Positions 1 to 64,000 of a stretch of DNA of 64,000 nucleotides are shown in pieces. The translations under genes were made by a program, and so were the position numbers. Position 1 is the first letter of the stretch. The number at the start of each line of letters is the position of its first letter. This DNA comes from Deuterostichococcus epilithicus (lineage: Eukaryota; Chlorophyta; Trebouxiophyceae; Prasiolales; Stichococcaceae): contig JAVTLE010000023.1 of assembly GCA_033439295.1 (NCBI GenBank), positions 2,330,530-2,394,529 of the forward strand, given 5' to 3'. The notes beneath the pieces were generated by a model. That model did no database searches, was not told the origin of the DNA, and saw nothing but the letters and a program-made list of their open reading frames with translations.

Positions 1-356
1 CTGGGTCTGAAAACGCGTTGCGATGCGGATGCACCCCAGAGCCATGCGAGAGTGTGCAAGAACGAAGCAGCAACGAAACAACCGTGCTTGCAGTCAGCCG
101 GAATCCACATGCCTTTCGTCGTACTCAGATCGTACCAGTAAAACCTTGCGACAGAACGCCCGGGTCAGGACCACACCAAACTACACCGCATTCAGTAATG
201 AAACTTACGCCTGAGTTTGGCGAGTAATGAAGCAAGGCGCAGCTCTGGGCCGCCAGGGGTTGGCTGTTGGCGGTCTGTCGACCGTGTGCAGAATGTGATC
301 CGTCCTCCAGACTCGCAGCCATCCAACAAGTCAGTCATACCTGAAGTCAAGCAGCC
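1..356. other. 5' intergenic stretch before the channel gene
   Basis: I see no convincing coding sequence here. The short open frames on both strands lack any recognisable domain or splice structure. The stretch should hold the promoter and 5' leader of the channel gene whose ATG is at 357, but I see no clear TATA box. Confidence 0.4.
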
Positions 357-3300
357 ATGGAGGCGGCATCCAGCGCCTGTTTGGATGAGGGGGAGAAGGG
401 GGAGGCAGGCGCTCCGCGACCTCCAGTGGAGGACAGCGTGGGCCCTGGGCAGGGCGCCGCGATGCGGGAGCAGCTGAGAGTTAGGCAGGACACAGAGGTG
501 CAGCGGGACAGAGAGCGCAAGGGCTTGGGGGCCATGTCGTCATTGCCGCGCACCGAGGGGGTGCTCATGGCGGGGTCGGTGCAGCATACTGTGGACAAGA
601 ACCGCCTGGAGACGGGCATCCCGAAATGTGAGAGGTTTCACGACCGACATTGCCAGAAAAGGCTCGTCGCATGGCCTGCCACAGCGCCTCAGCTAGCGGC
701 GCTGTGCCGACTCATGATCATGCGGTCTCTGTATGCAGACGAGCATATGATGACAACCAACCTTGCGAGGCACATGAGCGCGGACGAGGACCTGTGGCAG
801 AAGTACACGGAGCCGGACAAGCTGCCGGCGCACTCCGAGGCAGTCGTCAGCAGACCCAAGGCGCCATACCAGGAGGAAATCATGTGCAGAGGCACCAAAA
901 CGTGCGGCGGTTCCCGAAGACTCGGCTCGAATCAAGCAGGCTGAAAATGTCTGCTGCTGTTGCTCAGGCAATGCATGCACACAGCGCACTCCGCCGCTGC
1001 TGAAGAAGCAACTGCTCACGAGGTTGCGCAATACCGGCGGTGCAGGTGTAGGTCGGTGCTGGGGCTGCCCATGCTGCGTCCAGACGGCAGGGTCGCCAGC
1101 ATATGGACGCTGCTCATGGCCTGTACCGACGCGACATACACCGCGTTCCTGGTGCGGCTCATGTACGGCTCTTGTGCAGCTGTCAGCATTTTGCGGCTGC
1201 TTGGCCGGTGCGCACAAGGCCCCTACTGACGGCTGCACTGCCCTTGCACCGCAGGTGCCGCTGTCTTTTGCCTTCTTCCACGACGTCCGCATTTTCAACT
1301 GGATGTCCGTGTTTGACATCGTTGGAGGTCGGAGACCATGGGTCTGCCGCATTCCAAAATGTGTGTGCAGTCCTTTTTCCATCAGCGATGCAGTGTCCCC
1401 GGTGGCTGACGCCTTCCGTTGTCTGCAGGCATCCTGTACGTGCTGGACGTCCTGTTTTCATTTCATATTGGCGTCGTGCTAACCAAGTCGCTGCACGCAC
1501 GCCTGGTGCTGGATGGCCGCCTGGTCGCTCGGTTGTACATCCTGCACAGCTCGTTTTTCCTAGACTGCCTGGCGGCATTTCCGGTGTTCCTGGAGGTGGG
1601 CCCTCCACGATCACGTGCAGAAGCAGTTGAGAGACATCAGTAACTGCTTTGCAATGCTGGCTGCACACAGAGGGCATGACCTGCTCTTATGCAATGTAAG
1701 AAAGTTTCGGCTCACATAAATGGGCTCCACGAACGCAGGTGCCGCTGCTGCTGGTCAAGACACAGGACGGACTGCTCAAGGGGCTGTCAGATGTGACCGC
1801 GTGGGTGCGATTAGTGCGACTGCTGCGCCTGCTCCCACTGATGCGGTCGCTCATCGTGCTCAGCCTCACGGTAACGCCCTAAAGTCACTGTTCGAGCTGG
1901 TTTTGACAGTATTATATGATAGCCTCTTTCGGACAGCTGCAGACTCAAGGTGCCCTGGGCTCTGAGTGGCACAGTTCACACATCGTCACTTGTTGCGCAC
2001 ATGCAGACGCCTGTGCCAACTTTGACGATGTTGGGGGGCTGCTGCAGGGGCACTACAACAGGCGCATGCTGCGGTTCATGCCGTCCAACGCACTGCTGGG
2101 CATCCACATCATGTACGTGGCGATGTTTCTGTCCAATCTGCTGGCCTGCGTCTGGTACTACACCGCCGTCGCGCAGGGCGTGAAAAACTCCTGGCTGCGG
2201 AGCGTGGGTGAGCTGTGCATCGCAGTTGTGTCCGCGAGCCTTCCTGACTAGGGCACTGTGGCAAAGACCGAGCCAACAGACAGAGTGTCCCGCTGAGCGC
2301 GGTCGTGGTGCCCTGCAGGCAGCATCTCGGAGGATCTGACCGCAGCCTCCGGCCCGTCGCAGTATGTGGCAGCATTCTACTTCACGGTCACCTTCATCTC
2401 GACCATCGGGTGCGTTGTATTGTGTTACGTTGTGATGCTGATCCGCCCAGGATTTGATTCTGATCCCACCGAAGCTTTGCTTCTTGACACAGTTGATACT
2501 TGGTTGATGCTTCCTGCGAATCGCAGGTTTGGCGACATCACCGCCACCACGACCGCCGAGCGTGTTGTCGCAACAGTCATGATGTTCATCGGTGAGTGGC
2601 ATCTTAGGGTCTGTCATTCAGCACGAGCTCAGCTGACGGTTGTTGTGAGGGAGAATTGAATTTATATTGCCTCACTGTGTCAGGCGTGGCATTCTTTGGG
2701 TTTCTGCTCGGCGTTCTGCAGACGGTGCGATGCTGGCTGCTGTCAATGAATGAGCACAAGTTGGCTGCAATGCTGCCACAGCACCGGGTTGAGGCTCTCG
2801 TGCCTCATGAACTGGAGCCTGTCATGACATTGCGCAGATCATTCAGAGGGCAGGGAAATCTGGTCGCCGCGCCGATCTATTCAGGACCAGACTACCAGGT
2901 GAGTGGGAGACATGCCGAGGGTGCAGGACTAGCAGCATGTGGATTGCTCGATGTCAACATTGTCTGGGCTGTTGAGAAGTGCTTGTCATGCACGACAGAC
3001 ATCGAGGCGTGGATGCGCTACAGCGAGCTGCCTGACGACCTGCGTCACAAAGTGCGGTGCTACTACGCCGACGTGTGGGTGCGCCATGAAGGTGAGACGG
3101 CGGCGGCACTTGCTTGTCCCACGATGCGCCAGTGCCGGACTTTTGACGGGCGCCCGTGCACACCTGAGCAGCTACGTGCTGAGCTCTGCAGGCTGCACTG
3201 GCAGAAATGAACCCTGGAGCTCCAGCATGCACACACAGGGTGTCCTGCGCTCCCGCAGAGGTCGACGAGCGCCTCATGTTCGACCAGCTGCCCTACTACC

Positions 3301-4372
3301 TGCGCGGCCAAGTGGCGTCCTTCCTCACCGACGACATGCTGAAGCAATCCAAGGCGTTCGGCAACCTGGACGACTCAGCGCGGGCCCTGGTGGTCTTCAT
3401 GGCACTGCCTCCTTGCTGGCACCTTGACATCGATGTGGACGGGGCATCACTGGGGTCAGTGGACGCATCGGAGTGAGCATGAAATCGTTTGCGGGTCGCG
3501 CAATCAGTGCTCGTGCGTGCAGGTGGCAGCGATGTTCAGACCGGTGCCGCTCGCGCCGGGGCATGACCTCTTCCCGCAGGGCGCACCTGCAGACTGCATG
3601 TTTGTGCTGCAAGACGGCGAGGTGGGATGCCTGCCTTCGTCATGCCTGCAAGGCACTGAGCCTCCTGTGCACATCCTCAACCAAGCAGCCAAGCTCATAG
3701 ATCAGTCGTGTCCCGAGCAGGTGGCACTGTACAGAAACACCGCAGAGATTGAGCGAATTGGCGCGCCTTACCTCATCGGTGAGTTTCAACTGCATTCCTT
3801 CATGACTTTGGCATTCGCGAGGTCAGTCGCGAGGTCATCACCGACGCCGCCAAGCTGTCTCACATCGAAAATCTCAGGACTTCATGATTGGTGGGTGACC
3901 GCAGGCGAGATCTCCATCCTGAATGCCTTCACCTCCGAAGACGAGCGACAACTTCGGCAGCCATTCTGTGTCAGGTGCGGTGCGGGGCTCGCCAACATGT
4001 TGGAGCTGCAATGCCTTGACAAAACAAACATACGCACGACTGACCGCTGCCTGTCTTTGCAGGGCGCTGACACTGTCGATGCTTTGGGAGCTGCGTATGT
4101 CGGACCTGCAGCCGCTGCTGAACATCCAGCCGCAGCTGAAGCGGGATCTACTGCTCGATGTCAAGGACATCCTGAAGCGCCTGAGCGAACAGCAGCCCAA
4201 CGAGCGTTGCTGGTCAGACACGCTAGAAACTGCGCAGCAGCGCCTGGCGGAGCTGGACGCCCCACCGGCAACAGAGGATGCAGCACAGGACTCGAAGCCG
4301 GATGATGGGCGGAGCCAGCAGCTGCACCGGCGGCGCGCCACATCGAATGGCGTGCGGCACCCAGATGTCTAG
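357..4372 (+). CDS. Voltage-gated, cyclic-nucleotide-binding-domain cation (K+-type) channel
   Basis: Plasma- or organelle-membrane six-helix channel of the KAT/EAG/CNG superfamily. Proposed exons: 357-627, 739-883, 1052-1151, 1255-1327, 1429-1595, 1739-1870, 1937-1949 (tentative), 2007-2207, 2319-2409, 2527-2591, 2684-2724, 2847-2898, 2999-3091, 3259-3389, 3523-3621, 3721-3778, 3905-3974, 4063-4372. They join in frame to about 703 residues. S1 lies near residues 155-178 and S2-S3 near 197-252. S4 (near 275-296) carries regularly spaced arginines (WVRLVRLLRLLPLMR). S5 follows, then the pore filter TIGFGD near 396-401 and S6. A C-linker (RAGKSGRRADLFRTRLPDIE) leads to a cyclic-nucleotide-binding domain with APGHDLFPQGAPADCMF. 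The GFGD filter suggests K+ selectivity by family comparison. Ligand and membrane are not visible in the sequence. Joining S4 to S5 in frame needs a 7- or 13-nt microexon. Confidence 0.85.
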
Positions 4373-5328
4373 GAGCGGCATGACATTAGGTAAACTGGCG
4401 TTCGTATACTGTGAAGATGTTCTTTGCTGTCATTTGGCGCTCTTCAAGCATTGTTGACATTTGATTTGCTGCTAGACAGGCATCGCGCGGTGCAATGCCA
4501 TCTGACAGCTGGACTCGATTGTGAACCGGTCGGTTGGAGTTTGACTTTTATCGCTTCTGGAGCGGTTGTATGCGTTTGAGGCGCGTTGTGCACGAACAGC
4601 AGGTGCCACCTGCTGGGTCGTCATGCAAGACCCGGTTGCAAGCGGCAAAGCAGTTGCACGGACATGCCTTCTCAGGACCAACATGCAAGGGGGCTACCCA
4701 GCTGGTAGCCTTACCGTGCAGCAGGTCCGCATACCATGTTAATGGGCAGTCATCGGGCAGGCGCCGCTCTGCAAAAAGCGCAGCCGCCGGCTGCCTCATA
4801 ACTGCTTCACTGCCGCCGCTTCGCACCAGCGCCGCCGTGAAATGGCGGGGAAAGGGGAAGGTTGAACAGCGCTTCGATTTGGCAATCGTATTCGCACTTA
4901 AGTGTTTATGGCCACCCGGACGCAGGAGGGCGGTTGGAATTTAGAGGGCGGTTGGGACCTGAGCCGCTGGATAAATACCCGGCGAGAAAGGGTATAATCA
5001 CCTCGGGGGTATTTCGGCTGAGTCATGCGCACCGACTTGGCACCGATCACGCAGTTGCAGTCTGGGATTGAGCACGAATCGCAGGCGGCGACGTGGTCGA
5101 GGATCCAGCTGACTTGTAGCACAGCAGGCGAGATCGCTCGCTTGCGCCAGCGGAAAACAAGCAATCTGAAAAGCTGCCGTGACTCGATCGCGGAACGAAA
5201 GGCAGTCTTGACGTATCTCGAATAGGCTTCGCATCTTGTAGATTCTCGATGGTTTAGGCAGCTGTCAGCATCGCAATCCGATTTCAGGAAATCTGTGCCA
5301 AGAGCTTACCTCGTCGATCTGGTAAACC
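4373..5328. other. Intergenic region, channel to fumarase
   Basis: About 950 bases without a supportable gene. It should contain the channel 3' UTR and the fumarase promoter. A 12-base direct repeat (GAGGGCGGTTGG) occurs at 4926-4937 and 4944-4955, just upstream of an AT-rich ATAAATA at 4971-4977. Confidence 0.4.
4926..4977 (+). promoter_or_regulatory. Possible promoter element: 12-bp direct repeat plus TATA-like box
   Basis: Two exact copies of GAGGGCGGTTGG start 18 bases apart at 4926 and 4944. They are followed by ATAAATA at 4971, about 350 bases before the fumarase ATG. The arrangement resembles a proximal promoter. This is pattern-based only, and the transcription start is unknown. Confidence 0.2.
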
Positions 5329-8300
5329 ATGGCGAGGGGGGCGCTAGCGCGGCTCCTTGTGACCGTGCAACGGCACGAGCTGTCAGCGAATTCATGGGCT
5401 GCTGCACAGAAGCTCCCAGGTAAGGCTGCAGCCGACGTGCTGCACCATGCTGATGCACCCCCGCCGCAGCCAGCCTGTCACCACCAAATCTTCCATTCGC
5501 AGGCATCGTCAGCGTTGCACGCTTCTCCTCCGCTGCCACTCGAACGGAAAAGGATACCTTCGGGCCGTTGGAGGTGCCCGCCGACAAGTGCGGCTTTCCT
5601 GGCAATGCCCACCCTGTCAATGCGGCTGACGTATGAATGAAAGCTTTGACATGATGAGCCGTGTTGCGTCCAGGCCGTCACTCGCATCCAGACCGTCACT
5701 CGCATCCAGACCGTCAGCCGATCATTCGCATCTGCAGGTACTGGGGCGCGCAGACGCAGCGGTCGCTGCAGAACTTCAAGATCGGCGGCGCACGGGAACG
5801 CATGCCGGAGCCCGTCGTCAAGGCTTTCGGCGTGCAGAAGCGCGCTGCTGCCAAGGTGCAGCGCTTGTGTGCACGGGCATACAGCGGGAGCAGCTGCTGC
5901 CAGAGCGCGAAATCTGTGAAGTTGATGGCGCTGTTCGCATGTGGACGCCTGTTGCCACAATCGAGGAGTGCTGCTAGTGATACATCCGTACACAGGTCAC
6001 ACCTGCTCTTCCTCGGCTGCGGAACAGGTTAACGCGGAGGCGGGGGTGCTTGACCCAAAGGTGGGCAAGGCGATCATGCAGGCGGCGTCGGAGGTCGCCG
6101 ACGGGCAGCTGCTGGACCACTTTCCGCTCGTCATCTGGCAGACCGGCAGCGGGACGCAGTCCAACATGAATGCCAACGAGGTAGGGCGGCTCGGCGTGCA
6201 CTCAGGTGCCGCGGATGGACCGTGTTCACACAGTGATGGCGTCACATGCGCGATGCGGTGTGCCACGATATGACAAAGCCATGCGCAGGGCATTGTTTAT
6301 TCATCCCTGCTGTCGACAGGTAATTGCCAACCGCGCAATCGAGATTCTGGGCGGCAAGTTGGGCGACAAGTCGGTAGTACACCCCAACGACCACGTGAAC
6401 AAGGGCCAGTCTTCCAACGACACCTTCCCGACGGTGCGTGGCTGCCCGATCTCACTTCTCTTGCAAGGTGAAACACATTCTGCAGTGCCCAAGCGCACCA
6501 CGGCACCGCCACAAGGCCGCATCCAATGCGGCACCCTTCAAAGCCTCTGCTTCTTGCCTGGACCTTTGCTGCAGATGTCTTTGACTTGGGCCAACGCCTG
6601 AGAATGTCCCACCTGTGCAGGTCATGCACATTGCCGCGGTGCAGGAGATCCACCAGCTGCTGCTGCCCGGCCTGAAGCACTTGCACGTGCGCTCTTCTTT
6701 GCACCGGCAAAAATGACCGGACTCGCTCACTCACTTGCCAGCCAGTCGGATCGTGCCACCGAGGCGACACATCTGCAAAAGTGCATCACGCTTCCGATGC
6801 GACGCTGCTGCACACGTTGCTTGCCGCAAGACACTGGTGGCAATCGTGGCCGTCAGTGCATGTGTTCTATGCATGTCCTTCCTGGCCGGCAGGCGGCGCT
6901 GGAGGCGAAACAGGAGGAGTTCAAGGACATCATCAAGATTGGGCGCACACATACCATGGATGCCACGCCGCTCACGCTCGGCCAGGAGTTCAGCGGCTAC
7001 GCCACCCAGGTGGGTGTTTCTGCACGATGGTTGGCGCTCTGCCATCCATGTTTCTGGTACTGCCTGCGGCGCCTTGTTGGTTCTGGTCGGGGTTGGGGTC
7101 GGGCCTTGACGACGTCGGCCGTGTCGCCCTTGTGTCAAGCAGCACAGTCAGGCTGAGTATCGTCAGAATTTTTATGAGCAAACCTCGAGCACACTTGGCA
7201 TTGCTCCGACTCGCACGCATTGATGCAAGGTCGTGGAGCCTGAAGACTGCACACAGCAGGAAGGGCCTCGGGATTGGCGTGTGAGTCCACCCTGCAGCGC
7301 AGTGCGGAGCAGGATCCGATCTTATCCCTCACATGCGCGTCGCGGCAGGTGGCGTACAGCATTGAGCGCGTCGAGGCGACGCTGCCGCGGCTGTACGCGC
7401 TGGCGCAGGGCGGCACCGCCGTCGGCACTGGGCTCAATGCCAGGAAGGGCTTTGCCGAGGCGTTTGCCCAGGCTGTCGCCGACGACACAGGTGCTTGCTT
7501 CGGCGATGTCTGGGATCCGACATGGCCTGTGGCCTCTGCGAAATCAGTATGTGGCACACTGCGGAGAGTGATGCACTGCAGCGCTGCACATGCCTGCGCG
7601 GCAGCAGTGTGTGCATCCCTGGCCCAGCGCCGCCGGACTGCATACTGTATCAAGCACCCAGCATGCGGCTGCAGTCGCCAGCCGGCACATCCTCTGTCAT
7701 GCAGGGCATCCCTTCGTGACGGCGCCCAACAAGTTCGAGGCGCTTGCGGCGCATGACGCCATCGTGGAGGCCAGCGGCGCGCTCAACTGCACCGCGGTCT
7801 CCCTCATGAAGGTCGCCAACGACATCCGGCTGCTGGGTGAGCCGGATGTCCTCCCTCCCGGCTGCCGCGTCGCTGTGCTCATCCTCAGCCGTGAGGTCCC
7901 CAAGAAGCGCCGCGGAGCAAGGGTGTTTCAAGCTTCTGCATGCCTGAGCTTGAGGCGGCCATAACAACCCCTGCGCGAGCAGCTCTCTGGCGTTTGGTGT
8001 TTGGCATGTTTGCGGCAACGAAGCAGATGGCAGCAGGCGGACATTGGTGCTGCGTGGCGGTGCTGAGACTGGCAGTTGAGCAGCCCTGGTGACGCTGCCT
8101 TGCCTGCAGGCTCAGGACCGCGGTGCGGGCTGGGGGAGCTGCTGCTGCCCGCCAACGAGCCTGGCAGCAGCATCATGCCTGGCAAGGTGGGTCCACTTTC
8201 AGGGTTTCAGGGTTTCATCGTATTGTAAAGATCGTCCACAACCTTTGTGCATGTGCAGGCTGCTTGGTGCATGTGCCCTGCTGTGACCATGCACAAAATT

Positions 8301-9263
8301 AGGCGGCCCTGCGGTGACATGGGTGGTTGGTCATCGCGGCAGGTGAACCCGACCCAGTGCGAGGCGCTGACGATGGTGGCAGCCCAGGTGGGAGTTGGCA
8401 CTGCTCCTGGCTACACTCGCTCAGTCACTCAGGTCGCGGCAGCGGATCATTTCACCGTGGGCGACTACTAAGTATTGCCACCAGCCTGCCAGCACGGCAC
8501 CAGCACATGCCTGCAGCTGAGGCGGCGGGAACCATGCGCAGGTGATGGGCAACAACACCGGCATCAGCGTGGCAGGCGCCTGGGGCCAGTTCGAGCTCAA
8601 CGTCTTCAAGCCCATGCTCATCGCCTCCCTCCTGCAGTCCATCAGGTGTGCATCCTTGCTGCCCTGCACGCCTGCTCGCAAGTCTCTCAGGTGTTTGCAG
8701 ACAAATGGCCCAATCACAGGCAGCATGGCAGCTGAGGCACACGGTGCCGCTGCTTCCCAGTATGTCTGGCAGGGATGCTCGAAGGCTCGCACTGGCTGTT
8801 GATCAGGCTCTTGTTCATGTGCTGTGCAGGCTGATCGCGGACGCGTCGGTGTCGTTCACGGACAACTGCGTGGTGGGCATCGAGGCCAACAAGCCGCGCA
8901 TCCACCAGCTGCTCAACGAGTCGCTTATGCTGGTCACCGCCCTCAACAACAAGGTGCACTCGATTTACTCCCTGCTTCTCTGCCCAGTAAGTTCGTCATG
9001 TTACGAAACGTGCTGAAGAAAGGGGGCTTTCGCTGGACGCTCGCTGCTTGAGATTGACGGCATATGGTGCATCGTGCCGATCCTGACCCAGCGCACTCCG
9101 GCCGCAGATCGGCTACGACAAGGCAGCCGCCGCCGCAAAGAAGGCGCATGCTGAGGGCAAGACCCTAAAGGAGGCGGCAGTGGAGCTGGGCGTGGTGTCT
9201 CCCGAGGACTTTGACAAATGGGTCCGGCCCGAGCTGATGATCTCGGCAGAGACCTCGGTGTGA
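5329..9263 (+). CDS. FUM1: Fumarate hydratase, class II, mitochondrial
   Basis: Catalyses the reversible hydration of fumarate to malate in the TCA cycle. Exons: 5329-5419, 5503-5587, 5738-5855, 6028-6180, 6320-6433, 6621-6686, 6893-7009, 7349-7490, 7705-7836, 8110-8186, 8343-8387, 8542-8645, 8830-8953, 9108-9263. These total 1524 nt and encode 507 residues, normal for a eukaryotic class II enzyme with a presequence. All junctions are GT-AG and in frame. The start gives an Arg-rich, acid-poor leader ([20 protein letters not shown]), fitting mitochondrial import. The mature protein begins near [20 protein letters not shown]. Family motifs: [27 protein letters not shown] and the lyase signature [13 protein letters not shown] near residues 358-370. 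Class I (4Fe-4S) fumarase is excluded. Intron 2 holds an 18-bp tandem repeat. Confidence 0.96.
5669..5719 (+). repeat. 18-bp tandem repeat, about 2.7 copies, in fumarase intron 2
   Basis: The unit TCCAGACCGTCACTCGCA recurs with an 18-base period from 5669. The first copy carries one G for A change and the last copy is partial. It lies wholly inside the intron 5588-5737, so the protein is unaffected. Confidence 0.8.
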
Positions 9264-9691
9264 GCACTGCCGGCGGCCGCATTTCCAGGGACGAGTCGCG
9301 TTGCACTGTTTAGCGAGTAGGTGGGTAGACTACAATTTGGTTTCAGATCGTCGTGTGCAGGTTGAAGCGTCATCCGACAGCTGTTGTTCGTTCCACACAA
9401 ACCTACTTGAATCTTCAGCGGCTAGGCCCCTCAGTCATGTCAGGCTCCACGACAGCGCTAGCAAGACAGGCATCAATGGCAACAGACAGTTTGAAACTCT
9501 TCACAATTCAATTTGCACCGTCGTGCATGCGTGTGCTGGTTCAAATTATCCGCTTGGCAAATGTGCGAGAGGCACCAAATGTCAAGACGGTAAAACCCCT
9601 CTCTCACTCCCTTAACCATCCTGCTTGGCCAAATCCGCTTGGTCCGCCACACCTCCCAACTCACAAGCCCGCGGAGGTCGCTCATCGTTGC
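9264..9691. other. Convergent 3' intergenic region, fumarase and CDSP32
   Basis: About 430 bases separate the stop codons of two convergent genes. They presumably hold both 3' UTRs. I see no coding sequence, repeat or hairpin that stands out. Confidence 0.5.
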
Positions 9692-12267
9692 TCAGCCCCA
9701 GGCCGAGCGCTTCGCCCTGCGCTTAACCACCTTCTTGGCTGGCCGCTCCACTCGCGGCGGCGCGATTCCCATGACGTTCTGTAGCTGCAGGATGTGCCCG
9801 ATGAGGTCGCCTGCAGGGCAGTAGTGCACGGCGCCGTTGCTGCAGGACTTGAGGTCCGCAGCTCGGAAGACTCTCTGCATGAAAGGCGCAATCGCTGTGG
9901 ACACACCAACCGCTGAGGTGCGGCCATTCACTCACCTCGTCCGCTGCCGGCAAATCGCCCCACTTCCTTCCCGCTGCGGTAGAACAGGAATGTGGGCACC
10001 TGCAAGTCCAAGCAGCAGCGTGAGGGGGGCGCTCTGCAAGCGGCTGCCTGGTTGCTGTCAGGTTGCTGCTCCAGCGCATACAGCAGCACGCGCTTCGCAC
10101 GAGGTTGCACCCCATCCTGTCCGCTTCGGCTCCCGGCTCGCCGCCTCTGCCCACAGCACCTTCACATATAGCTGTACAGTATGCCACCAGGCCAGCGTGC
10201 ACTCTCATGAACACCAGTCACCGCCCCTGTTTCCGTCACTTCCTGAAACGCACCGCCGTAACGTTGAGTTCCTGCAGCAGTTCCTGCACATCGGGGGAGG
10301 CGTCGCCGATGAGGCGCGCGAAGGAGGCGAATCCCTGCATGTTTTTGGCCAGCGCCATGACCGCTGGGAAGATGCGGATGCAGGGTGTCGCGCTCCGCAA
10401 GCTCACGTCCACCACCTGAGCGTCAGGCAAGAGTTTCCTGTTTTCAACACAAACATGAGCTCTAAAACTCTCGAGAGCTACTGCAATCACTGGCTCTCGT
10501 TCTCTGACGCAAAACAAGCTCTCGAAACGAGCACTTGAACAGCAGATATGCAGTCGCTGTACATCATGAGGCCCGAAAGCACCTGCGGCGGCAACCTTCC
10601 CCACTGTGCACGAGACATCATCACCCCACTGTGGCACCTGCCCCCGTTGTGGGCAGAGGCTCTACATTGACGGTTTATGCTCAGGGTGGCTGCAGCGATG
10701 CCTCAAAAGCCCCTACCGTGAGCACGTTGTCAGGCTGCGAGGCGATGAAGGCATCCAGGTCGGCCCGCGAGGTGAGCTCCGACACAAAGGTGCTCGCCTT
10801 TACGCCGTCCGCCGCCTGGTCGCCATAGTACAGCACGCCTGCGCATTGCACAGCGAGTGTGGTGCGAGGACAGCTCGAGGCACAAGCAGAGCCTTACTGC
10901 GCATGAAGGCAGAGGATGGTCTCGCGCCAAGGATGCAGGGCCTGGCTGTTTGCCGCACAGGGTGCAGGACCCGCAGAAAGCCGCACCCTCGCCCAGGTCC
11001 TGCTGCAGGGCCACGATGCCGCGGTGCTCCCACAGCAGCTGCCCCGACTTCCAGAACTGCACCGTTGGCAGCACCTCGATGTTGAGCTCCTCCAGCAGCG
11101 GCTGCGACTCCTCTGCGTCCGCCTGGCACACACAAAGCAGCATGGTAACTTTTCCCGAGTGTTCCAGGGGTGGCTGCGTCTCTTCTGCGTCCGCTCGTAT
11201 GGCATGAGAGGGAGGTACTGCTTCCGGGGGGATTTGAGTAGATGAGCGCTGTTTGTCGCATGCTGCTGCATGCTGCCGCTGGCGCTCGCATCCCGCCTTT
11301 TCGACAGCCAGTGCGCGTCACAGTGCCCCTGGTAGGCAGCTCAACATGCGTCTCTTGGAGACAGCCAATTTGGTGTCGCCCGCCTCGGTTGCCAGGCAGT
11401 GTCACCTCCAGGGCGAGGAAGGTGACTTCCGGGCTGTCGCGTGCCGTGCGTGCAAAGACGTGCTTGATGTCCTGGCAGGGACGCAGCGCCGCGTCTTGGT
11501 CCTCCTTCCAGTTCAGCTCCGCCTCCTCCTCGATCCCCGTCTGGCACAGCTGCTGGGACTCCACCTCCAGCACCACCAGCCTGTCGCCCGCCTGCGTGCC
11601 AACATGCACCCGCTCAGGCTGGGGTGGTTGACACCTCCGCAAGGCCATCTCCGACGGCGCAGGTGCTGCCATGAGCTCGATGCGCAGCCGCGGCAGCATG
11701 AGCACACCGCTGCCGTGTCCTGCAGCAGCTGGAGGTCTGGCAGGTGTCCGTGCCAGGCGCAGGACTGTTGGGGCTGCCGGTGCAGACTGCATGAGCCGGG
11801 CGCAGGAGATTGCAAGCTTCTATGCCAGCTTTCGTGCAGGTCGCTGACGCCCTGATAATGGCCGGTCGCTGACGCCCTGACAATGGCTGGATGCGCATGA
11901 AACTCTCAAGCTCCATATTCTGTCAAAGCCTCGCAACATTGACGTGATGCTCCTGTGTGCGCTAACTCACCGCTGCGCTCTCCCGATCCCAGTCCTCCTT
12001 GTTGTAGATATACTGCACGCGCTCCTCCACTCGCTGGCTCTCCCGAAGCCGCCGCTCCGTAGGGCTTTCAGCGATGGGCTGCGTGCCGCTCACGCCGCCG
12101 CTTCCGCTGCCGCTGCCAGAAATGGGTTCCGTGCCGCCACTGCTCGGCGCCGTCGCGCCACATTGCGTCCGGCTTGCGAAGTGCCGCCCTGCGTGCCAAA
12201 GGTTGTGAGCGATGCGCAGTACGACATGCACGACCAAGTCGCAATGCATGCCTGCTTGGGTGCGCAC
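9692..12267 (-). CDS. CDSP32: CDSP32-like plastid double-thioredoxin-fold protein
   Basis: Homologue of plant CDSP32, a stromal stress-induced protein of two fused thioredoxin modules that works in thiol protection and peroxiredoxin reduction. Exons, reading the minus strand: 12267-11971 (5' end uncertain), 11591-11406, 11122-10987, 10838-10717, 10415-10254, 9999-9936, 9810-9692; all junctions are in frame. Module 1 contains LPTVQFWKSGQLLWEHRG. The linker LYYGD and the end of module 2 (VPTFLFYRSGKEVGRFAGSG, then RGDLIGHILQLQNV) match CDSP32 closely. The CGPC of plant module 2 appears here as ATPC, and module 1 has an acidic insert after its single Cys. The C-terminus is a basic tail ending KRRAKRSAWG. 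The true start may lie further upstream, in a transit-peptide exon near 12410. The family call is strong; the N-terminus is weak. Confidence 0.85.
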
Positions 12268-12410
12268 TCAAAGGCGGTGGCTGGATGGTGGCGAGCAAGC
12301 AAACGCCGCAATTGCCATGCGCGGCGCGATGGTACCACAGACCTGGCCGACTCGCAGGTTTGATTGACGAGACAGTCTGCCGCCAGAGCGGTCGCGCTGC
12401 AGCGGTGCAC

Positions 12411-13175
12411 CGAGGCTGCAGCGTTGGCGGCATGCAGTCGGCAAAGACAGAAATCGACATGATAAATGCTTGTTGATGTGAGATATAATCAGAATATGGT
12501 AGCATTACAGTTTCTTTCAGGCATCACAGCTTGTATCAGTGTCAACTGCACATCCTGAGAATCTGAGCAGCTCCCGCCAAACAAGACCATCTGCTTCGTC
12601 AGCATGCGCCTGTGCGTCACAGTTGTCGTTTGTCAGACAGACCGCAGTTGCTCGGTCGGGCAGGACTGCATAGGTAACACACACCACAGAAGGGCCTACA
12701 TATTTTTTCACTGCCTTGCAACTCGCGCCTAGCTGCTTGCAGCTTCCTGACGTAGTTTTGCTGGCTTCGTTCGCGGGTTTGCAGTCACCACGAGCAGCGC
12801 GTGTGTTCTGCACGGTCATCCACCGCAGCAACTGCCGTAAATCGAGCCTTGAGTGGTTTCGGCCTGTTTCGTGCACAGAGGCAAAACAGTACAGGGTACT
12901 GGGTCGGGGTGGGGGCAGTTGCGATGCACGGCCAGGCTGCATCCGGTCGATGAGCTGCCCCAGGATGCAGGGCAGCCCGACGAGGATGGAGGGCTTGCTG
13001 TCACCCAGGCATGTCCGGCACAACAGCTTGCCAGGCGGCATCGCACCAACACCTAAGCACCGCCTGCGGTCGCTGCAGCGCCACCTATCATGCAGAAGCA
13101 ACGAGCAGCTGATCAAGGCAAGGGGAGAAGCTGGATTCCGCAAGGGCACTGCAAACTGCTGAGCCGACTCAGCGC
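12411..13175. other. Divergent intergenic region, CDSP32 and GT34
   Basis: About 760 bases between divergently transcribed genes. Open frames exist on both strands (one of 222 codons on the minus strand) but none shows a domain, a membrane segment or splice support. Undetected 5' exons of either neighbour may lie here. Confidence 0.35.
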
Positions 13176-15251
13176 TTGTACACACTGCTACGCGCCGCAG
13201 ACGCTGGAACGGCCCATGAGCTGTGGCGGTGTGGCAGTGCAGGCGACACGCTGCTTGTCCTCCATGCGCAGGGCTTCCTGGTGCTGGTCCTCCTCTGCGG
13301 CATGGGCGTCCTTCTGTACACGCTGCGCAGCATGACGGCGGAGCGCGTGTGCCAGCCCTCCTGGGCGGGCCACCCGCCGGGCTCGCACCTGAACATAGCG
13401 ATCGTTACCATGACGGACACGCAGCTGCAAAACCGCAAACAGCACAACAAAGAAAAGGTGACGCCTGGCGATCGTCACCATGACGGACACGCAGCTGCAA
13501 AACCGCAAACAGCACAACAAAGAAAAGGTGGCGCCTGGCGGCGTACAATGTACGGCGGCAACCTGAATGGACATGCATCTAGATGCGTACCTGGTGGGAG
13601 CTGCGAGTTTATTCAGACTGAGCTGAAGTCCGCCGTCCTCGTGAAATGCAGGCGAACAAATGGCGCGGCAGGAACTTTGAGGGGGTGCTGAGCCTGACGC
13701 ACGATAACAAGGTGCACTACGCGGAGATGCACGGCTACTCCTACGAGGATGCCAGCTGGGTTGTCTCAGGTGGCCACCGTCTGACTCCAATGTTCTCCGC
13801 AGCTGCTTCTCACCCAAAAACAGTCCAATACTGGTCGCCACTTGTTGAAGTGCGGCATTCTGCCCTCACTCTGTGGCGCCGTATTGCAGATGTTGAATTG
13901 CCAGGGCAGCGCCCATGCTTTATCAAGAGATCCTGCAGGCAGTTGCGGGCTGGGCAGGCCACTGCCATTAGGGGAATAAGAGAACGCAGCAGGGTATCCC
14001 GATGCCAAGTCAGAGTCCTGACTGCAGACCTCTACCGAATGCAGACGAGCGGCCGGCCTCGTGGAGCAAGATCCTGGCGGTCAAGCACTACTTGAAGGAT
14101 CGGGACTGGGTCATGTGGCTGGACGCGGACACCATTGTGACCAACCCGGACATCCGGCTGGAGTCGCTGCTGCCGCGCAGCAGCAATGGCCCGGACTTTG
14201 TGATCACCGTGGACGGCGGCGGCTACAATGCGGGCATCTGGCTCATGCGGCGCTCCGAGTGGTCCATGGCCTTTCTGGACCGCTGGTGGTCCATGAAGCA
14301 GTACATACGGGTGTGGCGCTGTGCACTTGGGTGATGACGAGTTCAGTGACTCTCATTGCATGCTTGAAAGGCGGGAACTCCCGTTGCTGCTCAGCCGAGG
14401 TTAGGCCCGCCTTGCAGGGAGAGGCTGCTGCGCCTTGACGGCACTGCAAATGCATGCAGACAGCAACCCGCCCGCTCTGCAATCAATATGGACTGCGTCT
14501 GACTGCAGCCACCGGGGGACACAAAGAGCGGGGACAACGATGCACTCAAGGCCCTGCTGGACGAGGAGCGAGCCAAGGGCCGCCATGTTGGCATTGCGCC
14601 GCAGGTGCGTATGAAGCTTCTTCCATTGATGACTTATAACACCTGCCACAACAATCGAGTGCACAGCTGTTGAGCTCCTGATGCAATAGCCGAGAGCACC
14701 CGACTGGACGACATGGGCCTGTGCGGCGGGCCGTGTAAAAAAGCTGACGCTGGTCACCTGGCAGCACAGTGCTCCTTCAACTCGTACGTCTGGCGGAGCC
14801 GTGTGCGAGACTGGTGGCGCCTGGTGTACATGCCCAACACCATCCTGCTGGGCCTCTACCGCCCAGGTGTCTGTGTGGAAGTACGATCTGTCCAATATGC
14901 TGCACGTTTCGCGCTGTGACGCATAAAGAACCTCTGCGCGACCGTTAGCAAGCCTCAGTTTTGCAGTTTGTCCTGACCCCACAGGCGACTTCATACTACA
15001 TCTGGCGGGCATTGACGACAAGCGGGTGCGGCTCCAGCCCGACCTTGCACCATGCGTCTGTCCTCCGGACATGGCTGGAAAGGCCCTTCGCACCCTTCCA
15101 CGATCAATGCCGAAGAGTGCACTCCTCCCTGCGACAGGTGTACCTCGAGGCGGCGCTGGAGGAGGCGGAGAAGCAGTATGAGCAGGAAACAGAGGCAAGT
15201 CTCAGCAGCGGCGATAAACAGGTCCCAGGTGAGCTGTACCCCTACATGTAG
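13176..15251 (+). CDS. GT34 family glycosyltransferase (GMA12/MNN10 or xylosyltransferase type)
   Basis: Type II Golgi membrane transferase that would move galactose or xylose from a nucleotide sugar onto a glycan. Exons: 13176-13457 (5' end uncertain, no in-frame ATG before the membrane segment), 13652-13769, 14045-14310, 14509-14604, 14770-14866, 14985-15025, 15138-15251; about 338 codons, all in frame. An N-terminal hydrophobic anchor ([18 protein letters not shown]) precedes LNIAIVTMTD. The catalytic DXD appears as WLDADTIVTNP, followed by DGGGYNAGIWLMR, the PQ-FNSY motif split over an intron, and GDFILHLAGIDDKR. These are GT34 hallmarks. The C-terminus is a short charged helix. A 70-bp tandem duplication covers the end of exon 1 and its donor site; only the first copy's donor keeps the frame. 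The acceptor substrate cannot be read from the sequence. Confidence 0.85.
13398..13537 (+). repeat. 70-bp tandem duplication across a splice donor
   Basis: Copy 1 (13398-13467) and copy 2 (13468-13537) differ at only about two bases. Each contains the last codons of GT34 exon 1 followed by the donor AAG|GTG. Copy 2 lies in the intron if the first donor is used. Confidence 0.9.
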
Positions 15252-15775
15252 GCGCCTGAGCAACGCAAAGCATTTTCGCCTCTGCAATTATTCCGGAGAG
15301 CCAGCAATATTGCACTGTCTAATTGGAATAGACCTGTCTCGCGGCAGGCTGACGAGGATGGGGCACGCATGCTGCGAGCGTCAACATGATGCGAATACCA
15401 CCCGCCCTGCCTGGTGCCAGTATCGGGCTCCGCTAACTAGCTACCCCTCTGATGTTCAGCATCAAACGTGTGCCCCTCGAGAGCTACTGGCACCATCGAA
15501 GTATTCAGTTGCCGTGTGTATCACCAGTGGTTTTGACAGTGTAGAAGGACTCCTCCATGTGCTTTCAAAAACTAGCACGGACCTTTGGCTCCTCAGATAT
15601 CTGTACATCAGGGACCTTGCGCCCGCTTGCGGTTCAGCACTGTAGGGGACACATACCCAAGTGGGCGGGCTCTGCAATTCTGACTAGATGTGCGATGCCA
15701 AAGCCACCGAACACCAGTGAAGCTTGCTGCCATGTCCAGCAGCAGCAACAGATGTGCGATCGCAAGCCGAACGTC
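15252..15775. other. Convergent intergenic region, GT34 and FAM32A-like gene
   Basis: About 520 bases between two convergent stop codons. I see only short unsupported frames. It presumably contains both 3' UTRs. Confidence 0.45.
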
Positions 15776-16265
15776 TCAGCCCGGCCCGACGCGGGGGATG
15801 TCGTGGTGCTCTGTGAGGTTGGCCAGATACGCGTTGAACTCGTTCACACGGTCGCGGTGCGACTTTGACGCCATCTTGGCGACCTTCTCCGCCTCCAGCT
15901 TCGCCTGCTTCTCCTCGAATTTGCGCTCCGCCGGCGTGCGGCGGTCGGCTGTTTCGTCCGGTTGCTCGGGAACGTAGCCCTCGCGCAGCGCCTGCAGAAA
16001 GGGAGGGAAGCTTGGCATGGACGCAGACGAGGTGACTTTGCTCTTGCAGGCGCGTCAGCCACGAATGTCAAGCAGCAGCAAATGCTGCTGCTAGCATACA
16101 TGTGCGGGTGCCACACACCTTGCCATCCTGGCCGCTGTTGCCGCCACCGTCGCCGTCAGCGTCCACAAGGGCGAGCTCGCTGCTGCTCTTCTTCTTTTTC
16201 TTCTTCTTTCCGACGCCTGGAGGGCCGCTGCCCTTCAGCTTCAGCTTTCCCCCGGTGAACGACAT
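15776..16265 (-). CDS. FAM32A: FAM32A-like small nuclear protein
   Basis: Homologue of the FAM32A family, small basic proteins associated with the spliceosome during exon ligation. There are two exons: 16265-16119 (49 codons) and 15991-15776, with a GT-AG intron in phase 0, giving 120 residues (the human protein has 112). The N-terminus SFTGGKLKLKG followed by a run of seven lysines matches the family start. The C-terminal half, with RRTPAERKFEEKQAK, then SKSHRDRVNEFNAYLANL and the ending TEHHDIPRV, is the diagnostic conserved block. A nuclear localisation signal is provided by the lysine run. It lies 61 bases downstream of the OST4 stop on the same strand, so the two promoters must be very compact or transcription shared. 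Confidence 0.92.
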
Positions 16266-16326
16266 AGGCTCTACTGCCGCTGCTGCGGCTGCGGCGCGAC
16301 GGTCGCTGCTGCGACTGTGCTAGCTC

Positions 16327-16550
16327 CTACTGCTGCTGCTGCGGCGGCACGTCAGCTGCCACGTAGTGGTACACCACGAGCAGGCACATGATCGCGATGC
16401 CCAGCCAGTTCTGCAGGAGCACATCTGTGCGTCAGCGTGCAGGCTTGCGACTGCAGGATGCATGTGGACATGCGCGCACACATGGATGTGCATCTTCACA
16501 CACACTACACAGCCCACCGTGAACAGCCCGAGATCGTCGTCGGTCCACAT
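16327..16550 (-). CDS. OST4: OST4, mini-subunit of oligosaccharyltransferase
   Basis: A 38-residue single-pass ER membrane subunit of the oligosaccharyltransferase that transfers N-glycans to nascent proteins; OST4 holds the STT3 complex together. There are two exons: 16550-16518 (MWTDDDLGLFT) and 16410-16327, with a phase-0 GT-AG intron of 107 bases. Plant OST4 reads DDQDLGFFANFLGIFIF and then AYHYVMAD; here the equivalent is DDDLGLFTNWLGIAIM, followed by VVYHYVAAD. The length, the acidic N-terminus, the one hydrophobic helix and the YHYV-AD motif agree with the family. The C-terminus is a short glutamine run. It is easily missed because neither exon reaches usual ORF cut-offs. Confidence 0.9.
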
Positions 16551-16961
16551 TGGAGGCCAATGGAAGCGAAAATGGGAGCTTGACGCTGCTGGCTGCGAAG
16601 TAATGGGGTTCCTCTCAACAGATCAGTGACTTGGAGGGGAGCCGTCAGCCGATGCGCCAATGCTAATGCGGAAGCCGCAGCGGATGTCAACGTTAGACAA
16701 TGGATGCTTCAAGAGCGGCTTGAGAACCAGACCTCGCACGAAATGCACTGGCAAAGAACAGGTGAGTGATAACAGCCGGGGGGATTCCCGGTGCACGTGA
16801 CGAAGGTGGCTCAAACAGCGAGCGCGCGCGCTCACGCGCAAGATGTAGTGCATCAATCTGGTCGCAACATACACGTCGGTGATGAAACGCTGCACGCACC
16901 CCTGATTCGAAGCCGACACGCAAATTGTCTCTGAGTTGGATCTCAGTCCTTGCTTTCCCCG
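16551..16961. other. Divergent promoter region, OST4 and PFK
   Basis: About 410 bases between two divergent start codons. It must carry both promoters. I see no clear TATA box, and the antisense open frames look like composition artefacts. Confidence 0.4.
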
Positions 16962-19900
16962 ATGGCGCACCTAGCGCAACTGCCTCTTCGCCTGGGCAGC
17001 GCCTCCACATGTACCAGCAGCACACGGAGCGGCAACGAGGCCTGCAACGCGGCGATCCTGTGCCAAAAGCACTGGCACACCGGCCAGCCCTTGCTCAACG
17101 CCAGCGCGAGCAGGGCCAGCCTGCGACATGGCCGTGCGCTGTCGCACGAATGCCAGGCGATGGCCGGGGTCTCTTTCGCCGTCGAAACACCCGGACGTCC
17201 AGGTCAGTCTCGCTGCAGCACGTCTTGTGAATCTGCACAGCGGCACACTTAGGGTTCCTGCACCGCGCTCCCTGCATGAGCACTCGGCAATGGCTCTAGA
17301 GCTGCTGGCGTGTATGTGACAAGCTCCACACACCTGCGCTGCATGATCTCTCATAATATGTTGAGCAAGCATGGTGTCTCAGGTCATGAAGACGAGACGC
17401 TGGCGATCCCAGACCTGCGCAACAAGCTGATGGCCAGGTAAGCTGCATATGCCTGCGTCTTGTTGCAAACCTGCAGACGTGATCAAAGAGCGCTCCGAGC
17501 CGTCATGGACATGCGCTGAGATGTATAATTGGTGGCCCTGCAGGCCCAGCCCCTTTGCCGCACACAACAATTTTGGCGGCGGATTTGGTGCGTCTTTGGC
17601 CGCCCCCCCAATTGCAGCTCTGATTGGCGACCTTACATGCACGCCCCTCGGCCGCCAAACCTGTGTGCAGTCAAGACTGACTGACTGTCCCTCTGGTGGG
17701 CCAGTTTATGATGGCGACCGGGTGGCGCTGAACTCGATGCACTTCAGCTCGCCGACTTCCGCCGGCGCGTCCTGCCGAGACAGCGACTGGGCGACTTCGC
17801 AACTCAACGACCGAATGAGCGCGACGGCGTCGATGGACCTGCTCGACCAAGTCACCTCTATGCCGGAGTCAGCTGCTGACGATAGCGTGAGCCGTTGAAC
17901 TATTCCCACGCCGCGGCCGCCAGCGTATGCCTGATAAACATCGCCCATTGAGCAGCGTCTCTGGTGCAAGTTGGGGGTGTCCGCGAGGCGTCAGCATTCC
18001 GGAAGCTGCTTGCAAGGCCCCATATGGCTCCCGAGCGGTCATCTGCCGGCGCAGCGTGGCGGCAGGGAAAGTGACGCGCCCGACCCTCACTGAACGCAGG
18101 TATGCGTGCCGCTGCCGCCCTGGGCCATGCGCGCCGGCGCGCGCGAGACGATATACTTCAATCCGTCCGAGGTCAACGTTGCCATCGTGACATGCGGCGG
18201 CCTGTGCCCGGGCCTCAATGATGTGGTGCAGGGCCTCGTCAACAAGCTTACTGACTACGGGGTGCCTGAGGGCCACATCCTGGGCATCAAGTGAGCGTGC
18301 GGCGAGAACCTCAACCAGAAATCTTGCAGAGTCAGACTTTCGAACGGTGCCAAGGGCCTTCTAGGGCACGGGTCAGCACCCACGCGCTGGGGGATGCTGC
18401 ACTCAGCGCAGCGCGGAGAACGTCCGCACAAATCTGCCACTGGTCAGCCTTGGTCACTTGGGACGCATGCCTGGGCGGGCAGTGGCGCGATGCGAGATGC
18501 TTTGCCGAGCCCTCAAAGCCTCAAACCTGTCGCTGCTGCAGGTACGGCTACAGGGGCTTCTACGACCGGAACGACCGGCCGGTGGTGCTGACACGGCGCA
18601 GCGTGGATGGCATCCAGCTGCAGGGCGGCACCATCCTGGGCACCTCCCGCGGTGGCGCCGACATCCAGTGCGCGCTGTCCCTTGGTTCTGTTCGAGCGCA
18701 TGCCATGTGCCGGTACCATGCCTGCCACCGTGCTATAAGTAGCCTGCCGAAACAGGTGTTCTCGGCTGCTGGGCGGCTCGACCTGTGCCCTGTGCAGTCG
18801 CAAGCACGCAAATACATACTTACTACGCGATTTGATTGCCAGCCGGTCTGCGTCCCTCATCCATGGCCGTGCACCCCGCAGGCACATCGTCAAGCAGATT
18901 GACATGTGGGGCATTGACATGGTATTTGTGGTCGGCGGCAACGGCGGCAATGCGGGCGCTAACGCCATCCAGCAGGAGTGCGAGCAGCAAAATGTTGTGT
19001 GCTCCGTGGTCGGCATCCCCAAGTCCATCGATAACGACATCCTGCTGGTGCGCGCCGCATCTTGAGCCGAGCCGGCGACTGTCCTCACTGATATCTTCAG
19101 GGTTGATGGGCGCCGGCTAGCTGTTTGCATTGTCGTACAGGAGGAAGGGACGGGTCTGTGCAGGTATGGCACTACACATGATGCTTCCTAGTCGTCACAG
19201 CAGCTGGCTGCAGTGACAGGGGCGGGGGCAGGTGCAAAGACATGCAGCTGCCAGGCGTCCCCTTGACAGGCTGACACCACCGAACGGCAGCCGCCGCCGC
19301 CGCCGCACCGCCATTGAGCCTGCGCCTGACGGCCTGCAGATCGACAAGTGCTTCGGCTTCGACACGGCGGTGGAGACGGCGCAGGAGGCGCTTCTGGCGG
19401 CGAAGGTCGAGAGCAGTTCTGCGTACCATGGCATCGGGGTCGTCAAGCTCATGGGCCGCTCCTCCGGCTTCATTGCCATGCAGGCCTCTCTCGCCTCGGG
19501 TGCGGCCTGCGGGCATTCTCTCAGTGCTGGCCGTCTGCTTTCGATGTGTGCCAGCGAAGGTTTGGCGTCGTCACAGCGCCGTGGCTCCATTGCTGAGTGT
19601 GTTTCCCTCTTGGCGAGCGGTGCATGGTCCGTAGGACAAGAGAGGTCAGCGGGTCGGATCATGACGGCACCAAATATGCATGGGCGGGGCGCCGCAGGAC
19701 AGCGACTCTCCTGCAGCACTGCCAGCCAACGCTGCAAACTCTACCTTTGCAGCAAAGGCAGGAGCAGACTCCTGTGTGCCCTGCCAGCAGACTGCGCTCG
19801 CGGCCAGAGGCTGCTGCTGCCGCCGCTGCCGCCGCTGCTGCCAGCCATTGCCTCCGCAGCGCTGGCAGGCGCGGCGGTTTGCAGTGTCACACGCTTCACT

Positions 19901-21050
19901 GCATGACACCTGCCTCTGTGCCGGCGCAGGTGTAGTGGACGTGTGCCTCATCCCGGAGGTGCACTTCGAGATGCAGGGCGAGCGCGGGCTGCTGGCATAC
20001 GTGCAGTCGCTGCTGGACGACAAGGGACACTGCGTAGTGTGCATCGCGGAGGGCGCCGGCCAGGCGCGCCCTCCACCCCCGGCCTTCCATTTGCCTGTAA
20101 TAAGGTCCAGCTTGCCGCTGCGAGCGGCGCGCCGCTGGCTGGGTAGCACAGGGCCAGCTGCCTACCAGACAACTTGCTGCCAGCTCTTCTCGATCCGCAT
20201 GGGTTTGTGGAGATCGCGTTGCAGGCGCCCATGCGTGCAGGGGAAGCATCCGCGTGGAGGCTGTGCTTTCGGGGCGGCACAGCCTGTCACGTCGAGCCTG
20301 ACGTGCGCCTGCTGTGGTGCGCAATGCAGGACCTGCTGCAAGATTCCAGCAAGCTGGGGCGGGACGCGAGCGGCAATGCCATTCTGGCGGATGTGGGCCC
20401 ATGGCTGCGCGATCAGTTTCGCGCTGCCTGCAAGGTGCGCCCGCTCGCGCGGTCGCAGGCTGTGCCTCCAGCCGCCCGTCGAATCTGCCCCATCTGCAAA
20501 GCCTTGCCATTGCTCTGCATGTACTGCCGGCTTGTGGCTGCCTCTCGCTCAGTAATGTGAACTCTGTTCTTGATCGACAAATCCACCAGCCTGGCATGTG
20601 TGCGCCGCAGGGCGCAGATGTCAAGTACATCGACCCTTCCTACATCATTCGGACGGTGCCGACCATCTCCAACGACCGCATCTACTGCAAGATCCTGGCT
20701 CACAATGCCGTGCATGCAGCCTTCGCCGGCTACACCGGCATCACGGTGGTGCGGTCTTGTAGTTATTGGTTGGATCTCCATGCGTATCAGTAGACGGTCG
20801 CCATGTGCAAAGCAGCCAGCTTGTACAGTTGCTTCCAGCTTCGTTTTCCGAAAAGGTGCACCTTGGTGGGATGCGAAGACACCTGACGTAGATGGCATGC
20901 ACCTACTGGCTGCAGGGGCTGGTCAACACACACTACGTATACCTCCCCATCCCCACGGTCATCTCGGCGCCGCGAAAGGTGGATCCGAACGGGAAAATGT
21001 GGAACCGGCTCCGGGCAGCTGTGGGACAACCGACATTCAGTAACCTATAG
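16962..21050 (+). CDS. PFK: ATP-dependent 6-phosphofructokinase, plastid PFK4/5-like
   Basis: Phosphorylates fructose 6-phosphate, the committed step of glycolysis. Exons: 16962-17202, 17383-17437, 17544-17587, 17705-17886, 18100-18290, 18542-18667, 18882-19047, 19340-19499, 19930-20063, 20330-20434, 20611-20748, 20916-21050; 1677 nt, 558 residues. The start yields a Ser/Arg-rich, acid-poor leader of about 70 residues, fitting a plastid transit peptide. Motifs: [11 protein letters not shown] near 204-214, [26 protein letters not shown], the catalytic [20 protein letters not shown], then [20 protein letters not shown], and VCLIPEV. The GGNG variant, with Asn in place of Asp, matches chloroplast PFK4/5 rather than the cytosolic GGDGT forms. 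The intron after 20063 starts with GC; joining there restores AEGAGQDLLQ. Plastid location is inferred. Confidence 0.94.
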
Positions 21051-21291
21051 TTCTGTTGGGCAGTTGGCATTGCACCCGGCTGGCTTCGATGGGGTCGCGC
21101 TTCGTCATTTCGAGGACACTGTTTAGGCAGTGTTCGGCAGTGTTGGGCAGTCAGCCTCCAGCTGACAATGACGCCGTCGCAGCCGCAGCTGACGCCGCGG
21201 CAACGCGAGAACAGCAGCGGCACGCGGTTATTAACCTTCGCACAGCGCCGTCAGAGGGCGCCAAGCACACAAAATATGCAGTCTGGTTTTC

Positions 21292-21546
21292 ATGCCCAGA
21301 GTGGGCTCGAGGACACGACTTTTGGCAGCTATGCCCCTTGCCCCCCCCTGTGTGAGGTTCAGGCTCGGATCTCACATGCTGCCGGTTGCGACCGGCAGGA
21401 TTGACAACACGCCCAGGTTAGAGCCCGTCTGCACGTTTTGTGACAGCGGCGCTGCAAGTGACGAGCAATATCTTTTGATGGACTGCACAGCTACGGCTGC
21501 TGTGCGGCACCGCTTCAGAGGGTTATTTACACGGCCCCGCCACTAG
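21292..21546 (+). mobile_element. Fragment of a non-LTR (LINE-type) retrotransposon, C-terminal region
   Basis: The open frame contains FRLGSHMLPVATGR, then PRLEPVCTFCDSG, DEQYLLMDC and a stop. This is the arrangement seen after the reverse transcriptase domain of LINE polyproteins, where a conserved R/G-H-P-GR stretch precedes a C-x2-C zinc-finger-like motif and a D/E-H/Y-LL-C motif. No reverse transcriptase or endonuclease domain is present upstream, so only a 3' remnant is left. Upstream sequence carries plausible out-of-frame continuation (KYAVWF near 21268), suggesting decay by frameshift. Confidence 0.6.
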
Positions 21547-21893
21547 GCATGCAGCAGTTGATTTGGTGTGGGGATAACATGCACGTAGCGATGTTCATTC
21601 TGTCATGCTTGCGTGAGGTGGGACCTATCGCTTCCACATGACAAGCAATAGCCGATTGGTAATCAGCATACATATTACGGTTTACTTGGCACCTTGATGC
21701 CTTATCAGCGTAAGTGGGGCTGGCAGGTGTAAACTCTCTCTCTCCAACATTATTCCACCGCCAAACTAGCTTTCCTTCGCAGCACTCACGTCTCTCTGCA
21801 ACCACCAGTGCAACTTGCACTACTAGTGTCGGTTTCGTCTTCAGCTTGTGGCCTGGCGCTCAGCGATGCCCATCTTTGCGACCTTCACTCTTG

Positions 21894-23199
21894 GCTTGAG
21901 CACTTCTGTGCATCGGCGTCGCGCTGCTGCTGGCTGTCAAAAGCATCGACGGCAAGTTTGGCGACCCGTTCAGGTCTACCGCCACCTCCATCACCAACCT
22001 ACGCCAGTTCGGCATGACAGTAATTGCCAAGTAAGTGCCTGCTGTTTTGGAATGGTACCTCTGAAGCTTTCCCCAAATCGGCTGTCGGCACCTCTCTGCA
22101 GCAATCTGCCGGCAGGCTTTGCGCACGCACAGCAGGCAGGCTGTACCAGCCTTGGTGGCATTTCCTCTTGAAGTCAGCCTTGCAAGGGTGCAGACGCCCA
22201 TGTTCGCAGTTCTTACTGGCGGCACTGGGACGTCTCTGTGCCAAAGCCCGACCTCAACAACTCGGCGGGCTCACAGGTATGTGCCGAACCATGGCGAACC
22301 AAGCAAGCACGTGATGTGCGGGCCTGCTTCCTGGAATAGGCTGGCTGTCATATTTGTTCCTCGTCTCATTGATATGCAGAAAAATCCGAGGGCCGAACGC
22401 TGCCAAGAGCTTTGCCTTCCCTCCGGTTTTGCATGACAACACCCCCGGCATGCTCGGCGCGGGCGCCATCTCCGGCAGCAGGGAGTCCGGCAGCAGCGCT
22501 GGCAGCCCGTCGGCCGCGCAAGTGCGACAGGTGAATCCAAATTCGAGGCTGACTTAGTGCTGATGCATCGGCACAGGGCAGGCTTACTCTGAGTTCAGCA
22601 TGGGTCACGCAGATCCCGGCTGAGCGCTGATGCATCTGTGCATGGAAGACATCCTTTGGCGTGCCAATCAATCCCGGCGCTAGGCCTTTGCGCCGCAGGT
22701 TCGCTCCGTCGGCGGACTTTTCGGTCGCATGGGACCTGAGACCAGGTACATCCATTGAATGAGCACGATGTGTATCCTTGAAACCTTTGGTTGAGTGAGA
22801 AGAGTCTGTTCTCGATGGTGGACGCTGCACAAGTGTCGGTTGCTTCTTTTTCAGGATTGCGGCAGCAGCAGCAGCAGCGGCGGCAGTGGCGGCGGCAGCA
22901 GCGGCGGCGGCGGCAGCAGCATTGGGGCCGGCAGCAGCGGTGCTGACCGGCCGTTCAGTATAAAGGTGCGAAAAGTGGATTCAGAATCAGGCGACTTGAG
23001 TGGCTGCTGGTGCATGGGCACGGGTCTCAAAGCAGTCTCGAAAGCCTGGATTCCTTCCGGGGTCACATGCAACATCGTGCTGAGTGCATGCATGCACGGC
23101 CTCTTCTGGCGTCTTGCACCAAATCGTCACCTTAGACGCAGGCCATCAACACCATCGACAGTTGCGCCGCCACCTAATAGCATCATACCGGCTGAGTAA
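21894..23199 (+). CDS. Unidentified gene with a hydrophobic segment and a Gly/Ser-rich repeat
   Basis: I do not recognise this gene. Exon-like pieces: about 21900-22030, reading LLCIGVALLLAVKSIDGKFG then DPFRSTATSITNLRQFGMTV and ending at a strong GTAAGT donor; about 22210-22276, reading SYWRHWDVSVPKPDLNNSAG, which joins in frame; about 22380-22530, with AAKSFAFPPVLHDNTPGMLG; about 22700-22745, with VRSVGGLFGRMGPET; a GGC/AGC repeat exon from about 22855; and a short last exon near 23142. The first piece has one probable membrane helix. Phases between the second and third pieces do not agree, so at least one boundary is wrong. The stop could be near 22969, 23178 or 23199. It could also be a decayed gene. 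Confidence 0.35.
22859..22930 (+). repeat. GGC/AGC trinucleotide repeat tract
   Basis: An impure run of GGC, AGC and CAG triplets of about 70 bases. It reads as poly-Ser/Gly in one frame and poly-Ala in another, which makes the reading frame of the surrounding gene ambiguous. Confidence 0.8.
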
Positions 23200-23350
23200 A
23201 TTCTTATTTGTATGACTTGTCATGCGCTTGCACCCCTTTCAAGCTTCTGACTCGCAGCATTACCACTGCAGGCTTCGGTGGCACATGCAACAAATGGCAG
23301 CTACCAGTAGTGGTGAGTACCTATGCCTGTGCTGCCGCTGTACTCACTTC

Positions 23351-23416
23351 ATTGACCCAGTTCAACATTTGTCGTTCCACGGCGTGGTGTCCACAATGAG
23401 CAACCCCAACCTGCAG
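23351..23416 (+). repeat. Dispersed repeat, copy 1
   Basis: Closely matches the reverse complement of 39928-39989: both share TTCCACGGCGTGGT, then ACAATGAGCAACCCCAACCT. In each copy one frame reads FHGVVS and then TMSNPNL. Both copies lie in gene-poor spacers, suggesting a dispersed, probably transposon-derived element. Confidence 0.6.
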
Positions 23417-23997
23417 TTTACAATGGAATGGAGGGAGGAGGACCAAGGCGCATGCATGTGTCTTCATGAAGACGCATGAAGATGCACGATGAAGACGCGG
23501 GGCCTGACTTAGTTTGTCCTGTATCGGCATGGAGTTATCGCGGGCCTTCCAGTTCACTTTACACAAACTGGAGAAGCGTTGTCCACCATCAATGAACTCC
23601 TCGATATGATTTGATGAGCTAGAAGACGGGACTAAGCAATGCAATGGTGTGTCTAGGTGCACATATTCGAACATTGTTTAGACCGTCAAGTGATGTAACA
23701 CCATAACGTCTAGTATGCTTCTTCTTTGTTGCTTTGCAAATCGGTCTTGCACATCCTACTGAAATCAGGGAAGACAAACACGTTCTGAAGCACTGCAAGA
23801 ATACAGCCTCTCACCACCAAACATATTTGGCATCAACTCCGCCATACCTATGAATTTACATCCGGAGCCGCCTCCCTACTTGCACACACTGCAAGTGCAC
23901 CTCCTCACTCCTCCGCAAGAGCCGCATGTCCTCGCGCAAGGTTGCGATCCTGGAGTTGTGAGCTTGACAAGCTTGCCAGACCAGTCCACAGCAGTCC
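23417..23997. other. Gene-poor spacer before the phosphorylase 3' end
   Basis: About 580 bases, richer in A+T than the surroundings, with no supportable gene. It includes a CATGAAGACGCATGAAGA-like local repetition near 23464-23490. The last part should be the phosphorylase 3' UTR. Confidence 0.4.
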
Positions 23998-26900
23998 TCA
24001 CAGGTTGCTCGGCACGGGGCAGGGCTTGGCCTGCCAGATGTCCTGCGCATGCACATGTTGTGGAAGTCACAGCTGGAGGGCAGCCTTGCAGAGGCAATTC
24101 ATTCTCGGGAAACCTCCACCGAGCATGGAGCTGTGCCGACTGCTGTGCAGGACTTTCGGGTGCGCAGGTCAGTCCAACCAGCAGCCGTCGCAGGACCCCA
24201 GCAGCCGCTGACGCGCAGTCCATGCTGCCGTCAGCCACAAACCCTACACGGAGCGGAAGGAAGCCTGGCAAGCGCCCCAGTCCGATGAAGGCGTTCCGTG
24301 CCGCCGCACCTCTGCGTACTGGCGGATGGTGCGGTCGGAGGAGAAGTAGCCGCTGCCGGCGGTGGACATGATGCTCATGCGCGTCCACCGTGCCTGGTCC
24401 CTGTACGCTTCGTCCACCTTTTCCTGCAGTTGGCGGGGGCAGAGGTAAGGCAGCCTGCCCCAGCACCTCCTCGCAGGAGGCGGGCCACCGTGGGCCTCGG
24501 TGTCTCTCCTGCAGGGGGGGCGGGCACACGCGATCCGCCAAGCAAACACACAGACTCTGGAGCTACAACCCGCCGAGCTCGTCCATACCTGCTGACAGCC
24601 TGACACCTCCTGTCGCTCTCAAACCAGTGAAGTCATGGCGCTGCGGCTGCGTCGTCATGTTGCAGGTCGACATGGCGCTGCGGCTGCGTCGTCATGTTGC
24701 AGGTCGACATGCATTTGGTCGTCACGCAGAGGCCCGCAGCTAGCGCCACACACCTCAGCAGGCCAGCGTGTCCAGCTCTGGCCTCGCCTCTGTAACCTCT
24801 ACCTGAACCTCCCGACCCAACCAGCCCCACAAGACCCGCACCTGGGCCAGCAGGTAGGCGGGGAAGTCGTTGGCGACGAGGTAGTAGTCGCGCGACCCCG
24901 ACAGCGTCTGCAGCAGCTCCTCAAAGTAGCCCTCCCAGCCAAAGACGCCCTTCCGGATCATGTTGACTGCGTGGTCGAAGCGCGGGTCCACCTGCGGGGC
25001 AAACCGGCGTTGATACAGGGGTTTCTGGTTCTTGTACTGTTGCTTCGCGAACCAGGTTAGCGTGCATTGGCAAAGTGGAGCGGGAGGTCAGACACCGCAA
25101 TGCGCAATGCGTCTTGACACCCCGAAGGGGCGCCTGCGTCGTCAACGCCACAGGTTCCGTGGACCGTGTGCAGACCCCCAGATACGAGCCGAGCAGCGAA
25201 ACGGCTGGCAAGGGTCTTTGTGAAGGTCAAGTTTGACACGATGTAAGCAGGACCGGCCAGGGGCACATGGCATGGCGGCGCCCACCTCGAGGCTGGGGCG
25301 GTCCTCGCGCAGCTGGGGCACATCCTCTGTTTCGGCACCAAAGATGAACATGTTCTCGAAGCCGATCTCCTCCCCGATCTCGATGTTCGCGCCGTCCAGT
25401 GTGCCGATGATCAGGCTGCGCCGTAACAAGACGCAAAATTCCACCACGTACATCTCTGACATCTGAGCAACTTCCGACAGCTCATGTCAGACATGGGCAT
25501 GGACTCGGCGCCTCAGGCTGTCGTGCTGCTGTGTGCCTGCAAGCAGCTCCAGAATGGCTGGACAAACAACTAGGTATTGCAGGTGGCGCAGGCGGCAGCG
25601 CCGAGACGCAGGTTGCGATCTCACACCTGCCGTTCATGGTGAACTTCATGTTGCTGGTGCCGGAGGCCTCTGTGCCAGCGGTGCTGATGTGCTGCGACAG
25701 CTCCGTCCCCGGGATGATGATCTCCGCCAGCGACACGTTGTAGTCCGGCAAAAACACCACCTTCAGCAGGTCGCCCACCTGCGCCGCATTGAGAGGGTCG
25801 ATCTCACTGTTCTAAAGCACTGAGTTTCAGCTCTACAGCTTTGAGTACACAGAGCCACTCGGCAAGTGTGGTCGTCAAGAAGACGTGAAGAGCAGCAGCA
25901 GGGTGGGGCCATACAGGTGCCTCCCAGCTTGCAGAGAGCTGGCCTGCGACACCAAGCACGACAGGCTAGGCCAGGGCGGGTGGCAATGCCGTGCAGCTCG
26001 GGAGTCGCGCTCTCACGTCGGGATCGCGGTTGATGGTGTCGCCGACCGCGGAGACAAGTTTGATGATGCGCTTTGCCATCTCATAGCCGGGCGCCGCCTT
26101 GCCGCCGATGACCACCACCCTCGGCACCATCTGTGTCAGCACAGGCACACAGGTCACGAGCAAGAGATGCGGAGACACAAGCCGTTCGAAAATGCAGAGG
26201 AAATGCTGTCACGGCAGGGCGTCACAGCGGCAGCACATGGTCCGGCAGCAATGTCACATGCCGCTGGACCGAGCAGCAGGGGAATCTGCAGAGCGCCAGC
26301 ATGGTTCAGCACGAGGCGGGCACCTCGCTGCGCTGCGAGGGGTCGGTCGTCTTGATGGTGTGGTAGCGGTGGATGACGCCCAGCACGTTCAGGAACTGCC
26401 GCTTGTACTCGTGGATGCGCTTCACCTGCGCCATGCAGGATGAGGGGCGAGGTTTGCAGCGCATGCATCAAGCCGGCTGACACAGCCCCACGCTCAGCTT
26501 TCCAGCGCATGCTTCAAGCGGCCCGACACAGCCCCGAACTCGGCTGAGCCGCATCCTCTGGGCCAGCACGCCAAGACACGCAAGAAGAGGGGCGCCTGCA
26601 TGCTCGACAAGGAATGCACTTCGGCCCGCAAGCGGGTGCCATTTACGGCTGCCCCTCAGGCGTGTCGGTTCGCGGCCGCCCCAACTTGCAGGGACACACA
26701 CAAGGCCCCCACCTGCACGTCCAGCATGGAGTTGGCGGGCAGCCGCACGCCGGTGACGGCGGAGATCTTGTCCATGGCGGCAGCCTTGGCACGCGCCTTC
26801 ATCCCCCGCCACTGCTCCTGGAACGCCGGGTCCTCCGCTTTCTCCTTCAGGCTCTGAGCATCAAGCAGTGGACACACCGTTCGTCAGGCCCTTGAATGAA

Positions 26901-29900
26901 AGGACATGCGGGTGCATGTGGTTGAACCGACAGCTGTTCTGACGACTGTGCCCCCTGACACTGCTTCTGAGGTGCCAAACCCCGACCCCTGAGGCTGCGC
27001 ATGGCATGCAGGGAGTTACATCGCCTGGTTTGGCAGCACGACAGGCGGAATGTAATGCATGTATTCCAGTCCGAAGCCAGCTGGTTGCTAAATGTGCCCA
27101 AATTGCCGCCGCAGGCACGTCGTCACTTTCAGATACTTTTCAGGCGCTGCACCTGCAGCATGTTGAGGTCGGTGACCCAGTCGTTGGAGCCCAGCGTCTG
27201 CGTCAGCAGCGCCCGCATTGGCGGGTTGCACATGGCCAGCCACCGGCGCGGCGTCACGCCATTGGTCTTGTTTTGGAACTTCTCCGGCCACAGGTCGTAG
27301 AACTCCCGGAAGATGGTGTGCTTGATGATGTCCGAGTGGATGGCCGCCACGCCGTTGATGGTGTGCGACGCCACCACCGCTAGGTACGCCATCCGCACAA
27401 ACCTGTGCGGCGGAGGCCATGAGGCGGGGTCACGAAGAGTGTGAACCGAACCCCGAGTGTCTGGGAGGCAGGCGACCGAGCTGCACGAAGTGAGGCAGTG
27501 GCTCGGAACTGGTCCTGCTGCTGTGCCGTGGCACAGGCTGGCAGTGCGACCAACACAAGGCAGCCTTGAGCCTTGCTTAATCGACTGGTGGCCAAAGTCC
27601 ACATTCCCTGCAGGCGATGATGGCCCCTCGAAGGTGATCCACGCGTACGCAAATCTACATGCAAGACGCACTGCTTGCAATGGAGACCCTCCTCGATGAC
27701 GGACATCCGGGGGCCTTGCCGACAGAGGGTCGGTTCCATTCTTCAGCCGTCACACTAGCTGTTCGCAGCACAGTGCCACACAGCGCCTGACACTACTACT
27801 CACTTCTCGCCGGAGTAGTCCTCCTCGATGATGGACATGCGGGAGATGCGCTCCCAGTCGTCGCCAAAGCGGCCGCGCATCTGCTGCAGGAAGCGCCAGT
27901 TGATGTCGTAGATGATCTGCATGTGCCGCGGCAGCAGCTTCTCCATGAGGCTGACCGGCCACCGCTCCAGCGCCTCCGGCAGCACCGTGTGGTTTGTGAA
28001 AGCAAATACCTGTGGCGTGAGGGGGGATATTGTTTGGCAGCAAGCTTGTAGAGTCAGCAACAGCGAACCCTGGGGCCTGATTCACACACAGTGCAGGCAA
28101 AGGGAGCCCGGCTCGGAATGCTGCTTGGGAGTCGGCTTTGGATGCTGCTTGGGCGCCTCGTCCTGAGCCCCTGCGGCGTCATGAGCGAACCTTGCGCCTA
28201 TGCCTGTAGCCGCACCAGGCACGAATGCTGCTGCCAGCCGGGCGGTCAGCCGTTCTCGGCCCGCGCCTCATGTTCAACACCTCTGGAGCGCCTGGCCGCC
28301 TCTATCCTCGTCCGCACAAAAGTGTGTACAGAAAAATCTCTGTGGCATCAGCCGCCATGTGCAGGCTAGTGCCCGTGCATCGCCTCAGCGCCATGATCAA
28401 GGTCGCCCCGCACCTTCTGGGTGACGTCCCAGGCCTGCGTCCAGCCCAGGTTGTTCTCGTCCATGAGCAGGCGCATGAGCTCCGCGACGCCGATGGTGGG
28501 GTGCGTGTCGTTCAGCTGGAAGGCCACCTTCTCCGGAAACTCCTCGAAGTCGGTGTGGAACTCCTTGTACCGTCGCACTACGTCCTGCGATGCCGAGACG
28601 AAGTAGCCGTAAGGGGGTTGCGGGTTGAGACGTCTGGCCGTGCGGGTGGGAGCCTGGCGGGAGCGACCTGGAGAGCTTGCATGCAGGGCCCCAAGCTGCT
28701 GTGCATGTCGATGCATCCGTGCAGCCAACAGCAGGCAGATGTACACAGCCGCAACCGTAGTGCTCGACGAGTTTACACTCTGATGTGCGCTCCTGCCACT
28801 GCCGCTACAGTAAACAGTCTGGCGGCGCGCCTGGATGGTGGCGGACACGAAGAAGTGCTGCTGTTTGAGGCGCAGCTCCTTGCCCTCGTAGGTGCGGTCG
28901 TCCGGGTACAGCACGCTGCTCAGCGTCTCTGCCCGCTGCTTTGACAGGATGGCCTGCGCAACGTAGTGTTGCAAGTTGACTGCTGCTGCCTGCTTGAGAG
29001 CCATTTCCGCAGCGACCGTGCTCTCATTGATACGAGGACACGACCAAAACTCAACGAGGCGACTGGCACGACAGGCAGGGCCGTGACGTTCCAGGCCCAT
29101 GACTTGAGGCGCATGACATGCCCATGGCGGCGACAGGCCCTGCCCCACTCGGCCCCATGATTGAGGCACTGTTGCTGCGGGCCTCCTGCCTCGGTCTCGC
29201 TTGCAGATGTTTACGCTTACAGATGTTTCAAGTCTTGGGGCAGTTCGGTTCCCGAACTCGCCTGCACATAGTCGCCGGTGTTGAAGGCCTCCAGGTCGAA
29301 CTCGGTGTCGGGCTTGGCGGCCCACAGCCGGAGGTTGATGGTGTTGTTGGTGTTGAACCCGGGGATGGGGTTGTCATACGCCACCGCTGTCACCTGCGGC
29401 CACAGTCTCGGCCCCCGTGTCGCCAGGTTGTCGGGTAGGTTCACAGCCGGCAGCAGTGCTGACACAGCAGGGGTGCGATGGCTCCTACGAGTTGCATTCG
29501 AGCCATGCTGCGAGGTGCACACACACACTGCATGATGTACAGGTGTGCTCATGCCCTCACTGTCTCGCTGGGGTTCCACCGGAACTTCTGGCGGCCGTCC
29601 TCCTCAGCGACCGACACATGGCCGTAGAACTGGATCGGGTACGCCACGTTCAGGCGCTCAATCTCCCACGGGTTGCCAAAGTTCAGCCAGTAGTCCGGCT
29701 GCTCATGCTGAAACCCGTCCACGATGCTCTGCGAATTGCACGGCAGGTGAGTATCCTTGAGTGCTGTCTGCTGCTGTGCCAGTGGCCGCGGAGGCCTCTA
29801 GTAGATGTTGGACCACAGACACATTGCTACTGCCACCCCTATGGCATGCAGTGTGCCATGGGCCCGCAGCTGCAGCTGCGGGCATATTAGCAGGACTCAC

Positions 29901-32018
29901 CGAATGCCACTGCAAGCATCACTGCTGCCGAGACCCTCACCTGACGGAACATGCCGTACTGGTAGCGGATGCCGTAGCCCCAGGCAGGCATGTTGAGCGT
30001 GGCCATCGAGTCCATGAAGCAGGCCGCCAGCCGCCCCAGGCCGCCGTTGCCCAGCGCCTGCACGTGACAGGCGCACCAGGCCGCTCGAGAAGGCTGATTG
30101 AGGGTCCAATCTGGTGGCGCAACCCGCCGCTGCCCCGCGCCGCCAGCTGTGCCTGGCTTGCGCCCTGCTGCCTGGTGAAATTCCTGGCCCTCTGTGCCAG
30201 GACCTCCCTGCGGCGACTCCAGAGACTGCAGACGCCTGTGCACACACAACTGTAGACCGTTACCACAACTTCTAAGAGTGAACTCACCGCGTCCCGCTCC
30301 TGCTCTACCAGGCGCTCCAGGCTGTAGCCCATCTCCGCGAGTGCCTCGCCGTAGGCGCCCGCCACGTCCAGGTTGAACAGTGCGTTTAGCAGCGAGCGGC
30401 CCATCAGGAACTCCATGGACATGTAGTACACCCGCTTCACGTCCTGCTCCCTGCGCAGCAGTGGATGGCAGTGTGAGGTGGCGGGGTGGTGGGAGCACAG
30501 CAAACGAGGACCTGCTCAGGGTTGGCGTCCTCAGTGATGATTGACCTCATCAGCGCACACAGTGCCAAGCCAGTGCTTTGGACTTGATCTGCTTCCCGCA
30601 CGATGGAATGGGCTGCCGTCAGCCCGATTTTAGCGCTGTCACGAGGCTTCTCCTCGCTTGACTAACGACAGGCCGGTTGCGGGACGGGGCCTCACTTGAA
30701 GTAGGCCTGAGTGTCGTTCCAGGACTCGATGAGGCGGTCACGCAGCGAGTAGGCGGTTGCCATGTACGCCTCCTGGTCGTCAAACTTGTAGCGGCTGCGC
30801 GCCATTGTGTACTCCACATGGTTCACGATGCTCTCCTCTATGCTCAGGATGTCGTTTTTGATGTACGTGTCTGCGAATTGGGTGCAGGAGCGGTTTCCTT
30901 AGAAGAGGTCCTTAGGGCACTTTTGATCGATTTCAGAGCGTGACGGCCTGTGTAAAGTCTGGCAGTTTCAAGGAGCAACGTGCACCCACCTCTACCGACT
31001 GACGCGGTGCTGAACGATGGCAGGGTCTCAGTGGCTTACATGATGTGCGCCGCTTCCACCGCAATCAGGCATCATTAGGGGAGGGCACAGCGAGGCGGAG
31101 CGCTCACCCATGAGGCTGTAGAGGTGCTCCTTCTTCTCGTCCCGCTCCGCCAAGCCGATGCCCGCGGTCATGAGCAGGTTCGGCCGCTTGGAGTTCTTTA
31201 CGCCCGGCTTTGCCTTCAGCACAGCCTGCGGTTGCGGCACACCGGTGCTTGGCGGGGGTTTTGAGCGGTGTACGCGTCCTCCAAACACTGCCTGCTGCGT
31301 CCGGAACCACGTGTGGTTCCTGGACCAGTTGCAGCTGTCCTGTGTTGCAGGTCTGCGAAGTCCCATGTGTCCTCCTCATGCTGACCGGGCCTCCTGCATT
31401 TACAGCGGCCAGCTGTCCCAAGCGCCGGGTGGCTGGTTGCGAACTGCGGCCCACCTCCAAAGAGCGCTTGACATTGATGGCGTCGCCCTCCGACACCTTG
31501 GCGCCTGATGCGTCCTGGACATAGAACGTGTCCAGGATGCGGCCGTTCTGCGCATCCACCGACGCCTTCACCACCTGCGGCAGCAAGCGCCGCGGCTTCA
31601 ATCCCCGCAGCCAGTGTGGATGCATCGTGTGCGCCTTGAGCACAGCGTCCAAGCTGGAATCGCTGCATGAGCCCACTGGCACCTGTCATCAGTCATCTGT
31701 GAGATGCTCGACTCGATCAGTGCTTCCTAAATCCACTAAAAATGAAGTGAAACACTCGGCACTCACCTCCAGGCCGAGGCCCTTGAAGGTGCCAGTGAGG
31801 GCGGTCAGCAGCCCCGGCCGACTGTCTGCCTCCAGCGTCAGCACCGTGCTGTGCGCGTCTGCGTTGTTGTCCACGCGCACGGACACGCTGCCCGCGGGCG
31901 AGCCGCGACTGACCCGCTGTGGCGGCTCTGCAATCGCACGCACGGCGAAGCACGACCTGTATGCAAGCGCGCGGCACTTGATGGCAGGGTTATGCAGAGC
32001 TGTGGCGGTCCGCGGGCA
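23998..32018 (-). CDS. PHO: Alpha-glucan (starch/glycogen) phosphorylase with N-terminal ACT domain
   Basis: PLP enzyme releasing glucose 1-phosphate from starch. Exons, minus strand: 32018-31767 (5' partial, no in-frame ATG), 31574-31455, 31225-31108, 30870-30696, 30450-30288, 30057-29941, 29728-29561, 29393-29262, 28953-28831, 28584-28414, 28009-27804, 27402-27153, 26853-26713, 26425-26324, 26130-26017, 25778-25627, 25415-25286, 24991-24842, 24423-24310, 24042-23998. The joined product exceeds 955 residues. Landmarks: [76 protein letters not shown] and the PLP-lysine block [10 protein letters not shown]. It lacks the ~78-residue plant plastid insertion before VRMAYLAVV. The first two exons encode an ACT fold ([18 protein letters not shown], then [20 protein letters not shown]). 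The residues before it ([13 protein letters not shown]) resemble a transit-peptide cleavage region. Two introns start with GC. Confidence 0.94.
24634..24707 (+). repeat. 37-bp perfect tandem duplication in a phosphorylase intron
   Basis: Two adjacent identical 37-base units start at 24634 and 24671. They lie inside the intron 24424-24841 and leave the coding sequence untouched. Confidence 0.85.
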
Positions 32019-32795
32019 TCATCATGAGCTTCCAGCATGCCGATTACTGTTGCCTGGAAGGTCAAATGCCCGAGTGCAACGGAGGGCACGAAATGCCAGC
32101 AATGCAAATGAGCCTTCGACCTTCCTGAGTGAGATCGCTGCCGCCAGGACGGTCAACATTTTGCTGCGACCATCGCAATAATTTCACAATTCGATGAGGT
32201 TGTCTCACCCTCGTGCTGGTCGACTGCAAGCCGTTGAAGACCGCCAAACGGGTTCGCCGGTCAGCGAGCGGCGGCCTGAGCTATGTCTGTGCTTTTGTCC
32301 CGAGGAGCAGGGCACGCTGCAGCTCCGTGCATGTGCGCTCGGAAGCACGGTCGCATGGCCTGAGGCCACCGGCGCCTGCATCGCTACTGCTGGAGGTGAA
32401 AATATCTCTGTAGATACTATAATCCACAGCCAACTACCACCCCAGTTGATTTTCAGCACCACAACATCGCGATCGTGATCGAGTCGCTTGCGAGCGGCGA
32501 ATCATGCGCGCACCTGCACTGCACAATGGCTTTGACTGCTAGGCTTCATAGCACAGAGATTAGCGCTAATCGCACATACAAACTTCTCCAGCACCCGACA
32601 ACTTCACAGTGTGCCTGCTCGAAACCTGGTCAGCATACGAGATATAGGACAGCCGCTCCGATAGCCTGCTGTCCGTGACTCGAAGGCTAGGACCTGACTG
32701 CGTGAACACTTCTGTGCCGGTGATTGTTTCAATCACAAGGCCAACTGGGTGTCGTCTCGGCGAGTGCAGCTACATAGCAGCACAAAGCTTTCATC
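32019..32795. other. Divergent promoter region, phosphorylase and nucleoporin
   Basis: About 780 bases between divergent genes. No confident coding sequence is visible, but the missing first exon of the phosphorylase (with its ATG) should lie in the right-hand strand of this region. A locally A+T-rich stretch sits at about 32395-32470. Confidence 0.4.
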
Positions 32796-35700
32796 ATGCC
32801 GGGCGAGATGCCGACGGCCGGAGGTCCGTCCCGCAGGCGGCACGCGAGAGCAGCTCGCAACACGACTCCGTATGCCAGGCCAGCCGACAGCCGGCAGCCC
32901 GCTGTTGGGTCATCAGTGGCTGCGCAACAATCCAACGACGATCCCGGCTCGGGCTGGGGCGGCTTTGCCCGGTCTCTGGCGTCCACGCCGTTCAAAGCAG
33001 CCGCCGGATTGAAGGTGAGTTTCGGACCTGAGGGCTGTGCACTCGAATCAGATGCTGCGAACGCGACGCGGCTGCCTGCGTGCCTCATGTGAGCAGACGT
33101 GGCCATCAGAAGGTTCTGCCTGGTGGTACAGGGCTGGATGTTTGGGGCAGCTGCGCCGGAGAGCGGCGCCGAGAATGGCTTGGCCAATGGTGCGCCGCTG
33201 CATATCAAAGCTGGTATGCCATGCCCCATCCCTCTTGACGCATCTAACAGATAAAACCTTGCTAGCTGTTCGAGTATGACGGATGCCGTGCGACTGCAGG
33301 CGGACCCGGCGCTGGGCAGGCCCCGGCCAACAGCCGGGAGTCGGTCGACGGTCGACAGGTGGGCATTTGTGCTTGTTTCAGCACACAGCTTCCGTCCATG
33401 AACGGTTGTGAACGCACTGTTCACCCGCAACGCAACCTGCTTTAGGCCGCTGACAGCATTCATGTCTTGAAAGCAGGACCACAGCGACAATGAGGTGGAG
33501 GCCGGACCTGCGGGCGACAACGGCGCGCGTGCTGCACAACCGCTGCCGGCGCTGTCGTCCGTGCACAGCGACCGGCTGGAGGCCGGCTCCCAGATGGCGG
33601 TCATCGCGCAGCCGGACCGTGCAGCGCTCGAGCTCGACTCTGCCGCCTCACCATCGAAGCCCCGCCGCAATGGTGACCAGCAGCGCAACCAGCAGCAGCA
33701 GTTGCAGGATGGAGCGACGCCGACGGCGGCGACGCCCGCCGGCAGGGACAGCGACGGCGGCGGCGGCGGTAGCCCCGGGGACGACGGCGCGGCCACACCG
33801 TTTGACAATGTGCTCAGCGTGCTGGACCGCATCAAGCGGCGACAGACCACGCCATTCACGCTGCAGCCGGGGCGGCAGCCGGCGTACAGCCCCGTGCCCT
33901 TTGGCGGCGGCGGCGGCGACGGCAGCCGCCCCGGAGGCCGCGCCCTGACGCCGTATACCGGAGGTGCCGGCGGCCCTCAGCGCTTTGCGCACTCGCGACT
34001 GGCGCCGTACTCGGCGCCGCGCCCAGCGGCGCGCCTGCAGCACCAGCCAGCGCTGCCGTTCGGCAGGGGCGGCGCCGGACTGTTCGGGGATGAGCAGCTG
34101 GTGGGCACGCCTGCGGCAGACGGCGGCGCGGCCGAGGCGCAGGGCCGCCCGCAGCCCGGCGGCCTGTTTGCGCAGACCGCCGGCACACCGACCAGCTCCA
34201 CACGCTTTGCGAGGTCAGTCGCAGCCTGGCCACAAGCCTCGGCGTCTGCTTGCTACTCTTCTGTCATTGCCAAAAGCAATTTTCCTTACAAGCCTGCACG
34301 TGTGTGAGATATCCAACTGATTTTGTGTCGGCTGCAGGCGTCTGGGCACCTTTGGCGGCACACCAGCAAGCGGGCGCCCGTCAGCCATCGCTGGGAGGCC
34401 CACTGGGACCGGCAGCAGCACCCTCGCGCTGGCCGCTCCCCGCGGCAGCGCCTGGACGCCGATGCGCGGCGGTCGCCAGGAGGGCGCGCCTTCCGCCGCG
34501 ACAGCGACCCCTGGCGGCTCTGCCCTGTTGCGTGCCGGCGCAAAGCGCGGCCGCCCTGACGACGTCGATGCCGACACGGCGGCGACCCCGCTGCTGGGCA
34601 GCGGCTGGGACGGCGCCGCCGACGGCGCCGTGGCCGCCAAGCGGCTGCGGCCGGCGGAGCGGCGGCCGTGGCGCGCCGGCGCCTCGTCACTGCAGCCGCG
34701 CGGACTGCCGGCGCAGCTCGAGGCTGCAAGCTCCTCCGCACCGGCGGTGGAGCCCGTGAGCACCAACGCGGCGCGTCGCATCCTGATGGCTCTCGAGACA
34801 ATGACGCAGGTGTGCATGCGTCCAGCCAGCAGCTCTGTCCCAGCCTGCCATGCTGCACAGGAATCCATGTTTTTGCTATCAGCCTGCACAAGAGCTTGCA
34901 CAAGCTCAGCTCTGGAGTGTACTGCTTGCTGTCTGCGCAGTCGAGTTGCACAGGCAACCACGATCTCACATTCAAAATCTCATGTTGAGTGCCGCTGATG
35001 CAGCCGCCGCCCCAGGAGCGCATGGCGAGCGAGGCGACAGCCCTGCCGCCGCCGATTGCCTCCCTGGGTCCGCCGGCAGCCTCCAGCAACCTTGCCTCTG
35101 CACTAGATTCAGGTACTACGCTTCATGTGCAGCGGGCCTGCAGCTTGAAGCTAGGGATCGTGATTTTGCAATTTTTTTTGTCTGGGTCCAAAAAACACTG
35201 CCCTGGTCGAACCCGAGCCAGCTGCAGTTTCGTTTGTATTGGTGTTGCCAACTGCTGTTGCCACTGCCGTTGCAGGCAAGACCGCGGCGCCCACAGAGCA
35301 TGCTACGAGCAAGCCTGAGCGGCCAGCGGCGCCTGTCGCTGAGACCATTGACGCCGCGCCTTCCGTCGGCGCCACCAGCCAGGAAGATGCTGCGCCGCCG
35401 CCGGCGGTCAACGAGCAACCTGCTGCGCCTGCCGCCAGCTTTGGCGGCGGCTGGGGCGCGGCGCTGTTGCAGCAGAACAAGGCGGCCGCAGCCGCCGCGT
35501 CGGCGGCCGTCGAGGCGGAAATCGAAAAGGCAAAGGGTGGGTGCAGAGTCCTTGGTGACGGTGTGCCTTGCCACGCGCCCAGATGCCTGCACTGGTGGTG
35601 CACATGGCAGGTTTATCTGCTGCTTGGCGCCCCACTCGCTTTGCTCGAGTTTCCCTCCCTTGCTGAACCTTTGCTACTGGTGCTCTCCAGGGGGCGACAA

Positions 35701-38700
35701 GGCGGCGGCACCAGCAGCAGCAGCGCCAGCGTTCACGTTTGGCGTGCCCGCCGCTGCATCGCAGCCCGAGGCGCCGTCCACTGCTGCGCCCGAGCAGCCG
35801 AAGACGATGCTGGCGGACACCACCAACTCCTTTGTCGCGCCGACGTTCCGATTTGGCGACAAGCCAGCAGCACCCAAGGTCAAGAAGGTGTGCAAAGGGG
35901 AGTCAGATGTGAGCCTTTGTCCGATGTATGGTGATGCAGGCACAGGCCGTGGAGGCACGCTTCTGAACTTGTGCCAGGATGCCGATCCGTCATCTCCACA
36001 TCTCCAGACCTCACTTGTCGGTCCCATGCCACGATGCCACAAGCTTTCCAACCTGCAGGTGGCCAAGCTGGTGAGGGGTGTGCCGGCGACTGGACCCGGC
36101 TCGGCCGGCGGCGGCCGCGCCTTCCGCTTCGGTATGCCGCTGGAGGAGCGGTCAACTTCCTCCTCCCCGCCCGCATCCCCCACCACCCAGGCGCCACCCA
36201 CGCCCCAGGTGCGCCCCGGCAACACATTCGTTACTTGTTTCGGGAAACGTCGACCTGATGGTGTGCAACTGTGTGCGCTAGGCCCTCACAGCCTCAAGCG
36301 CCAGCGACAGCAAGTTGCAACTCGAGCGTGTGGTGCCCAAGATATTGCGGAAGGCTGGCAGACATCTCTCAGCTCGTGTGGCACAGCCAGTCTCCTGACC
36401 AAGGATGCCTCGCGCTACGAAACATTCCAACGTTTTCCGCAATCTGAGCAGTAACAATCTCTGGCATGCGACCATCAGCTCAGCACATCAGACTCTGTTC
36501 GCGCAGGGCAGCGTGTTCTCGCATGCCAACCAGGTTGCGGCGGCCGCGGCGCAGCTACCGTTGCCAGCGGAGGAGGACACTGACACAGGCGCGGCGGCGG
36601 AGCAGCCGGCAGGCAAGCGGCGCGCGGCCGAGCCCACGTCAGAGGCGCCCACGACAACCGGCACAGCGGGCGCCGCTCCGGCGGCCGGCTTTGGCGGCGG
36701 CTGGGGTGCGGCGCTGCTGCAGCAGAACAAGGTTGCCGCTGCCGCCGCGACGGCGGCGGTGGAGGCAGAGATCAAGAAGGCCGGAGGTGGGGATGCATAT
36801 TCAACCGCATCATGCTCGATTGGATTATCTTGGCAACTGTTGTCTACTTGGGCTCATAGCAGGGGCAGGTCTGGAAGCAGTCTCACGACACCCCCTCCAC
36901 AGCCGATCCGCCTGCTTCCTGCGCAGAGGGTGAGGCTACCGCCTCTGCGGCGCCTGCACCCTCCTACAGCTTTGGAGTCGGCTCAGCCTCGGGCGCCGCT
37001 CAGCCGGGCGCTTCGGCGGCGGCCAGCGGCGGCGGCCTGTTCGACTTTGCGTCCAGCCCGGCGCTGTCGCCGCCGTCGCTGCCAGCGCCCGCTGTGCCTG
37101 CCTCGGATGCGCCTGCCTCCCAGGTGACACATCTCTGCGGCCCTGACAGTATGCGCTTCTTGCCCCCTGCATCAGGCCTGCAGGCCAGCTGTGGGCGGTC
37201 GCATGGCTCTGTGCCTACTTGCAGTGATGCTGTCGGCTGCATGCCAAGCACAGGCTGCAAAATGCTGTGTCTTCCCGCAAAGCATCCAGTCACTTACTGA
37301 CCAGACTGTGCCATTGTAGGCTACTGATGTGCCTGTTGCCGCCAGCGCGACACCGGCATTTCCGCCCGCGTTCAGCTTCGGCGGCTCGGCTGGCAGCTTC
37401 ACCTTTGGCGCCGCAGCGCCCACCACAGGTGCCACAGAACAGAAGCCTGCCACCAAGATCTTTACGTTCCTGGATATATCGCATCCAGACATGTGCTGAT
37501 GAATGAGCGCGTGTCGCACGTCACTTGCCCAGCCACGTCACTCGACTCACCTCGATGCCCTCCTGTGCAGGCGCAGTGAGCTCAGCGCCGGCCGCGTCGG
37601 CAGCGCCGGCCCTGACGTTTGGCGCCCCGGCCGCTTCCGCGCTTGGCGGAGGGCCTGCCCCGGCCGCCGCGGCGCCTGCCGCGGCTTCCAGCCCCGTGAA
37701 GCCCCTCAGCTTCTCGTTTGGCGCCAGGCCTGCAGCGGCGGGAGGCGATGCTCCCACACCCTCTGTGTCGGGACCTCCCCCCGCCTTTTCATTTGGCGCC
37801 GGCGGCAGCGCGCCGGCACTCGGCGGATCCAGCGCCGCAGCGCCCGCGCCCGCGCCCGCGTTGCCGCCGGCCACGGCACCCGCCTTCTCGTTCGGCACAC
37901 CGGCGGCAGATGCTCTGACGGCGGCAGCGCCGCCGACGGACGGCCTGCAGCGCCAGAACAGCCTCGGCGCCGCCTCAAACATCTCCATGGTATGTGCTAG
38001 CCACCGGCCTGTGACTGCTTGCGACTGCGTGTCCGGTGCCCCTGCCATCTGGCTTCATGTAATCCTGAACCCAAGACGAAATCGAACAGTCTGGTTCGAC
38101 CACGAACCCTTTTCGGAACCTAGCTTGGCGCACCACAATTGCGTTCCAGCTCGTGACTGATGGTATCATGCTGATGGACATGATGCACTGTCTGCAGACG
38201 AGCGTCGAGAACGGCTCTAATGGTGCTGGGTCCGGCGGTTTCGCGGCACCCAACGCCTCACTGCAGCCCACGGGCGCCTCCTTTGCAGCTTTTGGCGCCA
38301 CGAACGGTGCAGGCTTCGCCTTCGGTGGCCAGGCTGCGCCGTCGACGCCGCAGGACGGCGGCACATCCGGCAGCGCCGCCGCCGTAGGCTTGGGCTCCAC
38401 GTTTGGCGCCTCGCAGCCCGCGCCGGCGGCCGCCCCGGCGGTTTTGGCACCGGCGGCTTCACCTTCGGCGGCGGGTCTGCACCGGCTGCAGGGCCCGGCT
38501 CGGCTGCGGTGTTCGGCGTCGGCGGCGCAGCGCCAGTGTTTGGCGCCAGCAGTGCGGCAGCGTCCTTCGGCACCTCAGCGCAGGCGTTCGGCGCCGCGTC
38601 TGGCGCCGCGTCTGGCTTCGGCGCCAGCTCGGCAGCCCCCTCAGCTCCCTTTGGTGCGTGTCGGTACCTCGGCTGCACGGTTTTTGTCATCGCTGCATGC

Positions 38701-39397
38701 AGACAGAGCTGCATCTATGATGTGCAACCTCCAAGCCTGTGACATTTGTGTCTCAAGACAACTTCGGACAATTTTGACCTGCAGCTTTCGGAGGCGTAAG
38801 TGCGAGTGCGGTGCTGGCGCCTCCCTCAGCGCCCGTGTCGTTCTCGTTTGGCGCCTCCTCCAACTCCAGTGCCCCAGCATTTGGCGCTGCGGTCGGCTTT
38901 GGTGAGCCGCTGTTTTCAACTGACACTGCTGAACATTGGCATGTCTGCCGAGACAAAAGCAACTTGCAGCCGGACTTGGTTGGTGCATCTGCGATGTTTT
39001 GTGCACTGCGAGCACACCTTCGCGCCAGAACCCGTGTGCAAACTCTCGTGGAATAGGAGACCAGGTCTTCCTTTCTCGTCCTGCCCTCAACGAGATCGGT
39101 GCTGTTGCAGGCACCGGCGCACCCGCGCAACCAGTGTCGCAGCCTGGCGGATTTGGCTTCAGCGGCGCTTCCCCTGCATCCGCCTTCCCCGCGCCAGGCG
39201 CCAGCACCAGCCTGCCGGCATATAGCACCACCGCCTTTGGCGCAGCGGCTCCAGGGGGTGGGCAGCCGCCCGCGGCCGCCGGCGCGACGTTTGGCGGCCC
39301 CCAGACTGGCAGCATGAGCATGGGCGCCGCTCCTGGCGAAGCTGGCGGCGCGGCGGCGCGGCGCAAAGTCAAGCTCAGGAGGCCCGGGCGCAAATGA
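32796..39397 (+). CDS. NUP136: FG-repeat nucleoporin, plant NUP1/NUP136-like
   Basis: Nuclear-basket FG nucleoporin that binds transport receptors. Exons: 32796-33014, 33266-33358, 33477-34213, 34338-34809, 35004-35112, 35276-35536, 35691-35887, 36059-36208, 36507-36786, 36927-37123, 37320-37428, 37571-37989, 38198-38653, 38785-38901, 39111-39397; about 1367 residues once one missing base is allowed for. The N-terminus has RRRHARAARNTTPYARP, like the plant family's RRR-TPYDRP start. The C-terminal half is rich in FSFG, FTFG and FGA repeats. The protein ends RRKVKLRRPGRK, like the basic tail of plant NUP1/NUP136. A module FGGGWGAALLQQNK plus an Ala-rich helix occurs twice. In exon 13 the frame shifts by one base near 38430-38440. 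The NUP1/136 assignment rests on architecture and termini, since FG proteins align poorly. Confidence 0.82.
35437..36786 (+). repeat. Duplicated module inside the nucleoporin gene
   Basis: Copy 1 (about 35437-35536) and copy 2 (about 36687-36786) both encode FGGGWGAALLQQNK, an Ala-rich stretch and an EAEIEKAK or EAEIKKAG end. Each copy ends exactly at a phase-1 splice donor. This points to duplication of a whole exon 3' half. Confidence 0.85.
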
Positions 39398-40248
39398 GGA
39401 GGGCAATGGTGCGTCTGAGTCTGGCAATTGATTGGCACATTCCGGCTCGGGTACACAGTGCTTGGTGACGATGGCCATAGCACCAGCTATTCATGGTAAT
39501 TCGCGCATTGCTTGTGTGAAGCGGGTCTGCTTTCTCGGTCGGGTTGAAGCACACTCGCTCATTTTGATGAAGACACGCGGTGAAAGTTTGGGCTTTTGGC
39601 GTGGGCAGTGTCGTGGCCATGCATGTGCTGCGGCGTAAGATCTTTTGAAAGTGGTTTTATCATATTAAACGGTCTGGAATAATGCTCCATGTGCACCTGA
39701 ACCCCCACCATTGCATTGCATACCTACGCCTCACCAGACAGTCTCGTCTTCATCGCTCATCGAGGGCAGGTTTATGCAGGTCATCGCTGAGTTGCCCAAG
39801 CGTTTTCCGCCTTGTGCTGAGCGTTTCAGAAGACAGCCCCCTCTGGTGCACCGCCACTGCTAGAGAGATGGGTTGGAGCCCTGCTGGCCAGTCGGGAGGG
39901 CGAGATCATGCCTCTGCCCTGCCACACCTACAGGTTGGGGTTGCTCATTGTGCAGGAGACCACGCCGTGGAAGGATGAACTGGTCCAATGTGGTGGGTGG
40001 GTGGGTGTCAGCACCAGCACCAGCATGAGTTCCCACCGCCTGACGTCGTTCAAGTTGCCATTTGCATGTGCACATCCATAGCTACATGACGGTGTTCTAG
40101 GAGATGCAAACAATGGGCAAGCAGCTGAAACCACGATAAGCAATCTGCTCAGTTTCTGGGTCCCTCCAATCAAAATTGCTGCCTGTCACCAGCCCGAGCG
40201 CCTGTAGCTACGTTTCCACTCTGGTGCTGACGCACAAAATTGCGGCCG
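39398..40248. other. Gene-poor convergent spacer with a dispersed repeat
   Basis: About 850 bases between the nucleoporin and ferredoxin-like genes. Apart from the repeat at 39928-39989 I see no gene. A possible extra last exon of the ferredoxin-like gene cannot be excluded, because a good donor (C|GTGAGT) lies just before its stop. Confidence 0.4.
39928..39989 (-). repeat. Dispersed repeat, copy 2 (inverted relative to copy 1)
   Basis: Reverse complement of this stretch matches 23351-23416, including ACAATGAGCAACCCCAACCT. The copies are 16.5 kb apart in opposite orientation. Confidence 0.6.
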
Positions 40249-41716
40249 TCAGCAAGCGGCCAACTCACGCTCCTGTGCTGCCTGCTCTAGCTGCACCTGC
40301 TGGACCCGCGCGGACGCCTGCTCGATGAGCATCGCCAGCTGTACGCCGCCGTCATCTATCACCTGACGAAAGATTGGGAACAAAGCAGTCATAGAGTGTC
40401 GATCACCCAGCTGCGCTGCACAGTTTCAGGCTGTATTGGCAGAAGCCCAAACGCATCTGGGTTGACACCAGCATGGCAGGCGGGTGTGCTGCCTCATGTA
40501 TACGGATTCAGGAAACAGCAAGGTCTGGAACTGGAGCACTGACCTCTGTCAAAACTGTGGGCCGCTCGCGGCCCGCCCTCACCCGCACCGCTGGCCCCGC
40601 CTTGCATTTTCCTAGACACTTGCAGCCGGAGACCTGCACGCCCGGCTGCCGCGCGCTCGCCGTCGCGGTCTGCAGCAACAGGTCAGCCGCGCCGCGCTTG
40701 GCGCAGCTCTTGCCCTGGCACACGTTGACGCGCACTGCGGGCGCCGCCGGCGCCGCCACAATGTTGCTGCGGGGCGCGCTGCTGCCCTGCGCGGCCTGGG
40801 CTGATATCTGTCCCGAGCTGCGGCCGGCTGCTGCAGCAGTGGCGGCCGCGCTGGAGGGAGCTGCCTCGCCCGAGGGCTCGGCGCCGCCGCTGTCTGAGAG
40901 CCGCAGGACTGCTGCGAGCTCCGGGTACATGGCCGCTGGGCTGGGGGCCGAAGAGGTGTCAGCACCCCGCGTGGCTGCTGGCTGTGCTCGGCTGGCGGCG
41001 GAGGCTGGCGCGGCCGCTGAGTCGCGCACGGCAGTCGCCTCTGCTGCGGGCGCGCCGGGTGCCGCCTGGGAGGCGAGGCGGGCAAGGCCAGCCAGCTGCG
41101 GAATTGCGCGGCCCCTACAGCCCGCCGACGAAACGTCGACGTCCGAGTCGCCGCTTTCGCTCTCGCTGCTGCTGGACGAAGAGGAGCTGGCCGCCATCTG
41201 CAATTGACACAGGCAAATGAGTCGGCTTGGCAGACAGAGGCGCCTCTGCAGCATATACTCATTGGAGAGCCACAGTGCATTGCGGCGAGCTTCGCTGCAA
41301 GCTGGGCGTGAATCGTCTGACAACGTGGAAGACTCTGTCACCTTTGAGACGTCCGACAGGTTTTCGCTCATCGCCTGCAGCTCGTGCACGATCGCGGTGA
41401 GGCTGGATGCGGACGGCTCCATCGGCAGCTGCCTGCTGAGCTCCCGCAGCCGGCTGCGCTGCTCCTTGACGCGTCTGACGACCTTGCCCTTCTTACTGCT
41501 GGTTGTCGGCTCGTAGTAGGCGAGGTGGCTCAAGTCGTCGAAGCGAGCTGGGGCAGCCTCGATGCCATGGCACCGCAGCCGGTGCTGCTCCAGCGCTCGG
41601 GGGGCGCGGCGCGTCTGGGAAGCTCTTAAACTGCTGCATGATGCTGTCACTGGGGCGGGCTGCGGCCGCGAGCAGCGTTGCAGCTGTTGCACCTGTGGTG
41701 CAGCTGAGAGGGCCAT
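40249..41716 (-). CDS. Thioredoxin-like [2Fe-2S] ferredoxin domain protein, probably plastid
   Basis: Exons on the minus strand: 41716-41342 (125 codons), 41197-40544 (218 codons), 40362-40249; 380 residues. The start gives an acid-poor, Ser/Arg/Gln-rich leader (MALSAAPQVQQLQRCSRPQP), fitting organelle import. A basic helical stretch (KKGKVVRRVKEQRSRLREL) follows, then a long Ala/Ser-rich linker starting with an Ser/acidic run. The C-terminal domain has RVNVCQGKSCAKRGA, then GCKCLGKCKAGPAVRV: four cysteines in the pattern of thioredoxin-like [2Fe-2S] ferredoxins. A C-terminal helix (MLIEQASARVQQVQLEQAAQ) closes the protein. Plant relatives with this domain include the soluble DGAT3 proteins, so a lipid role is possible but unproven. 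Intron 1 (144 nt) is open and in frame, so its retention would also be translatable. Confidence 0.75.
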
Positions 41717-42652
41717 CACGACGCCGATTCCGCCGCTCGATGCGATTATAAGCAGCGGCGCCTCCTGACCGTCTAGATCTATCAGCAAAGGGCTGCGAAA
41801 GGAATAGCAGAGCCGATGCGGCCCGCAGCAGAATGAAGATCCGGCATGCGCAGCGCATGCTCCGCAAGGGGGCCTCAACCTGCGAGGGATTCCACGTGCG
41901 CTCGCGGCGACACGTGGGATTGACGAGGACAAGATCCTTGGAGTCAGCTGGCCCCCTGCAGCTTTACCACTTCGCTCCAGCGAAGCTGTCGGCGCACAAC
42001 GGCTGAGCTTGTGCAATGAGCTTGTGGAGGAGTGCAGAACTCATGCCATATATGCCTGAGCGCTACTCGTATGCAGCGCAGGGGCAGCGGAAACGTCAAA
42101 TTTCTGTTTCGGCTGGTGTTTGCTGATGTGTTGAAGAGAGACGTGATGCAGTACCAGGCTCGCTGGATCGCACACTGGCGAATGAGTTCGCAATAGCGCA
42201 GGTACTTCAGCTTACCAACATGCGAGACCTGCAGTGCGCTGGTTCAGGGCTGGCAGGTCCATCAGCAGGTAATGCAGCCGAAAAACCTGGAAGCTCTATG
42301 AAAAAAACCATACGATCTGTGTAATAGCTCTGCAATGCAAGGTCTAAACCACAAGCTCTAGAGCACAATTTAACAGAAGGAACGACAATTCATGTTCTGA
42401 GAACCTCAAAAGTTCGTCTGTTTGGAACGGTGCATCATACACTCGGCACGGTCAATTGGAGCACTGGCGGAGCGACCCCTCCACCAGCCGGAGGCTCCCC
42501 TGCGAGCGATGGGCGTGCGACGTGGTCATCGAATGGAAACGGCAGTGGGCGTGCAAATGACAGCAAATGCACGAAGGGCGGGCAGTGTCCAGGTGCTTTG
42601 AGTGTGCCAGACTGCGGCAGAAGAAGCGCACGCAACCTAGATACTTGTAACT
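41717..42652. other. Intergenic region between Kelch and ferredoxin-like genes
   Basis: About 940 bases, partly A+T-rich (around 42290-42420), with no supportable coding sequence. It should contain the 3' UTR of the Kelch gene and the promoter of the ferredoxin-like gene, both read on the minus strand. Confidence 0.45.
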
Positions 42653-45600
42653 TCAAGGCCTGGCGGAGTCTGGCGGATTTTTGCAATAAGATGGACATGA
42701 GCGTGTCGCGAGCCTTGCCTGGGTGGCATCCATGACGGTTTTCAGGTTGCGCTCGAGCCGTGTCATGTCCTCCCTGCTCATCTCCTGCGTCCAGGAGCTG
42801 CGGAATGCTTTGCACACCATACATGCTTTTGGAGTCCGCACACCACTGCCAGCCGGCTCAGCTGCTCAGTGTGGGTTGCACTCGCAGGGTTCTGACGCCA
42901 ATGGACACCGGCCAACAAACTCTTGGTATAGCTTGCACCGTCCTGGCGCAACTTTGCATCCTGATGCACTCTGTGCAGAGCAGCACTTGCCTTAAGCTGC
43001 GAGTAGTTGTGGTGCAGCACATTGCGCTCCTGCGTCACTGTCAGCAGGCTCTGCTGCGCCGCTGTCAGCTGCTTCTGCATATCGTTGTACCTCGCCTGCC
43101 GTGAACACACCACAAAGCTGTGTCTTTCGAGGAGCCGGCCATCAGATTGCATGGCCGTGCGGAGAGCCATGCCTCGAGCCACAGCTTGGCTGTCAGTCAC
43201 GCCGAAGCAATGTGACAACCTGCGAATCCTGCGTGCCAAAGCGCGAGCCGTCGTGCGGTCCAACAGGTTAACATGCATGTCCTGACCCGACAGCCTGTCC
43301 CATCAGCGCAGTTCACTGCACAAACCCAATCGAACCGCACCCGATGGGGGGGCGCACCTCCATGTCGGCATGTCTGTGCTCCAGGGTGGCCAGGCTGCCC
43401 TCCGCCTTCGTCTGCGCGGCAAGTGCCTCGCCAACCCGCGCCTTGGCATGATGCAGCCCCCGCTCCAGCTCCTGTCCCCCGCAGAATGTGACGTTTCAAC
43501 GTTGAATCTTCAATGCGTCACTCGAGAGCACAACGCCGCAGTCCAGGTTGACAAACAGTTCTCGTGGCTGCTGGTGGGCAGGCGGCCAGGTGGGCATCCT
43601 CAGAGACGGCCTCGGTTGACGCGAGTCGTTGAGCACAGCAGCCGTTCCTTCAGTGTCACCTCGATCTGGTGGCTCTTGGCGCGCAGGCTGTCCACTGCGG
43701 CCTGGCGCACCGACAGCAGCTCCGCCTGCGCCGCGTCCAGCGCCGCCTGCCGCCCCGCCAGCTCCCTGTTGTACTGCTCCTGCAGCCGCAACAGATAGAC
43801 AGTCAGATGAGCCATGGACATCACGCGCGCAGTACGCAGACTTGGCTGCTCCAGTCTGCGTCATGCTGCCCACCCTGCCTGGCCGCACCCGCACCTTTCA
43901 CCTCGAGGGCCTCTGGCAGTGGATCCCAAGCGCAAAGGAACCAAAGCTGCAATCCCGCTCCAGTGTCGAGTCCTGTCCACTTGACGCCCGGGGCGGCATG
44001 CGCCAGGCCGCCGGCCAGCACTCTGGCGCCGCCTTTTCTGCTCTCAGGTCGCTCGCCCAGAGAAAGGATCAGGGTGACGGAGAAGGCAAATGGAGAAGGG
44101 GAGATCCACCCCCCCCACCCCCCACCCCCGCCCCCGGAGGGGCGCACCGTGTTCTCGGACATGCGCTGGTACGCGGCGTCGCGCTCGCGGGTCGCCTGCT
44201 TCTGCAGCTCCTGCGTCTCCCGGTAAACTGCGTCTAGTACGTTGTAGTTCTTCTCGGCGTTCTGCTTTGCTTCTGCGGGCCGGGTGAGGGAGCAGCAATG
44301 ACGCAGTGTCAATAGACTGGCCGCCATGGTTTTCGCCAGCCGCCATGGTTTTCGCCGGCCGCCATGGTTTGTGCCTGCCTCGCAGGTGCGTCATGCGATT
44401 GGACGAACAGGCCTGGGGGATGAGGCCAAAAAAGGCAGATGTGAAGCAGGACCCCGCAGGTCGCTGCACTTGCGGCGGAGTGCTTCTGCAACGGGGCAGC
44501 GTTCAGCAGGTAAGGAGGGGGTTACACACCGGTGGCGGCCGCCTCGACCATGCGTACGCGCTGCTCTGTCTCGTAGGCGGCGTGATCCGCTGCGCGCCGC
44601 CCCTCCGTTTGCTCCTTCAGCTGCTGCTCGAGCTGCGCCCTGGACGCAGCAGACGCTGACACGACTCGCATGTGATCTTCGGCCAAAGGCGCTGCTTGAG
44701 AGGAGTTGACGCCGAGTTGCGATTGGCATCTGCTGTGGTCCGCTACGCGGCCCACACCAGCCACAGCACGAGGCGAGTGGCTCGCTTGCGCTCCCGGCAG
44801 CACCTGCCTCAAGCTCGCCGGCAAATTCGCATGCGCCCCAGGTACCGCACCGCCTGACATGCATTCTATGTGCGGCCAGATACCGGGCACCAGAATATTG
44901 GATTCGAGGCACGCAGGGCGCACTTCTCGGCAATGGTGGCCGCCAGGCGCTCGCCAGCTTGCTGCACCTCCTGCTTCAAGGAGTCCATCTCCAGCTTGCG
45001 CCGCCCCTCCTCGGCCTGCACCTGCCGCAGTCGGCTGTCCCGCTCCAGAGCCATTGCCTCCGCATCCGCCAGCTGCAGTGGCTAGCACAGTCGGCTGAGC
45101 CACGCTCCGCAGGGACGCACCGCTACGTCCGAAGGCAGGCAGCATGACCTTGCGAAGCCTCGACGTCCATGTCAAACATGGCGAGCGCCTGCCGCAGCTG
45201 CTGCACCGGATGTTTGTGGAGCTCAACTTGCCGCCTGCCGGCGCTGCTACGAGCAGCAGCTGGTGCATTCGGACGATTGTGGGGAGCTCATCTTAACGTT
45301 GGACGCTGCACTTGTATCAAGCAATTGTGGAGCCCACCTCGGCGCCGGAGGCAGCGGGTGCCTGACACACCTGCTGCATAGGGTACCCGGCTGCAGAGCT
45401 CAGCTTGGCGTCAGAGGTGACACTGCCGCATCAGGAGACTGCGAAGCTCGCCTTGGCGTCTAAGATGGCACGCGCCTGCGCCAGCTGCTGCACGAGATGA
45501 GTCTAGCAGCTCATAAAAGCGCACCTTGGCATCGGAGGCGGCCAGCCCCTGCCGCACCCGCTCTGCCTCAGCCCGCAGCGCCGCCACCTGGCCGAGCAGC

Positions 45601-48600
45601 CGTACGTTCTCCGACTCCAGCTCCTTCACCTGTCGCCACGACCGGTCGCATCCGCCATGGAGTGGCACGCATCTTGACAAGCAAATGGCAAGTGGTGTGT
45701 CACCAGGCAGGGCGGGGTGAAGTAGCACAGCTCAGTGCAAGCTGCTGCACCATTGTGCAGTGCAAACGCAGCCAGAACCGTGCTGTGTGAGATGCTCAGC
45801 TGCGTCAATCCAAAATGACTCGTTCGGACAAGCATTGGCCTTGCACAGGTCGTGCGCGCAGCCAAGAGAGTCTGGCCGCAATGTCAAATATGTCAAGTCA
45901 TGTCTTGTCACTCAAAGTCGACAGTGGCCTCCAACCAGACACTTGCCTGCTGCTCGTGCTGCGCCTTGGCGGTGCGCAGTTCGGCGGCCGTGGCGGTGGC
46001 GGCTGGGGCCGAGGCGCGCTGCTGCCACCGCTCTGCAAGCGGCGCCGACGGCGCACCGCCGTCAGCTGCACACACAGACAGTTGGTAACGTGCTGGGAGA
46101 GTGTTGATGTGTGAGCCTGAGCGATGACAATCATGACTGCAAGGCCACCAGAGCTGACGTGACCGGGCTGCAAGCTTATAAGCGCATCTCGATCGCCTGC
46201 CGCACCATGGTCCTCGATGCCGTCTGGAGTGCCATCGAGCTCGACGAGCGGCACGCCGCGTCTCCGCTTCGTGCCCCGCCACGCCCCCGTCTGCCTGCAG
46301 CGCGATCAGGAAACGCTGAAGTGGCCCCCTCTGGCTCGGAGCCCTGCTGCCATGGCCCCGCCTCCCTGACGAGCGGTAGCGCAGTCGACGATGCCAGCAG
46401 CGGCTGATTCCCCCCGTCGCAGCGAGGTCGACGATCAGCCCGCCGAAAGCAGGAGCTCACCGCTCGGAGGCGTCAAAGTCGGCGGCAGGCTGGCACTCGG
46501 CGGCCTCGTCCAGCAGCCGCAGCGACCAGGCGTCACTCAGGTAGCCGCCCGCAGGGTTGCCGGCATACCCTGCCACGATGTACAGGTCGTTGTTGACGAC
46601 TGCCGCCGCCGAGGACGCCCTCGCTGCATCGAGAAAAGATGCCGAAAAGCTGGATCGGAAGACCGTGGTGCGGTGACATTGAGAGACAGGGGCAGAGGTG
46701 CTTGCCCTGTATCCCCAATGCGGGCTGATGAGTAGGGGCGGAAACGACAACAACAAAGTGGATGCACCAGTGGATGCAAGTCGTACTGCTGATGAGCGAC
46801 TGAACATCCAATCCAAAACTTCTGGATCGTGGGGAGGTGACGATGATGCTTGCCAAACAGGGGAGCAAGTGCGCCTGCAACCTGAGACTCGCTGCTTCCT
46901 TGCTGTGCAGGCCGAAGTGAGCTTTGCCCAAGAACAGTGTCCAAAACTCGCACCCACTGGACGCGCGCCGATGGCTGGCTGGTGCTCCTGCGACCAGGTC
47001 CACTCGCCGCCGACCTGCCGCAGGGTGTGCAGGTCGGCAAGGCGCTCTCCCTTTGCGTCATGACCGCCGAACACCAGCATCGCGTCCCGCCACACGACCG
47101 CGCGGTGGCTGCTGCGCGGGCTCGGGACGGCGCCCGCCGCGTCTGCGGTGATTCGAAAGGCACTCAACTTCAGTGCGAAACAGTTCGCATGGACTTGCAG
47201 CATCTGTATCGCAGCTAGGGCGACGGAGACACAGCGAGCTACATGCTCTGCCCCACCTCATGCTGCACACGAATCGTGAATTTGTGGTCTTGAGTGACGC
47301 CGACCACGCACCGGGGTAGGACCAGCGGCGCTTTGAGATGTCAAACACCGCCAGCTGCATCGATGAGATGGTGGAGCCAGCCTTGCCGCCAAACAGGACC
47401 AGGCTGCCGCCGAGGTTGACCAGGCTGTGAAAACCGCGCCCGGTGGGCGTGTTGCCGCCCCGCGGCATCAGCGGCTTCACCGTCAGCCTGTCAGAGAAGC
47501 ATGGGGAGCACGCTGAAACGAGCAAGCCAAACGAGCGATCGGATGCGCCACTGGTCCACGACCTGCCGCAGCCGGCAGAGATAGGCGAAACCTCAGCAGG
47601 CTGCTCCTGGACACGAAACCGCGGGTGTTGCAGCTCCTGCTCGCTATGCAGTGACATGGGCAGACCCACCTGCGGGTGTCGAAAGTCACCAGCTGGGCGC
47701 TCCAGGCGTTTGCATCCGGATTGTCGGGCGTCGGCCCAAAGCCGCCGTGCAGGAAGATGGTGTCACGGTCGGACGGCGATCGCGCCACAGCCATCGCTCC
47801 GCGCTGCAGCAGGTGCTTTGGTCCCCTGCAGGCAGCATTGCAGCTTCAAAAGCTCAGCAGCTCGCCACAGTGTCACGTCGTTGGAGCCAGGGGCTTGCAG
47901 ATTGGTGAGACACATGCCTGAATGGCCCGGCGGTAGGCGTCGCAAGTCAAGGCAAGCTGTTGCCGCAAAACGAAGGGCCAGAAGGAGATTTGTCTGCTCA
48001 CGTGACCGTCTGCTTCTCCCACGTGTGGTTTCGCAGGTCGAGCGCCCACACATCGTCGAGCACGCCATGTTTGTCTGTGCCACCTGGCCGTGTAACAGGT
48101 CGCATGTGACCTTATGGCTGGCATGCTGTAGTATCGCTCGTAGCGACAGTATTTTGGCAGCCACTTTGCATCGCTGCAGAGGTCAGGGCTCTGCAGCGAC
48201 ACAGAGGAGGTGTCGTGACCACGCACCTATGACCCAAACCTTTCCGCCTATGAATGCGGAAGCGGCGTGGTAGCGCGGCGCAAAAGGCGCAATGCTTGAC
48301 TGCCTCCAGGCGCCCGTTTCGGTGTCAAAGATGTGCACAGTGTTGGAAGCATCCTCCCTGCATGTGTGTAGGTCACAAAATCGATTGCTGACGATGCTGA
48401 TGCTCTGCACACAAGCCGGTGCGGCAGTGCCGCAGGTGGCTGGAGGTGCAGGCCACTCGGCAACTCGGCGGCGTTCGCAGCAGCCTACAGGCGCACCCGT
48501 CCCTGCCGCCAATCACGTACAGCGCCTTGTTGGCGACTACAGTGATGGTGTGGCCGCCGCGTGGCCCAAAGTCATCAGGCGTCGCCAACCGCTGCCACTG

Positions 48601-48612
48601 CAGCATCGCCAT
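42653..48612 (-). CDS. Kelch-repeat protein with long C-terminal coiled coil
   Basis: Exons, minus strand: 48612-48497, 48357-48227, 48083-48002, 47825-47670, 47487-47312, 47142-46954, 46623-46461, 46294-46164, 46065-45947, 45629-45525, 45487-45452, 45072-44924, 44639-44530, 44272-44148, 43779-43660, 43471-43358, 43095-42939, 42807-42653; 777 residues, every junction in frame. Residues 1 to about 345 form Kelch blades: ALYVIGGRDG, GKVWVIGG, DVWALDLRNHTW, TIFLHGGFG, LVLFGGKAGS, MLVFGGHDAKG and LYIVAGYAGNPAGG. From about 390 the protein is heptad-rich and charged (VKELESENVRLLGQVAALRA, RERDAAYQRMSENT, DMQKQLTAAQQSLLTVTQER). Plant Kelch/coiled-coil proteins and fungal Tea1 share this layout; a scaffold role is inferred. 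No acyl-CoA-binding domain is present, which argues against ACBP4/5. Two introns appear to use GC donors. Confidence 0.82.
44321..44376 (+). repeat. 19-bp tandem repeat, three copies, in a Kelch-gene intron
   Basis: The unit CCGCCATGGTTTTCGCCRG starts at 44321, 44340 and 44359; the third copy diverges at its end. It lies within the intron 44273-44529. A C-rich tract at about 44108-44137 occupies the next intron. Confidence 0.8.
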
Positions 48613-49235
48613 GGCCACGGCGATCGAGTCATCCACTGTGACACTCTGCGTTCTTCACACGCTTCGCCATAGGAGCTGCACACCATGCCGTGCCTCTTTT
48701 CATGAAAGGGCCAGCATTGCTCTGAATTGTGCACAGCTGCAAACCCCTGCCGTGCTCCTACTCCGATACATATGCTCTGAAGCTGGCGCTATGCACCTAT
48801 GCGAGGGCGTGCAGCCAAGATGAAACAGAAGGCATGTCTGGGATGTATCAAGGGGTCGAGGTGCCTGCGTGAGCAGAGTGCAGGTGTGGATGGAAGCAGC
48901 GGCGCAAGCAGAAGAGCTCGACTGTTGAGAGCTGGAGACTGTGTCTTGCACATTGCACTTTGCCAAATTTCATCAAGACCTCAGCACGCACAGCACGGTG
49001 AGCCCCATGCCGAAATGCCGAACACCTTAGTCAGTTTCTTACAAGGTTGACAGGCGGGAGCGGCAAACGAAGCCAAATAAACGCATTTGACAACAGATGA
49101 TTCAGCAACAGACAACGCACCACACTGGCAACAGCTCCGATGCATATAAACATGCATCGGACAAAATCGCTGACGGTTGGTGCGGCAACGCCTCCACAGT
49201 GCCAAGAGCTACCATAATGTGCATCTTAAGGAAGG
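48613..49235. other. Intergenic region, REV1 3' end to Kelch gene start
   Basis: About 620 bases with no supportable gene. It must hold the REV1 3' UTR and the Kelch gene promoter, both on the minus strand. An additional 5' exon of the Kelch gene is possible, because the chosen ATG at 48612 lies inside a longer open frame. Confidence 0.4.
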
Positions 49236-52200
49236 TCAATCGAACGCGGCGCACAGGCGCATTCGGCCGCCGTGCACCCTCTCCACCTCACGCTGCACCC
49301 GGCTCAGAGCCGCAGTGCAAAGAGGTTGCAGCTGCGCGTGCCGGCGCCCTAGCCGCTCGGTGCAGCGCAGCATGCTTTGCAGTCCCTCCAGGTCTGCCTC
49401 CACAAAGCTGGCTGCCCACAGCTCCAGCAGGCCGCAGAGCGGCCCATGCTCTGCGCACAGGACTTCGCCACCCGGCTCGCAGCCGCAGGCGCCAGCACGA
49501 GAGCTTGCCACTGCTTGTGCCAGGCCACCGTCCGCTGCAACCGTCGCATGTTCCAAGCGGGCGTCCAGGCCAGGCAAGCCCTCCGCCGCCCAGCCGACCA
49601 GCAGCTCGCAGCCGTCCGCCGCATTGCAGGCTTGCAGAAACTCCAGGATCGGCGGTGGCACGGCGGCGCGAACGCCTGGGCCCCACTCGATGCCGCGCCC
49701 CGCCACCGCAGCCGCTGCGATACCGTCTACAGCAGAGGCACCCGCCTCCGGCACCATCCACGGCATGACGGACCAGGCATCATCTGAGCAGTCGTCCTCG
49801 TCGGTGGCAAAGCCCTCGTGCTCCATGCGCCGTCCGCCAAGGTTCACAAGCTGGCCCAGCACCTGCGATTTGTGAAAGCATGACCCACGCTGTGACAACA
49901 TGCGATGCACAAGACAGCCAAGCAGCTCGCTTCTCGTGCCCAGCATGCATGCCACACCCACCACAGCCACTGTCACAGCCTCAGAGCTCAAGCCAACTGA
50001 GTTTGACCAATTGCCTCGCTGCAAATCCAACACTCACAGCTGCGGGCATGAAGCATCCTCATTTGCAGCGAACACAAGATCGCACCTCAGCCTGCAATTC
50101 CTCCGGCAGCTCTGCCATCACCTCCTCATCCACATGCGCAAGCGCCGGCGCTGGCCTGCATGAGTCAACAGGCAGCAACGGAGAGTCGGTTTCCTCGCCA
50201 TACTGTCTGCAGATCGTGCGCCATTGCACGCGAGGAATTGAGAAGAGTTGGGACACAGCATCTGCCAGTGTGGCGGCATGTGGGAGCAGGGGCTGAAGTA
50301 GGGCGATGGTTGGCGCGCCTGGCGGCAAACGGGTCAAGCGCAGGGGCGGCTGCCGGCTTGGCGCGCGGCTGCCGCGGGCGCAGCTCGGCATGGATCTTGG
50401 GCTGCCGCGCTGCGGGCTTGTTCCGGTTCATGCCTGCAATGACACGCAAGGCAGGACTTGTGTTGCTGCACCATCCGCGGTAGCCGACACAGTCTCCTGT
50501 GCGCCTGAATGCGGGGAGGATGCTCTGGCCGCCATCGCACGACTGCCAGACCATTTGTGCGCTGCTGACGCCCCGAGGACCATCAACACTGGAGCTGGCT
50601 TTAACATTCATCATGCACTCGCACAGCGCACCGTAGGCCAGCTCCAGCTCGCGGCGCGTGACCAGCGGCAGGCTGTCCAGCACCGACTGGTCCAGCTGCG
50701 ACATCGGCGGCAGTGCTACGATTAGGCTTCCGGCGCCGCCGCCCCGCGGCCCCGCGGCCCGCGCTCGCTGCAGCGGCGGCGNCTTGGNGGNGCTCTGCNG
50801 TGTGGGCGCCAGCGGCAGCGTTTCTGGTGCCGCCTCGGACACACCGGGCGGCNCCGTGGCGGCCACCGCCCGCTGCAGGAAGCTCGGCAGCGCGTCCGCC
50901 TCCCCGCCGCCGCCGGGGGCTGCCCGCGCGGCAGACCGGCCTCCGGCACGCGGCGGGCCTGCGACGTCAAACGTAANGCCCGCTGCGTGGCCGCCCAGCA
51001 GGGCGGCGGCGTCCGCTGCAGGGGCTGCCGTCGCCGCCGCTGCGGGCCCAGCCACCGCTTCTGCTTCCGCTGCTGCTCCTGCTGCTGCTGCTGTCAGGGC
51101 ATCTGTCTCATTGGCGTCCACCGCAAACTGACGGTCCATCGGCCCGCTGATGGGGTGGCGCGCCTGCTTGGACGGACTGGCGCCCTGCGCCGCTGGCTGC
51201 AGGTGCGCAGGGCCAGCGTCCGCCCAGGGCCGCTCCGGCGGCCCTCGTTGCCTGTCAGCCTCTGCCGCATCTCCAGCAGCCCCGCCACCCTGTCGGAGAA
51301 CAAGGACCAGTGCCAGCGTCCACTTGAAAACGTTTCGACGGTTCGAGCCCGCGCGGCAGACCAGCTGCGTCGGCACAGTGTACTGCAGATCTGCTTACAC
51401 CCAGGCCGGATGGAGCCGTCACACACTTCAAGGCATCGCACCTTTGCCTTCTCGTCCTCGACCGCCTGCAGCATGGCCTGGGCCCAGGGGTGCGGCGCGG
51501 TTGGGTCGAACACTGAGGCCGGCGGCGCAATGCCTTTCGCCACAGCCGTGTTGGTGGGCCTGGCGGCGCCTGACGTCGGGTCGTTGCTCAGCTTCGTGAC
51601 CTGCCACGAACACGTGCACAGCGTATGTCATCCTGACAGGTCGGAAGCGGTCTCGGAAGGTGTTGCTGTGAGCACGCCCACGGTTTCATTAACTTTGATG
51701 AGGCCCTCCGTCCTAACCTCGTGTGTGTACAGTCAACAATGGCTCCGCACATCAGACTGCACTGTGTGGACAGAATGTCATCTGAAGCAGCACTTGACAG
51801 CCATGTGTGAGGCCTGCTTCCAGCCATGTCAAAGCAGCGCGCACCGTGATACCGATGCCGCGCATGTCGCCGGGCGGGATGCGCAGCGCGTGCAGGAGGG
51901 CCTGCGCCTCGGCGGCGATGTCGGCGGCGGAGTCGACGAAGCGACTCAGCGTCAGCGAGCGGCTCAGGTTGTCGCAGATGCCGTGGCCCATGAACTTGGA
52001 CGGCTCGGGGGCGCCCTCCTTGCGCCGCTTGACCTTCAGCGTCACAGAGCGCCCCTTGACGCCCGCCTCCGCCAGCCGCGACGCCACCTGTGTGTTGCAA
52101 TTTCGAATTTTGAATGCAAATCGAAGTTGGATTGCGGCGCAGCCGTCCTCACCTGACGATGCTGATTGGCGGCAACGGACGCCAGCAGCGGTCAGCAGGC

Positions 52201-55200
52201 CGGGCTGATTGCCAGCAGCCTCGCCAGGTGTGTCATGCAGACTCTCGATCCACAGCTCTGGCGGGCAGCGGGACAGTTCGGGACCGCACCTCGGTGGCCA
52301 GCTCGGTCAGAAAGACGTCCGCATCCTGCTGGTTCCTGAACCGGATGCCCCAATTCACCTCCGCGCCCAGCGACCTGCGCCGAGAATCCAGGGTGCGAGC
52401 CCTCAGCGAGGAAGGCTCACATCGAGCGACTGGGGAGCTTTCCACCAGCCACCGGGCTCCGAAACGAGCTTGCAGGCCCACCTGCAATGCGAGCGCTGCG
52501 GCTGCGAGGATGAGAGTGCGCTCGAGGATCATGACGCACCTGCGGGGTTTGGGCGGCTGCACGATGCGGGCGTCGCGACCGTGCGCCATGTCCCACAGGT
52601 TGGCGCCTGTCTTGTCCCCCAGCTCCCTCTGCAGCACAATATGCATCCATCCAGATGGGACTGCAGTCAACTCTTGTGACCAGAGTGGCGTAAGCGGGTC
52701 TGCTTCATGTCCCAGGGGCGAGCGCCAGCATGGTGTGGCCGAGCTACTTTGCAGGTTCCAGCCGCAAGGAGGCTGTTCAAGGTTGAAATGCTAAGCCTCG
52801 CGAATTGCGTTTCGAAAACAGCACCTGCTTCCTGAGGCTGTGAACATATAACAAGGAGTGGCGGCGCTTGAATATCAATGTTGATTCACAGCAAGCAGTA
52901 AGATGCTGCCAGACCTGTAGGCGCTCCTTGGTGGACATGCGCACGTCAGCTGCGCTCGCCAGGCCAAGCTCCGAGAGGCGTTGCTGCAGCGACCTGCATG
53001 GCGCATGTCAATCATGGCTGAATTGCAGCACTGCTGTGACATGAGGTGAACAGAGCGCTGTTGCTGCGCCCAGCTACGCTTTGTGCAGGTGCAGAATTGA
53101 ATTCAAGACAACAGCAAAAAAGCAGCCGCCAATAGCGACACAGCGACCTTTGAACACTGATTGACAAGCTGCAATTCATCTAGTGTTTACTGAAGTACCT
53201 TGCGTGCAAAAGACGGTCAGTGGAGACTTCTTTGAATCAGTCAGGGACGCACCAGCCGACGCCCGGCAGATCGGCGAGCGGCAGCGCCGCAATGGCCGCC
53301 TGTGCTTCGGCCGCCCTGATGCGGAAGGCGCCGTTCGGCTTTGCCTTCCTGGTGGCCAGGCGTGCGACCAGCATGTTGGGCCCGATGCCTGCACTGGCAG
53401 TGCAGCCGGTGGCCTTCTCCACCTGGAGGGCGAGTGACACTGAGAGTTATGTATGATATAGATGTGTGACGGCCAAAGGAGACCATGTTTCAGCTTGTCC
53501 ATATTCATGACGCAGTGTACATGCATGCGATGCACCAGCCGGTCAGTGTGCAGCAGCCTGACCTGTTCAGCGCCGAACTGTGCATAGCCCTCCAGAGCCA
53601 TAGCCAGCAGGCATCGAACTTGCATCGAGGGTCTCAGCGAAAACGCGCCTCGGCTCGGATGGCGCGGGCGATGGTGAGGGGGTCGCCGAGGCCGCTGACA
53701 TCAAGGTAGGCCTCGTCGCAGGAAATGGGCTGCACCGCCGCCGTGTGCCGCAGCAGGATCTTGTACACCGCCTCGGACGCCGCCTCATAGCGGTCAAACT
53801 GCACGAGATGTCCAACAAGGTTCATCAGGGCCGTCCCAGCCAGCACAAGTGATACAAGGTAAGCCTATGCTCAGGCGTGTGGCATCAGGCAGGCGGGCGA
53901 GCAGATCGCACATATACAGGCAGCTCTGCGCCCATTTCCTGCAAGCCAGGTGTGCACCAAAGTGCGTCGTCCAAGGGGTGAGGGAGCAAAGCGGCCGCGA
54001 TTCAGCAGGGACGGCAGCAAGCATCACCTCGTAAGGCAGCACCAGCAGGTGGGGGCAGCGCTGCTTGGCGCGCGACATGGTCATGCCGGCGTGGATGTCG
54101 AAGGCGCGGGCCTCATAGTTGGCGCTGGACACCTCAGCGGTGCCCACCGCGGAGTTGGAGTGGCACACCGCCAGCGGTTTGCCGCGGAATAACGGGTGGC
54201 CCTGCGGGCAGTCAAGTGCGAAGGGTGACCAGGTTTCTCGGCACGTAATTCGCTTAGAGCTTCGCGGCTCCTGCTGCACCTGAGACACACCTCCCAACCT
54301 GGCAGCGGTTGGCACTGAGGTAGCAAGTGGTCGATGGTTCACCTGGGTGGCAATGGAGGCGAAGAAGCAGTCCTGCATCAGGAAATAGAGGTGCTGAGAA
54401 ACAGCAGATCCAATGGGTGAGCCATGTATCAAATGCAGGCGTCTGGGTTCTGCATCCACTGCACACCATGTCCAGGTGGATGATGGCGCGCTCAGCGACG
54501 CGCCGCTGCCCCTGCAGTGCCGCCGCCACGCTGGGGTGCGGCGCCACCGGCTGCGGTGCCGCCTCCGGCGGAGCAGCCATCAGCGCCTCGATGCGAGCCT
54601 ACATGCATGAGCAGAAGAGTTGCCCGTCGAGCTACCCAGTAATCCTTCAGGTACCTTAGCAAAGAAGGGGCCCAGGGTGGTGAAAACATGGCAGCCGAGG
54701 CTTGCCGAGTCCCCCTGGGCCTGGCTGTGTAAGTATGGCATAAGACTGTCAGACCATGCAAGGACGACAAGTTGATCACGCATACTAGACGAGCTCGACA
54801 GCCAAAGTCACCTTCCAGGTGCCGATGAAATGCAGGCGCGATGCCTTGAAAAAGGTATTCATGAACTCGGGGTCATCGCGGGAAGAGCGCGGCGCTCCCT
54901 TCAGCACGTCACACGCCGCCCGCTTCTGTGCCGCGACCTGCGCAGCACAACCCAAAGGTATTCACCCTTCTCTCGTCGTTGCTCTGTCAACTAGTCTGCT
55001 CCTGATCCACGAGCGCTGTCCAAGTGCATGCAGTGGCGACATGTTGTCTCGGCATGGCGGCCCCCAGCAAACGACACCAGAATCTGTGCACCTGTTGCGC
55101 CAGTGCCATTTCGTCTGCCACAGGCCGCTGCTGCTGCTGCTGTTGCGGCGGTGGCTGTGCGCCTGCTGTAGACGGCTGCTGTTGCGGCGGCAGTGCTTGA

Positions 55201-57043
55201 GGCGGCTGCTGTTGGGGCGGCGGCACGGCTGGCTGCTGCTGCTGGTGGTGCCGTGGATCCTGCAGCCAAGGCGCCTCAATCTGCTCAGGCTGTGCAGCCT
55301 TCTCCTGCTGACCTGCTGGTGCAGGTACTGCAGCGTCCAGCTCGTCCAGATCTGGGGGCAGCTGCAGCGACAGCTCCAGGTGTCCACTGCCCTGCCTGCT
55401 GAGCAGCCCTAGCGACCCAGGTCCGTCCATCAGATGCTGCTGGGATGCAAACTGGGGCGGCGACGCTGCCGCCCATTCCACCGGGCGCCCATCTGAGGAA
55501 CCTGCTGGCGCGACACGGTCGGGCAGCCCTGAGAGGCTGGGCTCGCCGTCAAGCGCCGCTTCTTCTGCCGCAGACAGCGCCGTCCGCCCGTTGTCGGGAG
55601 GCCGCCCAGTGTCGGCGGCCACCGCCGCTGTCAAATTTGCCTGGCCCCATGCGCTCTGCAGTGGCCTCTCTGTGGCCTGTTGCGGCTGCTGGCTGCGCTG
55701 CACGAGCTGCGACTGCCCGACCGCCGGCAGTGCGTCCGTCGTTGACGAATCGAGCGGCCGTGGCGCCGGCTGCGCAGCACCGCTCGCGGCGTCGGCGCGG
55801 GGCCGGGCCTCTGGGTACACACGCTCGCGACCCAGGGGCCCGCCGCCGCCGCCAGTCTCGAAGCCCGCCAATAATTTCTGCCCCGGCTGCGCTTGCAGCC
55901 GCTGCAGCACGTAGCCTTCGTACTGCAGCGGCACAGCACAACCTTTTTCAGGTAATTCCAGGTCCCTTTGCCAGTGGCTGCCTGCCGCATGCTGCCTCGG
56001 AGGCTTGGCATTGATTGCTTGCAGCGTCAGGACCGGAAGGAACCCTGCAGCAACCTGATCAGCAGATGATCCGCTCAACAGCTCACCTGCAGCAGCTTGT
56101 GCGCCTGCAGCGAGTCCACGATCCATTCTGGCCGCACAATCGGTGTTGGGTTCCTGCATATGCACGCACGGTCAAGCATGGCGCACGCTGTAATCACAAC
56201 CAGATGGCACCAAACATCGCAAGCGTGAGCAGCTGACGCAGGGATGTTGTGGTCCTGTGCCTCACCGCTCGCGCTCGAATATCTTGACCTTTGCGTCGGT
56301 CAGGTTGCTGCAGATGATGTGCGTGACCGTGGCGCGGCTGTAGTAGTTCACAAAGCGCCCCCCGTGCAGCGCCATGACCTGCTTGAGTTCCTGTTTCGCG
56401 GCAGGACTTGATGTGGATGAGAACATACCACCACATTGCGCGCCACTGCGCTGCCGACTAGCAGGTGGTCATCAGCAGGCGTGGACGTTCTGCAATCTGC
56501 CTGGGGAAATCAGGATCCTGCACAACTGCCGCAATCATTCTGCAGGCGCCCGCACCAGGTGCGAGGGGCTGGTGAGGCCGTTCACGAAGATGCTGACGCC
56601 GCGGAACAGGGTGGCGTCCTGCGCGGACGGCGGCGCGTAGCCGGCGCGCTCCCTGGCAGATGTCTCCTGAAACTGCTCCAGCAGCTTCCTGTTCTTGTGC
56701 GCCATGTACCGCCTGCCGCTTCCCGCATGGTCCCAATTCTGCACCGTGCAACAGGCACGCACTTTAAGACACATTCGACCACGTCGAGAACACAAGCGCA
56801 GGATTGGCCTTGTGTTCACGCTCAAAAACTGCCACAGACCGCAGCGGCCTGCGCAAGGAAGCGCCATTGTGAAGAGGGTACCTCGAGCGGCCCGACGTCC
56901 TGCTGCACGCCTGTAATGATGTTGGCGCCATCAGGGCTCAGGCCCTCCGTCCGGCGCTGCTTGAAACCCCCTGTAGTGGGCTTGTCCGGCGATGGCGGAG
57001 GCCGCTTTGACAGCATGTAGCCCCCGCTGCGTCCGCTGGCCAT
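49236..57043 (-). CDS. REV1: DNA repair protein REV1 (Y-family deoxycytidyl transferase)
   Basis: Translesion polymerase scaffold that inserts dCMP opposite abasic sites and recruits Pol zeta. Exons, minus strand: 57043-56882, 56738-56556, 56390-56266, 56153-56087, 55922-55092, 54937-54812, 54598-54467, 54372-54343, 54201-54028, 53798-53649, 53422-53253, 52993-52915, 52628-52540, 52374-52290, 52087-51845, 51600-51442, 51289-50632, 50433-50319, 50155-50086, 49862-49236; 4275 nt, 1424 residues. BRCT domain near 95-179 (GVSIFVNGLTSPSHLELKQV, VRPEWIVDSL). A Gln/Pro-rich linker follows, then SRLHFIGTWK. Catalytic motifs are HLDMDCFFASI near 538 and SCDEAYLDVS at 636-645. Helix-hairpin and little-finger regions include LPGVGW and GICDNLSRSLTL. 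Two ubiquitin-binding motifs (LDQSVLDSLPLVTRRELE, DEEVMAELPEELQAEV) precede the C-terminal protein-interaction domain. Two introns begin with GC. Confidence 0.95.
50782..50977. other. Scattered ambiguous bases (N) in REV1 exon 17
   Basis: Single N positions occur at 50782, 50788, 50791, 50799, 50853 and 50977 within GC-rich coding sequence. They replace a few residues with unknowns but do not break the frame. They point to low-quality base calls, not a gap. Confidence 0.9.
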
Positions 57044-57567
57044 GCTGTCTGCTTAAGGCTGCTTCAAAAACGGTACGACACGTCAGTGGACCTTGCATCG
57101 CCGACTGTTGCGGCTAGAGGCCATGCCTGAGAAGTGGGTCCGCCAGGCATGCCCACTTGCAAATCGTGCGCGGCATGCAACTGCCCATGCCCGCGTCCAT
57201 GCTGGAGCGAGCTCCAGCCTTTCCTTTCAGCGATCAGCTGGCATTCGTCCCACGTACAGTGGCTTCTGAGTTCTTACGATAGCCTGAGAACGGAACGCGT
57301 TATGCGTGCTGCGCTGCAGCATGCGTCAGCAATTCGTGACAGGCGCAGCAGATTGGGGCAGTAACAGGTCTACAAACCGGGTGTAGGTTTCGTGTATTGC
57401 GAATGCGTTGGTCGCCTATTGTGCATGTGAACAGCCTTGCGGTCGGTTCCTGCACGATAATCAGGGCTGGCGTGCGGCGTGCGCGCCGCAGTGCGACCCA
57501 CACTTCCGTACAATCTGCTTGCCGTGACCTCTGCGCCGCTTCGAGCGCCTCAACACCTCGATACGCA
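57044..57567. other. Divergent promoter region, REV1 and polyamine oxidase
   Basis: About 520 bases between two divergent start codons. I see no supportable coding sequence and no obvious TATA box. Both promoters should lie here. Confidence 0.45.
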
Positions 57568-60500
57568 ATGCAGACCGACGGCACAGCTGTTGCTCAAAGC
57601 AGTGGGGGACCGAAGAAGTGCATCATCATCGGCGCTGGCTTTGCTGGGCTCGCTGCGGCTAGATGGCTGGGCACTCATGGAGGAGGGCGCTGGCAGGCGA
57701 CCATCCTGGAAGGGAGCCAACGTGTCGGCGGTCGAGCGCACACGGTCGAGGTGAGTGTGCCAGCTGAAGTGGTGCCATCGGTTGGCGCTAGGGCAAAGCA
57801 TGCCCAGGCATGCCCGCAAGGCTGCCAAATTCGGCAAATAGTGCACGGGCGTCACGCCTCTTCTGTTCGAAGAAGGGTGTTTCCTGGGAGCATAGTGCTG
57901 TCTGGCCGATACCAGTGGCGTGCCAAATATGTGCGCCCTGCGCGATGAATTGCCGCGCCATATATGGTTCTCATGTGCATCGCAATGCGCCTACAGCTGC
58001 CGGGCTGTGGACGCGTCGAGCTGGGGGCCACTTGGCTGCACGGCCTGAAGGGCAACCCGCTGTATACGTACGCGGTCGAGGCGGGCATCATGTCGCCAAA
58101 GGCCAAGCAGAAGGGTGCGCGCTGCCGCACAGCATGGTAATGCATGCTGGCGCCGGCATCCCACTGACCGTTGTGCATTCCGTTCACCTTGTCGTTTCGG
58201 ACCTACAGCATGGTACAGCGCATGCGAATGTATGATTGGCGACCGGTGCATCAGGAATTCCATGTTGCCCACCACTCACAGAGGGGGAGTGGGGCAACGT
58301 GCAATGGGCACGAGAAGGTGAGGCCGAGGCGCTCGCAGCGGAGCTGGCTGAGACAGCCAAGACGGCAGCGGCGAGCTACTCCATGGCCGTTGAGGAGAGC
58401 CTGCACATAGAGGAGCCCTTTCTGACGGTCGGCGCGCACCTGAGGCGCAGCTGGCCGCAGGTGCGGGACGCAGTCTGAACCTTTCCGCGCTTTTGGCCTT
58501 GCGGCAGGGTCTCCGCATGCTGCTGCCATGTTCGGTCCTCAACACGACCGAGCATCTTCAAGTTTATGGCAAAAGAGGGCGAGCACCTCCTTGACAGAGC
58601 CTGTGCACTGTGCAGGCGCACGGCAAATTTGAGTCGGAGCGGCAGCAGCTGGCGGCGGACGCTTGGGCGTGGCGGGAAAAGCTGCAGCGGTGCGACTGGG
58701 CTGCCGCTTCTCTGTCGGTCCTGCTGCTCCAGGATTGAATGTTGGTGACGTCACCAACCTGGAAATGGTAGGAACAGGTTAGGAATCGTTGACTGATGTG
58801 GAGCTGCACAGGAGCATGGACGGGTGCCGCACCACCAGCGACATGTTGGCCGAGGGTCTCGCCGTCTACGACGAGCTGGACGGTCTCAATGTGCCGGTGA
58901 GTAAGCCGTGTGGAGAGCCGATAGCATGCATTGTAGAAAACCTGTCGCTTCTCCTCCGTCAGCGCCAGAGGCTGCTGACAAAATGGTGCTAATGATATAC
59001 TCTATCTCGTGGGCGGCAGCAGCTGCCAGTTGCAATCACATCGACTGGAAACTCTGGCCTCGAGACATGTCACTCAGGGTACTGCTGCTTGGTATCATCA
59101 ATGACGCTGCCCACTGATGCGGTTCTGATGTGACATCGTTCACTCAGATGGAAACTGTGCCACGCAGGTGCCGGGCGGTTTCCAGGTGAGCAGCCGCTTG
59201 TTGGCTCTGCGTTCACATTATGGACGTCGGACTCTGCTGTCAGCATGCGCCATTGGAAGTACCCCTGACGTACTGTTGTCACTCTGGACTTGCTCCTCCC
59301 TGCATGAGTTGGCACCTGAAACGACTGCCTGCGCAGAGCCTGGCAAAGAGCCTGTCCAAGGGGCTTGACATCCGCTTTGGCAGCATCGTGCAAAGCATTG
59401 AGTGGGGCAGCGAGGCAGGCGCCCGCGTGACCTGCGAGAATGGGGATGTGTTTGAGGCGGACGCGGTCATCGTCACAGTGTCGCTGGGGGTGCTGAAGGT
59501 GGGAATCCGAGCTGCAGCAGAGCACAATGCGTGTTTTCACAATGCAAGCGCCACCATCATGCCTGATCGTGGTACATGCTCAGGGTATTCGTGATCGCAA
59601 CGACAAGGTGTGACCCTGAACAGACACCCCGCAGGCGTCGCACGAGCGCATCTTCAGTCCGCCGCTGCCACCGGAAAAGGCGGCGGCCATTGCGAGGATG
59701 CAGATCGGCGTCATCAACAAGGTCTTCCTGACCAGCCGGCCGGGGCAGCAGCGGGAGACACGCAAAGCAGGCGCCTTCAACCTGCTCTGGAGCGTGCCAG
59801 ATCACGAGGCGGCAGACTGCTGCCTCGGCGAGCAGCAGCCCAGTGACCCCAGGGGCACCGCTGGCGGCCGCAGCGGCGGCGACATCGACTGGCAGAAGGG
59901 CACATACGCTATCAGGTTCAGAGGCAGCGAGTTCGTGACCACGAAGGCGCTGGCACACGGCGGCGTCACGGGCAGCGGAGACGCTAAGGGCAGCCGGTAC
60001 GACGGCAGCGCCGGCCGCAGCGATGTTGACGCCGCCGTCGAGCCCTTCCAGCAGCCCGGCTCGGCGGATGCTGCCCACGGCGATGGCTCGCAGCTGCAGG
60101 CGGCCACGATGTGGGTTGCGGGGCCGGAGGCGCGGGCCATGGAGCATCGCAGCCAGGTGACAGTGATGGACGTGCTGCTGACACGTCCTGACATAATGCG
60201 GTCTGCATGCATCGAAGTGCCTGCACCTGGGTACGCTGACTCCTTCATGCGAGATCTTTGCAGGGTGGTTGTGCAGCATTTTTCATGGTGGTGCGATGGG
60301 CTACTCAATCGGCAATTGTCTGAGCGCAATGTCCGGAATGACGCTTGCAGGCCGAGCTGGAGGCGGAGGTGTCGGAGCTGCTGGATGCGTTTCCGCCGGT
60401 ACGGCAGCAGTTGCCGCGCGTCACCAGCGTGTTTCGCACCAACTGGGGTTCCAACCCGTTGACCATGGGCTCCTACTCGTACCCTGCCGCGGGCTCGGCG

Positions 60501-60695
60501 CTGACTGACATCAAGGTGCTGGCGCAGCCGGTGGGGGGCGACCGTCCCGTGCTGCTGTTTGCCGGCGAGGCCACGCACCCCTCGCACTACGGCACTGCGC
60601 ATGGGGCGTTCCTGACCGGCGAGCGTGAGGCGGACAGGTTGTTGAAATCCGCAACTCGCAGCCCAACACTGTCGTCGCTGACTCGTGCACATTGA
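57568..60695 (+). CDS. PAO: FAD-dependent polyamine oxidase (PAO/spermine oxidase family)
   Basis: Oxidises spermine, spermidine or acetylated polyamines, producing H2O2. Exons: 57568-57750, 57997-58114, 58282-58460, 58616-58717, 58783-58896, 59168-59185 (18-nt microexon), 59337-59498, 59635-60156, 60351-60695; 1743 nt, 580 residues. The N-terminus has the dinucleotide fold CIIIGAGFAGLAAARWL (GxGxxG at 22-27), then RVGGRAHTVE and GRVELGATWLHG. The middle has VPVPGGFQSLAKSLSKGLDI, and VTCENGDVFEADAVIVTVSL. The C-terminal FAD site is VLLFAGEATHPSHYGTAHGA. The family identity is firm; substrate is not determined. Residues around 350-430 contain a Gly/Asp/Ser-rich insertion absent from typical PAOs. 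The protein ends TRAH, so no peroxisomal SKL-type signal is seen. The exon 4 donor (58717) is the least certain boundary. Confidence 0.9.
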
Positions 60696-62652
60696 AACCA
60701 AAGCAGAAACTGCAACCACTGGAAATTGCAAGTCAATACACCTGTCCATGAAATCAGGAAGGAGTCCAAGCACAATACAGGATGGATCACCACCCATGCA
60801 GCTTCGGCATCTCCACTCAACAGGCATGCACCCGCCCGCCGCTACCGAATGTTGCACTGAAGTGCTCTGCATGCCATCACTCCTTGCGATTGCCCTTGGT
60901 CAGCCCCGTGTCCTGAGGATCTGCAGCGGTGCAAAGGCAGGGTGTCACCAGGCTGTGGCAAACCGCTGTGATGAAATTGGGACAGGCCTGCTTTTGCCGC
61001 GGGTGCGGACAACGGCACGAGTGCAACACCTGGCAGTGGACGGATGCGGTCGACGTGAACGTATGGCTTGGCCTGATCGAGGTCCCGCGCCAGCTGCCGC
61101 TCTCTCTGCGGCCCGACTGCCGCAAATCAGCCGCCATTCCTGATGTCTGAACTGATGTCGGAATGTCGCTGGATATGCGCTGTAACAGGAAAGCGCTCGT
61201 ATGTGCAAGAGGCAGACGGTGTCGTGACTACACCTGGCGCGCCGCGAGTGCATCACGCTCCGGCTTGACCTGCGGGGTGGTGGCAGGTGTTATGCAGTTT
61301 GAGATCTGTCAGAGATCTGTCAGATGTTGCAGGACCACCTGTCTACTGGACATGCATGGAGGATGGCAACGTCTGTGCGCACCCAAAGGTAATATGCAAT
61401 GCCGCCTGCACCAGCACAGTCAGCTTGATGGTTGTTTGCCAACAGTGACGGCATCGATCATGGCATATGAACATGCCGGCATTGCACGACGCTCAATCAC
61501 GATTTGATGCTCACCTGCGACCGCCCATGCTGCGAGGTTCTGCAACGCAATGCACACGTCTTATAGCCTCACTGAAACGACAGATCGGATCACGGTGCCA
61601 CGAGGTCAATAGGTGATTGATGCAGGGTTGAGGGAGGCGGTCGCGCACCTGCTTGCCGCGCAACTTCCAGGCATTGATGGAGGACTTTACCCAGCTCGAC
61701 ATTAGGGGCCTTCCAGCGCCAAAGGAGCTGATAGGAACTCAGCAGCGGCTGTAGCACGGCTTTTGCACTGCTGTGCGCTTTGCCGCAAGGCTAAATGCAG
61801 AATCACATGCACCCCAGGTTACGGCAGCACTGCTGGGGCTGGGGCCTATTCTGAGATGCTATGCCCTGTATCGCAGCGCTGCGACCTTTGCTCCAAGATT
61901 CCACGTCGGTCAGAAATGTCGGAAGAGTCACGTCCGAGATGTGTGCTTGAGCAGCTGGGCTGACTTGAGAAACGTGTCGACCGCGTTCGGCCACTCTGCA
62001 GGGGTTGTCACCTAAGGAACCATGTTCACTCTTTCCGACCGTGCCGGTTTAACTGACCGTGCGGGATGAGTTTGGCAGGGCCTTGGCTTTCTCCTGCTGC
62101 TGGGCGGCCGATGACGTGGGTGCCACTTGGCACTCCTTTCGTGGCTGATCCGCGCCTTGCCCGGTTGCCTGGCCTGCGGAGAAGCATCGAGTCCACCATC
62201 TGCGCCGGAATTCTGTCTTGCGTTCAGTCACAGGCAACCCAAAGCATTGTGCACTGCAGCGCCATGGCGGGACAAGTGCTGAACATGCAGTGCTCAGGCC
62301 GCCACGACCCAAGGATAGTCACAAAGTGTGAGCAGGCCGCCAGGCAGCAGCCCGGCCGGCCGTGCGCCGCCCAGCGTGCAGGTACGCGTGCGCTTGGTAC
62401 GTTTCATGACTGAGTACCGCATCTCTGTGGCAGATCATTCCAAAATGCGGAACCGCGTTGAGGCGGACATCCCCCCGCTTGTGCAGGCGGCGCCGCAGCG
62501 CCCCAGCGGCGTGCAGACAGAAACAGCCTAAACAGCCGCCTTCTACAAACGTCTCGTGCGGAGCGCCTGACGCTGTGTAGGCAGGCAGCGGCTGTGGATG
62601 AGGGTGCGAGGCCTTGCTCTGCTGTCGACTGCCACTCATATCGGTTTCAGGC
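60696..62652. other. Unresolved region; possible unidentified + strand gene
   Basis: Almost 2 kb between PAO and TypA. I see exon-like pieces on the + strand but cannot join them: about 61672-61744 (MEDFTQLDIRGLPAPKELIG), about 61820-61890 with a hydrophobic TAALLGLGPILRCYALYRSA, and 62380-62531, preceded by a good CAG acceptor and encoding VRLVRFMTEYRISVADHSKM then RNRVEADIPPLVQ to a TAA stop. No known family comes to mind. The region must also hold the TypA promoter. Confidence 0.3.
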
Positions 62653-64000
62653 ATGTACCTGTCCGCTATGTTTAGGCGTGATGCCTTCGTCGCGCCTTCG
62701 TGTCCAAGCACCAGCTGCAACAGGCCACGCTCCGCTGGACTGACGTGCAGCGTTTCCACCCGAGCAGCCGTCCCCAGCACAGATGCGGCGGCGCCGCACG
62801 ACGAGTTCCCATTCGTGCTGCGCGAGGGCATCCGCAACATCGCCATGTGAGGAACCGATGCACGAGCACAGTATCTCATATCATTCGGGCCCCATTGCAG
62901 TCGTCCTGTAGCATGACGCCCGCGGTACCGCCATGCACGACGCCTGCATGCTCATCTTGGAGTTCAGCAGAGTGTGGTGCCCTCATGCTGTCTGCCAACC
63001 CCCTGATTCTATCCTCTGTCCGCAGCATTGCCCACATTGACCACGGGAAGACCACGCTGGTCGACGCCATGCTCAAGCAGTCGAATGTGTTCCGGGACAA
63101 CCAGGCAACGGAGACCCGCATGATGGACAGCAACAATCTGGAGCGTGAGCGCGGCATCACCATTCTGTCCAAAAACACGGCAGTTACATACAAGGGCTGC
63201 AAGATCAACATCATCGACACGCCCGGTCACGCCGACTTCGGCGGCGAGGTGGAGCGCGTGCTGAACATGTGTGATGGTGCGTCTTGCTCTGTGCAGTCTG
63301 CGCGTTTCGTCGCCCACCTGGCAGCCGGTCTGTGTGCGAGCCTGCTCCTGGCTGCGGTGGCAAGGGCCATGTCACAGTGATGGGCTGCCAAGAGCTGCGC
63401 AGGCAGAGATGCTCCCTTGCATGAACTGTGCGCTGCGCCTCATTGCCAACATCTGTCTTGCTTTCTAACCCCACAGGCGTGCTGCTGCTGGTGGACTCGG
63501 TGGAGGGGCCTATGCCGCAGACGCGTTTCGTGCTGCGCAAGGCGTTGGAGCTGAACAAGCGCGTGGTGGTTGTGGTTAACAAGATCGACCGCGCCGCTGC
63601 TAGGTAGGCAGGAGAGGACGGCCTGCGGTCTGCCGCCTGCCGCATGGTCGTGCTCACGCCGAGCTTTTGATGGGGCTGGTCGAGGTTCCTGTGCATCTCG
63701 ACCTGCCTCTCAAGAGTGTAGGCCTCTGCTTCTGCAGGCCGGACTTCGTCATCGACGCCACGTTCGACCTGTTCTGCGACCTGGGCGCGAATGATACGCA
63801 GTGCGACTTCCCGGTGAGCGATGGCGCATCAACAGCCAATTGATTTCGAGCCGTCACCGTGTCTGCTGGTGTCACCGCTTACTGCTCCCCGTGAGCAGCT
63901 GCCTTTTGACAGTGTGGCGTGTGCTCGCCTGCTACAGGTCGTGTACGCGTCAGGCGCAAACGGCATTGCGGGCGACGATCCAGCAACGCTCGCAGAGGAC
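62653..64000 (+). CDS. TypA: TypA/BipA translational GTPase, plastid form (3' truncated by window)
   Basis: Ribosome-associated GTPase of the EF-G-like TypA/BipA family, linked in plants to chloroplast translation and stress tolerance. Exons: 62653-62846, 63026-63276, 63477-63603, 63738-63813 and 63938 to the window edge, all in frame. The ATG at 62653 gives a Ser/Arg/Cys-rich leader of about 45 residues ([20 protein letters not shown]) before [15 protein letters not shown], fitting a transit peptide. G-domain motifs: G1 [10 protein letters not shown]2 within RERGITI, G3 DTPGHADF and G4 NKID. The G2 neighbourhood [13 protein letters not shown] and the following [15 protein letters not shown] point to TypA rather than EF-Tu or LepA. 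An upstream 5' exon cannot be excluded. Domains II-V lie beyond 64000. Confidence 0.93.

Follow-up and report, generated by a model that had tools for sequence, protein, structure and literature searches.

Does the green alga Deuterostichococcus epilithicus possess a glucan phosphorylase that carries an ACT domain at its N-terminus and, if so, to which known enzyme does it correspond? This question is raised by a locus in a stretch of 64,000 nucleotides (the window, C19:2330530-2394529 in a genome of 46.8 Mb on 21 contigs), for which a first-pass annotation had noted ACT peptides followed by a phosphorylase. The gene is probably, at a rough probability of 0.9, an ortholog of the plastidial starch phosphorylase that is called PHOB/STA4 in Chlamydomonas and PHO3 in Lotus, a figure that refers to the identity of the gene and not to its mode of control. 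Such an ortholog would consist of a leader, a single ACT domain of GlnD/ACR-like type and, joined by a linker, the catalytic phosphorylase, in which the L78 insertion is lacking.

The predicted phosphorylase gene extends from 32381 to 23998 on the minus strand. Its 21 exons read through in matching phase to a protein of 1040 residues, with a single terminal stop and no internal stop, in agreement with the claim that ACT domain, linker and phosphorylase lie on one strand; the three peptides on which that claim was based are all present, in order and in phase. The protein predicted by this model begins with the leader and continues in phase with the ACT domain (residues ~82-164), some 60 residues of linker and, finally, the phosphorylase, which is complete. 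Exon 2 (31767..31956, minus strand, residues 58-121) encodes the end of the leader and the first part of the ACT domain, which begins at about 31886 according to the stretch matching the GlnD model and at 31850 according to the Pfam stretch. The second part is encoded by exon 3 (31455..31574, residues 122-161), while exon 4 (31108..31294, residues 162-223) contributes the last ACT residues, up to about 31286, and then mostly linker. The ACT exons described earlier as the first two of the gene are real, but in the model they come second and third (exons 2 and 3). Exons 5-21 (23998..30870, minus strand) encode the alpha-glucan phosphorylase (GT35), with the stop codon at 23998-24000. Exon 5 (30870-30696) holds the beginning of the enzyme and is followed by exons at 30450-30288, 30057-29941, 29728-29561, 29393-29262 (exons 6-9), 28953-28831, 28584-28414, 28009-27804, 27402-27153, 26853-26713 (exons 10-14), 26425-26324, 26130-26017, 25778-25627, 25415-25286 (exons 15-18), and 24991-24842, 24423-24310 and 24042-23998 (exons 19-21).

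The beginning of the gene had to be revised. The stretch described in the first-pass annotation reaches 32018; the frame from 32018 contains no ATG before an upstream stop, and the start codon must therefore be sought in an upstream exon. We infer such an exon at 32209..32381 on the minus strand (exon 1, residues 1-57), placed by its ATG frame and comprising the proposed start codon and a leader rich in Ser, Arg and Ala; if it is right, 32018-31957 is intron. The ATG frame and the donor (GG/gtgaga) allow in-phase joining to exon 2. Codon usage lends this exon no support, since its score of -41.9 is worse than that of four of the five other frames there. The leader is plausibly a candidate plastid transit peptide, and the protein would presumably be located in the plastid. 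Eighteen of the 20 introns are of the GT-AG type and two of the GC-AG type. The GC donors (gcgagt and gcgcgc) are found in the adjoining introns 9 and 10 (29261-28585); that of intron 10 (gcgcgc) is weak and represents the least sure junction of the model. A perfect tandem repeat occurs in intron 19 (24634-24711, 37-base unit, 2.1 copies, 100% match), and a GCA/GCG-rich simple repeat is situated at 22859-22938, about 1 kb downstream of the gene.

Are these exons indeed part of a single gene? When exons 5-21 alone are used to train a codon table, the proposed frame scores +5.6 in exon 2, +10.2 in exon 3 and +3.2 in exon 4; scores from -5.6 to -81.1 were obtained for the 15 other frames of these exons, and from -23.5 to -73.4 for the 12 same-strand frames of introns 1-4. 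The third-position GC content amounts to 0.86, 0.85 and 0.79 in exons 2, 3 and 4, respectively, and to 0.63 in exon 1. Exons 2-4 share the codon signature of the phosphorylase exons, while the introns and the other frames are without it. It could be imagined that the locus consists of two genes, one for a small ACT protein and one for a phosphorylase whose start is in exon 4 or further downstream. There are in-frame ATG codons in exon 4 (in LLM and SLM) ahead of the phosphorylase, and reading on from exon 3 into intron 3 meets no stop before 31104 (open frame 31685-31104), so that on paper an ACT-only product could arise from a retained intron. Intron 3 measures 160 bases, which is no multiple of three. 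Nevertheless, such a division is extremely unlikely and was rejected, because every junction from exon 2 to exon 5 is in phase, exon 4 bears the codon signature of coding sequence, and publications describe the same fusion in Chlamydomonas and in Lotus, where LjPHO3 was expressed from its full-length coding sequence (PMC5005325).

A domain search of the joined protein gives matches in both halves of the predicted fusion. PF00343 matches with 1051 bits over model positions 1-712 of 713 (protein residues 319-1030), and PF22754 with 25.5 bits, under its cut-off of 27.6; nothing beyond these phosphorylase and ACT-like matches was found in the Pfam scan of the whole protein. When segment 58-223 is taken by itself, PF22754 rises above the cut-off (29.4 bits, E 9.3e-7) and PF01842 matches below its own cut-off of 27 (19.3 bits, E 0.00097), while in the same segment scan the part of exon 4 past the ACT stretch matched no Pfam family. 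The GlnD model TIGR01693 matches the segment with an E of 5.2e-13, at its C-terminal ACT end only; the GlnD-model bits for the segment are far under the whole-protein cut-offs of those models, and the transferase and hydrolase parts of GlnD were found neither in this segment nor in the Pfam scan of the whole protein. GlnD itself occurs above cut-off in four of the seven bacterial genomes searched, and at E <=0.001 the segment matches two of these four proteins by phmmer and three by BLAST. In the best of them (L104), the match covers 72 residues of the last ACT domain, of which 33% are identical. Among PDB sequences, the ACT segment matched two polyketide synthases (E ~0.3), which were taken as chance matches, and no phosphorylase chain.

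Within the genome, scanned one exon at a time, 13 stretches match PF01842 at E up to 10, five of them over the cut-off, and three match PF22754, none over the cut-off; none of the stretches in either scan is on C19, and the ACT exons of the window are not listed in them. The nearest relative of the window's ACT domain in the genome is an exon at C5:1269818-1269961 (40% identity, E 0.007), which is GlnD-like too and could belong to an ACR-type gene. As judged from its profile and sequence matches, the predicted single ACT domain of the phosphorylase is of the GlnD/ACR kind, the type found in bacterial GlnD and in plant ACR11 and ACR12 (the ACR proteins being compared by papers only). Unlike GlnD, the window protein has no uridylyltransferase part, and its single ACT domain is attached to a phosphorylase.

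The best relative of the phosphorylase body (query residues 162-1040) in the PDB is the cytosolic plant phosphorylase PHO2 (4bqe, E 2e-292), and the plant chloroplastic L-1 isozyme (8r48) has this body in common with it as well. Where the query is aligned with 9lpw, only eight of its residues stand opposite a stretch of 94 residues in the chain (475-568). We take this to be the place of the L78/L80 insertion, which is present in 9lpw and thus absent in the window protein; the earlier remark that the plant central insertion is missing proves correct. Control by AMP was also looked into and set aside: in the alignment to brain glycogen phosphorylase, none of the six N-terminal AMP-site positions, which we take to be D42, N44, V45, R69, Q72 and Y75, is kept. 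R309 and R310, presumably further AMP-site positions, would fall in a VVRR stretch of the window protein that looks kept.

The contig encodes a second phosphorylase on its opposite strand (about C19:2287704-2293867). This gene precedes the start of the window by 37-43 kb and is separated by some 61 kb from the point at which the window gene ends. Its first 140 residues matched no Pfam family and gave no ACT match. Within its modelled N-terminal half, identity to the window protein amounts to 55% over 411 columns. The second enzyme contains a charged insertion rich in lysine and glutamate in its middle (L009 4110-4477, 59 residues in the partial model), presumably close to where L78 is inserted in plants. 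The presence of two starch phosphorylases, like the large number of introns and the high GC content of third positions, is compatible with a green alga. Elsewhere in the window, exons of a Y-family DNA polymerase are found on the minus strand (51839-54189, PF00817 and PF11799 matches), which we assume to be a gene of likely REV1 type. Plus-strand exons match Glyco_transf_34 (14044-14319), GTP_EFTU (63039-63269), Amino_oxidase (60348-60635) and Lyase_1 (6031-6198); seven of the ten window pieces scanned in that domain search had a match.

The fusion of an ACT domain to a phosphorylase is already published, so the question left by the first-pass annotation, whether it is known in algae, can be answered positively. 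Qin et al. 2016 (PMC5005325, in its available text) described an N-terminal ACT domain and the lack of L78 in Chlamydomonas PHOB/STA4 and Lotus PHO3, both of which are plastidic. An ACT-containing phosphorylase was also found in Jatropha and some dicots, and for the grouping with algal PHOB the same paper cites Wu et al. 2015. Chlamydomonas reinhardtii PHOB/STA4 is, like the window gene would be, a glucan phosphorylase with an N-terminal ACT domain and without L78, and here too a second isoform exists in the same genome (available text of PMC5005325 and PMC4919380). Lotus japonicus PHO3, compared by description only, combines a transit peptide with an ACT domain and a phosphorylase without L78 (PMC5005325), to which the window gene corresponds with a candidate for the first of these parts; PHO3 differs in coming from a land plant. 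The identification as an ortholog draws on the in-phase gene model, the phosphorylase and ACT-like matches, the match to the C-terminal ACT domain of GlnD, the likeness to the GlnD protein L104, the codon signature of exons 2-4, the absent central insertion and the same anatomy in PMC5005325. Points that count against it are the conjectural transit-peptide exon and the ACT profile scores under their cut-offs, for PF01842 as well as for PF22754 in the whole protein. Orthology to PHOB/PHO3, which are known here by description, is in this way inferred from shared architecture and not from a tree.

A bacterial origin of the fusion was considered and, as far as the best 80 bacterial relatives show, rejected. 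When the complete protein was searched for in GTDB genomes, 244 stretches were obtained, 230 of them confirmed relatives, and in all of the best 80 of these 230 the match begins at query residue 168 or later, after the ACT domain. The open frame extends at least 100 residues further upstream in three of these 80; a Pfam scan of these three extensions found no family. Some contigs end near the match (L068 after 13 bases). Since the search was seeded by six short peptide patterns, it does not prove that a bacterial fusion is absent. A scan of viral contigs with peptide patterns gave no match.

What, then, may be the role of the ACT domain? It would be a non-catalytic module, serving control or assembly. 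In the literature covered, with most subscription papers outside the search, no ligand, structure or shown function is reported for the ACT domain of a phosphorylase; the available portions of PMC12267944, PMC8950772 and PMC8509025 do not mention the domain. The suggestion that starch breakdown responds to amino acids was reasonable, and it is in print as a possibility, the authors of PMC5005325 being unable to exclude that PHOB is regulated by amino acids; for the enzyme of the window, such regulation would be a possibility. The word breakdown is too narrow, however, as the loss of PhoB in Chlamydomonas lowers starch, with a phenotype confined to nitrogen starvation (PMC4919380), which indicates that the role is not breakdown alone. 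Lowered starch after PhoB loss is likewise reported in PMC12267944, and in Chlorella sorokiniana, mutants that show little activity of starch phosphorylase contain less starch, and its structure is altered (PMC4706179, which in its available text names neither the isoform nor an ACT domain).

It is possible, if somewhat doubtful, that the domain is a ligand sensor through which glutamine or another amino acid alters phosphorylase activity, tying starch metabolism to nitrogen status. Of the profiles compared, the one matched best is GlnD at its C-terminal ACT end, which is considered the bacterial glutamine sensor (PMC3173338). Judged by eye, the Gly that follows RP in RPGLL coincides with a loop Gly described as nearly invariant in the same paper. 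The restriction of the Chlamydomonas PhoB phenotype to nitrogen starvation points in the same direction. On the other hand, overexpression of Lotus PHO3 lowers leaf starch, and does so at all three nitrate levels (0, 5 and 10 mM; PMC5005325), which gives no support to nitrogen control, and a study from 2025 found GS activity unaffected by ACR11, a plant GlnD-like ACT protein, which casts doubt on a GlnD-like action of ACR11 (PMC12702975). Furthermore, the family matched best in Pfam is the ACT-like domain that occurs in bHLH factors of plants, which we take to be a pairing module.

This closest Pfam family is in keeping with a second function, that of a ligand-free pairing or docking module which would keep the enzyme dimeric or bound in a complex, whether with branching enzyme or with another enzyme of starch metabolism. 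Recombinant Lotus PHO3 showed no activity once purified, whereas crude extract was on average 2.5-fold above basal, for which the authors suggested that additional factors were missing; a role of PHOB in a multienzyme complex has also been proposed (both in the available text of PMC5005325). The inactivity of the purified enzyme may have other causes, such as the GST fusion or folding. A pairing or docking role, though not quite an even bet, is slightly favoured here over a sensor role, and it is rather unlikely that the ACT domain has little effect.

Algae pile up starch once nitrogen is gone. One could speculate that a PHOB-type phosphorylase equipped with a GlnD-type sensor of glutamine or another amino acid reads the nitrogen status directly in the plastid and switches starch metabolism at that moment. 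This seems improbable at present; if true, it would account for the effect of PhoB loss being seen under nitrogen starvation only. In itself, the finding adds one more genome to the published PHOB/PHO3 family. What remains useful is a question that can be tested cheaply: does glutamine, or some other metabolite, bind to the GlnD-like ACT domain in phosphorylases of the PHOB type? If so, starch in algae would be linked directly to their nitrogen status.
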